Part shown: positions 1-62,604 of the stretch, one piece after another
How the letters are laid out: every line of letters begins with the position of its first letter
How positions within the stretch are numbered: position 1 is the stretch's first letter
Source: Nevskia sp.
Lineage (GTDB): Bacteria; Pseudomonadota; Gammaproteobacteria; Nevskiales; Nevskiaceae
Reading direction: 5' to 3'
DNA: 62,604 bases
NCBI GenBank assembly: GCA_016779605.1
Contig: JADHNH010000006.1
Coordinates: 1 to 62,604, forward strand
Notes under the pieces: generated by a model
What the model saw: only the letters and a program-made list of their open reading frames with translations
The model's database searches: none
What the model was told of the DNA's origin: nothing
Made by a program: the position numbers and the translations under genes

Positions 1-70
1 CTTCCAGCGCTCGCTTGACGGCCAGCTCTTTGAACTCGGCCGTATACTCCTGTTTCGGTATCTTCTTCAT
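1..70 (-). CDS. IS3-family transposase OrfA, N-terminal fragment (runs off the left edge)
   Basis: The reverse strand from 70 to 1 reads MKKIPKQEYTAEFKELAVKR followed by three more residues. This is the typical opening of the small helix-turn-helix protein (OrfA) of IS3-family insertion sequences, which binds the element ends and makes the transposase by frameshift with OrfB. A purine-rich ribosome site (GAGGGAAGA on the coding strand) precedes the ATG at a usable distance. Only 23 codons are visible, so the subgroup and the intactness of the element cannot be judged. The inverted repeat of this end should lie between about 71 and 130, but I could not define it by eye. Confidence 0.75.
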   Translation of the reverse strand, partial: MKKIPKQEYTAEFKELAVKRALE

Positions 71-91
71 CTCGTCTTCCCTCAGGTCTCA

Positions 92-793
92 ATGATACGC
101 ATCGACCCTTGGAAGACGAAATTCGGGGGGCACCTCAAAGGTCCCGGCCCGACGCCCAATCTAAAAATTGCAAAAGACATCGCGCCAATCGACAATCCTG
201 ATGGCTTCAAGCAATGGATTGAGGACGCTATACGAAATTTCGCTGTGCCAGCGACGTTTTCCCGAGAGGTGTTAGCAATCCAAACATCGTATGGCCCCAT
301 CATTTCGGTATATGTGCCTCCGTGCCGCCACCTTGTTTCGGTTTGGGACCGCGAACAGCATTCGATAAAGTACCCTAGACGCACTAGCCATGGCATTGAC
401 TGGATGAACCCCGATGAAGCGGAGCGTCACATAATGAATGGCTCACGGTCTGCGCGGCTTGCCTTGAATCAAGCAGCACAAGCCGCAACTTCGCGAGACG
501 GCTACGGAGGCAGCCAAGTCGAGTTACTTGATAGCCTCCGACAGCAGCAGCTGCCTGGTCATCAGCACCAGCGCGCAGGTAGTTCCAGCACTACCTTGTC
601 GATCGTCGCGATCCGCGACGACTCTTTTGACCTACGTGTGATCCAGGGCAACTACCACGGACAGGTTTCGATCCCATTTGGAGTCGTAAGGGATTCCTGG
701 CTTACGCCCAAGAGCAAGGTGGGACTGCTGCTCGACGTTCTCGTGGTCATTCCGTACGATAAATCGCATTCGGTGTGGCTTGAACGCCTTTAA
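92..793 (+). CDS. Hypothetical protein, possibly the C-terminal half of an AlbA_2 (Schlafen-type) protein
   Basis: This is an open frame of 233 codons beside the IS3 end. Residues about 35-130 (helix with GFKQWIEDAIRNF, strand with LAIQTSYGPIISVYVPP, then YPRRTSHGIDWMNPDEAERH) resemble the second half of AlbA_2 DNA-binding domains, where a Vp-P strand is followed by a Y-R-G-S-T-W-M element and an acidic helix. The N-terminal half of that domain is not present. The first ~33 residues look unrelated and may derive from the end of the insertion sequence. The C-terminal 100 residues are unrecognised, with a predicted beta-rich region. Base composition is visibly lower in GC than the core genes. 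It may be a truncated, nonfunctional gene. Confidence 0.4.
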   Translation: MIRIDPWKTKFGGHLKGPGPTPNLKIAKDIAPIDNPDGFKQWIEDAIRNFAVPATFSREVLAIQTSYGPIISVYVPPCRHLVSVWDREQHSIKYPRRTSHGIDWMNPDEAERHIMNGSRSARLALNQAAQAATSRDGYGGSQVELLDSLRQQQLPGHQHQRAGSSSTTLSIVAIRDDSFDLRVIQGNYHGQVSIPFGVVRDSWLTPKSKVGLLLDVLVVIPYDKSHSVWLERL

Positions 794-901
794 GGTTGGG
801 GGAATCCGAAACGGCCAGAGCGATGCGATAGATGCGGACGATCAAGTTCGCCATCAAGCAACAATAATTTACCGGAAGGCGTTCAAATCCCGCAACGGTT
901 A

Positions 902-1206
902 TCAAGTCGCCGTTTGAGGTTCACTTGCCTGGGAGCGCACAGCGTCTTGCGACGTCAGATGCGCGACAACCTCGACCAAATAGAGGTCGAGCGCGAGCCA
1001 AAGTCATGAGCTGCGCTGCAGCTCGATCGACCCAACTGCCAGTCTCGATGCCGCTCTCGACACGTCGAGCCCACTTCTCAGCGGCGGCTTTTCGGTTGAT
1101 GGTCTTGTTCTGACGACGTGCCCCTTTCCTCGTCGCGCTTGCGTCGCATTTTGATGACGCGCGTTCCATTGGCACGCGCCAGCTTGCGCTTTCGAATATT
1201 CGCCAT
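902..1206 (-). pseudogene. Frameshifted N-terminal remnant of a second tyrosine integrase
   Basis: On the reverse strand an ATG at 1206, preceded by GGGGAACG, opens MANIRKRKLARANGTRVIKM, a typical start of phage-type tyrosine recombinases. After about 25 codons the similarity moves to another frame, KTINRKAAAEKWARRVESG then SWVDRAAAQLMTLA, which is the usual KTF-tKaeAekWAr-iE...vDrseae-TTLa stretch of the arm-binding/SAM-like region. It then moves to a third frame, YLVEVVAHLTSQ, before a TGA at 902-904. No catalytic domain follows. The gene starts 91 bp from the tRNA-derived repeat at 1297 and points away from it, the usual place for an integrase that targets that tRNA 3' end. Confidence 0.6.
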
Positions 1207-1296
1207 CGTTCCCCGAGTGCGGATAGCGTCCCCCATAAAACAGCAGGGAACTGGCTAACGCAAGGTCTAAAAGACCTAGAAAACCAGAGAGATAGA

Positions 1297-1349
1297 TGGT
1301 CGGGGCGACAGGATTCGAACCTGCGACCTCTTGCTCCCGAAGCAAGCGC
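1297..1349 (-). repeat. Left attachment site: 53-bp copy of the tRNA-Pro(CGG) 3' half
   Basis: These 53 bp are identical to 12756-12808, the 3' half of the intact tRNA-Pro gene, and carry the CCA end, T arm, variable loop and anticodon arm. Beyond the perfect core, 1350-1373 still resembles the tRNA 5' half but with many substitutions (three changes at once, then ACCAAGCTGA shared, then scattered differences), so the copy cannot fold into a normal tRNA. The integrase at 1544 sits just inside. This is the expected product of site-specific integration into a tRNA gene, with the reconstituted gene at the other end. Confidence 0.85.
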
Positions 1350-1543
1350 AGCACCAAGCTGAACTTCATGCCGCGCGTTGTTCATTATTGTTTTTATTAA
1401 ATATTATTCGCTCATAGCCATTCTTGCCGTTTCACACAGTCTCACCTAAACTGTTCCCCTAGCTGTTGCCCTGCTGTGCCACAGCAACTTTTCCTTCGTT
1501 CGACGGGCGATTGCGCGGGTTCACGATTGCATGGGGGTGATCG

Positions 1544-2845
1544 ATGGCTTCGAAGCTGCTCAAGGATCGAACCGTCGGCGGCAAGAAGGTCAGCCACGGC
1601 GAACGCCTGCTGGCCGACGGTGACGGCCTGTACCTTCGGGTCCGACCAGCCGGAAAGGACTGGCTGTTCATCTACAGCCTGGCCGGCAGGCGCCGGAAAA
1701 TGGGGCTGGGCCCCTACCCGGCCGTAACCTTGGAGCGGGCCCGTACAAAGGCGCTGGACGCACGCGCTGCCGTCGCTGACCAAATTGACCCTATCGCTGC
1801 CAGGGAATCGGCTGCTGCCGCCCGCAAGGCCGCCGAAGCTGCCCAGGCATCGCGGCAAACGATCCGGTCGCTGTTCGAACTGTGGCACCGGAAGGAAGTG
1901 GCCGCGAGTCGCCGGGACGGCGGTGCGGAGATTAAGCGCGCCTTCGAAAAGGACGTGCTGCCCGTAATCGGCGATATGTTCGCGGACGAAGTTGCCCGGC
2001 GGCACGTCATGGGCGTACTGGACGCCGTGAAGGAACGCGGCGTGACCCGCATTGCCAACCAGCTGCTGGCCTATTTGCGGCAGATGTTCAGGTTCGGTGC
2101 GGTGCGCGAAATCGTGTCCGGCGATCCGACGTTCGGCATCCGCAAGAAAGATGTGGGCGGCGTCGAGCCGGAACGTACCCGCGTGCTGGCGGAGGACGAA
2201 ATCAGGGAGCTGGCCACGAAGCTGCCGGATGCCGGCCTGACCGCGGCCTCGACTGCCGCCGTATGGGCCATCCTGGCGACCTGCTGCCGCGTCGGCGAGA
2301 TCAGCCGGGCGCGCGTCACCGACATCAACCTGGCTGCGGGGGCATGGGTGATTCCGGCCGACCATTCGAAGAACGGCCGCGAGCATCTGGTTCACCTTTC
2401 CGATTTTGCAAAGCTGCACTTCGGCAAGCTGCTGGAACTGGCGCCGAACAGCACCTGGATCTTCCCCAGTGCTGACGGAGCGACGCACGCCAGCACCAAG
2501 TCCCTGCAAAAGCAATTCCGCGACCGTCAGCGCGCCGTGGCCCTCAAGGGGCGCAGCAAGAAGACCGCGACGCTGACGCTGGCCGGTGGCGAGTGGACCG
2601 CACATGACTTGAGGCGAACAGCCGCCACCTTGATGGGCGAGCTAGGCGTGCGCCCGGACGTGATTGACCGGTGCTTGAACCACGTCGCCCAGAGCAAGAT
2701 CACCAAAACCTACCAACGCCAGGAACTGCTGCGCGAGCGGAGCGAGGCTTTCGCTCTACTAGGCGACCGTCTCGCCCTGCTGGCCCGCGGCGTTGAATCC
2801 AGGGTCATCCCAGGGCGCTTTCGCCACGAGACAGAAGCGGCGTGA
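1544..2845 (+). CDS. int: P4-type tyrosine integrase of the island
   Basis: This is a site-specific recombinase that would insert and excise the island at tRNA-Pro. The 433-residue length fits the P4/CP4-57 family. Residues 1-90 form the DUF4102 arm-binding domain (GGKKVSHGERLLADGDGLYL, then GRRRKMGLGPYPAVTLERAR). Residues about 105-205 form the core-binding domain. The catalytic domain shows Arg249 in CCRVGEIS, Lys276, His354-x-x-Arg357 in AHDLRRTAATLM, His380 and the nucleophile Tyr390 in KTYQRQ, so all expected active-site residues are present. A GGGGGTG element lies 5 bp before the ATG. The gene begins 195 bp inside the left attachment site and reads into the island. It looks intact, so excision remains possible. 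Confidence 0.93.
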   Translation: MASKLLKDRTVGGKKVSHGERLLADGDGLYLRVRPAGKDWLFIYSLAGRRRKMGLGPYPAVTLERARTKALDARAAVADQIDPIAARESAAAARKAAEAAQASRQTIRSLFELWHRKEVAASRRDGGAEIKRAFEKDVLPVIGDMFADEVARRHVMGVLDAVKERGVTRIANQLLAYLRQMFRFGAVREIVSGDPTFGIRKKDVGGVEPERTRVLAEDEIRELATKLPDAGLTAASTAAVWAILATCCRVGEISRARVTDINLAAGAWVIPADHSKNGREHLVHLSDFAKLHFGKLLELAPNSTWIFPSADGATHASTKSLQKQFRDRQRAVALKGRSKKTATLTLAGGEWTAHDLRRTAATLMGELGVRPDVIDRCLNHVAQSKITKTYQRQELLRERSEAFALLGDRLALLARGVESRVIPGRFRHETEAA

Positions 2846-2867
2846 CATCCGACGCCACGCCACGAAC

Positions 2868-3515
2868 ATGAAGGGCATCCCGAGCAGCTGGTTCGCCATG
2901 GCGCGGGAACTGCCACACCTGGCCTACGCGCTGGCCGCGGTCGAGGATTTAGGTGAAAAGCAGGTGCGCCGCCTGGCATTGGCCGCGCTTCTGGACCTGA
3001 CGAAGTTCGACCCGAATGCCGCATCGGAATCGGCGAAGGAACCGCCTGTTCATGGCCTCAGGCCCCGGAACAGCCCGATCTCCCTCGACGACCTCCACAG
3101 CCACCAGCGGTTTGCCCTACTGGCGCTGCTGTTCCATGCCTGGGGCCTGGATGGAGCTGCAACGCTGGCGATGATGGCCACGTTCGAATACGGGAAGTTC
3201 GTGGGACGCCTGAGGGTTCAAGCACTCGAAACCGGAAACACGCAGCCGTCACCGCAGGCCGAGTCGGGCACGATCAACAGCCGAAAAAAAGGCGCACATC
3301 ATTCGGCCGTAACGCGGATGCTGCAAAACCTCGGCCGGTTGAACCGAGCAGCAGCATTCATCGATGCGCAGGTTGCGAAAGGCTCGATTCCAAAAAAAGC
3401 TGCCGTCGTTGCGGAATCAGGAATATCGGAGCGGGCTGCGGCGACCATGCTCAAGGATTACAAACAGGATTGGATCGCGCAGTACAGGCCGCCTGCGCAG
3501 AAGAAGCGGCCGTAG
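2868..3515 (+). CDS. Hypothetical island protein
   Basis: This 215-residue protein is unrecognised. I chose the ATG at 2868 because it follows the integrase stop by 22 bp; a longer frame from 2793 would overlap the integrase and lacks a conventional start. The sequence is helical and soluble, with a central hydrophobic helix (RFALLALLFHAWGLDGAATL, about 85-105) and a C-terminal part (NRAAAFIDAQVAKGSIPKKAA then SGISERAAATMLKDYK) that looks like a helix-turn-helix. It may therefore be a regulator or replication-associated island protein, but there is no family assignment. It is the first gene of a short same-strand series with the next two. Confidence 0.55.
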   Translation: MKGIPSSWFAMARELPHLAYALAAVEDLGEKQVRRLALAALLDLTKFDPNAASESAKEPPVHGLRPRNSPISLDDLHSHQRFALLALLFHAWGLDGAATLAMMATFEYGKFVGRLRVQALETGNTQPSPQAESGTINSRKKGAHHSAVTRMLQNLGRLNRAAAFIDAQVAKGSIPKKAAVVAESGISERAAATMLKDYKQDWIAQYRPPAQKKRP

Positions 3516-3658
3516 GGGAAGCGCCGTCGGCTTCGGTCCGCTCGTCTGTTTTCTTGCTGTTAGCAAAACCGCAGACCAACGGCGACAAAGTTCTTGCCGC
3601 CTGCTCGTATGCTTTGACCATGGCGTCCCGCCAGGCCTCATGGAAGATCGCAACCTTC

Positions 3659-3901
3659 ATGGCGAAGCAGACTCGCAGCACGGCGATTGATGCTGCCCTC
3701 CGAAATTTCGACCTCCTGCCGGACAGCGCCGGCGTGCGGGCGCCGGTCGTGCGCGCACTCAACGGCAACATTTCCAACGCAACCCTGTACCGCTGGGTGA
3801 AGCGCGGCATCCTGCCGGCCCCGACGAAGGCAGGGCCCCGAACCAGCATCTGGAACGTCGGGGCGCTACGCGCCCGACAGGCGCGACAGCAGGCCGTATG
3901 A
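3659..3901 (+). CDS. AlpA-like helix-turn-helix regulator (excisionase-type)
   Basis: This is a small DNA-binding protein of about 80 residues. Its C-terminal half, NGNISNATLYRWVKRGILPA then PRTSIWNVGALRAR, is the MerR-like winged helix found in AlpA/Xis regulators, which in P4-type islands activate the integrase or direct excision. The start is uncertain: ATG 3659 gives the usual AlpA length and has GGAAG about 13 bp upstream, while ATG 3620 or a start near 3470 would add an N-terminal extension without clear family support. Its ATG-overlapping stop couples it to the next gene (ATGA at 3898-3901). The role is inferred from the family and the location near an integrase. Confidence 0.7.
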   Translation: MAKQTRSTAIDAALRNFDLLPDSAGVRAPVVRALNGNISNATLYRWVKRGILPAPTKAGPRTSIWNVGALRARQARQQAV

Positions 3902-4404
3902 GCATGGTCATCGAACGCGCGCATCAACGGGCGGCCCGGACTCGCGCGTCCGGCACGACGATGGCGGCGGTCGATCTCCCCGACTTCGAGATCGAAAAGT
4001 CCCGGTACGTGCTGATTCCACCGGGCAGGTACGAGCTGCGGTTCCTGAACCACGAGACGGCGGTGATGTTTATGGCGCCGAAGCTGGTGATGTGGTTCAG
4101 CGTCGTGAACTTCGGCGAATACTTCGAGAAAATCGTGCCGCGGTTCTACAACGTGAGGCGCCTGATCGGGAAGCCGGGCCGCGGCGGTCGGTTCATGGCC
4201 AAGGCCGGAGGTGAATTTATCCTGGACTACTACAGCATGTTCAAACCGGGCACGCGCCTCGACCGCCTCAGCTTCGATCCCTGGCGGTCGAACATCATCC
4301 ACGGCAACGTCGGGACGGTCACCGTAACCGGCCGCCAGCGCGCCCTGCCCGAACCCTTGCAGTACTCCGTGATCAAGTCCTTCGCCGGCGTGAAGCAGCT
4401 GTGA
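3898..4404 (+). CDS. Hypothetical island protein, coupled to the AlpA-like gene
   Basis: This 168-residue protein overlaps the preceding stop codon by four bases, so the two are probably translated together. From about residue 24 it has a beta-rich pattern (FEIEKSRYVLIPPGRYELRF then ETAVMFMAPKLVMWFSVV) followed by a basic segment (YNVRRLIGKPGRGGRF) and another beta region near LSFDPWRSNIIHG. I do not assign a family. Proteins of this size and position are common in integrative elements next to AlpA, and its genetic coupling suggests a role in element maintenance or DNA processing. That is context only. Confidence 0.6.
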   Translation: MSMVIERAHQRAARTRASGTTMAAVDLPDFEIEKSRYVLIPPGRYELRFLNHETAVMFMAPKLVMWFSVVNFGEYFEKIVPRFYNVRRLIGKPGRGGRFMAKAGGEFILDYYSMFKPGTRLDRLSFDPWRSNIIHGNVGTVTVTGRQRALPEPLQYSVIKSFAGVKQL

Positions 4405-4554
4405 TGCACCAATACCTTTACCCAAACCTGTGCCTCTTCTTACACCCACCTGTCATGGGGTGCAAACCCTTGTTGGGCACGGGTTTGCGGCTGTTGGCTT
4501 GGCAAAAGAATTCCGGTCTTGGACATGTGGACGCCGGGATAACCAACTGTCTCA

Positions 4555-5025
4555 TTGCCCACACCGGTGCGGCGGCCTACGACAAGGAAAGCCGCCGCAC
4601 CGGCCAAGTCATCAAGCAGCTTTAATGTTACTGTTGTTGTTACACTTGGACAAGGAGCGGATGCAACTGTGCCGCGCCTGGAAGTTGCTGCAAACTCGTG
4701 GATGGCGCCCGCACCGACGGACCCTGATTTCCGGCGGCGCCGTCTTTGGACGGCATGGCTGCGTCGCCAGGACAAGGCGCCGGAGGATGCCGCCAAACTG
4801 ATTGATTGGCTCGGTCGGCACGATGACCCCATCCCAGAGCCTTGCAGGGGGCTTAGGTGCGGCGCGCGCACACGGCGCGGCACACCCTGCCGACGACTTG
4901 ATCTCAACCGTGGCGGCCGCTGCAAGTTCCACGGCGGGTACAGCACCGGCCCGAAGACGGTGCGCGGTAAGTCGGCGAGTGCCGGCAATCTGCCATGGCA
5001 CAAGGCAAAGTCCATGAACGGTTAA
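4555..5025 (+). CDS. HGGxSTGPKT-motif protein
   Basis: The frame encodes up to 156 residues. The C-terminal part contains CGARTRRGTPCRR, then GGRCKFHGGYSTGPKT. Two Cys residues, a third Cys and a His precede the HGGxSTGPKT signature of a small family seen in phages and islands, plausibly a zinc-binding nucleic-acid protein. The start is doubtful: the longest version uses a TTG at 4555 with no clear ribosome site, and an in-frame ATG at 4702 would give a 107-residue protein that keeps the whole motif region. The molecular role of the family is not known to me. Confidence 0.65.
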   Translation: MPTPVRRPTTRKAAAPAKSSSSFNVTVVVTLGQGADATVPRLEVAANSWMAPAPTDPDFRRRRLWTAWLRRQDKAPEDAAKLIDWLGRHDDPIPEPCRGLRCGARTRRGTPCRRLDLNRGGRCKFHGGYSTGPKTVRGKSASAGNLPWHKAKSMNG

Positions 5026-5387
5026 CAATTCCAGCACCTGCGCCAGCGTAACGCGCAACGCGCTGCCGGCGCCGAGGCGGTTGGGTCGGTGACCCGTACC
5101 CGCTCCTCATAGCCGCCGGTAGAGGCCCCCCATACCCCTGTTTGGGCCGAACCCGCCCGGCCCCCTGAAAAATGACCTTCGCCGCACGCTCGGACACAGG
5201 GATTGAAATGTAGCTGTGCCTGGCCCGCGCGATTAGCCAGCATTTAACGGCCCACGTTTTGCACCGCAGCAATTCCGGTACGTCAGGGTAACTGTCCCGG
5301 CCGTCGCGCATCACCATTAGGCCGCGCAGGCTCAGCAATGCCTCGGCCGCTTCCGCAAATGCTGCGTCGAAGCGGATACTACGCAGC
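5026..5387. other. Intergenic stretch upstream of phoU
   Basis: No convincing gene is visible. A reverse-strand frame at 5243-5022 (73 codons, starting MLANRAGQAQ and containing RVRACGEGHFSGG-like residues just inside) has some of the flavour of the short Ash/Icd-like ORFs found antisense in P4-type islands, but I cannot confirm this. The 30 bp before phoU lack a strong ribosome site or recognisable promoter hexamers. Confidence 0.3.
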
Positions 5388-6119
5388 ATGGACCATCCGC
5401 ACACATCCACCCCGTTCAACCAGGATCTGGAAGAAGTACGCCAGCGCGTGCTGGCCATGGGCGGCCTCGTCGAGCAGCAGATTGTCGATGCCACCCGCGC
5501 CCTGATGGACAACGACGGCATCCTGGGCGAGGAAGTGTCGCGCAAAGACTTCAAGATCAACCAGCTAGAAGTGCTGATCGACGAAGAATGCAGTGGCATC
5601 CTGGCGCGGCGTCAGCCCGCTGCGCGGGATTTGAGAATGATCTACGCCGTCATCAAAACCATCACCGATCTGGAACGGATCGGCGACGAGGCCGCGAAAG
5701 TCGGCCGCATGGCGGCGAACCTGGCCTCGCAGGAACACGGACAGCCGTCCGCGATGCACCAGCTAGGGCACCTGTCCCGCCACGTCGCGCAGATGGTGCG
5801 CGGTGCGCTGGACGCCTTTGCCCGCACGGACGCTGAGGCCGCGCTGGGGGTGACCAGCGAAGATTTCGTGGTCGACCGGGAATACGAAGCGCTGATGCGA
5901 CAGTGCATCACCTTCATGATGGAAGATCCCCGCGCGATCCGCCGGGTGATGGACATCATCTGGTCCGCGCGTGCGCTGGAACGCATCGGCGACCACGCCC
6001 GGAATATCGCGCAGTACGTCATTTATTTCGTCACCGGCAAGGACGTGCGCCATATCGGGCAAGAAGCAATGGAGCGAGAAGTGTTAAAGCCGCAGGCGAG
6101 TAGCTCGCCCCGCACGTGA
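5388..6119 (+). CDS. phoU: PhoU phosphate-signalling regulator, island copy
   Basis: PhoU couples the Pst phosphate transporter to the PhoR/PhoB two-component system and represses the Pho regulon when phosphate is plentiful. The 243-residue length matches the family (E. coli 241). The two tandem three-helix repeats are evident, each with the metal-binding signature: DLERIGDEAAKVGRMA (about 102-117) in the first half and ALERIGDHARNIAQYVIYF (about 196-214) in the second. The gene normally ends a pstSCAB-phoU operon; here it stands alone inside a tRNA-borne island with no Pst genes near it. It converges on a response-regulator gene, with 34 bp and a 6-bp stem hairpin (6121-6140) between them. 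It is probably cargo or a second chromosomal copy. Confidence 0.93.
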   Translation: MDHPHTSTPFNQDLEEVRQRVLAMGGLVEQQIVDATRALMDNDGILGEEVSRKDFKINQLEVLIDEECSGILARRQPAARDLRMIYAVIKTITDLERIGDEAAKVGRMAANLASQEHGQPSAMHQLGHLSRHVAQMVRGALDAFARTDAEAALGVTSEDFVVDREYEALMRQCITFMMEDPRAIRRVMDIIWSARALERIGDHARNIAQYVIYFVTGKDVRHIGQEAMEREVLKPQASSSPRT

Positions 6120-6153
6120 ACATGCCGGGCGTCTGGCATGGACGAGCAGTCGG

Positions 6154-6831
6154 TCATGCCTTTTGAACGGTTTCTTGCAGGATGTAGCCTAACCCCCGCA
6201 CAGGACGGACTTCCAGGCTGGAAGATTCAATTTTCTTCCTGATGCGGTGCATGCACACATCAAGGGCCCCGTCAGAGAGTGGTTCGCCGCCGTTGTCGAG
6301 GCAGTTTCGCATCAGATGCCTGGATGTCACTCGGCCAGGACGTAGCATCAGCACTTCGAGGACCGTCAGCTCTCTCGGCGATAGCCCGATGCCTCTTCCC
6401 GACACTTCGGCTTGGCGGGATGACAGGTCCAGTCGCAGGTTTCCGACCACTAACTGACCATCAGTGGCGGCACGCGTGCGCCGCGTGATCGCGCGGATGC
6501 GAGCCTGCAATTCGGCCAGGTCGAACGGTTTCGACAGGTAGTCATCCGCACCCAGGTTAAGTACCCGTACACGTTCGTCGAGTTCGTCGCGCGCGGTCAG
6601 CACCAGCACCGGCGTGTGGTCGTGGCGCGCGCGCAGGTCTCGCAGCAGGGCAGAACCTTCCTGGTCGGGAAGGCCAAGATCGAGGATCAGCAATCCGTAA
6701 TCGCCGCTGCGCAAGGCCTGCTCGGCCTCGCGGCAGGTGCCGTACACGTCGACGTAATCACCCTCGGTGCCAAGGGCCCTCGCCAGACTAGAGGCGGTCT
6801 GCACATCGTCTTCAATCAATAGGAAACGCAT
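6154..6831 (-). CDS. OmpR/PhoB-type response regulator without a partner kinase
   Basis: This is a two-component transcription regulator of about 225 residues. The receiver domain has the acidic cluster E7-D8-D9, phospho-acceptor Asp51 (LILDLGLPD), Thr79 and Lys101 in the LSKPFD loop. The C-terminal winged helix (about 125-222) carries the usual LSPRELTVLEVLM and HRIRKKIE...VRGLGYIL segments. It is closest in style to the QseB/PmrA group. The start at 6831 (MRFLLIEDD) matches the family; TTG 6843 and ATG 6840 add three or four residues. No sensor kinase gene lies beside it, so it is an orphan in this island. Its tail-to-tail pairing with phoU hints at phosphate signalling, but the DNA alone does not prove that. 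Confidence 0.9.
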   Translation of the reverse strand: MRFLLIEDDVQTASSLARALGTEGDYVDVYGTCREAEQALRSGDYGLLILDLGLPDQEGSALLRDLRARHDHTPVLVLTARDELDERVRVLNLGADDYLSKPFDLAELQARIRAITRRTRAATDGQLVVGNLRLDLSSRQAEVSGRGIGLSPRELTVLEVLMLRPGRVTSRHLMRNCLDNGGEPLSDGALDVCMHRIRKKIESSSLEVRPVRGLGYILQETVQKA

Positions 6832-6843
6832 GGTACGCATCAA

Positions 6844-7850
6844 AAGGCACAGGTTCGCAGAGCTTCATGCATGAATTCTAAGTTGCAGGATCATGGAATG
6901 GCGGCGATAACTTTCGATGCTTGCGTGCCGCTGAGCTTGCAGCCGAACGCGGTTGGCCCGGCATATGGCCACCGGGAACCTCCCCCCGGCCATGCCAGAA
7001 TCGGTGGAGGGGCCAGGCCCCTTGTATTTCAAGATCGGCCGCGCACGCCACTTTTTGATTGAAAATCGGCGCACTTGGTGACCGGCCCGCATGGCAGGAA
7101 CACCCGCATGGCAGGAACATCAGTCGCCATCCGCTTCGCGGCGTCACTGACTCAGGTTCGTTTGCGTCGGTCGATGCCGGCGCGGTGGTGGCCAAGCCGG
7201 AAGCGAAGATCTGGCGCTGTAGCGCCCCCCCAGTCCGCGATCGGCAGGTTCTTGTCCACCGCCTCTTGCAATGCCGCCTCGAACGGCTTCACTGGGCCGT
7301 TCGCCTATACCACGTGCCCAGTTGCAGGGGTACGCACGCGATTTCGGCGCGCACATCGCATTTCTGGACTTCATGAAGCTATATGACGCGGTCGGTGCAC
7401 TGGAAGTCGCTGCTGTGCCTTACACCCGCCGGGGCCTAAATAATGCGTCGGCATAAGAGCAGTACGAAAGAGAATTGAAAGCTGCCTGTAGGCTTAAGCC
7501 ATAGTAGATTTTACCCATAGTGTTCATGCTATCTTTCCACGAGCTTCGAGCGAGAGAGTCGGCCGGCGTTTGCTAAGCTAGCAAGCGATTGGTCCAGGGT
7601 CTGCGGGACCCGCTGGCGCAGTGAATCGGCGTTGAGCTTCGGGCGCAGTGCCTGAACGAGCTGCGCAGTTTTGACCTGCATCAAGCATATCGAGGGCAGC
7701 GCCCGGTAGCGCCGGGGGCTGGTTGATGACAAAAGGGAAATCGCCGGGTGCGACTTCGTCTAGCCTGACCGCTCGCGGATGCGAGCGGGTGGGTTGACGC
7801 GGGTCTGGCATGAACGCCTGGCGACCGTACAGCGCGGGAGTGGATACAAC
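6844..7850. other. About 1 kb without a supported gene, inside the island
   Basis: The stretch has no long frame with protein-like content. A perfect 17-bp direct repeat occurs twice in tandem at 7086-7102 and 7103-7119. A reverse-strand frame ending near 7529 (last 50 codons from ATG 7681, with SLRQRVPQTLDQSLASLANA) has protein-like composition but no ribosome site and may be the tail of a decayed gene. AT-rich DNA at 7440-7540 could hold promoters. I see no RNA gene. Confidence 0.4.
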
Positions 7851-10800
7851 GTGAACAAGACCAACAAGATCTGGCTGGCAGCGTTGCTGGTTTGCGGTGC
7901 AGCCCTGGCAGCGACTTTCAGTTTCAGCTATGTGACAGGATACGGCACTAATGGAATCTCCGCGCTGTTTGCCGGCACGACAAGCAGCGGCCAAAGCTAC
8001 GGCCGCGGCGTCGCCATCAGCATCGGCGACAGCAACCAGAAGGCCTACTCGCTGGTAACAGCGGGTCCCGATAACGGGAGCGGGTACAACGGCCCCTTCT
8101 ACATCGCGCGCCGCCTCAGCACGGGTGCGATCGACACGACCTTTGGCAATAACGGTTACGTCAGCGCGTTCAACCAAAGCGCCAACACGAACTACTTTTT
8201 CGACCGGATGTGCGTCGACCCAGGTACCGGCAACATGGTTCTGGTTGGAAACGCAAACATTAGTGTCCCCGGTAACGTTTCCACAAATGTGGGCGTGGTT
8301 GAACGTCTGTTGCCGCCGGCGGCCGGATCGGGCACCGCCAGCTTGGATACCACCTTCAACCCAAGCGGAGCGGGCAGCGGCACGGCCGGCGTGGTCTTTA
8401 TCACGTCGGCCGCCAACGGCAATAACAGCCCACATCCGCACTCGTGCGTAGTCTCCAACAAGGGTGCTGGCAACAGCGGCTCGATCATCGTGGCGGGTGA
8501 CGACGATGTTTACCCGCCGTGCACAAACAACTGCGGCGGCAATACGCCAACGTCGGGACTGTTGATGGTCGCCAAGCTCAAAAGCAACGGCAGCATGGAC
8601 GGGAACTTCGGCGCCGGCGGCGTCCTCGAAGTTCCGGTGAGCGACAACACCGGTGCGGTGATTCCAGAAGTATCTGAAATCACCGGCAACGGCAACGAGT
8701 CCAATTTTCCCGACATCATCGTTAATGGCGATGCCTACCACAGCGCAAGCCCGAACACTACTGAGGCGATGGTGGCGGCCCTGGACCGCTGCACCGGAGT
8801 TCTGGATCCCAACTTCAACACCACCGGATTACTGGTCAACCCCAGCATCAGTGGCGTGACCTATACCACTGTCGGATTGTCGAAAATCGCCGATAGCGCC
8901 GGCACCGCAACCGACCTCTACATCTTCTATCTGAACAATGGCACTTTCGCAGGAAACTTGGTCGATTACCCCATAACCGGAGCAGTGCCGAATCTCGGGC
9001 TGGGCACGTCCCAAACCGGAACGATCACATTCCCGACCGGATTCCGGCCGAAAGGCGGGGCCCTGATCAATTCAAGCGGGCAAGTCGTCGTCAGCGGCGA
9101 TGTGCCGGCCTCCAACCAGGAGGCGCTGACGGAAATTGGAGGCTCGTCCGCCATTGGGTATACGCCCTCGACAACTGCCGAGACGGCCACCTGCTCGGCT
9201 ACGGCGACGCCTACGTTCAGCCCGCCCGCAGGAACATATACGTCGACCCAGAGCGTCACGATCAGCGACACCACGACGGGTGCCAAAATTTACTACACGA
9301 CCGACGGCAGCACGCCGACGACCTCATCGACCTTGTACAGTGCGGCCATCAGCGTCGCGGCGACGACGACCATCAAGGCCATCGCCGCTGCCGGCGGCTT
9401 CCTGAACAGCGCCGTAGTATCGGCGGCGTACACGATCCATCCGCCTGCGGCCACGCCAACGTTCAGCCCGGCGCCCGGCACCTACACTGCGGCGCAGAAC
9501 GTGACCCTGAGCGACACCTCGGCCGGCGTCACCATCTACTACACCACCGACGGCACCACGCCGACGACAGGTTCTTCCGTCTATTCCACGCCGATTAAGG
9601 TGGCGACCACCACCACGATCAAGGCGATCGCCTCCGGCGGCAACTTCTCCGCCAGCGCGGTCGCCTCGGGCACGTTCACGATCAACCTGCCGGCGGCGGC
9701 GACGCCAGCTTTCAGTCCAGCGCCGGGCACATATAACGCGGCGCAGAACGTGACCATCAGCGACACCTCGGCAGGCGTCAAGATCTACTACACCACCGAC
9801 GGCAGCACGCCGACCACGAGTTCGGCCGTCTACGGCGGGCCGATCAACGTGCCGACCACCACGACAATCAAGGCCATTGCCTCAGGCGGCAACTTCTCGG
9901 CTAGCGCGATGGCTTCGGGCACCTACACGATCAACCTGCCGGCGGCGGCCACGCCGGCGTTTAGCCCGGCGCCCGGCACCTACACCGCAGCGCAGAGCGT
10001 GACCCTCAGCGACAGCTCCGCCGGCGTCACCATCTACTACACGACCGACGGCAGCACGCCGACCATCGGCTCGGCCAAGTACACCGCGCCGATCGCCGTA
10101 TCGGCCACCACCACGATCAAGGCGATCGCCGCGGGGGGCAACTTCTCCGCCAGCCCGGTGGCTTCGGCAACCTATACCATCCACCTGCCCGCGGCCACGC
10201 CGACGTTCAGCCCGGCAGGCGGCGCCTATACCACGGTGCAGAGCGTCGCGATCAGCGACACGTCGGCCGGCGTGACGATCTACTACACCACCGACGGCAG
10301 CACGCCGACCACCGGTTCGGCCGTGTACTCGGCGCCGATCAGCGTGACGACGACGACGACGATCAAAGCGATCGCCTCAGGGGGGAACTTCTCCACCAGT
10401 CCGGTCGCGTCGGCCACCTACACGATCACGCTGCCGGCGGCGACGCCGACCTTTAGCCCGGCAGCCGGCACTTACACCGCGGCGCAGGACGTGACGATCA
10501 GCGACACGACTCCGGGGGCGACGATCTACTACACCACCGACGGCAGCACGCCGACGACGGGATCGACGGTGTATTCGGGGACTGCAATCAACGTGGCAGC
10601 TACCGCGACGATCAAGGCCATCGCCACCGCCGGCGGCTTTTCGGTCAGCAGCGTCGGGTCCGCGACGTACACCATCCACCTGCCGGCGGCGACGCCCAGC
10701 TTCGCGCCGGCCGGCGGCACCTATACCTCGGCCCAGAGCGTGACGATCACTGACGCCAACGCCGGCGTGACGATCTACTACACCATCGACGGCTCCACGC

Positions 10801-11261
10801 CGACGACCGGCTCAACGCCTTATACCGGACCGATCAGCGTGAACGCCACCACCACGATCAAGGCGCTTGCCTCCGGCGGCAATTTTTCGGACAGCCCGGT
10901 GGCGTCAGCCACCTACACGATACAGATCGCCGCCGAGCCCACGTTCAGCCCGGCCGGCGGCAACTACACCTCTGCGCAAAGCGTGACGATCAGCGACGCG
11001 ACCGCCGGCGCGACGATCTACTACACCACCGACGGCTCCACGCCGACCATCGCCTCGGCGGTCTATTCCACGCCGATCAGCGTTTCCGCCACCACCACGA
11101 TCAAGGCGATTGCCGTGCTTGAAGGCTACGGCACCAGCCCGGTGGCGTCGGCAACCTATACGATCGGGTCGCCGTCTTCCGGCGGCGGCAGCTTCGGCCC
11201 GGCCGCCCTGGGCGGGCTGGCCGCGCTTGCCGCGCTGCGACGCCGGCGGCGCAAGTCCTAG
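7851..11261 (+). CDS. Large secreted repeat protein: delta-60 region, eight chitobiase-type C-terminal repeats, GlyGly-CTERM-like tail
   Basis: This 1136-residue exported protein begins at GTG 7851 (GGGAG upstream) with a signal peptide (KTNKIWLAALLVCGAALAAT). Residues about 25-440 hold beta-propeller-like delta-60 repeats (for example DTTFGNNGYVS and SMDGNFGAGGVL). Residues 452-1104 are eight repeats of about 82 residues, each starting with a TPTFSPA-G-Y-aQsVtisD pattern followed by IYYTTDGSTPTTGS and TIKAIA. These are CHB_HEX_C-type domains, usually carbohydrate or surface modules. The end, SSGGGSFGPAALGGLAALAA followed by LRRRRRKS, has the Gly/Ser, hydrophobic and basic parts of a GlyGly-CTERM/rhombosortase or MYXO-CTERM signal, implying surface sorting. 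The substrate is unknown. The repeats are recent enough to remain very similar in DNA. Confidence 0.85.
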   Translation: MNKTNKIWLAALLVCGAALAATFSFSYVTGYGTNGISALFAGTTSSGQSYGRGVAISIGDSNQKAYSLVTAGPDNGSGYNGPFYIARRLSTGAIDTTFGNNGYVSAFNQSANTNYFFDRMCVDPGTGNMVLVGNANISVPGNVSTNVGVVERLLPPAAGSGTASLDTTFNPSGAGSGTAGVVFITSAANGNNSPHPHSCVVSNKGAGNSGSIIVAGDDDVYPPCTNNCGGNTPTSGLLMVAKLKSNGSMDGNFGAGGVLEVPVSDNTGAVIPEVSEITGNGNESNFPDIIVNGDAYHSASPNTTEAMVAALDRCTGVLDPNFNTTGLLVNPSISGVTYTTVGLSKIADSAGTATDLYIFYLNNGTFAGNLVDYPITGAVPNLGLGTSQTGTITFPTGFRPKGGALINSSGQVVVSGDVPASNQEALTEIGGSSAIGYTPSTTAETATCSATATPTFSPPAGTYTSTQSVTISDTTTGAKIYYTTDGSTPTTSSTLYSAAISVAATTTIKAIAAAGGFLNSAVVSAAYTIHPPAATPTFSPAPGTYTAAQNVTLSDTSAGVTIYYTTDGTTPTTGSSVYSTPIKVATTTTIKAIASGGNFSASAVASGTFTINLPAAATPAFSPAPGTYNAAQNVTISDTSAGVKIYYTTDGSTPTTSSAVYGGPINVPTTTTIKAIASGGNFSASAMASGTYTINLPAAATPAFSPAPGTYTAAQSVTLSDSSAGVTIYYTTDGSTPTIGSAKYTAPIAVSATTTIKAIAAGGNFSASPVASATYTIHLPAATPTFSPAGGAYTTVQSVAISDTSAGVTIYYTTDGSTPTTGSAVYSAPISVTTTTTIKAIASGGNFSTSPVASATYTITLPAATPTFSPAAGTYTAAQDVTISDTTPGATIYYTTDGSTPTTGSTVYSGTAINVAATATIKAIATAGGFSVSSVGSATYTIHLPAATPSFAPAGGTYTSAQSVTITDANAGVTIYYTIDGSTPTTGSTPYTGPISVNATTTIKALASGGNFSDSPVASATYTIQIAAEPTFSPAGGNYTSAQSVTISDATAGATIYYTTDGSTPTIASAVYSTPISVSATTTIKAIAVLEGYGTSPVASATYTIGSPSSGGGSFGPAALGGLAALAALRRRRRKS
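9204..11163 (+). repeat. Eight tandem ~246-bp coding repeats
   Basis: The repeats lie within the large secreted protein and each encodes one chitobiase-type module. The first begins at 9204 and the second at 9450 (246 bp apart); later units vary by one or two codons. Blocks such as the TIYYTTDGSTPT codons are almost unchanged between units, so the array is prone to unequal recombination and to assembly errors. Copy number in other isolates may differ. Confidence 0.9.
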
Positions 11262-11279
11262 GTGGTAGCATGGCAATAG

Positions 11280-11308
11280 CCGGCGCGCTTGCATTCCAAG
11301 CGCGCCGG
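11280..11308 (+). terminator. Strong hairpin after the secreted repeat protein
   Basis: A perfect 11-bp stem (CCGGCGCGCTT / AAGCGCGCCGG) with a 7-nt loop begins 18 bp after the stop codon. It lacks a clear T-run, so termination may be weak or may need Rho. Its position suggests 3'-end formation for the upstream gene. Confidence 0.55.
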
Positions 11309-11352
11309 ATAGAAGTCTGGGAACTGGAACCAGGCGGGTCGGAAGATAGGGC

Positions 11353-11580
11353 GGTGCTGGAATTCTCGCCGCGCCCGGCGAACCAGATCTGCTGTCCTTC
11401 GCGGCAATCACCGACGACCCCCCTCCCGAGGTCGCCGCGGCAGGCCATGATCGCTGCATCGTCCCGATCAAGCCCGAAAACATTGAGGCCTGGCTGAACC
11501 CTGGCGGCGACCTCGCCCGCTGCTACGCCATCCTGGACGATCGCGATCGCCCGTACTACGAGCATCGGTTGGCGGCGTAG
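11353..11580 (+). pseudogene. 3' fragment of a SRAP (YedK/HMCES-type) peptidase gene
   Basis: One frame bounded by an in-frame TAG upstream and ending at TAG 11578 reads LLSFAAITDDPPPEVAAAGH, then DRCIVPIKPENIEAWLNP and ends DDRDRPYYEHRLAA. This is the C-terminal part of SOS-response-associated peptidases, which normally show LsFAilT.-AP, a H-RMPvIL strand and a final aWL region. SRAP proteins shield abasic sites through a Cys2 that would be at the missing N terminus. There is no start codon and no 5' two thirds, so this is a remnant. In place of H-RMPVIL the copy has HDRCIVPI, showing further drift. Confidence 0.6.
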
Positions 11581-11589
11581 CAGCTTTGC

Positions 11590-11618
11590 TTGACACCGAA
11601 TTGTTGGGGGCGTAGCTT
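11590..11618 (+). promoter_or_regulatory. Sigma-70-like promoter with consensus -35
   Basis: TTGACA at 11590-11595 is a perfect -35 hexamer. After exactly 17 bp comes TAGCTT (11613-11618), a partial -10 match. Transcription would start near 11625. The next feature downstream is a hairpin-plus-T-run terminator at 11822, with no convincing gene in between. Confidence 0.45.
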
Positions 11619-11624
11619 GGTTTC

Positions 11625-11853
11625 TGTCGAGTCGGGCAGTGCCGGCATGAACAGCCAGCCAGCGACCCTAGCGGTGAGCGACGAGCGGCGAAAGTCTTTA
11701 CGAGACAAAGCCCAGAGTCCAGAACCCAAGCGTCCAGCGCAAATGTTCCTGCCCGAACTCGGCACTTGCGACGCTTTAGCGTCGGAGTCGAGTCGAGTCG
11801 AGGCAAGGCAAGGGCGACATCGAGGGCCGGAGAAATCCGGCCCTCTTCATTTT
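11625..11853 (+). ncRNA. Candidate small RNA (promoter-to-terminator transcript of ~230 nt)
   Basis: A consensus -35 promoter and an intrinsic terminator bracket about 230 bp in which I see no reading frame with protein-like content and a ribosome site. The interior has short self-complementary elements, for example GACGCT-TTA-GCGTC near 11770 and a triple GTCGA run at 11788-11802. I recognise no known RNA family. The call rests only on the spacing of promoter and terminator. Confidence 0.3.
11822..11853 (+). terminator. Rho-independent terminator
   Basis: A perfect 9-bp stem (GAGGGCCGG / CCGGCCCTC) with a 6-nt loop AGAAAT is followed by TTCATTTT. It is well formed for the plus strand and ends the candidate small transcript that starts near 11625. 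Confidence 0.7.
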
Positions 11854-11949
11854 GCGAAGCCGCCAACGAACCTTGCTGGGATCGGGCCAACCCGCATAGG
11901 CTGTCCAAACCGGGAAGGGAGTGGGCACTTCCGCACCTGGTGTGCCTCC

Positions 11950-12225
11950 ATGCAGATCGATTCCAAGACCGGTAAGCGCCGGCTGACCCGACCGAACCCC
12001 TTCATTGAACTTAACGACTTCGACCTTGCGAATGCTGCCGCGAAGCTGGTGGGCGAACTTTTGATGGCGACCAAGCGCACACCGACCGAACGTCTAAACC
12101 TGACCGAACGCACGGCCTACATGTTGATCGCATGCGGCACCCGCCTGCACCAGCGCCGCTCAGAGACACGAACGCCGGTCGCGTGCCCGCCGGGCAATGG
12201 CGCGCCGAGCCGGGAGCATCGATGA
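11950..12225 (+). CDS. Small hypothetical protein
   Basis: This is a 91-residue product starting MQIDSKTGKRRLTRPNPFIE. The middle part (NDFDLANAAAKLVGELLMAT, then RLNLTERTAYMLIACGTRLH) is helical and protein-like; the last 20 residues are proline-rich and less convincing. No family is recognised. The ATG of the next frame overlaps its stop (ATGA at 12222-12225), which supports translation of both, although the downstream frame is decayed. It lies at the right end of the island, where other genes are degraded. Confidence 0.45.
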   Translation: MQIDSKTGKRRLTRPNPFIELNDFDLANAAAKLVGELLMATKRTPTERLNLTERTAYMLIACGTRLHQRRSETRTPVACPPGNGAPSREHR

Positions 12226-12612
12226 GGCAAATTTTAATGATGGCCGCGGTAGCCGCTGTTGTCGCGTCTGGCGAGGCGCGGGCGGGTGGCAGGCATTTGC
12301 CCCTCACCGCAGACGGTGGTAGCGCGCAGACGCTCGCGCAGTGCCTGCCAGAGGGGGATGCCAGGCAGGCCGACTTGCGCGCCCTGAACCTGCTAAAGCG
12401 GCGCATGTCGGTGCCGACAACCGCCGACATCGACTAGCGGGTCACGCTGCATCCCCGGCAACGACAGCAACCGGTGGAACGAATCCCGCGCGGCGACCGT
12501 CGAGGGTTACGTGGCCGACCTGATTGTTCGCGGCATCGAGTCGGTGCCGGACACTGCTCACCCTAGCCACTATCGTGGCCGCTGGCGCTACGCAGGCGCG
12601 TGGCAAGCATGA
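12222..12612 (+). pseudogene. Decayed small secreted protein gene
   Basis: ATG 12222 has a good ribosome site (GGGAG, 6 bp) and opens a signal peptide (MRQILMMAAVAAVVASGEAR). The frame continues for 71 codons to DID and a TAG at 12435. Reading past the stop gives RVTLHP, and a +1 shift then continues into PGNDSNRWNESRAATVEGYV and ADLIVRGIES before similarity-like content fades by 12612. The pattern (a VTL strand, PGxDxNRW, then a GYV...GGIES strand) looks like one beta-barrel domain broken by a stop and at least one frameshift. I recall uncharacterised secreted proteins with this layout but cannot name a family. Confidence 0.5.
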
Positions 12613-12704
12613 AGGCGCCCCGTAGCACCCGGACAGTTTGCCGTTACGGTCCCTTGGTCATTTATGTTGACCATGATTGTTGCCCTGTCTGTAGCCCTCA
12701 ATGC

Positions 12705-12728
12705 AAAACGCCACCGTGTTAGGTGGCG
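12705..12728 (-). terminator. Terminator downstream of tRNA-Pro
   Basis: On the reverse strand CGCCACC-TAACAC-GGTGGCG is followed by TTTT. It lies 28 bp beyond the 3' end of the tRNA gene and would end its transcript. It is inside the island, because the attachment core ends at 12756, so the element supplies a terminator to the gene it interrupts. Confidence 0.65.
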
Positions 12729-12755
12729 TGTGTGCGCGTAAGTCATTGACTTTAT

Positions 12756-12808
12756 TGGTCGGGGCGACAGGATTCGAACCTGCGACCTCTTGCTCCCGAA
12801 GCAAGCGC
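12756..12808 (-). repeat. Right attachment site within tRNA-Pro
   Basis: This 53-bp segment is identical to 1297-1349. Recombination between the two would release a circle of 11,459 bp and leave one intact tRNA-Pro gene. The core covers the anticodon arm through CCA, as is usual for P4-type integrases. Confidence 0.85.
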
Positions 12809-12832
12809 TCTACCAAGCTGAGCTACGCCCCG
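12756..12832 (-). tRNA. tRNA-Pro (anticodon CGG), island integration target
   Basis: The reverse strand gives a complete 77-nt cloverleaf. The acceptor stem begins CGGGGCG and pairs with CGCCCCG before ACCA. The D arm has AGCTCAGCTTGGTAGAGCG, the anticodon loop is TTCGGGA on a CTTGC/GCAAG stem, and the T arm contains GGTTCGAATCC. CCA is encoded. The 3' half (12756-12808) is duplicated at 1297-1349. The island integrated so that the functional gene is kept at this right junction, with its 5' half still attached to the original chromosomal flank by ispB. Confidence 0.96.
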
Positions 12833-12869
12833 CGCGATGTGCCGCGCAATCCCCAGAAGCGGATCGTTT

Positions 12870-13919
12870 TCAGCTCAGGCGGCTGGTGGCGAACCGGGTC
12901 AGGTCCAGCAGCGACTGTTTGTACGGCGACTCGGGTAGTCCGCCCAGCGCTGCCACCGCCGACCGTGCATAGCGTTCGGCGAGGGCGCGAGTGTACGGGA
13001 TCGCGCCGGAGGCTTCAACGGCCTGCAGCACGTCGCCCAGCCGCTCGATGCGGCCGCGCGCCACCGCCTCGCGCACCAGGGCGGCCTGCTCGGGGGTGCC
13101 GTGGTGGATGGCGTGGATCAGAGGCAGGGTGGGCTTGCCGTCGGCCAGGTCGGTGCCCAGGTTCTTGCCGCTGACTTCGGGGTCGGCGGTGTAGTCCAGC
13201 AGGTCGTCGACGAGCTGGTAGGCCATGCCCAGGCACTGGCCGTAGCGGGCCATCTGCGCCTGCAGCTCGGCGCCGCCATCCGCGCAGATCGCGCCCACCG
13301 CGCCGGCGGCCTGGAACAGGCGCGCGGTCTTGAGCTCGATCACGCGCAGGTAGCGCGCCTCGGTGACGTCCGGGTCGTTGCAGTTCATCAGCTGCAGCAC
13401 TTCGCCTTCGGCGATGGCGTTGGTGGCGTCGGCCATCACCTGCATCACCGGCATGCAGTCGGCCTCCACCATGAGCTGGAAGCTGCGCGAATACAGGAAG
13501 TCGCCGGACAGCACCGCGCCGGCGTTGCCCCACACGGCGTTGGCCGTCTGGCGGCCGCGGCGGCGGTCGGAATGGTCCACCACGTCGTCGTGCAGCAGGG
13601 TGGCGGTGTGGATGAACTCGATCACGCAGGCCAGCAGGCACGGCGCCTGGCCGGCGGCGCCCAGGGCGCGCGCCACCAGCAGCAGCAGCGCGGGCCGCAG
13701 CCGCTTGCCGCCGGAGGTGACGATGTAGCGGCTGATCTCGTTGATCAGCACCACTTCCGAGGCCAGCCGCGCGCGGATCAGGCCGCTGACCTGGGCCATG
13801 TCGTCCGCCACCGGGGCGAGCACGGACTTCAGGCTCACCGGCGCGGGCAGGTCAAGCTGCGTTGCAACATTTGTGGTTCGCTGAAGCACGTGATGGGTCA
13901 AAACAGGTTGGACTTGCAA
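12870..13919 (-). CDS. ispB: Octaprenyl diphosphate synthase
   Basis: This trans-prenyltransferase makes the C40 (or similar) side chain of ubiquinone/menaquinone from FPP and IPP. In the 349-residue reading the first Asp-rich motif is DDVVD at 111-115 followed by HSDRRRG, the GGKRLRP motif is at 70-76, and the second Asp-rich motif is DDLLD at 238-242 with GKNLGTDLADGKPTLPL after it. Everything required for activity is present. The annotated start is a TTG without a good ribosome site; alignment with the E. coli protein favours GTG 13838 (SLKSVLAPV), about 27 codons in. It is the first chromosomal gene beyond the island, 37 bp from the tRNA gene and on the same strand. Confidence 0.93.
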   Translation of the reverse strand: MQVQPVLTHHVLQRTTNVATQLDLPAPVSLKSVLAPVADDMAQVSGLIRARLASEVVLINEISRYIVTSGGKRLRPALLLLVARALGAAGQAPCLLACVIEFIHTATLLHDDVVDHSDRRRGRQTANAVWGNAGAVLSGDFLYSRSFQLMVEADCMPVMQVMADATNAIAEGEVLQLMNCNDPDVTEARYLRVIELKTARLFQAAGAVGAICADGGAELQAQMARYGQCLGMAYQLVDDLLDYTADPEVSGKNLGTDLADGKPTLPLIHAIHHGTPEQAALVREAVARGRIERLGDVLQAVEASGAIPYTRALAERYARSAVAALGGLPESPYKQSLLDLTRFATSRLS

Positions 13920-14441
13920 TAGGGGCCGCTAGACCGCGCCGGCATGATCCGCGCGCCAGCCGCCGGGCCCCGGGTTTGGGGCGCCTGCGCAGGGCTGCGC
14001 CGGGCGACTGCCGGCCGCATCCGGAGTCCCGCTCTGCCCCGCGCCGGGCCGAAGCTATACAACATGGCTCGTCTTTGCGGCGGAACCTACCGCCGCGGAA
14101 TCACGGAAGCGCCACGGCAGGCTCACTGGGCGTGCCCGCTCTGCAATCGCCCATCAATCTTCAATCCCGCCGTTCCCCTGCCATGTACGGCCCATTATGC
14201 CCGCCTTTGCCCGCCGGGCAAAACGCCGGGCAGCCGGGCCCGGCCCAAACCGGCCCCGCCGCGGCTGCCGCACCGCCATCGCAGCAGCAGAACGCAGCTC
14301 TGCCCGCCCGATTCCCGCGCCCGCGCAAGCGATAAATGCCAATTTGCCGCCCGGCGGCGACGCAGGCTTCCGGCGGCCTTGACCGCGCGCCCGGCGGGGA
14401 CCACCATGCTGCATTCCGTGCATGGAAAAGGGGGCAGCGCA
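13920..14441. other. Intergenic region between divergent ispB and the DUF1326 gene
   Basis: These 522 bp contain long open frames on both strands, as GC-rich DNA does, but none with family similarity, a ribosome site and plausible composition together. A TATACA near 14056 could be a -10 element but has no good -35. The last 20 bp hold the GGGGG ribosome site of the DUF1326 gene. I see nothing else. Confidence 0.4.
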
Positions 14442-15068
14442 ATGGCGATCCAATGGTCGGCGGCCGGCGAGTACATGGAGGCCTGCAGCTGCGATTTCCT
14501 GTGCCCCTGCATTCCCAAGAACGCCACCACGCCGGCCACCCACGATTTCTGCAAGGTGGCGCTCACGTTCGAGATCGGCAACGGCCAGTTCGGCGACGTC
14601 CCGCTCAAGGGCGTGCGCTTTGCCATGATCGCGCAGTCCAAGGCCATCATGTCGCAGGGCGGCTGGATCGCCGGGCTGGTGATCGATCCCGGCGCGACAG
14701 AGGCGCAGGTGAACGCGGTGGCGGCCATCGCCACCGCCGCCGGCGGCGGCCCGCTGGGGGCGTTCGCGCCGCTGATCAGCGATTTCCGCGGCATCGAGCG
14801 CCTGCCCATCGAATTCCAAGTGGACGGCCACCGCCGCAGCGTGCGGATTCCCGGCGTGCTGGAGCAGAGCATCGAGGGCGTGGCCAGCCACACCGTGCCC
14901 GGCGAGTGCGTGGTGATCGACAATGCCAGCCACCCGGTCAACAAGCGCCTGAACCTCGCCACCGCCCTGAAAAGTGTCATCCGCTGCTTCGGCATCGAAT
15001 GGACCGCCGCGCCGGATCGCACCAACGGCCATTTCGCGCCGTTCAACTGGCATGGCCGCGCCGCCTGA
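14442..15068 (+). CDS. DUF1326 domain protein
   Basis: This 208-residue protein of the DUF1326 family starts at ATG 14442 with GGGGG seven bases upstream. The N terminus SAAGEYMEACSCDFLCPCIP has the four clustered cysteines (CSCDFLCPC) conserved in the family, a likely metal-binding site. The body is a beta-rich domain with IEFQVDGHRRSVRIPG and GVASHTVPGECVVI segments. DUF1326 proteins almost always neighbour DUF2182 membrane proteins, as here: the next gene overlaps this one by 17 bp. The function is not established; a role in metal handling is suggested by the cysteines. Confidence 0.85.
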   Translation: MAIQWSAAGEYMEACSCDFLCPCIPKNATTPATHDFCKVALTFEIGNGQFGDVPLKGVRFAMIAQSKAIMSQGGWIAGLVIDPGATEAQVNAVAAIATAAGGGPLGAFAPLISDFRGIERLPIEFQVDGHRRSVRIPGVLEQSIEGVASHTVPGECVVIDNASHPVNKRLNLATALKSVIRCFGIEWTAAPDRTNGHFAPFNWHGRAA

Positions 15069-15852
15069 AGGCGGCGCGGCGCCCGCGCAAGCGGCCTATC
15101 GCTTCGTCGTCTTCGCCAGCCTGGCGGTGGTGGCGGTCGCCGCCTGGGCGTTCCTGGTGCGCGGCGCCGCCGTGATGGAGCAGATGCACGGCGGCCCGCT
15201 GCTGCTCCGACTGGCGACGGCGATGATGGCGCCGGGCCAGGCCGGGCCTTACCTGGCCGCGACCGCCGTGATGTGGAGCGCGATGGTGCTGGCCATGATG
15301 ATCCCGGCCGTCACGCCGGCGGTGCAGGTGTTCCTCAAGCTGGACCGCGGCCGCGCCGGCGCTGGGCGCGCGGCCGATGGCCTGGCGTTCGCCGGCGGCT
15401 ACCTGCTGGTCTGGCTCGCCTTCGGCGTCGCCGGGAGCGTGCTGCAGTGGGGGCTTCACCGCGCCGCACTGCTCGGTACCGGCCGCCTGTCGCTCGGCCC
15501 GGCCGCGGCCGGCGGCGTCCTGGTCGGTGCGGGCCTCTACCAGCTGAGCCCGCTCAAGGAAACCTGCCTGCGCCACTGCCAGTCGCCGCTGGGCTTCCTG
15601 CTCGGCCACTGGCGCGCAGGCGCAGCCGGCGCGCTGCGCATGGGCAGCCTGCACGGCGCGTATTGCCTGGGCTGCTGCTGGGCGCTGATGCTGGTGATGT
15701 TCGCCGGCGGGGTCATGAGCGTGGCCACCATGGCGCTGCTCAGCGCGTTCATCCTGGCCGAGCGGCTGCTGCCGCCGGGCGCCTGGAGCGCCTGGCTGCC
15801 CGGATGGCTGCTGGTCGCCTGGGGCGGCGCGATGCTGGTCGGAGCCCGTTGA
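15052..15852 (+). CDS. DUF2182 integral membrane protein
   Basis: This 266-residue polytopic membrane protein is the standard partner of DUF1326. About seven hydrophobic helices are visible, starting at YRFVVFASLAVVAVAAWAFL. Family hallmarks include MVLAMMIPAVTPAV in the third helix, LYQLSPLKETCLRHC in the middle and GAYCLGCCWALMLVMFAGG in a late helix, with Cys and Met residues that could bind a metal. The start at 15052 lies inside the end of the DUF1326 gene, so the two are co-translated. DUF2182 proteins are described as predicted metal-binding membrane proteins; transport or delivery of a metal by the pair is inference. Confidence 0.87.
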   Translation: MAAPPEGGAAPAQAAYRFVVFASLAVVAVAAWAFLVRGAAVMEQMHGGPLLLRLATAMMAPGQAGPYLAATAVMWSAMVLAMMIPAVTPAVQVFLKLDRGRAGAGRAADGLAFAGGYLLVWLAFGVAGSVLQWGLHRAALLGTGRLSLGPAAAGGVLVGAGLYQLSPLKETCLRHCQSPLGFLLGHWRAGAAGALRMGSLHGAYCLGCCWALMLVMFAGGVMSVATMALLSAFILAERLLPPGAWSAWLPGWLLVAWGGAMLVGAR

Positions 15853-15958
15853 TGCCGCGGCGCGCTGAAGCGCCGGCACACGGCTTGCTGGCGCTGTTGC
15901 AATATGATCCATACGGCAATCGGAGCCGGCGCACTTGAGCGTCCACACAGGCAAAGCG

Positions 15959-17401
15959 ATGGCTAACAGGAAGCCGACGATCGTGATCGTGGGTGCAGGC
16001 TTCAGCGGCTGCATGGTCGCCGTGCACCTGCTGCGGCAGGCGCAGCAGGCGCTGCGGGTGGTGCTGATCGACCGCGATGACGCGCCCGGCCGCGGCGTCG
16101 CCTACCGCGACCAGCCCGAATGCCACCTGCTCAACGTGCGCGCCGAGGCGATGAGCGCCTTCCCGGACCAGCCCGACCACTTCCTGGACTGGCTCAACAA
16201 CACTTACAGCCCTTGTCACCCGGTCGGCGTGTCGGAGTTCCTGCCGCGGCGCATTTACGGCTTCTACATCGAATCCCTCCTCGCCTCGGCCAGGCAAGCC
16301 ACGCGCCGCGGCGTCGGCCTGGAGTTCCGCAGCGACGAGGTGCTGGGGCTGCGCCAGATCGAAGGCGGCCAGATGCTGCTGCGCCTGCGCAGCGGCGGCC
16401 ACTTGCGCGCCGACCAGCTGGTGCTGGCGCTGGGCAATCCCGGGCCGGCGGACCCGCCGCTGGCGGACCCGGACTTCTTCCGCAGCCCGCGCTACCTGGG
16501 CCATGCCTGGACGGCGCCCGGGCTGAACGCGATCCGTCCGGACGAGGACCTGCTGCTGGTCGGCTCCGGCCTCACCGCGCTGGACTGGCTCGCCGCGTTG
16601 CAGGCGCGCGGCCACCGCGGCCGCATCCACATGCTGTCGCGCCGCGGGTTGCTGCCGCAGCCGCACCGCCCCGCGGCGCCGCAGGCCTTGTCGTTCAATC
16701 CCCTCGAACTGCCGCCGCGGGTGCTGCCGCTGCTGCGGCGCCTGCGCGCGGAAGCAGCGGCGGTGCAGGGCCGCGGCGGCGATTGGCGCGCCGTGGTGGA
16801 TGCCCTGCGGCCGTTCACGCCGGCGCTGTGGCAGCGGCTGCCGCCGGAAGAGCAGCGCCGGTTTTTGCGCCACGTCAGGCCCTACTGGGAAATCCACCGC
16901 CACCGCGCCGCGCCGCGCATCGTCGATCGGCTGCACAGCCTGGTGCGCAGCGGCGGGCTGCAGCTGCTGGCCGGGCGCCTGCTGGCGTTCGAAGAGCAGG
17001 CCGACGCGGTCGAGGCGCTGGTGCGTCCGCGCCAGCAGGCCGGCACGCTGCGGCTGCGCGTACATCGCGTGGTCAACTGCACCGGCCCGGAAAGCAACTA
17101 CCGCCGCCTCAATCATCCGCTGATCGTCGGCCTGCGCGAACGCGGCCTGATCCAGCCCGACAGCCTCGGCCTGGGCCTGCTCACCACCGCACAGGGCGCG
17201 CTGGTTGCGAGCGACGGCCAGGCGTCCGAGCGCATCCATACGCTCGGGCCGGCGCGCAAGGGCCAGCTCTGGGAGACCACCGCCGTGCCCGAAATCCGCG
17301 TGCAGGCGCAGGCCTTGGCGCTGCGCCTGCTGCGTCTCGCCGGCGTGGACGCGCGCAGCGGCACCGCGCTGCGCCCGGATGCGCCGCGGTTGAGCGTCTA
17401 G
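15959..17401 (+). CDS. FAD/NAD(P)-binding oxidoreductase of the FAD_NAD(P)-bd 9 type
   Basis: This 480-residue flavoprotein starts at ATG 15959. An ADP-binding fold opens it (TIVIVGAGFSGCMVAVHLLR), followed by GRGVAYRDQPECHLLNVRAE, characteristic of the YdhS-like group where 'gRG-AY' and 'LLNvra-' surround the flavin. A second nucleotide-binding segment is LLLVGSGLTALDWLAAL (about 197-213), and the C-terminal NCTGPESNY resembles the conserved N-TGP motif. Related proteins include hydroxyacylglutathione-independent and siderophore-type oxidoreductases, but the substrate of this group is mostly unknown. It stands alone between the DUF2182 gene and deaD. Confidence 0.85.
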   Translation: MANRKPTIVIVGAGFSGCMVAVHLLRQAQQALRVVLIDRDDAPGRGVAYRDQPECHLLNVRAEAMSAFPDQPDHFLDWLNNTYSPCHPVGVSEFLPRRIYGFYIESLLASARQATRRGVGLEFRSDEVLGLRQIEGGQMLLRLRSGGHLRADQLVLALGNPGPADPPLADPDFFRSPRYLGHAWTAPGLNAIRPDEDLLLVGSGLTALDWLAALQARGHRGRIHMLSRRGLLPQPHRPAAPQALSFNPLELPPRVLPLLRRLRAEAAAVQGRGGDWRAVVDALRPFTPALWQRLPPEEQRRFLRHVRPYWEIHRHRAAPRIVDRLHSLVRSGGLQLLAGRLLAFEEQADAVEALVRPRQQAGTLRLRVHRVVNCTGPESNYRRLNHPLIVGLRERGLIQPDSLGLGLLTTAQGALVASDGQASERIHTLGPARKGQLWETTAVPEIRVQAQALALRLLRLAGVDARSGTALRPDAPRLSV

Positions 17402-17490
17402 CGCGACACCGGGTCCGCGGGGCTGCCCGCGCCGCCTGGCGGCGGCGGATTCGTGCACGCCGGTGCGCTTGAGTCCACAATACGCGCCCG

Positions 17491-19293
17491 ATGAACGCCT
17501 CTCCCCCCGAATCCAAGCCCCCAGAAACGAAGCCGGATATGCCGCGCTTCCGCGACTTCGAGCTGGCCCCCGCCGTGCTCGACGCGCTGGAGGCGATCGG
17601 CTACGAGTCGCCCAGCCCGATCCAGGCGCGCACCATTCCGCTGCTGCTCGCCGGCCGCGACGTGGTCGGCCAGGCGCAGACCGGCACCGGCAAGACCGCG
17701 GCGTTCGCACTGCCCATCCTGTCGCGCCTGGACCTGGACCGGATGGCGCCGCAGGCGCTGGTGCTGGCGCCGACGCGCGAGCTGGCGATCCAGGTGGCCG
17801 AAGCCTTCCGCAAGTACGCCGGGCGCCTGCCCGGCTTCCACGTGCTGCCGATCTACGGCGGCCAGAGCTTCGAGCCGCAGCTCAAGGGCCTGCGGCGCGG
17901 CGTGCACGTGGTGGTGGGCACGCCCGGCCGCGTGGTCGACCTGGTCCGGCGCGGTGCCCTGAAGCTGGACGCGATCGCGCACGTGGTGCTCGACGAGGCC
18001 GACGAGATGCTGCGCATGGGCTTCATCGACGACGTCGAATGGGTGCTGCAGCAGGTGCCGCCGGAGCGCCGCATCGCGCTGTTCTCGGCGACCATGCCGT
18101 CGGCGATCCGCCGCGTGGCGCAGACCTACCTGCGCGACCCGGCCGAAGTGACGATCAAGTCGAAAACCACCACCGGCGCCAACATCCGCCAGCGCTACTG
18201 GATGGTCGGCGGCATGCACAAGCTGGACGCGCTGACGCGCTTCCTGGAAGTGGAGCCGTTCGACGCCATGCTGGTGTTCGTGCGCACCAAGGCGGCCACC
18301 GCCGAGCTCGCCGAGCGGCTCGAGGCGCGCGGCTTCGCCGCCGAGGCGCTCAACGGCGACCTGCAGCAGGCGCAGCGCGAGCGCATCGTCGTGCGCCTCA
18401 AGGACGGCGGCCTCGACATCGTCGTCGCCACCGACGTGGCGGCGCGCGGGCTCGACGTGGAGCGCATCAGCCACGTCGTCAACTACGACATCCCCACCGA
18501 CACCGAATCCTACGTGCACCGCGTCGGCCGCACGGGACGCGCCGGCCGCAGCGGCGAGGCGATCCTGTTCGTGGCGCCGCGCGAGCGGCACCTGCTCAAG
18601 GCGATCGAACGCGCCACGCGCCAGCCGATCGAGGAGATCCTGCCGCCCAGCGCCGAGGCGATCAACGCGCGCCGGGTGGAGCGCTTCAAGCAGTCGGTGG
18701 CGCAGGCCATGGCGCAAGGCCAAGGCGACCCGGCGGCGCAGGCGCAGCTGCAGTCCTTGCGCCAGGTCATCCTGCAGTTCGAGCAGGAATCCGGCGCACC
18801 GCTGGCGGATATTGCCGCGGCCCTGGCGATGATGGCGCAGGGCAAGCAGCCCCTGCTGCGGCCGGCGGATGCGGCATCGGCGGCGGTGCCACCCGCACCG
18901 CATGGCGCGCACAAGCCGGCCGCGGCGGCCGGTGTGCCGCCGCACCAGCCCCGCAAGCCGCGCGCGCCGGACACGCCGGGCGAGCCGCCGGGCCGCAAGC
19001 GCGAGGCGAAGGCCGAGCGGCTGGCGGAGGACGAACTGGAGATGTATCGCATCGAAGTCGGCGAGCAGCACGGCGCCAAGCCGGCCAACATCGTCGGCGC
19101 CATCGCCAACGAGGCCGGGCTGGACAGCGGCCACATCGGCCGCATCGAAATCTTCGGCGACTACAGCCTGGTCGCACTGCCCATCGGCATGCCCAAGCCG
19201 ATTTTCCAGCACCTGCGCAAGACCTGGGTGTGCGGCCGCCAGTTGCAGCTCAGCCTGGTCACCCCGCATCCCAAGAAGCAGAAGCCGCGTTAG
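17491..19293 (+). CDS. deaD: ATP-dependent DEAD-box RNA helicase
   Basis: This 600-residue RNA helicase helps ribosome assembly and mRNA turnover, especially in the cold. Motifs in order are the Q motif around FRDFELAPAVL and SPIQ (19-45), Walker A AQTGTGKT (62-69), PTRELAIQ, DEAD at 168-171, SAT at 199-201, then ARGLDVERISHVVNYDIP and HRVGRTGRAGR in domain 2. After a 100-residue low-complexity basic linker there is a DbpA-type RNA-binding domain (about 510-585, YRIEVGEQHGAKPANIVGAI, then GRIEIFGDYSLVALP). This domain order is that of DeaD/CsdA. The long Ala/Pro-rich linker is the only variable part. Confidence 0.94.
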   Translation: MNASPPESKPPETKPDMPRFRDFELAPAVLDALEAIGYESPSPIQARTIPLLLAGRDVVGQAQTGTGKTAAFALPILSRLDLDRMAPQALVLAPTRELAIQVAEAFRKYAGRLPGFHVLPIYGGQSFEPQLKGLRRGVHVVVGTPGRVVDLVRRGALKLDAIAHVVLDEADEMLRMGFIDDVEWVLQQVPPERRIALFSATMPSAIRRVAQTYLRDPAEVTIKSKTTTGANIRQRYWMVGGMHKLDALTRFLEVEPFDAMLVFVRTKAATAELAERLEARGFAAEALNGDLQQAQRERIVVRLKDGGLDIVVATDVAARGLDVERISHVVNYDIPTDTESYVHRVGRTGRAGRSGEAILFVAPRERHLLKAIERATRQPIEEILPPSAEAINARRVERFKQSVAQAMAQGQGDPAAQAQLQSLRQVILQFEQESGAPLADIAAALAMMAQGKQPLLRPADAASAAVPPAPHGAHKPAAAAGVPPHQPRKPRAPDTPGEPPGRKREAKAERLAEDELEMYRIEVGEQHGAKPANIVGAIANEAGLDSGHIGRIEIFGDYSLVALPIGMPKPIFQHLRKTWVCGRQLQLSLVTPHPKKQKPR

Positions 19294-19328
19294 TGCGAAT
19301 TTCGTTTAGCTGCAGGCATGTTTGATTT

Positions 19329-19384
19329 GTCATTCTGAGCGAAGCGAAGAATCTGGCCAGATCCTTCGCTTCGCTCAGGATGAC
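19329..19384. repeat. Palindromic intergenic element and likely bidirectional terminator
   Basis: GTCATTCTGAGCGAAGCGAA and its near-complement TTCGCTTCGCTCAGGATGAC flank a short GGCCAG centre, giving a stem of about 24 bp with a few mismatches. The 'gtcattctgagcgaagcgaag' core is a repeat I have seen in many bacterial genomes between convergent genes. Here it sits between the convergent deaD and quinone-oxidoreductase genes, where it can end both transcripts. No other full copy is obvious in this window. Confidence 0.7.
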
Positions 19385-19434
19385 GGACATGTATGCATTT
19401 GAATCGAAGACGCTCTAGGGTCGGTTGCCGGCGC

Positions 19435-20409
19435 TCAGGCGATGCGCAGCACCGTCTTGCCCAGCCCCTTGCCGCTCATGGCGAATTCCAGCGCCGCGCC
19501 GAACTCTTGAAAGGCGAACTCGCGGCCGGCCGGCGGCTGCAGCCGCCCTTCGCCGACCCAGGCGAGCATCTCCTCCAGGTGCCGGCGTGCGCGCGCGGCC
19601 TCGTAGAGCTGGAACTGGCGCACGTCCACGCCGACCAGGGCCGCGCCCTTCATCAGCGGCAGGTTGACCGGCAGCGCCGGGATCGGGCCGCCGACGAAGC
19701 CCACCACCAGGTGGCGGCCGCCCCACACCAGCGAGCGGAACGCCGGCTCGAACAGCGGCCCGCACAGCGGGTCGAAGTTCACGTCGGGGCCGGCGCCGCC
19801 GCACAGGGCCTTGAGGCGTTCGCGCCAGCCCGCGGGATCGGTGTCGATCGCGTGGTGCGCGCCGTGCGCGGCGGCGAACGCGCGCCGCGCCTCGCTGGAG
19901 GCGGCGGCGATCACCTCCGCGCCCATCAGGCGGCCGAGCTGCACCGCCGCCACGCCCACGCCGCCGGCCGCGCCGAACACCAGCAGCCGCTCGCCGGCCG
20001 CAAGCAGCGCGCGGTCGCGCAGGCCGTGCAGCGCGGTGAGGTAGTTGACGCGGAAGCCGGCCGCCTGCGCAAAGCTCATGCGCGGCGGGATCGGCAGCAC
20101 CGCCTGCGCCGGCACCGCCACCGCCTCGGCGAATCCGCCGCGCACCGCCGCGATCACGCTGTCGCCCGGTGCCAGCCCGGTCACGCCGGCGCCGAGCGCC
20201 TCCACCCACCCCGCCACCTCCATGCCCGGCACGTGCGGCAGCGGCGGCTTCACCTGGTAGCGGCCGAGCGCGATCAGGCCGTCGGCATAGCCCACGCCGC
20301 AGGCGGCCACCTTGACCAGCACTTCGCCCGCGCCCGGAACCGGCGCGGGAACATGGGTGAAGTGGTAGTCGGCGAAGGAACCGAGCCGCTGTGCCTGCAC
20401 GGTCTTCAT
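19435..20409 (-). CDS. NADPH:quinone oxidoreductase-like MDR-family protein
   Basis: This 324-residue medium-chain dehydrogenase/reductase lacks the zinc-coordinating residues, as in the quinone oxidoreductase (Qor/zeta-crystallin) branch. The N-terminal GroES-like part (GEVLVKVAACGVGYADGLIA, then HVPGMEVAGWVEALGAGV) is followed by the NADPH-binding Rossmann fold with LLVFGAAGGVGVAAVQLG (about 142-159). A tyrosine typical of the active site lies in GVGYAD. It is the last gene of a three-gene minus-strand operon after a TPR protein and an acyl-CoA ligase, 22 bp from the latter. The true substrate could be an enoyl or quinone compound. Confidence 0.87.
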   Translation of the reverse strand: MKTVQAQRLGSFADYHFTHVPAPVPGAGEVLVKVAACGVGYADGLIALGRYQVKPPLPHVPGMEVAGWVEALGAGVTGLAPGDSVIAAVRGGFAEAVAVPAQAVLPIPPRMSFAQAAGFRVNYLTALHGLRDRALLAAGERLLVFGAAGGVGVAAVQLGRLMGAEVIAAASSEARRAFAAAHGAHHAIDTDPAGWRERLKALCGGAGPDVNFDPLCGPLFEPAFRSLVWGGRHLVVGFVGGPIPALPVNLPLMKGAALVGVDVRQFQLYEAARARRHLEEMLAWVGEGRLQPPAGREFAFQEFGAALEFAMSGKGLGKTVLRIA

Positions 20410-20431
20410 CGGGACGCTCGCGCCGCGACTG

Positions 20432-21997
20432 TCATCGCCCGGCGTCGCGTTCGCGCAGCACGCGGCGCAGGATCTTGCCCGAGGCGGTCTTGGGGATCGC
20501 CTCGCAGGCCACCACCGCGCCGAGCTGCTTGTAGTCCACCACGCGTTGCGCCACCCAGTCCTTGATCTGCTCCGGCTCGAACGGCGCGCGGCCGACGACG
20601 TAGGCCACCGGGATCTCGCCGGCGCGCGCGTCCGGCCGGCCGATGACGGCGACGTCGGCGACCGCCGGATGGGTGAACAGCAGCGCTTCCAGTTCCGCCG
20701 GCGCCACCTGGAACCCCTTGACCTTGATCAGCTCCTTCATGCGGTCGGTGATGTACAGGTAGCCGTCGTCGTCGAAGTGGCCGATGTCGCCGGTGCGCAC
20801 CCAGCCGTCGGCGGTGAGGGTGGCGGCGGTGGCGGCCGGCTGGTGCAGGTAGCCCTTGAACGCCTGCGGCCCGCGGAACCAGATCTCGCCGGAGGCGTTG
20901 CGCCCCAGGTCGGCGCCGCTGGCCGGGTCCACCACGCGCGCCTGCGTGGCGGGCAGCAGCTGTCCGCTGGAGCCGGGGCGCGCTCGATCGGGATACGTCG
21001 CGGCGACCACGCCGGAGGATTCGGTCATGCCGAAGCCCTGCCCCACGCGGCACTTGAACCGCTCGGCGATGCGGCGCTCGCCTTCCGCCCCGAACGGCGC
21101 CGCGCCGGTGCCGATCGATTGCAGCGAGGACAGGTCGTGCGCGGCCACCAGCGGATGGCTGGCCAGGAAATGCATCAGCGGCGGCACCAGGTTCAGGTGG
21201 GTGACCCGGTGCGTCTGGATGGCGCCGAGGAATGCGGCCGGCTCGAAGCGCGGCAGCGTGACCAGGGTGGCGCCCGAGGCCAGCACGCGCAGGGTCATCA
21301 CGGTGAAGCCGTAGATGTGGAACATCGGCAGCACCGCCAGCACCACCGCCGTCTCCGCCAGGGGCACGGCCTGCATGTACTGGCAGACGTTGGCAACCAG
21401 CGTGCGGTGGCTCAGCATCACGCCCTTGGACAGCCCGGTGGTACCTGACGAGTACGGCAGCGCGGCCAGCGCATCGGCATCGGCCGTAGCCGCCGGCTCG
21501 GGCTCGGCGCATGCCGCCAGCGCGTCGAAGCCGAGCGCGCCTTGCGCCGCGCCGGCCACGATCAGGTGCTCGCAGCCCGACGACTCCGCCGCTTCGCGCG
21601 CCACGGCCAGGCCCGCCGGCGTGGTGAAAATGAAGCGCGCGCCGCAATCGCGCGCCTGGTGTGCGAGGTCGGCGGCGCCATAGGCCGGGTTGGCCCCGCT
21701 CACCGCGCCGCCGGCGGCGATGGCGCCAAGCGCAGCGACCGGCCACTCCGGCATGTTCGGCGCGAACATCAGCAGGGTGTCACCGGGCCTGAAGCCGTTG
21801 GCGGCGAGGCCGGCGGCAAAGCGCCCGATCAGGGCATCCAGCTCGCCGTAGCGGTAGCGGCGGCCGCTGGCCGCGTCCACCAGCGCCGTGCGCTGCGGGC
21901 GCCGGCGCGCCTGCGCGCGGATGAACTCCGCCACCGTGACGGCGGGAATCGGCGCCGCCAGCGGCGGGCCTTCCAGCAAGGCGCCGCCGGGGCTCAC
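20432..21997 (-). CDS. AMP-dependent acyl-CoA ligase (4-coumarate-CoA ligase-like)
   Basis: This 521-residue adenylating enzyme is a member of the ANL superfamily. The ATP-binding P-loop is LPYSSGTTGLSKGVM, the second core motif is GQGFGMTESSGV, and the hinge and C-terminal parts appear as GYLYITDRMKELIKVKGFQV and the catalytic-lysine segment PKTASGKILRRVL. Sequence style is that of 4-coumarate or medium-chain acyl-CoA ligases; the exact acid cannot be read. GTG 21997 was chosen because it overlaps the upstream stop (GTGA) and follows GAGGCGG; a longer frame reaching 22072 would run into the upstream gene. The neighbour downstream is an MDR reductase. Confidence 0.88.
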   Translation of the reverse strand: MSPGGALLEGPPLAAPIPAVTVAEFIRAQARRRPQRTALVDAASGRRYRYGELDALIGRFAAGLAANGFRPGDTLLMFAPNMPEWPVAALGAIAAGGAVSGANPAYGAADLAHQARDCGARFIFTTPAGLAVAREAAESSGCEHLIVAGAAQGALGFDALAACAEPEPAATADADALAALPYSSGTTGLSKGVMLSHRTLVANVCQYMQAVPLAETAVVLAVLPMFHIYGFTVMTLRVLASGATLVTLPRFEPAAFLGAIQTHRVTHLNLVPPLMHFLASHPLVAAHDLSSLQSIGTGAAPFGAEGERRIAERFKCRVGQGFGMTESSGVVAATYPDRARPGSSGQLLPATQARVVDPASGADLGRNASGEIWFRGPQAFKGYLHQPAATAATLTADGWVRTGDIGHFDDDGYLYITDRMKELIKVKGFQVAPAELEALLFTHPAVADVAVIGRPDARAGEIPVAYVVGRAPFEPEQIKDWVAQRVVDYKQLGAVVACEAIPKTASGKILRRVLRERDAGR

Positions 21998-24030
21998 GGC
22001 TTGGTTGCCGCCGCCTCGGCGGCAACCAGGCTGGCGAATCCCGGCGCGGTGCGCAGCGGATCCCAGCGGCAATCCTGCTTGAGCTCCGCCGCGGTAATTC
22101 CGCCGGGCTCCGCCAGGGAGGACTGCAATGCGGCGACTGCCGCGGCGGCGTCACCCCCATACATCTGCACCAGCGCCAGGTCGATGGTGGCATCCGGGCG
22201 CGCGAAGGCGTCCCTGGCGACTTGCGCCTGCCCCTGCGCGGCCATCTGCAAGGCGGCCGCGCGGTCGCCGAGCGCCGCGTCGACGGGGCCCAGCACCAGC
22301 AGGATGAACGCGCCGCTGTCGCCGGCCGCGCGCAGGCTCTCCAGCCGCTCGCGTACAAAGGCCAGGTCGGCCCGCGCCGCTTCGCGCTGGCCCGCGCAGG
22401 CTTCCAGGCCGGCGCGATTGAGGTGCGCGAACGCGGCCTCGGCCGGCGGCAGGGTGCCGCCGGCGTCGATGACCTTGCTCCACTCGGCGATGCCCTGGGC
22501 GTAGGTCCGCTGCTGCCGCCACAGCTTGGAGAAGGCTTGCGCCACGCGCGACTGCGAAGGATCCAGCCGGATGCCGGCCAGCGCTGCCGCCGCGGCCTCG
22601 GTGTTGCCCTGTGCCAGGTAGCTGCGGGCCTGCGAGGCGATGATGGTTTCGTTGCCGGGCTGCGCCTCCAGACCATGTCCGTACGCCTCGCGCGCCTGGT
22701 CGAAGCGCCGCAGCGCTTCCTGCGAAAAGCCGATGTTGATCCAGATCTCGGAGTTGTGCGGATCCAGCTGCGCGGCCTGCCGCAGGTCCGCCAGCGATTC
22801 CTCCCATTTCCCCTGCCGGCGCTTGACCAGGCCGATCAGCTCCATCACGAAGGCGCTGTTCGGGGTCTGGCGGCGGGCGTGCTCGTAGGCTTCCAGGGCG
22901 CCGTCGTAGTCCTCCTCGCCCCAGTAGCGGTAATAGCCCAGCGCCAGCCAGGCCTCCGGCAGGTCCGGCTGCAGACGCAGCGCGGCGTCGGCCGCCGCCT
23001 TGGCGGAGGCGAGTTGCTGCGGCGTGTGCTCGTGCTCGAAGTAGTACTGGGTGCGGGCGTTGGACAGGTAGGCCCAGGCTTCGGCGAAGTCCGGGTCGGC
23101 GGTGACCGCCTTGGTGAACAGGTCGATCAGCGACAGGAAATAGCCGCGCGACTCGTCGTAGTCGGTGGACAGGGCCACGCCGCGCAGGTAGGCGTCGTAG
23201 GCCTCGGCGCTGCGCGTCGGCAGCTTGGCCAGCGCCTGCCGTTCGCTGCCGCTGAGCTGCGCCTTGAGCGCCTGGGCGATGGCGCCGGCCACTTCGCTTT
23301 CGACGCTGAAGATGTTGTCCAGCTTGCGGTCGTAGGTCTGCGCCCACAGGTGATCGTCGGTCGCTGCGTGGATCAGCTGCACGTTGACGTGCACGGCGTC
23401 GCCGGATTTCTGCACCGAGCCTTCCAGGATGTTCGCCACGCCGAGCTGGCGCGCGATTTCCGGCAGGTTGTCCGGGCTGCTGGCGAAATGCTGCGTGGAG
23501 GTGCGCGAGATCACGCGCAGGGCGCCGATCTGCGCCAGCCGCGTGAGGATCTCGTCCTGGATGCCTTCGGCGAAGTAGGCGTTGGTCTTGTCGTCGGACA
23601 GGTTTTCGAACGGCAGCACCGCGATCGACTTGTCCGAGCCGCCGCCGCGGGCGCCCGGCCCGAGCACGCCGGCGCGATCCGCGGCGATGTAGGCGCCCGC
23701 CGCCACCAGCAGCGCGCCCAGCACGTAATTCAACCGGCGGTCCATGCTGCGACGCTGCGCCGCCTGCAGCGCCGCGTCGCCCGCCGCCAGCGCGTCGGTG
23801 CGCACGATGCCCTGCGGCGTGATGTCGAACACCCAGGACAGCGCCAGCGCCACCGGAAAGCCGGCGATGACCGCGATCACCACCCAGCGCACGGCGGAAT
23901 TCGAAACCTCGAAGAACGGGAACACCTGGGTGGCGACCTGCACCAGCAGCCAGCCCGCCACGCCGTAGGCCACGCCCACCTTGTAAACGTGGCGCCGCTG
24001 CAGCTCGACGAAGAACGACGGCTGGCTCAT
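21994..24030 (-). CDS. Membrane-anchored TolB-like/TPR protein
   Basis: This 678-residue protein begins at ATG 24030 with FFVELQRRHVYKVGVAYGVA, the opening shared by a family of proteobacterial membrane proteins related to adenylate-cyclase-associated TPR proteins. Two or three N-terminal transmembrane helices (about 20-40, 45-65, 115-135) are followed by a TolB/FlgO-like beta domain (SIAVLPFENLSDDKTNAYFA, EGIQDEILTRLAQ, VANILEGSVQKSG). At least six TPR motifs extend to the C terminus. No cyclase or DNA-binding domain is present. The TPR part should act as a cytosolic or periplasmic protein-protein scaffold. It is the first gene of the operon with the ligase and reductase. Confidence 0.85.
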   Translation of the reverse strand: MSQPSFFVELQRRHVYKVGVAYGVAGWLLVQVATQVFPFFEVSNSAVRWVVIAVIAGFPVALALSWVFDITPQGIVRTDALAAGDAALQAAQRRSMDRRLNYVLGALLVAAGAYIAADRAGVLGPGARGGGSDKSIAVLPFENLSDDKTNAYFAEGIQDEILTRLAQIGALRVISRTSTQHFASSPDNLPEIARQLGVANILEGSVQKSGDAVHVNVQLIHAATDDHLWAQTYDRKLDNIFSVESEVAGAIAQALKAQLSGSERQALAKLPTRSAEAYDAYLRGVALSTDYDESRGYFLSLIDLFTKAVTADPDFAEAWAYLSNARTQYYFEHEHTPQQLASAKAAADAALRLQPDLPEAWLALGYYRYWGEEDYDGALEAYEHARRQTPNSAFVMELIGLVKRRQGKWEESLADLRQAAQLDPHNSEIWINIGFSQEALRRFDQAREAYGHGLEAQPGNETIIASQARSYLAQGNTEAAAAALAGIRLDPSQSRVAQAFSKLWRQQRTYAQGIAEWSKVIDAGGTLPPAEAAFAHLNRAGLEACAGQREAARADLAFVRERLESLRAAGDSGAFILLVLGPVDAALGDRAAALQMAAQGQAQVARDAFARPDATIDLALVQMYGGDAAAAVAALQSSLAEPGGITAAELKQDCRWDPLRTAPGFASLVAAEAAATKP

Positions 24031-24314
24031 GGCACCGTCGTCCGCCCGCGCAACCCCGCGCGCGCAGCGCCCGCCTGCCGCCCGGCCTTCGAAACGAACC
24101 CCTGCATCCGGCTCCCCCTGCGTGGTGCCGGCTACTTTAACCCGAATGCACCGGCAACCGGCCGCTACGGCGGCGCGGAGGTTGCGATCCAAGGAATCTC
24201 TGAATAAGTCCGTCCTGGACTTAATTCAGGCGATAGCCATCGACAAGTGTGATTTTCAACGGCCTGCCATATCAATGGCTTGCGCCATTGAAAGTGGTTG
24301 GGCCGTCCGTGACC

Positions 24315-24524
24315 CTAAGGCCCGCCCGCCGGCGCCGATGCGGCGCGGTCGAGCATGCGCTCGGCCGCGTTGAGCAGGCGTTCCTGTGCCGCCAGCAGCG
24401 TGCGCAACTCGGCGCTGGCGTCCAGCGGACGCTCGAACAGGCGCGCGGCGTGCACGCTCGCGGCGATCTGCTCCAGGCGTTGCGCCACCAGGCGGTTCCG
24501 GTGCACGAACTTTTCCATCCTCAC
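24315..24524 (-). CDS. Small helical protein at the end of the ACP cluster
   Basis: This is a 69-residue product from GTG 24524, with a strong GGAGG seven bases upstream. The sequence (MEKFVHRNRLVAQRLEQIAA, then SVHAARLFERPLDASAELRT) is almost entirely amphipathic helix and may form a coiled-coil hairpin. It starts 55 bp after the NAD-synthetase-like gene on the same strand and is probably co-transcribed. No family is recognised; a structural or regulatory partner of the pathway is possible. Confidence 0.6.
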   Translation of the reverse strand: MRMEKFVHRNRLVAQRLEQIAASVHAARLFERPLDASAELRTLLAAQERLLNAAERMLDRAASAPAGGP

Positions 24525-24579
24525 GTTCAGGCCTCCAATTTGAGCGCAATAGCCGGGGCGTCACCGCTCCTCCGGCGCT

Positions 24580-25623
24580 TCAGGCAACCAGCGCCGGACT
24601 CCAGGCGGGCGCCGGCGCCGGCCCTCCCGCACGGAACGGCTCCAGTTCCGGAACACCTTCGAGCAGCAGGGGTGCCGCGTGCAGGTAGGCGGTGGTGCGG
24701 CGCTTCTGGTCGATGTCGTCGTAGACGCGCTGGATCTGCTCGGGCGTATAGCGCAGAACCGCGGCCGCTTCGGCCGGGGTCACGCCGTGGTTCTTGGCCC
24801 ACAGGATCAGGTCCAGCTTCGAGTAGTGCACCGAAAAGTAGAAGTCTTCCTGCGACTGTTCCAGGCTGTAGGTGTCGGTGGTCGGCTCGCGCTGCAGGAT
24901 CTCCTCGATGACGCCGAGGTGCCGCGCCAGCGCATAGACCTGCGTCTTGTACAGCCCGGCAATCGGCTTGACGTCCGCCGCGCCGTCGCCGAGCTTGACG
25001 AAAAAGCCCTGGTCGTACTCCAGGCGGTTGGGCGTGCCGGAGGTGGCGAACACCAGGCGGTCGGCGTGGAAATATTCCAGCATCTTGCGCACGCGCTGCT
25101 TGAAATTCGTCGCCGCGACGATCTGCAGGTAGGCCTGCGGCGACAGCCGCACGCGATGCTCGGCGCCGTCCGGCCGCCGTACCACCGCGTAGAACACGTT
25201 CAGTCCGCCGGATCCCAGGCGGTCGCCGTGCATGACGATTTTCCACGGCCAGTCCGGCTGGAATTCCGGGTACACCGAGCGCACCGCTTCGTCGCGCAGG
25301 CGGTAGCAGCCCAGGGCGTCGAGCACCGGCGCGATGTCGTGCACGCTGTAGCCGATGCCGAGGTTTTCGCACAGCTTGCGTCCGAACGCGCTGCTGTCGG
25401 AGCTCGAATCGCGTTCCGGCAGCAACAGGCCATGCACGCGCTTCGGCCCGAGCGCGCGCACCGCCAGCGCCGCCGTGCACGCCGAGTCGATGCCGCCCGA
25501 CACCGCCACCACCAGGCCGCGGCGCCGCAGGGTCGTCAGCACCGCCTCGCGCAGGCCGGCGCACAGCTGCGCCGCCTTGGCTTCCAGGTCGATCTGCAGC
25601 ACATTTTCGTGAAACGGGGTCAT
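24580..25623 (-). CDS. NAD-synthetase-like ATP pyrophosphatase (amide-forming), ACP cluster
   Basis: This 347-residue N-type ATP pyrophosphatase is related to ammonia-dependent NadE. The signature AVSGGIDSACTAALAV (SGGIDS at 42-47) binds ATP pyrophosphate. SGTPNRLEYDQGFFVKLGDG, then ADVKPIAGLYKTQVYALA, matches the NadE core in which a G-GD-sD-kPi-dl-Kt pattern follows. Compared with housekeeping NadE it carries an insert (about 95-150, including YPEFQPDWPWKIVMHGDRLG) and lacks a glutaminase domain, so it would use free ammonia. ATGA overlap with the AMP-ligase gene means tight coupling. It probably amidates a pathway intermediate rather than NAD precursor, but a role in NAD synthesis is not excluded. 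Confidence 0.8.
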   Translation of the reverse strand: MTPFHENVLQIDLEAKAAQLCAGLREAVLTTLRRRGLVVAVSGGIDSACTAALAVRALGPKRVHGLLLPERDSSSDSSAFGRKLCENLGIGYSVHDIAPVLDALGCYRLRDEAVRSVYPEFQPDWPWKIVMHGDRLGSGGLNVFYAVVRRPDGAEHRVRLSPQAYLQIVAATNFKQRVRKMLEYFHADRLVFATSGTPNRLEYDQGFFVKLGDGAADVKPIAGLYKTQVYALARHLGVIEEILQREPTTDTYSLEQSQEDFYFSVHYSKLDLILWAKNHGVTPAEAAAVLRYTPEQIQRVYDDIDQKRRTTAYLHAAPLLLEGVPELEPFRAGGPAPAPAWSPALVA

Positions 25624-27182
25624 TGGAGCACCTTGGTCTTGAGTTCGCCCTTGGCGATTTTTCCGGTGGTGGTTCGAGGCAGCACGGCCTCGAAACGGAT
25701 GGTTCGCGGCACCGCGTACGCCGAGCCCTGCTCGCGGCAGAACTTGCGCAGCGCGTTTTCGTCGGCTTCGGCACCCGCGCGCATCACCACGAACGCGGCG
25801 GCGCTCTCGCCCTCGACCGCGTCGGGCACGCCGACCACCGCCGCTTCGCTGACGTCGGGGTGGCGGCACAGGCATTGCTCGATTTCCGCGGCACCGATCC
25901 GATGGCCGCGGATCTTGAGGATGTCCTTGGCGCGGCCGGTGATGAAGAAGTAGCCGTCGGCATCGCGGTAGGCCAGGTCGCCGGTCCACAGCCAGCCGTG
26001 CCGGAGAATCTGCCGGGTGGCTTCCTCGTCGTTGTAATAGCCCTGGGTGACATTGTCGCCGCGCGCCGCCAGCTGGCCGACCTGCCCGGTGGCGCACTCG
26101 CGCCCGTCCTCGTCCAGCACGCGCAGCTCGACGCCGGCAATGCCGCGGCCGATCGAGCCCTCCTTGGCCTGCGCCGACTCCGGCGGCAGGTAGGACAGCC
26201 GTGCCGTGGCCTCGGTCTGGCCGTACATGACGTAGAGCCTGGCCGGCGCAAACGCCGCGCGGGCCCAGCGCACCGTGTCGGCCTGCATCGGCCCGCCCGC
26301 CTGCGTCACGTAGCGCAGCGCGGGAAAATCCGCGTCGGTGGCGGCACCCTGCCGGCGCAGCAGCTCGAACGTCAGCGGCACGCCGGCGAAACCGGTGCAG
26401 GCCTGCTGCGCCATGGCTTCCATCACCACGCGCGGATAGGTGAAGCGATGGTCGAAGAACACCGAACCGCCGGCCAGCAGGTGCGTCTGCAGCAGGCTTT
26501 TGCCGTAGCAGTGGTACAGCGGCAGGATCGACAGGACGCGATCCGCGGGGCCCAGTTGCAGGAATTCGCAGATGGAACGCGTATTGGCGGCGATGTTCCG
26601 GTGGGTCTGCACCACGCCCAGGCGGCGGCCGGTGCTGCCGGAGGTGTAGATGAGCAGCGCCGGCGCATCGGCATCCAGCACCGCAGACGGCGCCGGCGCG
26701 TGCCCGGCCTCGACGGCGCCGTCTTCGCCCACCCAGGTCCATTCGGCAGGCGCCAGCAGCTCGCACATGCGCGGCGGCGGCGGCGCCGGATGCACGATCC
26801 AGATCCGGCGGAACGGCGCATGGATGGCTGCCCACAGGGCGGCGTCGCGCCCGGCGATGACGGCGTGTCGCGCCTGCGTCTGCTCGGCGATGGCGCGCAG
26901 CGCTTCGGCGCCCCACTCGCGGCTCACCTCGACCGCACAGCCGCCGCAGGACTGCACCGCCAGGCTCGCCACCACCGCCGCCGGCCCGTTCGGCAGTGCC
27001 AGCATGACGCGCTCGCCCGCCGCCACGCCCTGCCGCGCCAGCAGCGCCGCCGCCAGCCTCACGCGCCCGGCGACTTCGCCGTAGCTGAGCCAGCCCGAGG
27101 GCGTGCCCAGGCAGGGCGCGAGCGGCGCCCGCGCCGCATGGGCCATCAGCCAATCCACCGCGAACGGGCTCGATGCGTTCAT
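25620..27182 (-). CDS. AMP-dependent acyl ligase of the ACP cluster
   Basis: This 520-residue ANL-family adenylating enzyme starts at ATG 27182 and overlaps the asparagine-synthetase stop (ATGA). The P-loop is LLIYTSGSTGRRLGVVQTHR; the second motif is LYVMYGQTEATARL; the hinge GYFFITGRAKDILKIRGHRI and the lysine motif PRTTTGKIAKGELKTK are both intact. Its style resembles the acyl-ACP/acyl-CoA ligases found in exosortase-associated polysaccharide clusters. With an ACP gene two positions upstream, it probably activates a carboxylic acid and loads it on that carrier. The acid cannot be deduced from sequence. Confidence 0.87.
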   Translation of the reverse strand: MNASSPFAVDWLMAHAARAPLAPCLGTPSGWLSYGEVAGRVRLAAALLARQGVAAGERVMLALPNGPAAVVASLAVQSCGGCAVEVSREWGAEALRAIAEQTQARHAVIAGRDAALWAAIHAPFRRIWIVHPAPPPPRMCELLAPAEWTWVGEDGAVEAGHAPAPSAVLDADAPALLIYTSGSTGRRLGVVQTHRNIAANTRSICEFLQLGPADRVLSILPLYHCYGKSLLQTHLLAGGSVFFDHRFTYPRVVMEAMAQQACTGFAGVPLTFELLRRQGAATDADFPALRYVTQAGGPMQADTVRWARAAFAPARLYVMYGQTEATARLSYLPPESAQAKEGSIGRGIAGVELRVLDEDGRECATGQVGQLAARGDNVTQGYYNDEEATRQILRHGWLWTGDLAYRDADGYFFITGRAKDILKIRGHRIGAAEIEQCLCRHPDVSEAAVVGVPDAVEGESAAAFVVMRAGAEADENALRKFCREQGSAYAVPRTIRFEAVLPRTTTGKIAKGELKTKVLQ

Positions 27183-29176
27183 GCCGCAGCCTCCGCCGGC
27201 GCGCCGAGCAACTCCACCTGGTCGATGCGGGCCTGCGGGATCCGCCGCTGCGCGCCGAATTGCCGCCAGAGCAGTTGCGTCGTCGCCACCGCCATCAACG
27301 CCATGTTGTCGGCTTCGGTCGGCGCCGCGCCGGATTGCGCCAGCTTGGCCACCAGCCGCTCCACCTTGGCACCGTCGAACACGCCGGCGCGGTCCACCGC
27401 CTCGCGCGCCAACAGCTCGCGGCTCCACTGCGGTGCCGCGGCGCCGGCCAGGCATTCGGCGACCGGCGCCCGGTAGGGAAACTTGGGCCGCTGCGCAACC
27501 GCGGCCGGCAACAGCGGCCGCGCGTAGCGCTTGAGAATGACTTTCTCCTTGAGACCGCACAGCTTCATGCGCGCCGGCAGCCGCGCGGCGAATTCGATCA
27601 GGCGATGGTCGAGGAACGGGAACCTTCCCTCCACCGAGTGCCCCATCAGCATGCGGTCGCCCTGTGCCGACAACAGGTAGCCGGACAGCAAGGTCTGCAT
27701 CTCCAGGTACTGGGCGCGCGCCAGCGGGCGCCAGCCGGCAAACGCCGGCGGCAGCGTATCCAGCAGGGCTTGCGCGGGCGTCTGGCCGTGCAGGGCCTGC
27801 ACGAACGCCGGCGCCAGGAATCGCGCCACGCGGCCGCTGTTGGCCCAGCGGATGCGATGGGAAAAATCGCGCGCCGCGCTGCCCTCGTCGCCGATGCCGT
27901 AGAACTGCCGCAGCATGGCCGGCGGCTGCTGCGACAGCGCCATGTACGGGTACAGCCGCCCCAGCAGCCGCGGACGCACCGCGGACTGCGGCTGCCGCGC
28001 CCAGAATTGGCGGATGGCGGTCTCCTTGAACAGGTCGTAGCCCCAGAAGGTCTCGTCGGCGCCTTCGCCGGTGAGCACCACCTTGGTGCCCTGCGACCGC
28101 ACCAGCTCCGACAGCCGGAAGAAAGGTGCCGGCGCCGAGCGCAGCAGCACTTGCTCGGCATGATCCACCACCGCCGGCAGCAGCTCGCCGATGTCACGGT
28201 CGCCGACCAGTACCTGGTGGTGCGCGGTGCCCAGCGCGCGCGCCACGCTGGCCTGGTAGCCGCGCTCGTCGTAACGCGCCTGCTCGAAGCCCACCGAGAA
28301 TGTCTGCAGCGTGCCCTTCAGCTCCCTCTGGGCGATCGCGCAGATCAGGCTGGAGTCGAGCCCGCCGGAAAGATAAGCCGCCACCGGCACGTCGGCGCGC
28401 AGGCGCAGCCGCACCGCGTCGGTGAGGATCTCGTCAAGCTGGGCCAGCGCGCGCGGTTCCGTCAGCGCGTGGTCCACCGCATCCGCGCCCAGGTCGAGAT
28501 CCCAGTAGCGGCGCACCGCGAGCCGGCCGCCGCGATGGCGGGCGGTGCATCCCGGCGGCAGCGACAGCACGCCGGCGAATGCGCTGTGCGGCGGTACCGG
28601 CGCCCACAGGTGCAGGGTCTGGTGCAGCGCGGCCCGGTCCAGCTCGGGCGCCAGCCAGCCGCCGGCGAAGATGGCCTTGGCCTCGGACGCGAAGGCCAGT
28701 CCGTCCCGGCCCTCGTGGTAGAACAACGGCCGCACGCCCACGCGGTCCCGCGCCAGCCAAAGGCTGCGGTCGCGCGGATCCCACAAGGCGAAGGCGAACT
28801 GGCCGATGAAGCTGCGCACGCAGTCGATCCCTTCGCGCAGGAACGCCGCCAGGATCACCTCGGTGTCCGAGCGCGTGCGGAAGCGATAGCCCGCCGCCAG
28901 CCGCGCGCGCAGTTCCACGTGGTTGAAAATCTCGCCGTTGAACACCACGCTGATGCCGCTATCCGGATCGGTCATGGGCTGATGACCGCCGGCCACGTCG
29001 ACGATCGAAAGGCGCGTGTGGCCCAGGCCGACGCCGTCGGCGAGCAGCGCTTGCTGCGCATCCGGTCCGCGGTGGTAAAGGCTGGCGGTCATCCGCCGCA
29101 GGGGCCCGGCGAAGCGCCGCAGGCGCTCCTGTTCGGACAGCTGGGCCGGCGTGGTGAATCCGACGATTCCGCACAT
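27179..29176 (-). CDS. asnB: Glutamine-hydrolysing asparagine synthetase homologue, ACP cluster
   Basis: This 665-residue class B amidotransferase starts MCGIVGF, so Cys2 is free to act as the glutaminase nucleophile. RLSIVDVAGGHQPM, then VVFNGEIFNHVELR and RSDTEVIL complete the glutaminase half. The synthetase half has AYLSGGLDSSLICA (the SGGLDSS pyrophosphate loop) and LTGEGADETFWGYD. All catalytic elements of AsnB are present and length is as for AsnB-like enzymes of natural-product and polysaccharide clusters. It lies 32 bp after the ACP gene. In this setting it may transfer ammonia to a carrier-bound or activated acid instead of aspartate. Confidence 0.9.
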   Translation of the reverse strand: MCGIVGFTTPAQLSEQERLRRFAGPLRRMTASLYHRGPDAQQALLADGVGLGHTRLSIVDVAGGHQPMTDPDSGISVVFNGEIFNHVELRARLAAGYRFRTRSDTEVILAAFLREGIDCVRSFIGQFAFALWDPRDRSLWLARDRVGVRPLFYHEGRDGLAFASEAKAIFAGGWLAPELDRAALHQTLHLWAPVPPHSAFAGVLSLPPGCTARHRGGRLAVRRYWDLDLGADAVDHALTEPRALAQLDEILTDAVRLRLRADVPVAAYLSGGLDSSLICAIAQRELKGTLQTFSVGFEQARYDERGYQASVARALGTAHHQVLVGDRDIGELLPAVVDHAEQVLLRSAPAPFFRLSELVRSQGTKVVLTGEGADETFWGYDLFKETAIRQFWARQPQSAVRPRLLGRLYPYMALSQQPPAMLRQFYGIGDEGSAARDFSHRIRWANSGRVARFLAPAFVQALHGQTPAQALLDTLPPAFAGWRPLARAQYLEMQTLLSGYLLSAQGDRMLMGHSVEGRFPFLDHRLIEFAARLPARMKLCGLKEKVILKRYARPLLPAAVAQRPKFPYRAPVAECLAGAAAPQWSRELLAREAVDRAGVFDGAKVERLVAKLAQSGAAPTEADNMALMAVATTQLLWRQFGAQRRIPQARIDQVELLGAPAEAAA

Positions 29177-29208
29177 GATCGGCAGCGCCTGGCGCAGGTA
29201 ATCGCGGG

Positions 29209-29451
29209 CTAGGCGGCGACGGCGCGCTTGCGCTCGATGAACCCGGCCAGGTTGTCGACCGAGTCCAGGTTCTCCGGCACCAGTTCGACGTCGACGATGG
29301 CGATCCCGAACGTCTTTTCCAGGAACACCACCAGCTCGAGCATGCCCATGGAATCGATGATGCCGTTCTTGAGGAACGAATCGCCGTCGGCGAACTCGTC
29401 GACGAAAAACGTGTCGCTGATGAATGACCGAATCTGCTCTCTTGACGTCAT
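29209..29451 (-). CDS. Acyl carrier protein
   Basis: This is an 80-residue carrier. The phosphopantetheine site is in the segment GIIDSMGMLELVVFLEKTFG, where Ser34 of the DSM motif takes the prosthetic group. Helix I (REQIRSFISDTFF) and the acidic helix around DSVDNLAGFIERKR complete the four-helix fold. It is not the fatty-acid AcpP (which has DSLD and lies near fabF) but a dedicated carrier of this cluster. ATG 29451 overlaps the stop of the upstream acyltransferase gene (ATGA). Everything in the cluster downstream could act on its acyl group. Confidence 0.92.
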   Translation of the reverse strand: MTSREQIRSFISDTFFVDEFADGDSFLKNGIIDSMGMLELVVFLEKTFGIAIVDVELVPENLDSVDNLAGFIERKRAVAA

Positions 29452-30053
29452 GACAGCCCTCCCAATAATTGGCCGGCGGCCTGCGCCGGTCGCAGCGGTG
29501 TTCGAACATCCGGCGCCGTCCCGGCCCTGCGGCCCAGCGCATCCAGCGGCATCGCCCTGGCGGGTGCGCCCAGTGCCAGGCTATGCGCCGGCACGTCGCT
29601 GACCACGACGCTGCCGGCGGCGACCACCGAGCCCTCGCCGATCGTCACCCCGGGGCTGAGCACGGCACCATGCGCCACCCAGACATCGTCGCCGACGACG
29701 ATGTCGCCGCCGGCACCGTCGGCGCTGCGGATCTGCACCATCGAGGCGAACATGCAGCGCTTGCCGACCGTGAACGAGTGCGCGACCTCGATCACCGCGC
29801 CGTAGTTGAACAGCGACTCCTCGCCGATCCGCATGCTGGCACCCGCGCGCACCGTGATCGCCGTCGGGATCATGCCGCCGAGAAACGTGACGTTGCGCCC
29901 GACCTGCAGCGTGCCGCGATTGTCCAGCACGATCGGCCCGGTGACGCAGACGCCCCGCCCGATCTGCGCGCTGCGCAGCACCCAGCGTGCCCGCAGGCGC
30001 CCGAAGAAGCGCACCTGCTTGCGCCACAGGCCGTTGTCGTCGAAGTCGGTCAC
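29448..30053 (-). CDS. Left-handed beta-helix acyltransferase 1
   Basis: This acyl- or acetyltransferase of about 201 residues is of the hexapeptide (LbH) type, with repeats such as ITVRAGASMRIGEESLFNYG, then IVVGDDVWVAHGAVLSPGVT and IGEGSVVAAGSVV. The C-terminal VPAHSLALGAPARAM is the typical closing motif, and the histidine in EVAHSF is a candidate catalytic base. GTG 30053 was chosen because it follows the upstream stop by 16 bp; an upstream frame overlaps the previous gene. Such enzymes trim sugars or amino groups with acetyl- or acyl-CoA/ACP, and the coupled ACP gene suggests an acyl-ACP donor. Confidence 0.83.
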   Translation of the reverse strand: MTDFDDNGLWRKQVRFFGRLRARWVLRSAQIGRGVCVTGPIVLDNRGTLQVGRNVTFLGGMIPTAITVRAGASMRIGEESLFNYGAVIEVAHSFTVGKRCMFASMVQIRSADGAGGDIVVGDDVWVAHGAVLSPGVTIGEGSVVAAGSVVVSDVPAHSLALGAPARAMPLDALGRRAGTAPDVRTPLRPAQAAGQLLGGLS

Positions 30054-30069
30054 GTCCGCTGGAGCCTCG

Positions 30070-30612
30070 CTACTGCGCCGCGGCGGCGTGCACCGCACGC
30101 GGGGGATTGCCCGCGACGAATGCGGCTTTCGGCACGCGCCGGCTGATCACCGAGTGCGGGCCGATGCGCGCGCCCGCCTGCACGCAGGCGCCCGGCAGCA
30201 GGATGGCGTGCTCGCCGATGCGCACGCCCTGTTCCACGCAGACCTTCACCGACGGCGGCCGCTGGTGGCGGTCGCCGCGCAGCGGGTGGAACTGGTTGTC
30301 GATGATCTTGACGAACGGCTCCAGCACGCTGGCGCCGCCGATCTTCACGTTGTCGGTCGCCTCGATCGAGCAGCCGCCGCGCACGATCACATCGTCGCCG
30401 ATCTCGATCACTGCGCCGCGGGTCGCGTGCAGTTCGATCGGCGCAGCGCGGCCGTCGAGCAGTACGTTGCGGCCCAGTACGATGCGCCCGCCGCCGCGGA
30501 TCCACAGGCGGCCCAGTGCGCGCGTACCGCTGCCGACTTCGCTACAGCGCCACAGCCGCAGCCGGGTGCAGGCGTCGACCGCGCGCTGCCGCACTAGATC
30601 GAAGCAGTTCAT
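30070..30612 (-). CDS. Left-handed beta-helix acyltransferase 2
   Basis: This 180-residue hexapeptide-repeat transferase is the first gene of the ACP cluster. Coils include IVLGRNVLLDGRAAPIELHA, then VIEIGDDVIVRGGCSIEATD, VKIGGASVLEPFVKI and RIGEHAILLPGACVQAGARI. The tail SRRVPKAAFVAGNPPRAV is the family end motif. Histidine in DNQFHPL may be the catalytic base. It is only distantly similar to the second LbH enzyme and may act on a different position of the product. The gene has no strong ribosome site; the promoter of the cluster should lie in the 343 bp upstream. Confidence 0.82.
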   Translation of the reverse strand: MNCFDLVRQRAVDACTRLRLWRCSEVGSGTRALGRLWIRGGGRIVLGRNVLLDGRAAPIELHATRGAVIEIGDDVIVRGGCSIEATDNVKIGGASVLEPFVKIIDNQFHPLRGDRHQRPPSVKVCVEQGVRIGEHAILLPGACVQAGARIGPHSVISRRVPKAAFVAGNPPRAVHAAAAQ

Positions 30613-30955
30613 GGGCGCCGCGCGCCGTACCGGCCCTGCCGGCCACCGGCCTGCCGGACCCGCTCACACTTGCATTGCGCAACCCGCATCGACGATCCCT
30701 TCGAAGTGCCTGCACGATCCGCGTGCCGCACGCGGCGGCCACCCGGCGCGCGCCCGCCCGGCTGCAATCCGGCCGGCTGCTTCGCGCCTGCGTGTTCGCT
30801 TGTGCGCAGATTCCGGTTGGCCAGGGCAGCGTGCACCATGGGCGGCAGATTAGGAGCTGCGCCAGTACAGGTCTGTTCGAAATCGCACAATCGGCGGCGA
30901 CCGCTCGCAGGTGCACGGCAGCTCGCGGCGGGCGGCCGCAAACCGGCCGTCGCCT
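30613..30955. other. Intergenic region between the diguanylate cyclase and the ACP cluster
   Basis: These 343 bp separate the end of the cyclase gene from the start of the ACP cluster, both on the minus strand, so they should contain the cyclase 3' end and the promoter of the cluster. I find no hexamer pair better than a weak TTGTGC/TACTGG on the reverse strand near 30880-30855. No RNA gene or repeat is visible. Confidence 0.35.
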
Positions 30956-33532
30956 TTATGCGGCGTGGGACGCGGGTGGAGCGCCGCCGGACGAGTGGGG
31001 GCGCACGCTGCCGTGGCCGCGCACGGCGTTGCGGCCCGAACGCTTGGCCTGGTACATCGCCTGGTCGGCGCGGCCGAGCAGCGCTTCGATCGCCGCGTCG
31101 CCCGGCTCCATCGAGGCCACGCCGATGGAGGCGGTGACTTCAAGCGTGGTGCCGTCCGGCAGCCGGAAGGTGCCGGCGGCGATCGAGCCGCGCAGCCGCT
31201 CGGCCACTTCCATCGCCTGTTCGTGCGTGGTATCGGGCAGGGCGATGCAGAATTCCTCGCCGCCGAGGCGCCCGGCGATATCGACCTCGCGCAGCGCCAG
31301 GCGGATCAGCTGCCCCAGGTGCTGCAGCACGGCATCGCCGCCCTGGTGGCCATGGACGTCGTTGATCTTCTTGAAGTGGTCCACGTCCAGGATCATCAGG
31401 GACAGCTCGCCGCCATGCCTTTGCAGGCGCTTGATCTCGCGGCCGGCCACCTCCAGGAAGTGCCGGCGCGTGCCGAGCTCGGTGAGCACGTCCAGCGTCG
31501 CCAGGCGTTCCAGCTCCTGCGCCATGCGCCGGCGCTCGCTGATGTCGATGAACGATTCGATCACCTCGCGCACGGCGCCCTGCCGGTCGTACTGACATAC
31601 GGCGTTGACCAGCAGCCAGCGCACCGCGCCGCCGGCGGAGCGGATGCCGACCACGCGGTCCGTCGCCGTGCCCCGCGTCTGCAGCGCCAGGCTGATCGGG
31701 TGTTCCTGCACCGGCAGCGCCGTGCCGTCTTCGCGCACCAGACGCCAGCGCGGATCGCCGAGCACGCCGCCGATCAGCTCCGCTTGGGGCACGCCCAGCA
31801 GGTCCGCGGCCTGCGGATTGGCGAACTTGATGCGGGCGTCGGCGCCGTACACCATCACCGCCGCGTGCACGCCGTCGAGCACCGACTGCAGCTGCGCGCG
31901 GCCTTGTTCCAGTGCCTGCTCCAGCCGCCTGCGCTCGGAGACGTCGCGGACGATGCTGGCGATACCGGTCACGGCACCGGCGGAGTCGCGGATCGGCGAC
32001 GCCGTCAGCGAAACCTCGACCTGCGCGCCGTCCTTGCGGCAAAGCGGCATGTCGAACTGCCCGACGGTCTCTCCCCGGCGCACCCGCTCGAGCACCGTCA
32101 GGCCGCGCGCCAGCTGCTCCGGCGAGGCCAGCAGGGTCAGTGAATTGCCGATCATTTCCCCCGCGCCGTAGCCGAACAGCGCCGTCGCCGCCGGGTTCCA
32201 GCTGGTGATGGTACCGTCGGGCCGGCTGCTGATGACGGCGTCGTTGGAGTTTTCCACCACCAGCGACAGCAGCCGGCGCATGCTCTCGGCGTTGCGGCGC
32301 TCGCGCATGTCGTAGATCGTGCTGCGGCTGCGCAGGAACCGGCCCTCGGCATCCTTCACCGCGGTGGCGCTGAGCAGCACCGGCAGCAGCGAGCCGTCCT
32401 TGCAGATGAACTCCAGTTCCAGGTCGCGCACGCTGCCGGTGCGCATGAATTGCGGATAGTTCACTTCGACGATCGCCCGGCTGGCGGGCGTGACCAGGTC
32501 GACCGCTTTCACCCGCCCGACCAGTTCTTCGCGGCTGTATCCCAGCCATTCCAGCTCGGTGCGGTTGATCTCGACGATGAGGCCGTCCGCGTCGAGGGAA
32601 TGGTAGCCGCAGGGCGCGCCGTCGTAGAGATCCCGGATCTGGCCGGAGGAGCGTTCGAGCGCGCGGTTGACCTCACCCAGTTGCGCCGCGCGGTGCCGGA
32701 GATTCTGCGTCTGCGCAACCAGGCCGGCCATCAGCATCGACACCAGCAGCCCCAGTCCGAGCAGGAGATTGGGCAGGCGGGCGACCTCCGGTCCGGTCGC
32801 CTCCGCCGTGAGCTGGGTGCGCAGCGCCTGCCAGCCGAGCAGCACGAGCAGGCTCAGGCCGACGCCGACGCTGGCCGACAGCCAGGGCACGTCGCTCCAG
32901 GAAGCGGCCCGGCCGATGCCCATGGTGGCGAGCACCAGCGCGACTCCCAGCACGGCGAGTCCCGCCGCGGTCAGCGCCGCCATGCGCGTCAGCCAGCCCC
33001 ACTCGAACGCCGGCGCGATGCCGAACACGTAGCCGGTCAAGGCGACCAGGCCGATGGCCGAGACAATGCTGCCGAGCACCCCTGCGACCGCCAGGGTGGA
33101 CGGCCGCCGTCCCAGGCCGGCGAGCGCGACGCCCAGACCCGCCAGCGCCAGCGCCGAGGCCGTGTTCGGCGCCATGCGTCCGGGATGGACCAGATGCATG
33201 GCCGGCGGCACGCGCAGGAACAGTTCGTCGACGCCCAGGGAAACCGAGCTCAGATACTCTTCAAGGGTAAGCACACCCGCCAGGGAGGCGAGCATTCCGA
33301 CGGCCACGGCGAGCCTGGAAAACCCGCTCAGCGCGGCGCGCAGGCCGGTGCCGCACATGACAAAGGTCAGTGCCGTATTGAACGAAACCGGCGGAGAAGC
33401 GGGCGCAAGCTGGGTCCATCCCGGTGCACCGGCAATCCAGGCCAGGCAGATGCCGGCACTGGCCGCAATCAGAATGTCCGCAAGCACGGCGGCGAATCGA
33501 ACCATCGTTCGCTGACGATCCAGTTCTCTCAT
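30956..33532 (-). CDS. Membrane PAS-GGDEF diguanylate cyclase
   Basis: This 858-residue cyclic-di-GMP synthase starts with a membrane region of about eight helices (residues 10-270, including VRFAAVLADILIAASAGICL). Three PAS domains follow (RDLYDGAPCGYHSLDADG, then VVENSNDAVISSRPDG, then VLDGVHAAVMVYGADA) and a GGDEF domain ends the protein. The active site reads GGEEF at 757-761, which is functional in many enzymes, and the inhibitory site RxxD (REVD) lies five residues before it, so product feedback is likely. A perfect FNR-like palindrome lies 123 bp upstream with a matching -10, suggesting control by a Crp/Fnr protein. It may regulate the exopolysaccharide locus. Confidence 0.9.
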   Translation of the reverse strand: MRELDRQRTMVRFAAVLADILIAASAGICLAWIAGAPGWTQLAPASPPVSFNTALTFVMCGTGLRAALSGFSRLAVAVGMLASLAGVLTLEEYLSSVSLGVDELFLRVPPAMHLVHPGRMAPNTASALALAGLGVALAGLGRRPSTLAVAGVLGSIVSAIGLVALTGYVFGIAPAFEWGWLTRMAALTAAGLAVLGVALVLATMGIGRAASWSDVPWLSASVGVGLSLLVLLGWQALRTQLTAEATGPEVARLPNLLLGLGLLVSMLMAGLVAQTQNLRHRAAQLGEVNRALERSSGQIRDLYDGAPCGYHSLDADGLIVEINRTELEWLGYSREELVGRVKAVDLVTPASRAIVEVNYPQFMRTGSVRDLELEFICKDGSLLPVLLSATAVKDAEGRFLRSRSTIYDMRERRNAESMRRLLSLVVENSNDAVISSRPDGTITSWNPAATALFGYGAGEMIGNSLTLLASPEQLARGLTVLERVRRGETVGQFDMPLCRKDGAQVEVSLTASPIRDSAGAVTGIASIVRDVSERRRLEQALEQGRAQLQSVLDGVHAAVMVYGADARIKFANPQAADLLGVPQAELIGGVLGDPRWRLVREDGTALPVQEHPISLALQTRGTATDRVVGIRSAGGAVRWLLVNAVCQYDRQGAVREVIESFIDISERRRMAQELERLATLDVLTELGTRRHFLEVAGREIKRLQRHGGELSLMILDVDHFKKINDVHGHQGGDAVLQHLGQLIRLALREVDIAGRLGGEEFCIALPDTTHEQAMEVAERLRGSIAAGTFRLPDGTTLEVTASIGVASMEPGDAAIEALLGRADQAMYQAKRSGRNAVRGHGSVRPHSSGGAPPASHAA

Positions 33533-33626
33533 AGCGCCTCGACCTGCCCCAAGCCTTCTACAGCGCGGCCGCCGGGGCCTGCACGCCGCGCAGGCCGCTG
33601 CCGTGTGCAGTCACCCTTGACGTCAA

Positions 33627-33669
33627 ATTTTCGTGAATTGGGACGGCGGCGAAATTGACCTGGGTCAAT
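33627..33669 (-). promoter_or_regulatory. FNR-type palindrome and -10 upstream of the diguanylate cyclase
   Basis: ATTGACCTGGGTCAAT (33654-33669) is a perfect inverted repeat of the FNR/Crp type (TTGAC-N4-GTCAA). For the cyclase gene on the reverse strand its centre (33661.5) would be at -41.5 for a start site near 33620, and GAAAAT at 33632-33627 then occupies the -10 position. This is the layout of class II FNR/Crp activation. A second palindrome TTGACGTCAA at 33617-33626 overlaps the predicted start site. Confidence 0.55.
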
Positions 33670-33690
33670 CCAGGGTGCGCAGGCGCACCG

Positions 33691-34605
<915 letters not shown>

Positions 34606-34653
34606 GGGTTCGGCGCGCCGCCTATGCGGCCGCAGGGCGCTTGCCGGCCGTCT

Positions 34654-34926
34654 TCACCCGCGCTGCCATGCGCGGGGCGTGACTGGCGGCGCGTCCGGCA
34701 CCGGTTGCAGCAAGGTAACCGCGAAATCGCCGTCGCGCTCGCCAATGCGCAGCAACCGCTGGTCGCGCAGCTGCGTGAGGCTGTCGAACAGCTCGGCCTC
34801 CTGGCGCCCGGTACGCGCCCATTCGCTCCGCAGCTGGTGCAACTGGATGGTTTCGCCCACCGGCACGCCGAGGTCGGCGATGATGCGGATGACGTCTTCG
34901 GTAACGGCAGCCTGTCTGGGCGGCAT
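34654..34926 (-). CDS. Stand-alone small winged-helix-like domain protein
   Basis: This 90-residue protein starts at ATG 34926 with a GGAG ribosome site nine bases upstream. It consists mainly of one domain: helix DVIRIIADLG, then IQLHQLRSEWARTGRQEAEL, then FDSLTQLRDQRLLRIGERDG and a final beta strand. The same W-xx-TG-xxx-dL-xx-i-xx-L pattern occurs at the N terminus of the Crp/Fnr protein at 36028-37197 and at the C terminus of the WecG-type enzyme at 48234-49352. A winged-helix fold is plausible from the helix-helix-wing spacing. It precedes the RpoH-like sigma gene on the same strand. Function is unknown. Confidence 0.7.
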   Translation of the reverse strand: MPPRQAAVTEDVIRIIADLGVPVGETIQLHQLRSEWARTGRQEAELFDSLTQLRDQRLLRIGERDGDFAVTLLQPVPDAPPVTPRAWQRG

Positions 34927-35099
34927 GGAGCGGCTCCGGTGCTTGCGCATTGCGTGATCTGGATGGAGGCCATGCAGGGCGTCGCCGCAACGGCACCGCG
35001 CGTCCACCGACCTGTTTGATGCGCGCAGTTCAACATCCGCCTTCGCGGCGGTCAGTGCGCTGTCGAACAATTCCCGGCGCGGCCGCGGCGGATCCCAGC

Positions 35100-35900
35100 C
35101 TAGGCAGGCCGCCTGGCCGGGGCGGACGCACGGCCGCGCGCGATCGGCGCCGTGCCCGGAACGAGGCGTTCCACTTCGTGCCGCACCAGCTCGTAGCATT
35201 CGCAGGCGCCGGCTTCCAGGCCGGCGCGATCGACGATGCGGATGCGGCCGGAACGGTGGCCGACATGGCCGGCTGCCTGCAGCTCGCTCACGGCCGCAGC
35301 GGTTTCTTCCGCGCCTGCCTGCAGCAGTGTCGCCAGTACCTCGGGGCTCACCGTAGACGCGCCGCCTAGACGGTCCGCGCACGCCAGCAGGCAGGAGCAG
35401 GTACGCTGGCGCAGTCCGTGGGTGCGCCGGCAGGTGGCCACCTGCGCCGCCTGGAAATACAGCGCCTGTGCGTAGCGCAGCAGCAGGCGCTCGAGCGCCA
35501 CCGAACGTTGCAGCTCCTGGCGCAGGTCGTGCCAGCGCAGGCGCAGGCAGTGCCCGGCCGTTTGCGCCACCGCCGTACCCGCCGCCGCCCTGCCACCCAT
35601 GAAAAGCGCCACGCCGACGAAGCCTTCGTTGCCCACTGCGACCATTTCCTCGGTCCTGCCGTCTTCCGCCAGCTGGCTCAGGCCGATGATGCAGTCGAGC
35701 GGGAAATAGGCATGGCGAAGAAACTGGCCCGGCTGGTACAGCACCGTACCTGCGCGCAGCTCCACCGGCTCAAGTCGGCCGCAGGCGGACAATTCGGCGG
35801 CCGCGGGCCAGGCCGCGAGCAGGCGGTTCTGTGCGAGCAGCGGCCGGGCCGGGCCGGCCGGCGCTGCAAGCCCTTCTCCACATCGGTCGGAACGGTACAT
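35100..35900 (-). CDS. Crp/Fnr-family regulator 1
   Basis: This 266-residue protein has a cyclic-nucleotide-binding-like beta barrel (LEPVELRAGTVLYQPGQFLR, then HAYFPLDCIIGLSQLAEDGR, then EEMVAVGNEGFVGVALFMGG) and a long dimer helix. The C-terminal DNA-binding part is short and degenerate (STVSPEVLATLLQAGAEETA) but ends with the ACECYELVRHE motif shared with the other two Crp/Fnr proteins here. No FNR-type iron-sulphur cysteines are seen near the N terminus. The 'YFP-D-i-sL' and 'VGNEG' signatures place it in the subgroup of Crp/Fnr proteins that lack the standard cAMP-binding Arg/Ser pair. It lies upstream of the small winged-helix and sigma genes on the same strand. Confidence 0.85.
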   Translation of the reverse strand: MYRSDRCGEGLAAPAGPARPLLAQNRLLAAWPAAAELSACGRLEPVELRAGTVLYQPGQFLRHAYFPLDCIIGLSQLAEDGRTEEMVAVGNEGFVGVALFMGGRAAAGTAVAQTAGHCLRLRWHDLRQELQRSVALERLLLRYAQALYFQAAQVATCRRTHGLRQRTCSCLLACADRLGGASTVSPEVLATLLQAGAEETAAAVSELQAAGHVGHRSGRIRIVDRAGLEAGACECYELVRHEVERLVPGTAPIARGRASAPARRPA

Positions 35901-36027
35901 AAGCGGGCACGCACTGCCAGGTGAGTGCCAACCCTAGCAACGCCAGCCGCAAACCTCGGTGCGGCAAACCACACTCGCAGACCGCGGCGCGGGCGTCCGC
36001 GCCGACGCCGCGGGCTTGCGCCCTGCG

Positions 36028-37197
36028 TCAGAACCGTCCCTGGCCCGCCAGCATCTGCGGCGCGGGGCGCAGGTTCGCGCCGGAGCCCATGCCCGCGGCC
36101 GCTTTGGCGCCGCCGGCGGCGGCAAGGACCGGCCGCAGGCGATCGAACTCGCACCTGATCAGGCCATAGCACTCGCAGGCCCTGCGCACCAGGCCATTGC
36201 GGTCGTCGACCCAGACCACGCCGCGCGCGTGGCGGATCAGGCCGGCCTTCTTGAGCCGGCCCAGGGCCTCGGTGACGCCTTCGCGCCGCACGCCGAGCAC
36301 GCCGGCGATGCCCTCGTGCGTGGCGCCGATCCTGCGCGTGCGCAGGCGGTCCACGTTCGCCAGCAGCAGCCGGCACACCTGCTGATCGACCGTATGGTGG
36401 CGGTTGCAGGCCGCCGATTGCGCCACCTGCATCAGCACCGCGCGGAAGTAGCGGAGCAACAGCGCCTGCACCGCGGCGCTGCGCTCGAACGAGCGCCGGA
36501 TCACCTCGGCCGGCAGGCGCCAGGCATATCCGCCCGACTCGACGCGCGCCCGGCGCGCCGCCGACTCCGCGCCCATCACCACCGCGACGTCGAGCATGCC
36601 CTCGTTGCCTACCGTGGCGACCTCGCTGGACGCGCCGTCTTCCATCTCGTGCACCAGCGAGACGATGCAGTCGACCGGGAAGAACACATGGCGCATGCGG
36701 TCGCCGAGCTCCCACAGCACCATGCCCTGCGCCATCGGCACCAGCTCCAGGTGCGGCTCCAGCGCCTTCGGATCCGCCTCCCGCAGCAGGATCAGCAGGC
36801 GGCTTTGCTGGGCCTTGCGTTTTTCGCTGGCGGCCGGTGCCTGCGTGCGATCCGTGCTGCGCCGGCTCGAGGCTGCTGTGGCGTCGCCGCGCGGGCGCGC
36901 CGCCACGTGCCGCAACAACTGCGTGCTGCGCGCACCGCAAGCGTCCGCCAGCGCGCAGTTGCCGCCCTCGCCCTGGCGGGCGAGGTAGTAGTGGCAATTG
37001 CCGGCCTGATGCTCGGCACGCAGGCATCCGCAATCCGTCAGCCGCTTGATGCCGGTAGCCAGGTCGTCCCGGCGCAGGCCGGTGGACTCCCACAGGCGGT
37101 AAAGATTGTGCGCTTCCATCGGCCCGCGGCCGCGCGGCGCGACGGTCGAAAAAATCTCGCGAACGGCCGAAACGGCCACGTCGTCGGAAAAACTCAC
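36028..37197 (-). CDS. Crp/Fnr-family regulator 2 with an N-terminal winged-helix-like, Cys-rich domain
   Basis: This 389-residue fusion starts at GTG 37197 behind GGGGAGG. Residues 8-75 are the small winged-helix-like domain (MEAHNLYRLWESTGLRRDDL, W36 and TG39-40 as in the stand-alone copy). Five cysteines fall in or just after it (C56, C58, C68, C81, C87), a plausible metal or Fe-S ligand set. After a linker, residues about 130-370 are a Crp/Fnr protein: HVFFPVDCIVSLVHEMEDGA, TVGNEGMLDVAVVMG, an HTH with TRRIGATHEGIAGVLGVRRE, then GVTEALGRLKKAGLI, and the CECYGLIRCE end. An FNR-type palindrome sits 75 bp upstream, so autoregulation is likely. Confidence 0.85.
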   Translation of the reverse strand: MSFSDDVAVSAVREIFSTVAPRGRGPMEAHNLYRLWESTGLRRDDLATGIKRLTDCGCLRAEHQAGNCHYYLARQGEGGNCALADACGARSTQLLRHVAARPRGDATAASSRRSTDRTQAPAASEKRKAQQSRLLILLREADPKALEPHLELVPMAQGMVLWELGDRMRHVFFPVDCIVSLVHEMEDGASSEVATVGNEGMLDVAVVMGAESAARRARVESGGYAWRLPAEVIRRSFERSAAVQALLLRYFRAVLMQVAQSAACNRHHTVDQQVCRLLLANVDRLRTRRIGATHEGIAGVLGVRREGVTEALGRLKKAGLIRHARGVVWVDDRNGLVRRACECYGLIRCEFDRLRPVLAAAGGAKAAAGMGSGANLRPAPQMLAGQGRF

Positions 37198-37243
37198 GGA
37201 ATGCCTCCCCTGGCGAAGATTACATCTTCCTTACATCTGTTTC

Positions 37244-37285
37244 AGTCTACCGTTCGCCAGCGCACATATCATTGACCTGGGTCAA
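37244..37285 (-). promoter_or_regulatory. FNR-type palindrome and -10 upstream of Crp/Fnr regulator 2
   Basis: TTGACCTGGGTCAA (37272-37285) is identical to the palindrome upstream of the diguanylate cyclase. On the reverse strand a class II start site would be near 37237, and TAGACT occupies 37249-37244, exactly the -10 position. The gene start at 37197 is about 40 nt beyond. This spacing match in two promoters supports function. Confidence 0.6.
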
Positions 37286-37527
37286 CCAATGGCCCCGCGG
37301 ACCGGGCGCCGTCGTTGCCGCCTGGCGACGAACGGTAATGCATCGGTGACGCGCGGCGCTTGTTTTCCGCCGGAAGCCCGCCGAACTGCGCCGATGTCGC
37401 CGTTTAACGCGGTGGGCCGCACAGACAAACGCAGAACCCCGAAGGTGTCCCCGTCGCTGCCGAAACCCGCCGTCGAGCGGAACACCCGGCGCGAATACTT
37501 TTTTCGGACTCCTGGGAAGACATGACT

Positions 37528-39855
37528 ATGCACATGGGAAGGACTTGGTTGGCTCTTTGCGCGCCGGTGCGGGCCGCATCCACGGTGGGGCACAGGTGCG
37601 GACGCGGCATGCGGCACTTGGGCGTGCGGCCCATCGCCGCCGGCGCCGCGCTGCTGGCGGCGTCGGGCGCCTGGGCCGCGACTTATCCGCAGCCTTATAT
37701 CGCCTCGTTCGCGCCAACTTCGGGTACGGCGGGCACGGTGGTGACCCTGACCGGCTCCGGCTTCACCGGGCTGAACCAGGCCTGGGTCGGCAACGCCCAC
37801 GACGGCACGCTACAGGTCGTCAGCGACAGCAAGGTGACAGTGACGGTGCCCAAGGACGCCACCACCGGTGCGATCGGCATCCTCAACCCGGCCAACGCCT
37901 CGTTCACCCCCAGTTCCTTCACGGTGAGCAGCGGCAGCACCGGCACCACCTATCCACAGCAGTACATAAGCGGCTATACGCCCACCTCCGGGCCGGCCGG
38001 CACTGTCGTGACCCTCAACGGCTCCGGCTTCACCGGCACCAACGCCGCCTGGGTCGGCGCCGCGCACGACGGCACCGTCAAGGTCGTCAGCGACACGCAG
38101 CTCCAGGTCACGGTGCCGGCCGACGCCAGCACCGGCTCCATCGGCATCTTCAATCCGCTGCACGTATCCTTCGCGCCGACCACGTTCACCGTGACCGCCG
38201 CCACGGCGAGCTATCCGCAGCAGACGATCAGCGGGTTCTCGCCTGCCAGCGGAAGCGCCGGCGCCACCATCACCCTCACCGGCACGGGCTTCACCGGCTC
38301 CACCCAGGCCTGGGTGGGCAACGGGCACGACGCCGCGCTGAAAGTGGTCAGCGACACGCAGGCCACGGTGACGGTGCCCGCCGACGCCAGCACCGGTGCC
38401 GTCACCATCGTCAATCCGCTCCACTCCGCCGCCAGCGCAACGGCGTTCACCGTGACGGCCGCTGCGCCAACCTATCCGCAGCAGGTCATCAGCGGCCTGT
38501 CGCCAGCCTCCGGTCCCGCCGGCACCGTAGTCACCCTGACCGGCTCCGGCTTCACCGGGACCAATGCCGCCTGGGTCGGCGCCGCCCACGACGGCACGGT
38601 CAAGGTGGTCAGCGACACGCAGGCGACGGTGACGGTGCCCGCGGACGGCAGCAGCGGCCCGATCGAGCTGCTCAATCCCCAGCACACCGCGGTATCCGCG
38701 AGCGCGTTCACGGTGACCGGCAGCGTAGTGGCGACGCCCACCGCTTCGGGACTGTCGATTCACGTGCAGGGCAGCAAGTTCGTCGACGGCTCCGGCCGCG
38801 TCGTGCAGCTGCGCGGCGTCAACTTCAGCGGCTTCGAGTTCGTCGCCATCGGCGGCTGGGACCCGACCGATCCCTCCGGCGCCCAGGGCGGACAGGCCAA
38901 CGGGCCGAAATGGTCGGCCATCGTCGGCTGGCACGCCAACGTCGTGCGCATCCCGCTGAACGAGGCGTCCTGGCTCGGCTACAGCTGCACCGACACCAGC
39001 GGCGTGGTGCACAACCCCGACCCGGGCGCCAACTACAAGTCGGCGGTCGCCACCCAGGTGGCGCAGGCCAACGCCGCAGGCCTGTACGTGATCCTCGACC
39101 TGCACTGGGCCGCCCCCGGTACCGCCTGCCCGATGCTGCAGTCGCAGATGGCGGACGCCGACCACTCGCTGAGCTTCTGGAGCAGCATCGCCAACCAGTT
39201 CAAGAACAACCCGGCGGTGATGTTCGAGCTGTTCAACGAGCCGTTCATGAACTTCGACTTCAGCGGCAACGCCTGGTCGTACATGATGTTCGGCACCAAC
39301 GGCGCGTTCAGCGGCTACCCGGCGACCAGCAGCACCGGCAACTGGCAGGACGTCAAGAAGCCCTGGGCGATCGCCTCCTACCAGCAGATGCTCAATGCCG
39401 TGCGTGCCACCGGTGCGACCAACGTGGTGCTGATCGGTGCGATGCAGTACACCCAGGATCTGAGCGGCTGGCTGGCTTACCGGCCGGTCGATCCGCAGGG
39501 TCAGATCGCGGCGACCTGGCACCCCTACCCGACTTTCGGCACCACCTGGGGCACCTACGCCTACTCGCAGCCCAACTATGCACCGGGCGTCTTCACCGAC
39601 GTGAAGAACATCCTCGCCGCGGGCTTCCCGGTGATCGCCACCGAGACCGGCGACCGCAACACCCCGGGCACGGTAGGCGCACCGCTGGTGGCGACGATCA
39701 CCACGTTCGCCGACCAGACCGGCATCGGCCTGGTCGGTTGGGCCTGGGACGTCTGGGGCGACCCCGCCAACGTCCTGATCAAGGACGTCAACGGCACGCC
39801 GACCGACGGTTACGGCCAGTTCTACCAGAGCTGGATGGTCAACCACGCGCCGTAA
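37528..39855 (+). CDS. Secreted GH5-family glycosidase with four TIG/IPT-like repeats
   Basis: This exported glycoside hydrolase is about 775 residues long. ATG 37528 has GGGAAG eight bases upstream. A signal region (IAAGAALLAASGAWAATYPQ) precedes four ~86-residue immunoglobulin-like TIG repeats, each with YPQ-I-GF-PtSG-AGt-VTLtGsGFTG and TVPaDAStG-I motifs. The catalytic GH5 barrel follows: LRGVNFSGFEF, RIPLNEASWLGY, LYVILDLHWAAPG, acid/base Glu571 in MFELFNEPF, IAATWHPYP and nucleophile Glu706 in VIATETGDRN. It resembles cellulases but could cut the polymer of the neighbouring locus. It is paralogous to the GH5 enzyme at 58770-60221. A clear terminator follows. Confidence 0.9.
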   Translation: MHMGRTWLALCAPVRAASTVGHRCGRGMRHLGVRPIAAGAALLAASGAWAATYPQPYIASFAPTSGTAGTVVTLTGSGFTGLNQAWVGNAHDGTLQVVSDSKVTVTVPKDATTGAIGILNPANASFTPSSFTVSSGSTGTTYPQQYISGYTPTSGPAGTVVTLNGSGFTGTNAAWVGAAHDGTVKVVSDTQLQVTVPADASTGSIGIFNPLHVSFAPTTFTVTAATASYPQQTISGFSPASGSAGATITLTGTGFTGSTQAWVGNGHDAALKVVSDTQATVTVPADASTGAVTIVNPLHSAASATAFTVTAAAPTYPQQVISGLSPASGPAGTVVTLTGSGFTGTNAAWVGAAHDGTVKVVSDTQATVTVPADGSSGPIELLNPQHTAVSASAFTVTGSVVATPTASGLSIHVQGSKFVDGSGRVVQLRGVNFSGFEFVAIGGWDPTDPSGAQGGQANGPKWSAIVGWHANVVRIPLNEASWLGYSCTDTSGVVHNPDPGANYKSAVATQVAQANAAGLYVILDLHWAAPGTACPMLQSQMADADHSLSFWSSIANQFKNNPAVMFELFNEPFMNFDFSGNAWSYMMFGTNGAFSGYPATSSTGNWQDVKKPWAIASYQQMLNAVRATGATNVVLIGAMQYTQDLSGWLAYRPVDPQGQIAATWHPYPTFGTTWGTYAYSQPNYAPGVFTDVKNILAAGFPVIATETGDRNTPGTVGAPLVATITTFADQTGIGLVGWAWDVWGDPANVLIKDVNGTPTDGYGQFYQSWMVNHAP

Positions 39856-39881
39856 GCGTTTTCCCGGCGCGGCGTTTCACG

Positions 39882-39917
39882 GCCCCCGGCGCATGCGCGC
39901 CGGGGGCTTGTTTTTTT
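39882..39917 (+). terminator. Rho-independent terminator of the GH5 gene
   Basis: A perfect 11-bp stem GCCCCCGGCGC / GCGCCGGGGGC with loop ATGC is followed by TTGTTTTTTT. It starts 26 bp after the stop codon and isolates the GH5 gene from the Crp/Fnr gene downstream. Confidence 0.92.
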
Positions 39918-40041
39918 GAACAGGGCCTCGGTGCTTTATCGCACGGACGAACTCGGCCGCCCTGCATACAGTCGGCGGCCAATGGATTCCTGCGCCGACC
40001 CGATGGCGCAGGCTCATGCCTGTTCGCCATCGGAGGAATGC

Positions 40042-40788
40042 ATGCCCCCCGCCACCTTGGTCACGTTCGACGGCCCGGAGGTCTTCCCGGCGGTCGCGCC
40101 GCCGGACAACCGCCTGCTGCGCGGCCTGCCGCAGGAGGAGAGCGGCAGCCTGATGCGGCTGCTGCAGCCGGTGGAGCTGCGCGCCGGCGAAGTCCTCGCC
40201 GAACCGGGCGAGCGCATTGCGCACGTGTATTTTCCCGTCGACTGCTGCTTTTCCCTGATGGCCAACCTCGGCGCCCACCCCGCCCTCGGCGTCGGCCTGG
40301 CCGGACGCGAGGGCATGCTCGGCAGCTCGCTCGCGCTGGGCATCGCCACCGCGCCGCTGCGCGCGTCGGTGCAGGGCGCCGGCACCGCCCTGCGCATGGA
40401 AGCCGCGCCGTTTCGGCGCGCGCTGGCACAGTGCCCGGGGCTGCGCCGCAACGTCGGCTGCTACATGCACGTGCAGCTCATGCTGCTGGCGCAGACGGCG
40501 TATTGCGTTCGCTTCCACGTGATCGAGGCAAGGCTGGCGCAGTGGCTGCTGATGGCGCACGACCGCTCCGCCGGCGACAGCTTCGTCGCCACCCACGCGG
40601 CCCTGGCGGCGCTGCTCGGCGTACGCCGCAGCGGCGTCACCACCGCCGCCGGCGCCCTGCACCGCAAGAGCCTGATCGAATACAACCGCGGACGCGTGAC
40701 CGTGCTCAACCGGCGCGACCTGGAGCGGCGCAGCTGCGAATGCTACCGCATCGCGCGGGGCATCTACGACGGCCTGCTGGCGCCGTAG
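40042..40788 (+). CDS. Crp/Fnr-family regulator 3
   Basis: This 248-residue regulator starts at ATG 40042 with a strong GGAGG. The effector domain reads LQPVELRAGEVLAEPGERIA, then HVYFPVDCCFSLMANLGAHP and GLAGREGMLGSSLALG, and the HTH is SFVATHAALAALLGVRRSGV, then TTAAGALHRKSLIEYNRGRV. The C-terminal RRSCECYRIARGIYD carries the CECY motif found in the other two. No N-terminal Fe-S cysteine set and no canonical cAMP pocket are seen. It is transcribed toward the end of the sugar-transferase gene, so it does not obviously belong to the EPS operon, but its position at the border suggests it could control either flank. Confidence 0.85.
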   Translation: MPPATLVTFDGPEVFPAVAPPDNRLLRGLPQEESGSLMRLLQPVELRAGEVLAEPGERIAHVYFPVDCCFSLMANLGAHPALGVGLAGREGMLGSSLALGIATAPLRASVQGAGTALRMEAAPFRRALAQCPGLRRNVGCYMHVQLMLLAQTAYCVRFHVIEARLAQWLLMAHDRSAGDSFVATHAALAALLGVRRSGVTTAAGALHRKSLIEYNRGRVTVLNRRDLERRSCECYRIARGIYDGLLAP

Positions 40789-40803
40789 GCGCCAGGCGCG
40801 CGC

Positions 40804-42306
40804 TCAGCGCGCGTTGGTGCCGCGCGCCACCACCCAGAACGTCATCAGCAGGATCTTCAGGTCGAACGCCAGCGACCAGTTTTCCACGTAGTGGATGTCC
40901 AGCTCCACGCGGCGGCGCAGTTGCTCGACCGTTTCGGTGGCGCCGCGCGAACCGTTGACCTGGGCCCAGCCGGTCATGCCCGGCTTGACCCGGTGGCGGT
41001 GCGGGTAGGCGTCGATGATCTCGTGCCCCAGGCGTTCCTCGGTGCGCATGTTCACGGCGTGCGGCCGCGGCCCGACCAGCGACATCTCGCCGCGCAGGAC
41101 ATTGAACAGCTGCGGCAGTTCGTCGAGGCTGGTCTTGCGCAGGAAGCGGCCGAGCGGCGTGATGCGGTCGTCGTTGACGCCGGTCTGCCGCAGCGCGCCG
41201 GTACTGGCCTCCGGCGCCCAGCGCATGGTGCGGAACTTGAACACGTCGAACACGTCGTTGTTCGCCGAGTGGCGGCGCTGGCGGAACAGGATCGGCCCCG
41301 GGCTGTCCAGGCGGATCGCCACGGCGATGACGGCCATGACGGGCAGCAGCAGCAAGGTGATCAGCCCGCCCAGGACCAGGTCCTCGGCCGACTTGAGCAC
41401 GGCGTTCCAGTGCCGGATCGGCCGGTCCGCCAGCATGGTCACGGGCAGGCCGTCGCCGACGTAGTTGATCATGCGGAACGGCAGCATCAGCCCCACGCTC
41501 TCCGGGCACAACCCCACCGACACCGCCAGCGTCTTGAGCGAGTGCACGATGGACATGAGCCGGCGCTCCGCCGAGCACGGGATCGTCAGCAGCACCCAGT
41601 CGATCTTGCGCGCCTTGCCCAGTTCGACCAGGTCGCTCACGGTGCCGGTGGGCTGGAAGGTGCCGGCGGCGCTGCGGGTGGCCTCGGCGTCGCCGCCGCG
41701 CGTGCGGTCGTCGAAGATGCCGACGATCTCGATGCTCTCCGCCCGCGTCTGCAGCAGGTGGCGGATCAACCGGTCGGCAACCGGTCCGGCGCCGACCACC
41801 GCAACGGTCTCGCTCAGGATGCCGCGGCGCTCCAGCAGGCGCAGGTGCTTGACCAGCGCAATGCGGCTGCCCAGGGCCAGCAGGAACGCCGCGCCCAGCC
41901 AGATGGCCGCCAGGCTGCGCGGCAGCGTGTCGATCGAGCGGCTGGCGAAGCCCAGCGCCAGCGCCACGCCGGCCAGCTTGACGAAGCCGAGCGACACCCG
42001 CCTGAGCAGCGCGCCGAGCGTGATCCCGCAGGCCGAATAGCGCAGCTGGCGGTCGTACAGCACCAGCGGCCCCAGCAGGGCGATCACGATGATCCTGTCG
42101 CGGCATTCCTGCCACAGCTCCGCCACCGTGCCCTGGTGCCCGAGCAGGCTGTAGGCCAGCGTGGCCAGGTAGCCGCCCAGCAGCAGGCTGGCCAGATCGG
42201 CCAGCGGCAGCAGATCCACCGCCAGCTGCGCGGCGTCGCGGCTCAGCTTGCGGTGGCCCGCGTACGGCGGGTGGCCGGCCAGCAGTCCGCCCGTGTTCAT
42301 GTCCAT
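40804..42306 (-). CDS. Undecaprenyl-phosphate sugar-1-phosphate transferase (initiating enzyme)
   Basis: This is a 500-residue polyprenyl glycosylphosphotransferase of the WbaP/GumD type that transfers glucose- or galactose-1-phosphate to undecaprenyl phosphate and starts each repeat unit. Four N-terminal transmembrane helices are followed by a CoA-binding-like Rossmann domain (SETVAVVGAGPVADRLIRHL) and a fifth hydrophobic segment (GGLITLLLLPVMAVIAVAIR). The catalytic domain shows RLDSPGPILFRQRR, FDVFKFRTMRW, FLRKTSLDELPQLFNVLRGE and MSLVGPRPHAVNM, then GMTGWAQVNGSRG. All motifs are intact. The gene is divergent from the GMC gene; a shared promoter region of ~360 bp separates them. Confidence 0.93.
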   Translation of the reverse strand: MDMNTGGLLAGHPPYAGHRKLSRDAAQLAVDLLPLADLASLLLGGYLATLAYSLLGHQGTVAELWQECRDRIIVIALLGPLVLYDRQLRYSACGITLGALLRRVSLGFVKLAGVALALGFASRSIDTLPRSLAAIWLGAAFLLALGSRIALVKHLRLLERRGILSETVAVVGAGPVADRLIRHLLQTRAESIEIVGIFDDRTRGGDAEATRSAAGTFQPTGTVSDLVELGKARKIDWVLLTIPCSAERRLMSIVHSLKTLAVSVGLCPESVGLMLPFRMINYVGDGLPVTMLADRPIRHWNAVLKSAEDLVLGGLITLLLLPVMAVIAVAIRLDSPGPILFRQRRHSANNDVFDVFKFRTMRWAPEASTGALRQTGVNDDRITPLGRFLRKTSLDELPQLFNVLRGEMSLVGPRPHAVNMRTEERLGHEIIDAYPHRHRVKPGMTGWAQVNGSRGATETVEQLRRRVELDIHYVENWSLAFDLKILLMTFWVVARGTNAR

Positions 42307-42667
42307 GATGGACCGCCGGCGCCGCCGGTGAAACCAGTGAAGCCAGATAAGCCTGGGGCGAGGCAATAACTGCGATACGCGCTTGCACGCATGCGTGGAT
42401 CTCCTTCGGTTGCGCACGGAATGTAGGTGCGGGTATGCCGCAGCGTCTGTGCGACTACGAACATTCACGCCACCCGCCGCATGCTGCGGCGGCCGCACTG
42501 GCCTGCGGCGCTGCGGGCGGGGCGCAAGTGTGCGAAAGCCAACAGACGCCGGCGCCCGCGACCGGTGTAATCCGCGCCGTCGACACCACAGTGACGGCAT
42601 CGCTGCCCGATGCGCGCCGCCGATCGGCACCCGCATCCATGGCAGCCACTGGGAGGCTTTGAACCCG
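42307..42667. other. Divergent promoter region of the EPS locus
   Basis: These 361 bp lie between the divergently transcribed sugar-transferase and GMC-oxidoreductase genes and must hold promoters for both. A weak pair TTGCGC/TATGCC with an 18-bp gap (plus strand, near 42402-42437) is the best I can see. Longer open frames on the plus strand lack family similarity. There is no palindrome like the FNR-type boxes elsewhere. Confidence 0.4.
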
Positions 42668-44401
42668 ATGTTAGACGCGCGCGATCTTCCCGACGGGCAG
42701 TTGCTGTCGGCCGACGTCTGTATCGTCGGCGCCGGTGCAGCCGGCATCTCCATGGCGCTCGAGTTCGCCGGATCCGGGCTCGAGGTGCTGTTGCTCGAGT
42801 CCGGCGGAGCCGGCCACGAAAAGCCGACCCAGGCCTTGTACGAGGGCGGCGTCGCCGACGAGCGGCAGCACAGCCCGCTGCACCGCTACCGCGAGCGCCG
42901 CCTGGGCGGCTCCACCACCATCTGGGGCGGCCGCTGCGTGCCGTTCGACGACATCGATTTCCAGGCGCGCACCTGGATGCCGCATAGCGGCTGGCCGTTC
43001 GGCCGCGGCGAGCTGCTGCCCTACTACGTGCGCGCCAACCAGCTGTGCGAAGCCGGGACGTTCGCCTATGGTGCTGCCGAATCGCTCGGTTCCGGCGCGC
43101 GCCCGATGATCGGCGGATTCCAGAGCACGCTGTTCAGTGCCGACGGCATCGAACGCTTCAGCTGCCCCACCGACTTCGGCCGCCGCTACGCCGACCAGCT
43201 GCGCGCAGCGCGCAACATCTGCGTGCTGCTGCACGCCAACGTCACCGCCCTGCGGCTCGACCCGGCGGGCACGCGGGTCGACGGCGCCACCGTCCGCACG
43301 CTGACCGGCAAGAGCCTCGGCGTGCGCGCCGGCCACTTCGTGCTCGCCACCGGCGGACTCGAAACGGTGCGCCTGCTGCTGGCCAGCCGCGACGTGCACC
43401 GCAACGGCATCGGCAACCAATACGACGTGGTCGGCCGCTACTACATGTGCCACATGGCCGGCACCATCGGCACGCTGACATTCGCGCGGCCCGAAACCGT
43501 GTGGCACGGCTACGACGTCTCGGTCGAAGGAATCTACTGCCGGCGCCGGCTCGCGCTCACCGCCGCCGCGCAGCAGCAATTGCAGGCCGGCAACTTCATC
43601 GCCCGCCTGCACCATCCGCGCATCACCGACCCGGGCCATCGCACCGGGCTGCTGTCGCTCCTCTACCTGGCCAAGGCGTTCATCCCCTACGAATATGCCA
43701 AGCGGCTGCACGACGGCCAGGGCGGCGGCCTGCTGCAGGTGCTGGCCCACGTCGGCAACGTCCTGCGCGACCCGTTCGGCACCGCCGCATTCCTGCTGCA
43801 CTGGCTGCGCTACCGCACACTGCCGCGGCGCAAGTTTCCTTCGATCATCATCAAGTCGCGCGCGGACCGCTACAGCCTCGACTTCCACGCCGAGCAGTGG
43901 CCCAACCCGGCCAGCCGGGTGACGCTGGGCAGCGGCCACGACGCCCTGGGCATGCCGAAGCTGCACGTCGACTGGCGCTACACCGCGGGCGACGTCGTCA
44001 CGGTGCAGCGCGCGGTGGCCGCCCTGGCCGCCGAGCTGCGGCGCTGCGGCGTCGGCCAGCTCGATTACGACCCGGCCACGGTGGAATCGGAGATGACGCG
44101 TTACGGCGCCTACGGCGGGCATCACATCGGCACCACCCGCATGGGCGGCGACCCGCGCTCCAGCGTGGTCGACTCCGACTGCCGCGTGCACGGCGTCGAC
44201 AACCTGTTCATCGCAAGTTCGTCGGTGTTCCCGACGTCCAGCCAGGCCAATCCGACGCTGACGATCATCGCCCTGGCGCTGCGCCTGGCCGCGCACCTGA
44301 AAAAGCTGGACGCGCGCGAGCGCTCCGCGCAGTTCGTCGCGCCGCCCCCGACCCAGGCCCGCGAGCGGGTTGTGCGGACGCGCGATCTGGTGCATTCATG
44401 A
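42668..44401 (+). CDS. GMC-family FAD oxidoreductase of the EPS locus
   Basis: This 577-residue flavoenzyme of the glucose-methanol-choline family has an FAD-binding motif at 18-30 (CIVGAGAAGISMALEF). RRLGGSTTIWGGRC is the usual substrate-side GGss--n motif. In the C-terminal half, GGHHIGTTRMGGDPRSSVVD, then NLFIASSSVFPTSSQANPTL contain the conserved His and Asn of the active site. Such enzymes oxidise alcohols of sugars or other polyols. It overlaps the next gene by four bases (ATGA), so its substrate may be shared with the SDR and ATP-grasp enzymes. GGGAGG 11 bp upstream supports the start. Confidence 0.88.
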   Translation: MLDARDLPDGQLLSADVCIVGAGAAGISMALEFAGSGLEVLLLESGGAGHEKPTQALYEGGVADERQHSPLHRYRERRLGGSTTIWGGRCVPFDDIDFQARTWMPHSGWPFGRGELLPYYVRANQLCEAGTFAYGAAESLGSGARPMIGGFQSTLFSADGIERFSCPTDFGRRYADQLRAARNICVLLHANVTALRLDPAGTRVDGATVRTLTGKSLGVRAGHFVLATGGLETVRLLLASRDVHRNGIGNQYDVVGRYYMCHMAGTIGTLTFARPETVWHGYDVSVEGIYCRRRLALTAAAQQQLQAGNFIARLHHPRITDPGHRTGLLSLLYLAKAFIPYEYAKRLHDGQGGGLLQVLAHVGNVLRDPFGTAAFLLHWLRYRTLPRRKFPSIIIKSRADRYSLDFHAEQWPNPASRVTLGSGHDALGMPKLHVDWRYTAGDVVTVQRAVAALAAELRRCGVGQLDYDPATVESEMTRYGAYGGHHIGTTRMGGDPRSSVVDSDCRVHGVDNLFIASSSVFPTSSQANPTLTIIALALRLAAHLKKLDARERSAQFVAPPPTQARERVVRTRDLVHS

Positions 44402-45378
44402 AGCAGCGCATCCTGGTGCTCGGCGCCGGCGGATTTGTCGGGCGGCGCCTGATGGAAAACCTGGCGCTGGTCGACTGGGCGACGCCGCTGGCGCCCCGTC
44501 ACCGTGCGCCGGCATGCCCCGCACAAGCCGGCGCAGGCTCGCTGGACGCCACCGACGCGCGGCAGCTCGCCGCGGCCATGCACGGTGTCGATGCGGTGGT
44601 CAACGCAGTAGCGGGCAGCCCGGCGACCATTGCCGCCAACGCAAAAGCGCTGTTCGCCGCCGCCGCCGCGCAGGCCGCACCGCCACGCATCGTGCTGCTG
44701 AGCTCGATGGCCGTCTACGGGCCGGCGACCGGCGTGGTTGACGAGCACGCGCCGCTGAACGCCGGCGGCGGTTATGCGGCGGCCAAGGTCGAGTCCGAGC
44801 GCTGCGCCGGCCGCTATCCGCGCGCGGTGATCCTGCGCCCCGGCTGCGTGTATGGCCCGCACAGCCGCCAATGGAGCGATCGCATCGCCGGCTGGCTGCG
44901 CACGGCCCGCATCGGCAACCTTGGGGATGCCGGCGAAGGCTGCTGCAATCTGCTGCACGTCGACGACCTGGCCGGCGCGATCGTGGCGGCACTGCGGCGG
45001 CCGGCGGTGGAAGGCGAAACCTTCAACCTGGCGGTGCCGGCACCGCCGACCTGGAACGAGTATTTCCTGCTGGTCGCGCAGGCCTTGGGTGCGCTGCCGC
45101 TGCGCAGCGTTCCGCACCTGCGGCTGACGTTCGAGTCCAGGCTGCTGGCGCCCCTGCTCAAGATCGCCCAGCGCGCAACCGAATCCGCCGGGCTGGACAG
45201 CCGCTGGCTGCCGGAACCGATTCCGCCGTCGCTGCTGCGTTTGTTCCGGCAGCGCATCAGCCTGGACACGAACAAGGCCCGGGAACTGCTCGGGCTGCGC
45301 TGCACGCCGCTGGCCGAAGGCATCCGCGCGGCGCTGGCCGGTTCGCCGGCCGGCGCCGCGGCGATGGCCGCGCGATGA
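44398..45378 (+). CDS. NAD-dependent epimerase/dehydratase (extended SDR)
   Basis: This 326-residue SDR begins MKQRILVLGAGGFVGRRLME with the GxxGxxG nucleotide motif at 9-15. The active-site tyrosine and lysine are in GGGYAAAKVESERC (YxxxK), and Ser in LLSSMAVYGP completes the triad. LRPGCVYGPHSRQWSDRIAG and LLHVDDLAGAIVAAL match sugar-nucleotide epimerases. It is coupled by ATGA overlaps to both neighbours, a GMC oxidoreductase and an ATP-grasp protein. Substrate is unknown: a nucleotide sugar is likely but a polyprenyl or free sugar is possible. Confidence 0.87.
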   Translation: MKQRILVLGAGGFVGRRLMENLALVDWATPLAPRHRAPACPAQAGAGSLDATDARQLAAAMHGVDAVVNAVAGSPATIAANAKALFAAAAAQAAPPRIVLLSSMAVYGPATGVVDEHAPLNAGGGYAAAKVESERCAGRYPRAVILRPGCVYGPHSRQWSDRIAGWLRTARIGNLGDAGEGCCNLLHVDDLAGAIVAALRRPAVEGETFNLAVPAPPTWNEYFLLVAQALGALPLRSVPHLRLTFESRLLAPLLKIAQRATESAGLDSRWLPEPIPPSLLRLFRQRISLDTNKARELLGLRCTPLAEGIRAALAGSPAGAAAMAAR

Positions 45379-46649
45379 CGCCGCGCATCCTGCTCACCAC
45401 CACGCTGCGCTGGCCGCTGGCCGCGCGACTGGCCATCGCGTTCGCACGGCTGGGCTGCCAGGTGACCGCGATTTGCCCGAGCGAGCATCCGGTTGCCTGC
45501 CTGCGCGGCTTCCCACAGCCTTACCGCTACAGCCTCCTGCGGCCGCTGCATTCGCTGCGCCGCGCCATCGAGCACGCGGCACCCGACCTGGTGATCCCGT
45601 GCGACGACGACGCCGCGGTGCATCTGCACCGGCTCCACCAGGCGCTGCGCGCCGGCGGCGCCAGCGCCACCGCAGACCTCATCGAGCGCTCCCTCGGCGC
45701 GCCGGCCGCCTGCGAACTGGCGACCGCGCGCGGGCAGCTGGCCGATGTGGCGCTGCAGGAAGGGCTGCGCGTGCCGGCCACGCGGGTCGTCGCCTCCGAG
45801 GGCGAACTCGACGCCTGGATCGCGGGCCGCGACTTCCCCGCCGTGCTCAAGTGCGACCACAGCTGGGGCGGGCTGGGCGTTTCGATCGTGCGCAACCCGG
45901 CGGAAGCGCATCATGCTTTCCGGCAGATGGCCGCGCGGCCTTCGCTGGCCCGCACCCTGCTGCGCACGACGCTCGACCGCGACCCCTCGCAACTATTGAA
46001 GTGGATCGGGCAGCGGCAGCGCACGGTCAGCGTCCAGGACCATGTCAGGGGCATGCCGGCAAACCGTGCGGTGGCCTGCTGGCGCGGACAGGTACTGGCC
46101 GGGATCAGCGTCGAGGCCTTGAACACCTTGCACCAGACCGGGCCCGCCACCGTGGTGCGCGTGATCGACCACGACGAAATGGCGGAAACCGCCGCACGGC
46201 TGGTGCGGCGGCTCGGCCTGTCCGGCCTGTGGGGCTTCGATTTCGTGCTCGACGCCGCGCACGGCGCGGCCTGGCTGATCGAGGTCAATCCGCGCGCCAC
46301 GCCGATCTGCCATCTCCCGCTGCGGGACGGCCGCGACCTGCCGGCCGCGCTCTTCGCGCAGCTCGCCGGCTCGCCTGCGGTCGCGCCCGCGGTTTCCCTT
46401 GAAGCGCGGGAAATCGCCATGTTTCCCGGCGAATGGCGCCGTGATCCGGCGAGCCGGGCCTTGCATGCGGCCTACCACGACGTGCCTTGGGAAGAACCCG
46501 AACTGGTGCGCAGCTGCATCGGCCTGACGTGGGAGGAGCGCGGCCTGCTGGCACGGTTCAAGAGCCGCGTGCATCCGCGCCGCGCACCGGAGCCGGTGGA
46601 CGCGCGGGTGCCCTTGGCCATCGGTGCGGCCCTGCCGCCGCGCCGCTGA
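45375..46649 (+). CDS. ATP-grasp domain protein of the EPS locus
   Basis: This 424-residue ATP-grasp enzyme starts TPRILLTTTLRWPLAARLAI. The central part has the ATP-binding segments FPAVLKCDHSWGGLGVSIVR and, later, LGLSGLWGFDFVLDAAHGAA, then WLIEVNPRATPICHLPL, in which the E-x-N-x-R motif binds magnesium. Such enzymes join a carboxylate to an amino group. Within an exopolysaccharide cluster it could attach an amino acid or peptide to the sugar or produce a precursor. It is the third gene of the tightly coupled trio and its end faces the EpsL-like gene 70 bp away on the opposite strand. Confidence 0.85.
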   Translation: MTPRILLTTTLRWPLAARLAIAFARLGCQVTAICPSEHPVACLRGFPQPYRYSLLRPLHSLRRAIEHAAPDLVIPCDDDAAVHLHRLHQALRAGGASATADLIERSLGAPAACELATARGQLADVALQEGLRVPATRVVASEGELDAWIAGRDFPAVLKCDHSWGGLGVSIVRNPAEAHHAFRQMAARPSLARTLLRTTLDRDPSQLLKWIGQRQRTVSVQDHVRGMPANRAVACWRGQVLAGISVEALNTLHQTGPATVVRVIDHDEMAETAARLVRRLGLSGLWGFDFVLDAAHGAAWLIEVNPRATPICHLPLRDGRDLPAALFAQLAGSPAVAPAVSLEAREIAMFPGEWRRDPASRALHAAYHDVPWEEPELVRSCIGLTWEERGLLARFKSRVHPRRAPEPVDARVPLAIGAALPPRR

Positions 46650-46719
46650 ACGGCAGCGGCACGCCGCGCCGGCAGACCTGCGCGGCAACCCCGGCGACGC
46701 CGCCGCCGTCCTGCCCCGC

Positions 46720-47964
46720 TCAACGCGCCGGCGCGGTGCCCAGGCGTGCGACGATATCGATCCCCGCCATCGCTTCGTTGAACGCGTTGGCGGAAGAGTT
46801 GGAGCCGCGTACCCGGTAGCGCGCGAACGGACGGATCGACAGCCAGGGCAGAGCGCGAAAATCCAGGTCCAGGCGCGCATCCTGGAAATGATCGCGGCGG
46901 CCGGCTGCGGCGGAGCTGCCCACCGCCAGGCCGTGGTAGACGCTCTGGGTCCAGGTATAGGTCGGGCTGATCGCGAGCTTGACGTCCGGTTCCCAGCGGA
47001 AGCCGAGACCCGCGCCGGTGTCGACCACCGAGTTGGTGCCGCCGACATAACTGCTGATCCGCCGGAATACCTGCAGGTCGCCGCTGGTCTTGACGCTGAA
47101 GTGGCGCCGGTACTCGAGCGATCCCGTCGTCCCCGACACGTCGCCGCCGCCGCCGCCGTTGCGGCTCTGCCGCTGGCTGTAGCCGAGCCTGGCGGAAATC
47201 TCCGACACGCCGCTGACCGCGTAATCCGCCGTGAGGTCGGCCGTCGCCTGGCGGAATTCCGCCGCATCCGGCACGCCGCTGTATCCGCCTTCGACGTATT
47301 CCGTGTAAAGCCCCAGTGCGAGCTTGCCGGCACCCAGATAGCGCAAGGCGAGATCGCCGGCGTTCTCGTCCAGCGCGAACCCCGGATACGCGGGCAAGGG
47401 CGAATCCAGGCGGTGGATGTCGAAGCCGGCGCGGACGCTCCATTCCGGGTTCAGCGCCAGGTCGAAGTGCCCACGGCCGGAGCGGTCGGTCTCCATCGTC
47501 AGCTCGGTGGAGTTGCGGTCCAGGAACGGCGCCATGCGCCGTTCCTGCGAGAACTCGAGCGCGCCGCCGACGGCGCTGGCGGCGACCCAGTCCAGGCCGC
47601 CGGTCACCGTGTACTCGTCGTGGTCCAGCCGGCCGAAATGCCAATAGTCGAAGTGGCGCCCCTCGACCGAGCCGCGCAGCGCCTGCCGGCCCCAGCGGTA
47701 GCGGGCGTCCACGCCGGCGCGGTAACGCTGCACCGTGTCGGCACGCGTCGGATCGCCGTCCTGCGCCGCCGCCGCGTCGCGGCTGGGCAAGGCGAACACG
47801 TTGGAATCGTACTGCAGCTGGCTTGCCGCATAGGGCGAGAACTGCGTGTCCGCCGCGGCGGCAAAAGCCATCGAAGCGAGGACGGCGCCGGACCACCGGA
47901 TCAATCCCGATCCGCCACGGCGCCGCACATCGCCGGTCAACGCCCGTTTGCATTGTTTGACCAC
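46720..47964 (-). CDS. EpsL/VpsM-like outer-membrane beta-barrel protein
   Basis: This 414-residue outer-membrane protein starts at GTG 47964 with GGGAG seven bases upstream. A signal region (SGAVLASMAFAAAADTQFSP) precedes at least sixteen alternating strands, for example QLQYDSNVFALP, RYRAGVDARYRW, LRGSVEGRHFDYWHFGRLDH and AGLGFRWEPDVKLAISPTYT. Ending on LGTAPAR rather than an aromatic residue is less usual. The pattern matches the EpsL/VpsM family of exopolysaccharide operons, thought to help export. It is the only minus-strand gene in the second half of the locus and is divergent from the WecG-type gene across a 269-bp promoter region. Confidence 0.82.
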   Translation of the reverse strand: MVKQCKRALTGDVRRRGGSGLIRWSGAVLASMAFAAAADTQFSPYAASQLQYDSNVFALPSRDAAAAQDGDPTRADTVQRYRAGVDARYRWGRQALRGSVEGRHFDYWHFGRLDHDEYTVTGGLDWVAASAVGGALEFSQERRMAPFLDRNSTELTMETDRSGRGHFDLALNPEWSVRAGFDIHRLDSPLPAYPGFALDENAGDLALRYLGAGKLALGLYTEYVEGGYSGVPDAAEFRQATADLTADYAVSGVSEISARLGYSQRQSRNGGGGGDVSGTTGSLEYRRHFSVKTSGDLQVFRRISSYVGGTNSVVDTGAGLGFRWEPDVKLAISPTYTWTQSVYHGLAVGSSAAAGRRDHFQDARLDLDFRALPWLSIRPFARYRVRGSNSSANAFNEAMAGIDIVARLGTAPAR

Positions 47965-48233
47965 TACCGACTCCCGGATGACTGTGGGTAAGACGAGGCG
48001 GCGTGCAGCGCGTCGACGACGCCGGGCGCTCGCTTGCCGCATTTCGCGCGGGCATTTGAGCCGCTCCGCCCGCCGGCCGTCTGTTGGATACCGGACATAG
48101 GGCCTGATCGTGGCTCGCCGCCGCGCACGGCGCATCGGGGAGCGCAATGGCGCCGGCGCACTTTCGTTCGGGGCCGCACAGACCCGCGGCCCGACGGCCA
48201 CTAGATTGCCGCTTCCGCACCAGGAGCGCCCGC

Positions 48234-49352
48234 ATGCCGGATTCACTTTGCCAGCTCGACGACTTCGATCTGCCGGCGTTCACGCGGCTGGCCGCGGGCT
48301 TCGGCTCGGACCGCTACGGCTTCGTGGTGACCCCCAACGCCGACCACCTGATCCGCCTGCACGACGACCCGCAGTTCCGCACGCTTTACGGCCACGCGGA
48401 CTTCGTCCTGCTGGACAGCCGCTTCCTCGCCCACGTGCTGCGCATCACTCATGGGCTGCGCCTGCCGGTGTGCCCGGGCAGCGACCTCACCGAAGCCCTG
48501 TTCGGCCATGTGATCCGACGCGACGACAAGGTCGTGCTGGTCGGCGGCAGTTCCGAACAGGCCCAGGCGATCGCCACGCGCTATGGCCTCGGCGGACTGG
48601 CCCATTTCAACCCGCCGATGGGCTTCATCCGCGATCCCGCCGCGGTGGAGCAATGCCTGCGCTTCGTCGAGGCGAACAGCCCGTTCCGCTTCTGCTTCCT
48701 GGCGGTGGGTGCCCCGCAGCAGGAAGTCATCGCCCGGCAATTGAAAGAGCGCGGCCGCGCGCGCGGCCTGGCGCTGTGCGTGGGTGCTTCGCTCAATTTC
48801 CTGACCGGAGAAGAACGGCGCGCGCCGCTGTGGATGCAGCGCATCGGCCTGGAATGGCTGTTCCGCCTGCTGCAGGACCCCGGCCGCATGGCACGGCGCT
48901 ACCTCGTGCGCGGCCCGCGCGTGTTCGGCCTGCTGCTGGCCAATCCGCTGGAGCTGCGGGTACCGTGGCACCGGATCGACGCGCACGTCGCCGGCCGCGC
49001 CCTGCGCGCCGTCATCCAGCGCAAACGGCCGAGTGCCGGGCAGGCCATCGGCCTGGACGAGATACGCGGCGCATGGTCGCGCACCGGCCTGCGCCAGTCC
49101 GACCTGGTCGAAGCCCTGCGGGTCCTGCGCAAGGACCGGCTGATCGATCTCGGCGATGCCGGACTCGCTGTCGCCACGGTGGTCGTGCGGTCAATGCCTG
49201 TGCCGGCGGCGAACCCCGAGGCCAATGCGGCGGCGGACGGCGACGAACGCCTGCTGATGCGCGCACGCGCGCGCCGCCGCTCTGGTCCGTGCGCCAGCGA
49301 GCGCCGCGCCCCGACGACTGTGCGCGCGCCACACACCCGCAGTGTTGGATAG
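48234..49352 (+). CDS. WecG/TagA-type glycosyltransferase with a C-terminal winged-helix-like domain
   Basis: This 372-residue protein starts at ATG 48234 with AGGAG eight bases upstream. Residues 1-240 are a WecG/TagA/CpsF glycosyltransferase that adds ManNAc-type sugars to lipid-linked intermediates: VVTPNADHLIRLHDDPQFR, then FCFLAVGAPQQEVIARQLKE, and GASLNFLTGEERRAPLWMQR followed by IGLEWLFRLLQDP. Residues about 265-320 (IGLDEIRGAWSRTGLRQSDL, W281, then VEALRVLRKDRLIDLG) are the small domain also seen at 34654-34926 and in Crp/Fnr regulator 2. The last 50 residues are Arg/Ala-rich and disordered. A DNA-binding-like domain on a glycosyltransferase is unusual and might link synthesis to regulation. 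Confidence 0.88.
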   Translation: MPDSLCQLDDFDLPAFTRLAAGFGSDRYGFVVTPNADHLIRLHDDPQFRTLYGHADFVLLDSRFLAHVLRITHGLRLPVCPGSDLTEALFGHVIRRDDKVVLVGGSSEQAQAIATRYGLGGLAHFNPPMGFIRDPAAVEQCLRFVEANSPFRFCFLAVGAPQQEVIARQLKERGRARGLALCVGASLNFLTGEERRAPLWMQRIGLEWLFRLLQDPGRMARRYLVRGPRVFGLLLANPLELRVPWHRIDAHVAGRALRAVIQRKRPSAGQAIGLDEIRGAWSRTGLRQSDLVEALRVLRKDRLIDLGDAGLAVATVVVRSMPVPAANPEANAAADGDERLLMRARARRRSGPCASERRAPTTVRAPHTRSVG

Positions 49353-49466
49353 CGAACAGACCGTGGCGCGCGTCCGCACCGAGAATTCCGCATGGGCCGG
49401 CGTCACGACGAGCGAACGGTGCGCGGCGCCGCCCCCATCCCGACTATTGCAGCGAGGGTCCGCTTC

Positions 49467-50360
49467 GTGAAGCCATTTCAGCCGGCGACGGCGCCAGAAA
49501 CTTTCCGCCGGCCCGCAGCACCGGCGCTGCTGCTGGCCGGGGCATGGCTGCTCGCCGCAGCGGCCGGCCGTGCCGACGATGGCCCGCCGGCGCCGGCGGC
49601 GCCATCGACGCAGACCGCTGCCGAAGCGGCCGGCCCGGCACTGAAACTCGGCGTCGCCGACGCCGTAACCGTGCAGGTCTACGGACGGCCCGAATTGACC
49701 ACCACGACCTATGTCGCCGATGACGGCAGCATCACGGTGCCGTTGGCAGGCAAGGTCGCCGTACTCGGCATGCCGCCGGCGCAAGCCGCGCAACAAGTCG
49801 CCGCGGCGCTGCGCGAAGGCCAGTACCTGGTCAATCCCCAGGTCACGATCGTCCTGGTGCAATACCGCAGCCAGCAGGTGTCGGTGCTGGGCGAGGTGCG
49901 GACACCGGCGCGGTTCCCGATCGAGTCGCGCACCACGGTGTTCGACCTGCTGGCCCAGGCCGGCGGCATCACCGAGCAGGGTGCCTCCACCGCCTACCTG
50001 CTGCGGCCGGATGCCGGCGGTCGCGTCGAGCGCATCGCCATCGACCTCAAAGGCCTGACCGAAGGGGGCGCGGCGATTCCCACGGTCACGCTGCGCGGCG
50101 GCGACGCGCTGTTCGTGCCCCGGGCGGGACAGTTCTATGTCTACGGTGAAGTGCAGTCGCCCAACATGTATCGGCTCGAGCCCGGCATGACCGTGATGCA
50201 GGCCATTTCCCGCAGTGGCGGCCTCACACCCCGCGGCAGCGGCAGCCGGCTGGAAATCAGGCGCCGCGGCGCCGACGGCAAGTATCGGATCCTCGAGCCC
50301 GAGCTCACCGATCCGCTGAACCCGGACGACGTGCTGCGCGTGAAGGAGCGGATCTTCTGA
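49467..50360 (+). CDS. Polysaccharide export protein (Wza/GumB/EpsE-like)
   Basis: This is a periplasmic/outer-membrane exporter of 297 residues from GTG 49467 (GAGGG upstream). A signal region (PALLLAGAWLLAAAAGRADD) has no obvious lipobox Cys. The Poly_export domain (KLGVADAVTVQVYGRPELTT, then GSITVPLAGKVAVLGMPPAQ) is followed by two SLBB domains around VSVLGEVRTPARFPIESRTT and YVYGEVQSPNMYRLEPGMTV. These form the ring that passes the polymer to the outside. Wza is normally a lipoprotein; lack of the lipobox means the start or the anchoring may differ. It overlaps the next gene by one base. Confidence 0.91.
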   Translation: MKPFQPATAPETFRRPAAPALLLAGAWLLAAAAGRADDGPPAPAAPSTQTAAEAAGPALKLGVADAVTVQVYGRPELTTTTYVADDGSITVPLAGKVAVLGMPPAQAAQQVAAALREGQYLVNPQVTIVLVQYRSQQVSVLGEVRTPARFPIESRTTVFDLLAQAGGITEQGASTAYLLRPDAGGRVERIAIDLKGLTEGGAAIPTVTLRGGDALFVPRAGQFYVYGEVQSPNMYRLEPGMTVMQAISRSGGLTPRGSGSRLEIRRRGADGKYRILEPELTDPLNPDDVLRVKERIF

Positions 50361-51802
50361 TGTCGCGCACCGAACTCTCCATTTATCGCGCCGCACCGCT
50401 GTCCCTGCAGCCGGTGGCGGTGATCCCGCAGAGCTATGCCAACCCCGGCCTGTCGCTGGCGCAGATCGGCGCCATCGTCTGGGCGCATCGCAAGCAGTCG
50501 CTGGCGATCGCCCTGAGCGTCGTTGCGGCGGCAAGCCTGGCGCTGCGGCTGATGCCGCGGTCGTACGAAGCCACTGCGGCCATGATGATCGACTACGAGG
50601 TGAACGATCCGCTGGCCGGCAAGGATTTTCCGATCGGCCTGCTGGAAAGCTACATGTCCACGCAGATCGAGCTGATGCAAAGCCCGGCCGTGCTGGTGCC
50701 GGTGGTGCAACGCCTGCACCTCACCGGCGTCAAGCGCTACGCCGCGGGCTACAGCGGCGACGCCGCCGGCCTGGAGGACTGGGTCGAAAAAGCGGTGGCA
50801 AAACACCTGACGGTCGAGCAGGGGCGTTACGGCAGCCACCTCATCTATGCCACCTACACCTCACCGGACCGCAACGAGGCCGCGCAGGTCGCCAACGCCG
50901 TGGCCGACATCTACGCCGAGCAGACTTATACCCGGCAGACCGGGCCCGCCAGCGACCGCGCGCGCCGCTTCACCGCGCAACTCGAGGAGCTCAAGGACAA
51001 GGCGACGCGGGCGCAGGAGCAGGTCTCGGCTTTCCGGCAGAGCACCGGGCTGCTGGACTCGGATTCGAAGGTCGACATCGAGATGGAGCTGCTGTCGACC
51101 CTGCAGCAGCGCCTGGTCGAGGCGCAGAACGCGCGGCGCGTCGCCGAGTCGCGGCCATCCGCGGACGGCGCCACCGCGGACCGCGTGCTGTCGTCCACCT
51201 TGATCCAGTCGCTGAAGACGCAGCTTTCCTCGCAGCAAGCGGAACTGGCTAGCCTGCGCGCAACGCTCGGGCCGCGCCATCCGCAGGTGCTCGCCCTGCA
51301 GGAGCAGATGGAATCGACCCGCCGCTCGCTCGCCGCCGAACTGGGTAATTATTCCGCCGGCGCGGACGCCGAGCTGGAGTCGGCGCGCCAGCTCGAAGCG
51401 AAGCTGCGCAAGGCGGTCGACGAACAGCATGCCAAGGTGCTCGACGCCAAGTTGCTGCAGGACCAGTTGTCGAAATTCCTGGTCGAGCAGGAATCCGCGC
51501 AGTCGGTCTACAAGCGGGCACTCGACGGCTACGACCAGATCATGTTCGCCTCCAGCGACCACTACAGCAACGTCAGCACGGTGAACCGCGCCGCGCCGCC
51601 GCAAAGGGCGAGCAAACCCAAGACGCTCAAGCTGCTGATGCTCGGATTCTTCGCCGCCGCCTTCCTCGGCCTGGGCGGCCCGCTGGCCTGGGAACTGCTG
51701 TTCAGCCGCCGTGTGCGCTGCCGGGACGACCTCGAGCGCGACTTCGGCATACCGGTCCTCGCCGAATTCCATGTGGACGCGCGTGCTGGAGGTTCAACAT
51801 GA
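50360..51802 (+). CDS. Chain-length determinant / polysaccharide copolymerase (Wzz/GumC/EpsF-like)
   Basis: This 480-residue inner-membrane protein has two transmembrane segments (LAIALSVVAAASLALRLM, about 49-66, and LKLLMLGFFAAAFLGLGGPL, about 425-445) around a periplasmic part. Within that part a long coiled coil (FTAQLEELKDKATRAQEQVS through LEAKLRKAVDEQHAKVLDAK) is flanked by the Wzz and GNVR-type segments, the latter represented by AAPPQRASKPK near the second helix. It sets polymer length and works with the BY-kinase-like protein encoded next; the genes overlap by four bases (ATGA). The C-terminal cytosolic tail RVRCRDDLERDFGIPVLAEF is the usual site for kinase docking. Confidence 0.9.
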   Translation: MSRTELSIYRAAPLSLQPVAVIPQSYANPGLSLAQIGAIVWAHRKQSLAIALSVVAAASLALRLMPRSYEATAAMMIDYEVNDPLAGKDFPIGLLESYMSTQIELMQSPAVLVPVVQRLHLTGVKRYAAGYSGDAAGLEDWVEKAVAKHLTVEQGRYGSHLIYATYTSPDRNEAAQVANAVADIYAEQTYTRQTGPASDRARRFTAQLEELKDKATRAQEQVSAFRQSTGLLDSDSKVDIEMELLSTLQQRLVEAQNARRVAESRPSADGATADRVLSSTLIQSLKTQLSSQQAELASLRATLGPRHPQVLALQEQMESTRRSLAAELGNYSAGADAELESARQLEAKLRKAVDEQHAKVLDAKLLQDQLSKFLVEQESAQSVYKRALDGYDQIMFASSDHYSNVSTVNRAAPPQRASKPKTLKLLMLGFFAAAFLGLGGPLAWELLFSRRVRCRDDLERDFGIPVLAEFHVDARAGGST

Positions 51803-52659
51803 ACATGGCCACGAGCCTCGACCCGCTGCGTGCCGCCGAGCAGCGCACCAGCGCATCGCTGATCCGGCGCTGCGCGCTGTCGCCGGAGGACGTCGCCAGG
51901 ATCACCGCTGCCGGCCAGGCCCAGGGGCTGCGCTTCTGCGAGGCCGCCCTGCGGCTGGGCCTGGTGTCGCGCGAGGATGTCGACGCCGTGCAGTCCTGGG
52001 ACGGCAAGGTGATGCTGGTCACCAGGAAGGCGAAGCCGGATCCGCGGCTGGTGCTCGCGCACGATCCGTACGGGCCGCGCGGGGAACGCTTCCGCGCCCT
52101 GCGCACGGAACTGCTGCTGCGCCGCCCAAGCCCGTGCCAGGCCGACACCATCGCGGTGCTGAGCCCCTGCGCCGGCGAGGGGCGCTCGCAGCTCGCCGCG
52201 GAGCTGGCCATCGCGTTCGCCCAGCTCGGGCGTCCGACCCTGCTGGTCGACGCCGACCTGCGCCACGCACGGCAGCAGGCGCTGTTCGGCACCGACGGCC
52301 CGATCGGGCTGACCGATGCCCTGGCCAGCGGCGCTACGCCGTACCTGCATCCGGTCGAAGGCGTGCCGCACCTGGCCCTGCTGGCGGCGGGCTCCGCCCT
52401 GCCCAACCCGCAGGAGCTGCTCTCCGACGAGCGCTTCGAGAAGCTGATCGAGGAATGGCGCCAGCAGTACGCCTACATCGTGTTCGACACGCCGCCGGTG
52501 TCGGCGTACTCCGACGGCCTGGCCGTGGCCCGGCTGGCCGGGCGCGTGCTCGCGGTGAACCGCGCCGCCCACACGCCTTATGTCCGGGCGCGTGAAATGC
52601 TGCGCCGCCTGTCCGCCACCCAGGCGGTGATCGTAGGCGCGGTCATCAACCACTTCTGA
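51799..52659 (+). CDS. BY-kinase-like ATPase (CpsD/CapB/EpsG type) with an Arg in Walker A
   Basis: This 286-residue cytosolic ATPase partners the chain-length protein. Residues 20-70 resemble an MshEN/T2SSE N-terminal domain (CALSPEDVARITAAGQAQGL, then RLGLVSREDVDAV), which in other proteins can bind c-di-GMP. Walker A (122-131) reads SPCAGEGRSQ where BY-kinases and MinD-like ATPases have GEGKS, so the conserved Lys is Arg129. Walker A' is LLVDADLRH (148-156), and FDTPPVSAYSD carries Walker B. There is no Tyr-rich tail for autophosphorylation. It may bind ATP weakly or act as a regulator, with c-di-GMP as a possible input. The Wzy gene starts 5 bp after its stop. Confidence 0.88.
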   Translation: MNMATSLDPLRAAEQRTSASLIRRCALSPEDVARITAAGQAQGLRFCEAALRLGLVSREDVDAVQSWDGKVMLVTRKAKPDPRLVLAHDPYGPRGERFRALRTELLLRRPSPCQADTIAVLSPCAGEGRSQLAAELAIAFAQLGRPTLLVDADLRHARQQALFGTDGPIGLTDALASGATPYLHPVEGVPHLALLAAGSALPNPQELLSDERFEKLIEEWRQQYAYIVFDTPPVSAYSDGLAVARLAGRVLAVNRAAHTPYVRAREMLRRLSATQAVIVGAVINHF

Positions 52660-52664
52660 GCCCC

Positions 52665-54071
52665 GTGCGCACGCCACCTGTCCCCGCCGGTGCCGCGCCG
52701 CCGCGCATGGCCGGCGCGCCGGCCGTGCCGTGGATCGGCGATGCGCGCCATTCGACGATGCTTGCGGCGATGGTCTGGCTGCTGGTGGTGCTGATGATCG
52801 TCCCCGACGGATTCGACTACGCCGGCCTGACGTCGCTGAGCGCGCCGACGCAGGGTGCCCCGGTCACGCGCCTGCTGTGGCTGTCGCTGCTGGGCTTGTC
52901 CGCAATCTTCATCGCCTGGCGCTCCGCGCTGGCCTGGCTGGTGCTGCGCTGGCTCAACCCGTTTCTGCCCGCCTTCCTGGCGCTGGCCGTGGCCAGCGCG
53001 GCCTGGTCCATCGAGCCGTCGCTCACCGTGCGGCGCGACATCCGCCTGCTCACGTTCATCGGTGTGGCCCTGGCGTTCGTCCTGGCCGGCTGGCACGCGC
53101 GACGCTTCCAGAACGTAGTGCGCCCGATCCTGACGATCATGCTCGCCGGTTCCGTGCTGTTCGGACTGGCCTTTCCGCTGTACGCAATCCACCAGGAATC
53201 CTCGCCGGAGCTGGCCGGTGCCTGGCGCGGGCTGACCAACCACAAGAACAGCTTCGGCGCGCTGTCGTGCATCGCGCTGATCTTCTGGCTGCACGCCGGC
53301 CTTTCCAGGGAAGTGCGGCCATTCGCCGCCTTCGCCGGCGGCGCCCTCGCCGCCGCCTGCCTGCTGCTGTCGCGCAGTTCCACCTCGCTGGTCACGGGAC
53401 TGTTCGCCACTGCGTTCCTGGTGGTGTTCCTGCGCGCGCCGCGCGGCCTGCTGCGCTACCTGCCGTTCGCCACCGGCGCCTTCGTCCTGCTCCTGCTGAC
53501 TTATTCGCTCGCCATCCTCAGGCTGCTGCCGGGGCTCGACCTGCTGCTGGCGCCGGTCGTCGCCTTCACCGGCAAGGACCTGACCTTCACCGGCCGCAGC
53601 GATATCTGGGCGATCATCACGGACCACATCCGCTTCCAGCCCTGGTTCGGCACCGGCTACGGCGCGTACTGGTCGCCGCAGCCGAATTCGCCGTCGATCG
53701 AATTCGTCCAGCGGCTGCACTTCTACCCGGCTTCCGCGCACAACGGCTACCTGGAGATCGTCAACGACATCGGCATCGTCGGCTTGTTCTGCCTGCTGGG
53801 CTACCTGCTGACCCACCTGGAGCAGTCGCTGGCTTTGCTGGGCCGCAACCGCGCGCAGAGCGCGCTCTACCTTGCGCTGTTCCTGCAGCAGGCGCTCACC
53901 AATCTGTCCGAATCGCACTGGCTCAGCCCGATGAGCGTGAACTGCGTGATCATGACGCTGGCCACCGCCGCGCTCGCGCGCACGCGCCTCGAATACCGGC
54001 TGCGGCACTATTTCGGCGAGCCGCTGGCGTGCCAAACCGCGCCCGGCGCTGCCGCGGCAGCCGGGGGTTGA
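52665..54071 (+). CDS. Wzy-type polymerase / O-antigen ligase-like membrane protein
   Basis: This 468-residue protein has about eleven or twelve transmembrane helices. The large periplasmic loop between helices near 300-360 contains FTGRSDIWAIITDHIRFQPW, then FGTGYGAYWSPQPNSP and SAHNGYLEIVNDIGIVGLFC; the G-R-dIW and aHN-yLe patterns are those of the Wzy_C (O-antigen ligase/polymerase) family, where R and H are essential. Another conserved segment is LTNHKNSFGALSCIALIFWL. It should join lipid-linked repeat units into polymer in the periplasm. It starts at GTG 52665, five bases after the preceding stop, so it is in the same operon. Confidence 0.88.
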   Translation: MRTPPVPAGAAPPRMAGAPAVPWIGDARHSTMLAAMVWLLVVLMIVPDGFDYAGLTSLSAPTQGAPVTRLLWLSLLGLSAIFIAWRSALAWLVLRWLNPFLPAFLALAVASAAWSIEPSLTVRRDIRLLTFIGVALAFVLAGWHARRFQNVVRPILTIMLAGSVLFGLAFPLYAIHQESSPELAGAWRGLTNHKNSFGALSCIALIFWLHAGLSREVRPFAAFAGGALAAACLLLSRSSTSLVTGLFATAFLVVFLRAPRGLLRYLPFATGAFVLLLLTYSLAILRLLPGLDLLLAPVVAFTGKDLTFTGRSDIWAIITDHIRFQPWFGTGYGAYWSPQPNSPSIEFVQRLHFYPASAHNGYLEIVNDIGIVGLFCLLGYLLTHLEQSLALLGRNRAQSALYLALFLQQALTNLSESHWLSPMSVNCVIMTLATAALARTRLEYRLRHYFGEPLACQTAPGAAAAAGG

Positions 54072-54075
54072 CGCG

Positions 54076-55206
54076 GTGACCGCGCACCCGTCCAGCCAGG
54101 CCCGTGCAGGCGAAGCCATCCCTTCGCTCGACGGCATCCGCGCCATCGCCGTGTCGCTGGTGTTCTTCGCGCACAGCGGGCTGGAGAACGCGGTTCCCGG
54201 CGGACTCGGCGTGACCATCTTCTTCGTGCTCAGCGGGTTCCTCATCACCACCCTGATGCGGGTGGAGTGCGGCCGCACCGGCGGGCTCGACTTCCGCAAC
54301 TTCTACCTGCGCCGGTTTCTGCGGCTGATGCCGCCGCTGCTGATCGTTACCGCCGCCGCCGGGGCGCTTTCGGCGTTCGGACTGGCGCAAGGCGGCTTCA
54401 CGCCGCAGGGCCTGCTGTCGGTGCTGTTCTACTTCGGCAACTACTTCGTCATCGCGCACGATTTCAACGGCATTCCGGCCGGCATCGGCGTGGTCTGGTC
54501 CCTGGCGGTCGAAGAGCACTACTACCTGCTCTACCCGCCCCTGGCGCTGCTTCTGCTGCTGCGGCTGCGCCGGCCCGCCGGCCGCGCCGCGGTTCTGGCC
54601 GCCCTGTGCGCAATGGTGCTGGCCTGGCGCTTCTGGCTGCTGCGCCATGGCGGCAGCGAGGCGCACTTGACGATGGCCACCGATACCCGCGTCGACGCCA
54701 TCCTGGTCGGCTGCCTGATGGCGCTTTGGCGCAATCCCTGGCTCGACCGCGCCGCCGCCGCCAGCGGCGGCCTGCGCGATAGCGTCATTGCGGCGGCGTG
54801 CCTGGCGGCGCTGGCCGCGACCCTGGCCTATCGCGACGACACGTTCCGGCTGACCGCCCGCTACACCGTGCAGAGCCTCGCCATCGCACCGCTGATCTAC
54901 CTGGCGGTGGCGCGCGCCGCGGACGCGCCGTTCCGCTGGCTCAATGCACGGCCGCTGGCCTACCTGGGTGGCGTGTCCTACGCGGTCTACCTGTCGCACC
55001 AGGTGATCCTGTTCATGGTGCAAGCGCACTGCCCGCGGCTGGGTTGGTTGGCCACCACCATGCTGACCGCCGCGCTGACCCTGGCCTTTGCCGAATGCAT
55101 GCGCCGCTGGGTCGAGCAGCCCTGCGCCCGGCTGCGCAAGCGCCTGCACCGCCGCCCGGCGGCTGCGCAAGCGCTGCCCGGCTCGCTGCCGGCCAGCGCC
55201 CGATGA
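54076..55206 (+). CDS. Acyltransferase 3-family membrane protein (OafA-like)
   Basis: This 376-residue membrane acyltransferase should modify polymer sugars with acetyl or similar groups. The N-terminal IPSLDGIRAIAVSLVFFAHS carries the catalytic His of this family, and GVTIFFVLSGFLITTLM is the second hallmark. RNFYLRRFLRLMPPLLIVTA has the conserved R-x10-R motif, and GVVWSLAVEEHYYLLYPPLA the WSLaVE-H-Y motif. Ten to eleven helices are predicted. It starts at GTG 54076, four bases after the Wzy stop, and overlaps the next gene by four bases. Confidence 0.92.
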   Translation: MTAHPSSQARAGEAIPSLDGIRAIAVSLVFFAHSGLENAVPGGLGVTIFFVLSGFLITTLMRVECGRTGGLDFRNFYLRRFLRLMPPLLIVTAAAGALSAFGLAQGGFTPQGLLSVLFYFGNYFVIAHDFNGIPAGIGVVWSLAVEEHYYLLYPPLALLLLLRLRRPAGRAAVLAALCAMVLAWRFWLLRHGGSEAHLTMATDTRVDAILVGCLMALWRNPWLDRAAAASGGLRDSVIAAACLAALAATLAYRDDTFRLTARYTVQSLAIAPLIYLAVARAADAPFRWLNARPLAYLGGVSYAVYLSHQVILFMVQAHCPRLGWLATTMLTAALTLAFAECMRRWVEQPCARLRKRLHRRPAAAQALPGSLPASAR

Positions 55207-56171
55207 ACCGCGGGCCGATGCGGCGCGAGCGCCGGCGCACCCAGGCGCCGAGCGTGAGCGTCTGCCTGGGCACTTTCCGGCGCAACGAAAAGCTGCGCCT
55301 GCTGCTCGACGACCTGGTGGCGCAGCAACGCCTGCCCGACGAAGTGGTCGTGGTCGACAACACCGCCACCGGCGACGCGCGCCATGTGGTCGAGCGCAGG
55401 GTGCTTGACGGCGCCCCGTTCCCGATCCGCTACGCCATCCAGCCGGAGCGCAACATCGCGCTGACGCGCAACCGCTCGGTAGCGCTGGCGTCGGGCGAGT
55501 GGATCGCCTTCGTCGACGACGACGAACGCGCCTCGCCGGACTGGCTCGCCAGGCTGCTCGACGCGGCGGAGAATTACCAGGCCGACGGGGTGCTCGGCCC
55601 GGTGCTGCCGGTGCTGCCCGCACAGGCACCCGGCTGGATCGGCCGCGGGCGCTTTTACGACTGGCCGCGCATGCCCAGCGGCACGCCGGTTCCGCGCAAT
55701 CGCATGCGTTTCGGCAACGTGCTCCTGCGCGGGTCGCTGCTGCGCTCCCACTCCGAGCCGTTCGACCCTTCCTGCGGCCTGACCGGCGGCGAGGACGGCG
55801 ACCTGCTCGCGCGGCTGGCGCAGGAGGGCGCACGCATCGCCTGGTGCGACGAGGCGACCGTGCAGGAGCCGGTGGAAGACTCGCGCCTGTCCCTGCGCTG
55901 GCTGATGCTGCGTGCGCTGCGCGGCGGCCAGGACTTCTCGCGCCACACGCTGGCGGGGCGCTACGGAGCGGCGACGCGCGTGCGCGTGGCGCTGCTGCTG
56001 CTGCGCTCCTTCGTGCAGATGCTCGCCGCCGGCGGGCTTGCGGCGATGTCGCTGCCGTTCGGGCGCCACCGCGCCGCCCATTGGGCGATCAAGGTCGCGG
56101 CCAATTTCGGCAAGCTTTCGCTGTTCTGGGGCTGGCGCTACGACGAGTACGCCAGGCGGGCCGCGGCATGA
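55203..56171 (+). CDS. GT2-family glycosyltransferase 1 of the EPS locus
   Basis: This 322-residue GT-A glycosyltransferase is cytosolic and membrane-associated. The nucleotide-sugar domain begins SVSVCLGTFRRNEKLRLLLD, with LPDEVVVVDNTATGDARHVV, ERNIALTRNRSVALASGEWI and the metal-binding AFVDDDERASPDWLARLL (DDD). GLTGGEDGDLLARLAQEGAR supplies the acceptor-side acidic residues. The C-terminal 80 residues hold a hydrophobic segment (LAAGGLAAMSLPFG) that may attach it to the membrane. It adds one sugar to the repeat unit; donor unknown. ATGA overlaps join it to both neighbours. Confidence 0.9.
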   Translation: MNRGPMRRERRRTQAPSVSVCLGTFRRNEKLRLLLDDLVAQQRLPDEVVVVDNTATGDARHVVERRVLDGAPFPIRYAIQPERNIALTRNRSVALASGEWIAFVDDDERASPDWLARLLDAAENYQADGVLGPVLPVLPAQAPGWIGRGRFYDWPRMPSGTPVPRNRMRFGNVLLRGSLLRSHSEPFDPSCGLTGGEDGDLLARLAQEGARIAWCDEATVQEPVEDSRLSLRWLMLRALRGGQDFSRHTLAGRYGAATRVRVALLLLRSFVQMLAAGGLAAMSLPFGRHRAAHWAIKVAANFGKLSLFWGWRYDEYARRAAA

Positions 56172-57349
56172 CGGCCGCCACGTTCCTGCTGTGGGTGCTC
56201 GGCGTGCCCGCCGTCGCCTCCTCCCTGTACCTGCTGGCCGCCGTGCTGCTGTCCGGCGCCCCGCGCGTGCCGCCGCGCTCCGCGCGGCGGCTGCGCTTCG
56301 ACGTGATCGTCCCGGCCCACAACGAGGCCGCAGTGATCCAGCGCACCGTGCGCAGCCTGCAGCAGCTGGACTGGCCGCGCAGCCGCTACCGCATCGTGGT
56401 GGTCGCCGACAACTGCACGGATGCCACCTCCGAGCTGGCGCGGCACGCCGGGGCGGTGGTGGTGGAGCGGCGCGACGCGGCACGCCGCGGCAAGGGCTAT
56501 GCCCTGGAGCATGGGTTCGCATACAGCGCCCTGTCGCACTGGGCCGACGCCCTGGTGGTGATCGATGCGGACACCGAGGTATCGCCGAACCTGCTCGAAG
56601 CCTATGCCGCGCGCATCGAGCGCGGCGCCACGGCGGTGCAGGCGCATTACGGCGTGCTCAATCCGCTGGCATCCTGGCGTACCCGCCTCATCACCATCGC
56701 CAAGGCCTCGTTCCACATCGTGCGCTCGCGTGCGCGCGAGCGCCTCGGGCTCTCCTGCGGCATCCGCGGCAACGGCTGGTGCGTCACCCGCGAACTGCTC
56801 GACCAGGTGCCGTTCGCGGCATTTTCGATCACCGAGGACGTCGAGTACGGCATCACGCTCGGACTCGCCGGCCATCGCGTGCATTACGCCGACGAAGCGC
56901 ACGCCGACGGCGAGATGGTGTCGGTGTCGGCCGTCGCCAGCAAGCAGCGCCAGCGCTGGGAATATGGCCGCCTGCAGCTGGTGCGCTCGCGCACGCTGCC
57001 GCTGCTGCGGGCGGCCGTGGCCCGGCCGAGCGCAGTGTGCCTGGACCTCGCGCTGGACCTGCTGGTGCCGCCGCTGTCCTACGTCGCGCTGAACGTGGCC
57101 CTGCTGGCCGCCGCCGCCGGGGCGCTGTGCCGGTGGCAGCCGGCGGCGCAAGCCTGGCTGTGGATCGCACTGGGCTGCCTGACCAGCCTGCTGCTCTACG
57201 TGCTGCGCGGCTGGCGCCTCAGCGGCCTCGGCGCCAGGGGCCTGGCCGATCTCGCCTACGCGCCGTTCTTCGTGGGCTGGAAGCTGGTGGCGATGCTGGG
57301 CCGCCGCGAGTCCAGGGGCTGGGTCAGCACCAAGCGGGAGGGCGCGTGA
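56168..57349 (+). CDS. GT2-family glycosyltransferase 2 (membrane-bound)
   Basis: This 393-residue enzyme has an N-terminal helix (FLLWVLGVPAVASSLYLLAA) and two or three C-terminal helices (YVALNVALLAAAAGALC, LWIALGCLTSLLLYVL) around a GT-A domain. Motifs in order: FDVIVPAHNEAAVIQRTVRS, VVVADNCTDATSELA, ALVVIDADTEVSPNLLEAYA, FSITEDVEYGITLGLAG and KQRQRWEYGRLQL (Q-x-x-R-W). This arrangement is that of processive or polyprenyl-linked GT2 enzymes such as cellulose- or hyaluronan-synthase relatives, but without PilZ, so a single-sugar transfer is equally possible. It overlaps the flippase gene by four bases (GTGA). Confidence 0.9.
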   Translation: MTAATFLLWVLGVPAVASSLYLLAAVLLSGAPRVPPRSARRLRFDVIVPAHNEAAVIQRTVRSLQQLDWPRSRYRIVVVADNCTDATSELARHAGAVVVERRDAARRGKGYALEHGFAYSALSHWADALVVIDADTEVSPNLLEAYAARIERGATAVQAHYGVLNPLASWRTRLITIAKASFHIVRSRARERLGLSCGIRGNGWCVTRELLDQVPFAAFSITEDVEYGITLGLAGHRVHYADEAHADGEMVSVSAVASKQRQRWEYGRLQLVRSRTLPLLRAAVARPSAVCLDLALDLLVPPLSYVALNVALLAAAAGALCRWQPAAQAWLWIALGCLTSLLLYVLRGWRLSGLGARGLADLAYAPFFVGWKLVAMLGRRESRGWVSTKREGA

Positions 57350-58668
57350 GCAAGCCGGCCGGCGCGGCGCTCGTGCTGCGCATGTTCAGCAGCGCCGTCA
57401 TCAACCAGGCGCTGCTTTCCGCTGCCAGCCTGCTGGTCGGCCTGATCCTGATCCGGCGCACCGCCGACCAGCAGTACGGCTACTACATCCTGGCGGTCAA
57501 TGCGCTGCTGCTGATGACCTCGCTGCAAAGCGCGTTCTTCGCTCCTTCGCTGGTCAATCGCATCACGCACCTGGACCGCCGCGGCCGCAGCGACACGGTC
57601 GGCGGCCTCTACCGCGCCCAGCGGCACATGCTCGGGCTCGCGGCGGCCGCGGCTGCGGCGCTGGCCGCAGTGCTGTGGGGCGCCGGCATGCTCGCGGCGG
57701 GCCCGGCGATACTGGCAATCGGCGTCGTCGGCGCCTCGCTGGCCACGCTGAACCGCGAATACTTCCGCATGACCCTGCTCGCCTATCGCCGCCCGGAGGA
57801 CGTGCTGCGATGCGACGCGGCGTACGTCGCGCTGCTGGTGGCCGGCGCCCTGCTGGCCACGCTGGCGCCATTTCCGGCGCTCTGGGCGGTGATCGGCCTG
57901 GCCGGCGCGGCACTGGTCGGCGCCCTGCTGCTGTCCAGGGCCTTGCAGCGTCACGAGGCATGGAACCCCGCGGGCGCACCGGGAATCCTGCGCGAGATCG
58001 CACCGTTCGGCTTCTGGTCCACCGCCGGCGCGGCGGTGCATTGGACCTTCAGCCAGGGCTACAGCTTCCTGGTGGCCGCGACACTCGACGTGTCGGCGGT
58101 GGCCGCCGTCGCCGCCACGCGCCTGCTGATGATGCCGGTGAACCTGCTGTCGAGCGGCCTGTCCACCTTGATGCTGCCGATGGCCTCGGGCTGGCTCGCC
58201 GCGCACGGCGCGCCCACCGTGCTGCGGCGCCTGCTGCTGTTCGCCGGCGGCGTGGCCGGCGCGGCGCTGTGCTACTTCGCGCTGCTGTGGCTGTGCCGCG
58301 ACTGGATCTTCGCGCACCTGTTGAAGAAAACCTTCGCCAACCGCGACATGCTCCTGCAGCTGTGGTGCGGCGCGTTCCTGTTGATGATCATGCGCGACCA
58401 GTTGCTCTATCTCCTGGTGGTGCGCTCGCGCTTCCGTACGCTTACCGCGATCACCTCGGCCAGCGCCGTGGTTTCCCTGCTGGTCAGCTTCTGGGCGATG
58501 CGGCGCTTCGGCGAGATCGGTGCGCCCCTGGGAGTGCTGGTCGGCGAGTTTCTCAGTGCGCTCGGCATCGTCGTCGAATCGCTGCGCGAGGCGCGGCAGC
58601 GCGGCGCTGCCGCGACAGCCCCCCAGCCCGGCCCCGGCAATGCCTTGGCGCCGGCGGCACAGGGCTGA
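57346..58668 (+). CDS. Wzx-like flippase (MATE/MOP superfamily)
   Basis: This 440-residue polytopic membrane protein with about twelve helices begins MSKPAGAALVLRMFSSAVIN, then QALLSAASLLVGLILIRRTA. Pattern and length fit the polysaccharide transporters that move the lipid-linked repeat unit across the inner membrane. QYGYYILAVNALLLMTSLQS and IAPFGFWSTAGAAVHWTFSQ are the clearest family segments. It starts at GTG 57346 inside the end of the GT2 gene, with GGGAGG just upstream, so the operon order ends with assembly and transport. Confidence 0.88.
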   Translation: MSKPAGAALVLRMFSSAVINQALLSAASLLVGLILIRRTADQQYGYYILAVNALLLMTSLQSAFFAPSLVNRITHLDRRGRSDTVGGLYRAQRHMLGLAAAAAAALAAVLWGAGMLAAGPAILAIGVVGASLATLNREYFRMTLLAYRRPEDVLRCDAAYVALLVAGALLATLAPFPALWAVIGLAGAALVGALLLSRALQRHEAWNPAGAPGILREIAPFGFWSTAGAAVHWTFSQGYSFLVAATLDVSAVAAVAATRLLMMPVNLLSSGLSTLMLPMASGWLAAHGAPTVLRRLLLFAGGVAGAALCYFALLWLCRDWIFAHLLKKTFANRDMLLQLWCGAFLLMIMRDQLLYLLVVRSRFRTLTAITSASAVVSLLVSFWAMRRFGEIGAPLGVLVGEFLSALGIVVESLREARQRGAAATAPQPGPGNALAPAAQG

Positions 58669-58769
58669 GCGGCTTGCCTGGCCTGCAATTGACAGCGGCA
58701 GGAATCGCCAATGATCCGACCGATTGGACCACGCCAGCCCGGGAGTGCGGCGCCGATGCCGCAGTCCGC

Positions 58770-60221
58770 ATGCCGCCCGTGAACCTTGCCGCTCGCAAAC
58801 CCGGCGCCGCAACCGGGCGGCGCGCCCGGCTGCTGCTGGCCATCACCGCGCTGTTGCTGGCCGCCGCCAATGCCGCAGCCGACCCGGCGCTCGCCCTGCG
58901 TGTGCAGGGCAACCGGCTGGTGGACGCCAAAGGCCAGGCCGTGCGCTTGCGCGGGGCGAGCTATAGCGGATTCGAGTTCGCCGCCATCCAAGGCTGGTCG
59001 CCGTCCGACCCGTCCGGCGCGCAAGCCGGTCATCCCGGCGGCCCCGACTGGGCGGCCATGCGCACCTGGCGTGCCAACGCCGTGCGGCTGCCGCTGAACG
59101 AAGCGTCCTGGCTCGGCTACCGATGCACCGACGCGACGGGCGTTGCACGCAACCCGGATCCCGGCGGCAATTACCGCGCCGCAGTGAAGGCCCAGGTGGC
59201 CCAGGCCAACGCCGCCGGGCTTTACGTCATCCTCGACCTGCACTGGGCCGCGCCCGCCGCCAGCTGCCCGATGCTGCAGACGCAGATGGCCGATGCCGAT
59301 CACGCCATCGCCTTCTGGCAATCGGTCGCCGGTGAATTCAAGAATGCACCGGCGGTCGCCTTCGAACTGTACAACGAGCCCTACCTGGACGGCCTGTCCA
59401 TGCTGGATTCGCCGTGGCATGCGCTGACGCGCGGCGGCACGCTGCGCTACTACCCCGCGGCCGGAGCCAACGGCGCCCAGCGGCGCGTCGAAAGTTCCTG
59501 GCGTTCGACCGGCATGCAGGCCATGGTCGAGGCGGTACGCGGCGCAGGCGCGGCGAACGTCGTGCTGGTGGGCGGCCTGGCCTACTGCAACGACCTGAGC
59601 GGCTGGCTGGAAAACATGCCCGCCGACCCGCTGGGGCAGCTCGCCGCTGCCTGGCACCCTTACCCGCCGGTGCAGTTCGTGCGCTCGGCCGCGGTGGCGG
59701 CGGCAGGCCAGGGCTATGCCGTCGGCGACACCATTACGCTGCCGCGCCCCGACACGGTGTATTCGCCGGCGGTGTTCGGCGTGACCGCGACCGGCAGCGG
59801 CGGCGCGGTTCGCGGTGTCGGCATCGTCGACGGCGGCGCTTACCTGCAAACGCGCCTGCCCGATGGCGCCGTGCCGCAAGCCCGCTCGTCCGGCAGCGGC
59901 CGGGGTGCGGCGTTCTCGCTGGGCTTTGCCAACAAATCCTCGACCTGGTCCATGCCGGCCAACTGGCCGGCGGTGGCGCGCATTTCCGCGCGCGTTCCGC
60001 TGGTGATCACGGAAACCGGCGAGCACAACGAGCGCGGCACCGCCGGCTCGCCTTTCCTGCAGGAACTGCTGCCGTACGCCGACGCCCACGGCTGGTCGGT
60101 GATCGGTTGGGGCTGGAACGTGTGGGGCGCCGCCGACAATGTCCTGATTTCCGACGGGGCCGGCACGCCGACCGACGGGTACGGGCGCGTGTTCCACGAC
60201 TGGATCAGCGGCGCGCCATGA
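58770..60221 (+). CDS. Secreted GH5-family glycosidase with an inserted beta-module
   Basis: This 483-residue exported hydrolase starts at ATG 58770; a basic N terminus and RLLLAITALLLAAANAAADP form the signal peptide. The catalytic barrel parallels the GH5 at 37528-39855: LRGASYSGFEFAAIQGW, RLPLNEASWLGYRCTD, LYVILDLHWAAPAASCPMLQ, acid/base Glu203 in FELYNEPY and nucleophile Glu415 in VITETGEHNERG. Residues about 306-385 are an extra module (GQGYAVGDTITLPRP, then GVTATGSGGAVRGVGIVDGG and SGSGRGAAFSL) absent from the other enzyme; similar modules are frequent in phage structural proteins. It follows the flippase by 101 bp and probably trims the polymer or clears the periplasm. Confidence 0.9.
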   Translation: MPPVNLAARKPGAATGRRARLLLAITALLLAAANAAADPALALRVQGNRLVDAKGQAVRLRGASYSGFEFAAIQGWSPSDPSGAQAGHPGGPDWAAMRTWRANAVRLPLNEASWLGYRCTDATGVARNPDPGGNYRAAVKAQVAQANAAGLYVILDLHWAAPAASCPMLQTQMADADHAIAFWQSVAGEFKNAPAVAFELYNEPYLDGLSMLDSPWHALTRGGTLRYYPAAGANGAQRRVESSWRSTGMQAMVEAVRGAGAANVVLVGGLAYCNDLSGWLENMPADPLGQLAAAWHPYPPVQFVRSAAVAAAGQGYAVGDTITLPRPDTVYSPAVFGVTATGSGGAVRGVGIVDGGAYLQTRLPDGAVPQARSSGSGRGAAFSLGFANKSSTWSMPANWPAVARISARVPLVITETGEHNERGTAGSPFLQELLPYADAHGWSVIGWGWNVWGAADNVLISDGAGTPTDGYGRVFHDWISGAP

Positions 60222-62604
60222 CCATGCCGCCGCACGTACTGTCCAACCTGGATGCGGCGGGCGCCGCGGCCCCGGCTCGATCGCACGCCGGCGCCTCCGT
60301 GGAAGCGCTCCGCGCGGCGGCCCGCCCGGCTTCGCCGCCACCCGCCGAAGGCACCAGCGCGGGCCCGGAACAGACGCAAGCCGGTGACGCCGGCGCGCTG
60401 CAATTCATCGTTGGATTGTCGCTGCCGCTGGCCGGTGCCATCCTGCAGTGGCAGTTGTGGCCCTTGATCCGCCCGGAGCCCTGGCTGCTGTCTTACCCTG
60501 CCGTTTTTCTCGCCTCATGGATCGGCGGACGCACCTCCGGCCGCTTGGCCACGCTGGTCTCGGTTGCGCTGATCTGGTGGCCCTTCCTGCTCCCCGAGAG
60601 GGCATTCGCCAAGGGCCTCAGCGCATACCTGTCCTCCGCCATCTTCCTGGCGATGGGCACGCTGTTGAGTGAATTCCACGGCCGGCTGCGGCGGGCACTG
60701 CGCAGGGCTGCCGCAGCGGTCGCCGCTTTGCGACACAGCAACGACGAGCTGAGCCGGAGCCGCCGCCGCTTCGGCGACCTGATCGACCTGGCGCCCGACG
60801 GCGTCTTCATCGCGGACCTGGCTGGCCGCTATATCGAGGTGAATTCGGCCGGCTGCCGCATGCTCGGCTACTCGCGCGAAGAGCTGCTGCGCAAAACCAT
60901 CGTCGACCTGATCCCGCCTGAAGACGTCGACCGCCTGTGGAGCGTGGCCCGGCGGCTGGCCGAGGGCGGCACCGACATGGCCGAATGGCAGCTGCGGCAC
61001 AGCAACGGCCGCTTCGTGCCTTGCGAAATCAGCACGGTCATTTTGCCGGACGGACGCTGGCAGGCGGTGGTGCGCGACATCACCATGCGCAAGCACCTTG
61101 AAAACGAGCTGCGCCAGGCGGCGATCGTGTTCCAGAACACCAACGAAGGCATCCTGATCACCGATGCGGCGGCCAACATCGTCTCGGTCAACGCGGCGTT
61201 CGAGAGCATCAGCGGCTTCAGCCGCACCGAGGTGATCGGCCGCAACCCGCGCATGCAGAAGTCCGGCCGCCAGGACAAGGCCTTTTACCGCGCGCTGTGG
61301 GACTCGCTCAACGCCACCGGACAGTGGCAGGGCGAAGTCTGGAACCGGCGCAAGGACGGCAGCCTGTATCCCGCCTGGCAGAACATCAGCGCGGTCAAGG
61401 ATGCGCACGGCAAGGTCACCAACTACGTCTCCGTGATCGCCGACATCGGCGCGGTCAAGCAGGCCGAGGCCAAGCTGGCGCACCTGGCCCACCACGACGT
61501 GCTCACCGGCCTGCCCAACCGCCTGAAGATGGAAAGCGCACTGGAAGCCTCGCTGGAACGCGCCAGGCGCCACGGCTACAAGCTGGCCGTGCTGTTCATC
61601 GATCTGGATCATTTCAAGCTGGTCAACGACAGCATGGGACACGCCGCCGGCGACCGCCTTCTGCGGGAGGTGGGAAGCCGCATCCTCCGCTGCATCCGCG
61701 GCGAGGACACCGTCGCCCGCCTGGGCGGCGACGAGTTCACCGTGGTGCTGGAGAGCATCGGCCATCCGGACGACGCCGCCCATGTCGCCGAAAAGATCGT
61801 CGAGGCGGTACGCCAGCCGATCACGGTGGACGGCCGTTCGCTGACCAGCTCGGCCAGCGTAGGCATCAGCATCTACCCGGACGACGGCAAAACGGCCGAA
61901 GCGCTGACCCGGAACGCCGATGCGGCGCTGTACCGCGCCAAGGACCGCGGCCGCAACAGCTGCCAGTTCTATTCGCCCGAGCTTACCGCCAAAGCCACCG
62001 CGCGGTTGGCGATGGAGCACGATTTGCGCCGTGCGCTGGCGCGCGACGAGCTGGTGCTGCACTACCAGCCGCAGTATGACGTGGTCAGCGGCCGCCTGAG
62101 CGGGCTGGAGGCCTTGCTGCGCTGGAACGATCCGGAACTGGGCCTGGTGATGCCCGACCGCTTCATCCCCATCGCGGAGGAGAGCCAGCTGATCGAAGCC
62201 CTCGGCGACCGCGTGATCGACGAGGCCTGCCGCCAGGCGCGCGCCTGGCTCGACGCGGGCTTGCGGCCGGTGCGCACGGCGATCAACGTCTCCGGGCGGC
62301 AGATCCTGCACGATCACCTGGCCGAGAAAGTCGAGGCCGCCCTCGCCGCCAACCGCATCACCGCAAGCGAGGCGCAGCTCGAAATAGAAGTCACCGAAAC
62401 CGTGCTGCTGTCGATCAAGCCCAGCCGCCAGGTGCTGGAACGGCTGCGCGCGCTCGGCGTCAAGATCGTCGTCGACGACTTCGGCACCGGCTACTCGTCG
62501 CTCAACACGCTGCGGCACCTGCCGGTGGACGCCATCAAGATCGCGCAAGTGTTCATGTCCGGCGTTCCCAACGACCCGGACAGCAATGCGATCGTCTCGG
62601 CGGT
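60218..62604 (+). CDS. DUF4118-PAS-GGDEF-EAL cyclic-di-GMP protein (incomplete at the window edge)
   Basis: At least 795 codons are visible from ATG 60218, which overlaps the GH5 stop (ATGA). After a 65-residue Ala/Pro-rich leader there is a KdpD-like DUF4118 membrane region of three to four helices (LQFIVGLSLPLAGAILQWQL, SYPAVFLASWIGGRTSGRLA). Two PAS domains follow (RFGDLIDLAPDGVFIADLAG and IVFQNTNEGILITDAAANIV), then GGDEF with an intact ARLGGDEFTVVLE active site and an inhibitory RxxD (RGED) five residues before it. EAL has GLEALLRWNDPELG and DDFGTGYSSL, so the phosphodiesterase site is largely intact. In PVDAIKIAQVFMSGV the usual KID is KIA. The protein can probably make and degrade c-di-GMP. 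Confidence 0.92.
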   Translation, partial: MTMPPHVLSNLDAAGAAAPARSHAGASVEALRAAARPASPPPAEGTSAGPEQTQAGDAGALQFIVGLSLPLAGAILQWQLWPLIRPEPWLLSYPAVFLASWIGGRTSGRLATLVSVALIWWPFLLPERAFAKGLSAYLSSAIFLAMGTLLSEFHGRLRRALRRAAAAVAALRHSNDELSRSRRRFGDLIDLAPDGVFIADLAGRYIEVNSAGCRMLGYSREELLRKTIVDLIPPEDVDRLWSVARRLAEGGTDMAEWQLRHSNGRFVPCEISTVILPDGRWQAVVRDITMRKHLENELRQAAIVFQNTNEGILITDAAANIVSVNAAFESISGFSRTEVIGRNPRMQKSGRQDKAFYRALWDSLNATGQWQGEVWNRRKDGSLYPAWQNISAVKDAHGKVTNYVSVIADIGAVKQAEAKLAHLAHHDVLTGLPNRLKMESALEASLERARRHGYKLAVLFIDLDHFKLVNDSMGHAAGDRLLREVGSRILRCIRGEDTVARLGGDEFTVVLESIGHPDDAAHVAEKIVEAVRQPITVDGRSLTSSASVGISIYPDDGKTAEALTRNADAALYRAKDRGRNSCQFYSPELTAKATARLAMEHDLRRALARDELVLHYQPQYDVVSGRLSGLEALLRWNDPELGLVMPDRFIPIAEESQLIEALGDRVIDEACRQARAWLDAGLRPVRTAINVSGRQILHDHLAEKVEAALAANRITASEAQLEIEVTETVLLSIKPSRQVLERLRALGVKIVVDDFGTGYSSLNTLRHLPVDAIKIAQVFMSGVPNDPDSNAIVSA

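Follow-up and report, generated by a model that had tools for sequence, protein, structure and literature searches.

A six-gene cassette of Nevskia sp. built on a recurrent ACP, AsnB, ligase and NadE-like module: a candidate pathway for a carrier-bound amide

The window analysed here is a stretch of 62,604 nucleotides from Nevskia sp. (contig JADHNH010000006.1). Its positions 24315-30612 hold seven minus-strand open reading frames, all at the coordinates first described (Table 1), and both coordinates and sequence show four-base overlaps at three junctions, LbH2/ACP, AsnB/ligase and ligase/NadE. The gene identities proposed in the preliminary description are borne out by Pfam scores above cut-off for every gene except the small ORF and the ACP, whose PP-binding match lies slightly below it (19.8 against 20.8 bits), as do its NCBIfam ACP matches. 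A scan for promoters and terminators returned a single promoter-like site, on the opposite strand, and no excess of terminators. A further candidate gene, ORF 30941-30609 between LbH1 and the diguanylate cyclase, was discarded: the codon-position filter passed over it, and its translation read as non-coding.

Table 1. Open reading frames of the locus, in minus-strand order.
Feature	Position	Strand	Remarks
LbH1, hexapeptide-repeat acyl/acetyltransferase-like	30070..30612	-	180 aa; alternative start 30594 gives 174 aa
LbH2, second hexapeptide-repeat protein	29448..30053	-	201 aa, GTG start
ACP, dedicated acyl carrier protein	29209..29451	-	80 aa
AsnB-type glutamine amidotransferase/synthetase	27179..29176	-	665 aa
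AMP-forming acid ligase, presumed ACP loader	25620..27182	-	520 aa
NadE-like ammonia-type ATP pyrophosphatase, inserted segment	24580..25623	-	347 aa; NCBIfam PRK00876
Small ORF	24315..24524	-	no family match

The small ORF is a real gene that lies outside the set. Homologues of it were detected in 7 of 60 relatives, and the NadE of the cassette is missing from all 7; the cassette genes are absent from six stretches surrounding such homologues, and tblastn searches for the small ORF were negative in loci L036-L090 and L050-L109. A part for it in the pathway is ruled out, since its homologues were met only away from cassette genes in the stretches and relatives checked. Of the seven-gene set proposed at first, the reading frames and their three overlaps stand, but the small ORF is absent from cassette loci and drops out, so that the cassette comprises six genes, not seven.

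Among these, AsnB is recognized by the Pfam models Asn_synthase (319.1 bits) and GATase_7 (142.4 bits) and carries an MCG N-terminus as well as SGGLDSS and GEGADE motifs. Its best sequence matches among solved structures are the hydroxyamidotransferase 7ylz and asparagine synthetase B (1ct9); the stretches RtAPaP and FwxRqPxS, which are conserved in the module family, may set it apart from these. The ligase (AMP-binding, 249 bits; AMP-binding_C, 77.2 bits) belongs to the acyl-CoA ligase superfamily. The ACP has the motif IIDSMG, which reads IDSTG in most of the alignment rows displayed, and its relatives likewise adjoin the other core genes. It scores below the cut-offs for the carriers of two known systems, with 24.6 bits against 68 for DltC of the D-alanylation system and 44.6 bits against 130 for the ornithine-lipid OlsHI ACP (NF052616).

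The NadE-like protein exceeds the cut-off of its NCBIfam model (470.2 against 313 bits). It has the NadE fold, its first seven PDB matches being NadE-type chains (TMt 0.84-0.88, with 0.84 for the best match), and it shares with NAD synthetase the SGGIDS loop, the GDGxADxKPI motif and the LYKTQV core. Pfam detected no glutaminase domain in it. It differs from NadE in three respects. The insert claimed for it earlier is real, an extra segment with a helix and strands at about residues 105-161. Furthermore, one loop reads PTTDTYSxxQxQEeFYF where solved NAD synthetases have, for example, SAGLWEGQTDEDELG; the SAGLWxGQTDE-type loop of solved NadE, which we take to be catalytic, is thus missing. Lastly, the gene is in fixed linkage with those for ACP, AsnB and ligase.

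Both remaining proteins match Pfam Hexapep (cut-off 27 bits), LbH1 with 32.3 and LbH2 with 43.6 bits. A profile of LbH1 built from 14 homologues matches DapD-type enzymes, maltose O-acetyltransferases, QdtC and others in the PDB, and His103 (174-aa numbering), within the motif DNxxHPLxGNRHxRP, is invariant across the 14 sequences. For an AF2 model of LbH1 (pLDDT 76), comparison with the PDB gave no hit at E<=0.001, the beta-solenoid matches being at chance level only. LbH2, whose orthologues follow LbH1 in Myxococcota loci, has no conserved histidine after its DxDG stretch in the alignment rows displayed, and judging from this sequence it may be non-catalytic.

Pairs of ligase and amidotransferase are also found in exosortase (XrtA/PEP-CTERM) systems, and the ligase and AsnB of the cassette do match the respective models. 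Their scores, however, fall far below the curated cut-offs (ligase, TIGR03098: 306.1 against 592.35 bits; AsnB, TIGR03108: 412.6 against 816.9 bits), and the NadE-like enzyme is an addition to the XrtA set. The exosortase family PF09721 has no match in the Nevskia genome itself (95% complete) and is absent from 13 of 15 module genomes, this one included; the other two have it. The model scores and this absence rule out that the cassette is an exosortase system, and the distinction drawn in the preliminary description is upheld.

The core of ACP, AsnB, ligase and PRK00876-type NadE is a recurrent module, which we found in five bacterial phyla. All four genes are present in 30 of 41 named loci and in 13 of 14 loci of a phylum-wide sample, the exception being L097, which has no AsnB. 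In the other 11 named loci, one or more core genes are missing from the available DNA (some of these loci are truncated by the end of a contig); in three loci of Desulfobacterales, the NadE-like gene has none of its three partners. In 14/14 loci of the phylum sample, the NadE-like gene has one or more of its partners no farther than about 1.5 kb away, compared with 0/30 loci of other NadE genes, these controls being drawn from the Nevskia genome and its relatives rather than from the module genomes themselves. The linkage is therefore beyond chance. The core proteins also share their ancestry, and pairwise distances correlate for all six protein pairs (r 0.49-0.64; 0 of 999 permutations). The expectation that relatives would keep these genes as a linked unit is thus confirmed in distant bacteria.

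A search for the gene order across genomes, as the preliminary description had proposed, recovered 17 loci among the 41 that have the six genes in identical order, all of them Myxococcota. Three trees place the window copies of the cassette proteins among those of Myxococcota. Among these loci the six-gene order is confined to this phylum, and the trees agree with it, which makes a block transfer into Nevskia from a Myxococcota-type source probable. The two LbH enzymes, first described as part of the set, accordingly belong to its Myxococcota-type version but not to other versions of the module. A TPR protein was rejected as an anchor for an empty site because it belongs to a multicopy family. 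In Myxococcaceae, LbH1 is preceded by an exported-looking protein, which is absent from the window and from the Nevskia genome (the genome search had no positive control). It has no match in Pfam, NCBIfam or a PDB profile search; from its conserved GHxSVG and GHLN stretches we read it as possibly SGNH-like.

One version of the module lies on the plasmid pSymB of Sinorhizobium meliloti. This operon unites the same four core genes in one block, but in the order asnB-acp-ligase-nadE, which differs from that in the window, and without adjoining LbH genes; its ligase is 33% identical to that of the window and belongs to another subfamily. We assigned the tags SMb20650 (ligase) and SMb20651 (ACP) via the plasmid, the gene pair and the DST motif, which the ACP of the operon has as reported for SMb20651. 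According to excerpts of a published study, SMb20650 acylates SMb20651 when expressed in E. coli (PMC7232532). In the extracts available, the literature calls the function of this operon unknown. The core has been partly known since a 2009 paper on an orphan ACP of S. meliloti, as rendered by papers that cite it. The claim of an undescribed pathway thus stands insofar as the openly licensed literature yielded neither a characterized pathway nor a product of the module, but the core itself was not entirely new.

We consider it about an even bet (roughly 0.5) that the six genes form a dedicated pathway for an ACP-bound acyl group with a carboxamide, whose likeliest acceptor would be a surface-polysaccharide sugar. 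In such a pathway, the ligase would convert a small carboxylic acid to the adenylate and load it on the ACP. The glutamine-fed AsnB and the ammonia-fed NadE-like enzyme would each activate a carboxylate as its adenylate and add nitrogen to form an amide, either before or after ACP loading. Transfer of the acyl group from the carrier to an acceptor would fall to LbH1, perhaps together with LbH2.

The glycan target is suggested by the surroundings of the genes. Sugar-transferase families flank 12 of 55 loci, a GT4 family 4 and a polysaccharide deacetylase family 2 (raw counts, without a shuffle control), and in the window an EPS cluster occupies 40.8-57.3 kb, 10 kb from the cassette. These flanks and the hexapeptide proteins of the window version speak against a product made by the same chemistry that is not a glycan but a soluble small molecule or lipid, for example a secreted amide, a signal or a lipid head group. 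We regard such a product as possible, if on the doubtful side: the operon stands alone in S. meliloti, where no glycan gene adjoins it and the nearest annotated one is an LPS gene about 12 kb off, and also in Myxococcaceae, where inspection by eye recognized no glycan genes around the cassettes. Likewise, locus L100 encodes a thioesterase domain protein with a homologue in L092, and the ligase resembles acyl-CoA ligases.

WbpS-type enzymes form uronamides on nucleotide sugars. AsnB could do the same, while ligase, ACP and NadE-like enzyme supplied an unrelated acyl group, with no joint product. AsnB homologues are found in EPS clusters; that of Zoogloea resiniphila, as described in an excerpt of the respective paper, has two asparagine synthetase genes (PMC9012009). 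Nonetheless, AsnB travels with the other three genes where no glycan gene adjoins, and its distances track those of the other core proteins, so that we find this division of labour unlikely. Less likely still is an ordinary fatty acid on the ACP, with a fatty amide as the product or a surface molecule that bears a fatty acyl group. The superfamily of the ligase would allow for it, but among its closest relatives of solved structure are oxalate-, malonyl- and aryl-acid-CoA ligases besides fatty-acid ones, and SMb20650, again from excerpts, failed to complement fadD when oleate was the growth substrate, an assay of CoA rather than ACP as acceptor (PMC7232532). Finally, that the NadE-like protein is a second NAD synthetase, with neighbours that provide ammonia or adjoin it fortuitously, fits its fold, its NCBIfam name NAD(+) synthase and 2 of 14 module genomes without another NadE at E<=1e-20 (two control genomes with a NAD_synthase domain are missed at this threshold, too), but is highly improbable given the separate NadE in the Nevskia genome (at C106) and in 12 of the 14, the different loop motif and the consistent linkage with the other core genes. 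For this branch, the automatic label NAD(+) synthase would need correction.

More tentatively, the carrier-bound carboxamide may be the product of a general module, in which the two nitrogen-inserting enzymes would form it on the ACP, exchangeable acyltransferases would decorate glycans with it, and a repurposed PrmC would N-methylate it in some lineages; the NadE-like enzyme would be an NAD synthetase recruited to the acid of the pathway, possibly in its ACP-bound form. PrmC methylates a glutamine carboxamide, and its presence near the module would also favour an amide product as such. Eight of 55 loci (without a shuffle control) have a PrmC/HemK-like methyltransferase beside the module, though the cassette of the window has none; in the five genomes searched, this protein comes in addition to another PrmC and lacks 44-52 positions at the start of the PrmC model. 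The member in L078 scores 200.7 against the cut-off of 199.1 for true PrmC, and the non-rhizobial copies could therefore be housekeeping PrmC.

As the module is present in the tractable S. meliloti and in many Corallococcus and Myxococcus species, its chemistry is directly testable. An established product would explain the role of the orphan ACP of 2009 and reveal an NAD synthetase turned to another substrate. Two further flank families of about 350-400 aa appear acyltransferase-like by eye; Pfam and NCBIfam searches with them, and a PDB profile search with one, were negative. In L077, L079 and L081 (the latter by Pfam), a member of the AcpS family adjoins the module.

Seven minus-strand open reading frames with three four-base overlaps had been claimed in the preliminary description, and both are present as described. 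In Pfam scans, LbH1 and LbH2 have Hexapep matches above the cut-off, AsnB contains its GATase and synthase domains, the ligase contains both AMP-binding domains, and the NadE-like protein gives a NAD_synthase match with no glutaminase domain; the ACP scores slightly below the cut-off. In NCBIfam, the NadE-like protein belongs to PRK00876 (470.2 bits vs a cut-off of 313).

A core of ACP, AsnB, ligase and NadE-like gene recurs in other genomes. Scanning named genomes with the NadE-like protein yielded 41 loci, and tblastn of the fetched DNA with the window's proteins (E ≤ 1e-3) detected all four genes in 30 of them. By record label, these complete cores come from Myxococcota, Planctomycetota, Actinomycetota, Gemmatimonadota and Pseudomonadota, many of the records being metagenome bins and the Gemmatimonadota contributing a single locus with weak ligase and ACP matches. 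Eight loci (L053, L062, L068, L072, L073, L074, L076 and L082), some of which end at a contig boundary, have NadE alongside one or two of its partners, and three, all from Desulfobacterales (L085, L087 and L088), have no AsnB, ligase or ACP by tblastn. In an even sample of the phylum, all four core genes are present in 13/14 loci; AsnB was not found in the stretch fetched for L097. Gene order differs among loci. At least one partner (AsnB, ligase or ACP) accompanies PRK00876 in 14/14 loci (stretches of about 4.0 kb), and other NadE-type matches, from the window's genome and its relatives, in 0/30 (3.2–3.7 kb). Pairwise distances of the four core proteins (best match per locus) correlate in all six pairs (r 0.49–0.64, with 0/999 permutations as high), a signal in which co-evolution and shared species history are not separable.

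The NadE-like protein is not the housekeeping NadE; the same genome encodes a second, separate NadE at C106 (244 bits). Among this genome and 60 relatives, PRK00876 exceeds its cut-off in this one only, and in the phylum sample in 15 of 398 genomes, this one included. A separate NadE is found in 12 of the 14 other carriers (all except G342 and G227) at E ≤ 1e-20, a threshold at which two of 14 control genomes are missed as well, both of which have a NAD_synthase domain. In the scan of the phylum sample, the control genome of the archaeon Methanosarcina acetivorans encodes a PRK00876 protein above the cut-off. The family retains the motifs SGGIDS and GDGxADxKPIAhLYKtQvY, but the stretch that reads, for example, SAGLWEGQTDEDELG in solved NAD synthetases is PTTDTYSxxQxQEeFYF here. 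An AF2 model (34 sequences, pLDDT 87.5) resembles NadE structures with TMt values of 0.84–0.88 for the first seven matches; its segment at about 105–161 forms one helix and three strands.

The six-gene form, LbH1-LbH2-ACP-AsnB-ligase-NadE in the same order and all on one strand, was found in 17/41 loci, all labelled Myxococcota; L068 has this set with the ligase match absent. Over the 17 loci, identity to the window's proteins is 72–78% for NadE, 48–63% for AsnB, 55–57% for the ligase, 56–68% for ACP, 46–53% for LbH1 and 45–49% for LbH2. A family of exported-looking proteins of about 285 residues lies upstream of all 17 and also occurs in L062, L077, L078, L079 and L081; none was found in the window or, in a search run without a positive control, in its genome. 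In trees of NadE, AsnB and the ligase, the window stands beside L058 (Cystobacterineae), inside a Myxococcota group to which L062, from a Chloroflexi bin, also belongs. Two of the trees, those of NadE and AsnB, separate this group from five loci, namely L083 (Lysobacterales) and four from the window's own class (L099, L102, L103 and L104). Of these five, the ligase tree includes only L099, L102 and L104; it places L102 and L104 in the window's half, but not in the window's group of 13 (support 100/100). The cassette was probably transferred as a block. Its G+C content, 70.4% compared with a window value of 69.0%, carries no hint of transfer. Among 17 same-genus genomes, PRK00876 above the cut-off and the neighbouring diguanylate cyclase (E ≤ 1e-60) were each found in none, and an EpsF-type gene (E ≤ 1e-40) in six.

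The small protein had been counted as a member of the set, which is not borne out, since its homologues (E ≤ 0.01; several copies in relatives G007 and G001) occur without the cassette: the cassette NadE is absent from all seven relatives concerned, six stretches around the homologues contain no cassette gene, and tblastn did not find the small ORF in other cassettes. It gives no Pfam match, and is a genuine gene of the lineage that does not belong to the module.

Features in the window and in two compared loci
Feature	Stretch	Positions	Strand	Remarks
TPR protein	window	21994-24192		TolB- and CadC-type matches, both weak; from a multicopy family (own genome 7 matches, same-genus genomes up to 9)
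Small protein gene	window	24315-24524	minus	homologues in 7/60 relatives
PAS-GGDEF diguanylate cyclase	window	30956-33532	minus	upstream of cassette, same strand
RpoH-like sigma factor	window	33691-34605		one of 3 matches in own genome; identity to the listed copies of relatives 45% or less
Cassette-to-exopolysaccharide interval	window	35100-40788		three Crp-like regulators flank a choice-of-anchor repeat protein (37522-39855)
Exopolysaccharide cluster	window	40804-57349		WcaJ-type sugar transferase, EpsL-like, EpsA-type GT, EpsE, EpsF, ParA-like, Wzy_C, acyltransferase 3, GT2, GMC-like oxidoreductase, ATP-grasp protein
Exported-looking family	L058 (Cystobacterineae contig)	463-3860		three copies upstream of cassette
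Two NadE-like genes	L073 (Sedimentisphaerales contig)	1-7086		AsnB and ligase between or ahead of them

The core is partly known from Sinorhizobium meliloti. Plasmid records with a NadE-like gene (E ≤ 1e-30) number 117, of which 76 are from Sinorhizobium, and the order on pSymB is asnB-acp-ligase-nadE. The pSymB ACP, which lies at a single place on pSymB of strain 1021, carries a DST motif; it fits SMb20651, which has this motif and an unknown function according to excerpts of PMC12391972. As excerpted, PMC7232532 reports that SMb20651 is cotranscribed with the ligase gene SMb20650, that coexpression of both with AcpS in E. coli yields SMb20651 in acylated form (with reference to Ramos-Vega 2009), and that FadD is not replaced by SMb20650; excerpts of PMC5686131 and PMC9542644 state that the function of SMb20651 needs study or is unclear. 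In openly licensed papers, we found neither a complete pathway described for this gene combination or the S. meliloti locus tags, nor a product; we regard the system as a form of carrier-protein-based acyl modification.

Our results concern gene content, linkage, conservation and the probable block transfer. The ligases fall into two subfamilies. One, marked by CYGKS and YGQTEATARLSYLPP, comprises the ligases of the window and of Myxococcaceae and some others in which the motifs vary; the other, marked by FDYGLYQ and YGLTECK-RCTYLPP, comprises those of Sinorhizobium and Mesorhizobium and, again with varied motifs, some others. The ligase is thus the core part that is exchanged most readily, and the acid may differ between lineages. 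The two ATP pyrophosphatases, AsnB and the NadE-like protein, would both add amide nitrogen to acids that belong to a single pathway. The acyl group would be handed on by the LbH proteins, with a surface glycan as the probable acceptor. LbH1 has an invariant histidine; LbH2 may be structural, because no such histidine is seen after its DxDG stretch.

Genes were called and clustered around 55 loci. In eight of these (L076, L078, L083, L091, L093, L096, L098 and L100), the module is accompanied by a family of methyltransferases in which an NPPY motif is invariant; the best solved relatives of this family are HemK/PrmC, and two members reach 200.7 and 178.9 bits against the PrmC model, whose cut-off is 199.1. 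In the five of these genomes that belong to the phylum sample, the module-linked copy lacks the first 44–52 model positions, and each has a complete PrmC elsewhere. The copies of L076, L078 and L083 are longer, and that of L078 may be the housekeeping enzyme, because it scores above the cut-off. PrmC methylates a glutamine carboxamide, and the dedicated copies therefore speak for a carboxamide product. No PrmC-like gene is present in the window's cassette.

With one member per family, as well as the window's WcaJ, checked by Pfam, the flanks of the 55 loci contain sugar-transferase families in 12 (one shared with this WcaJ), GT4 in four, AcpS in three and polysaccharide deacetylase in two, all counts without a control. 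Around the Myxococcaceae cassettes, no glycan gene was recognized by eye; none adjoins the pSymB operon, from which the closest annotated one, for LPS biosynthesis, lies about 12 kb off. Relatives of EpsE, EpsF and EpsG, mostly with Wzy, are clustered in five same-genus stretches.
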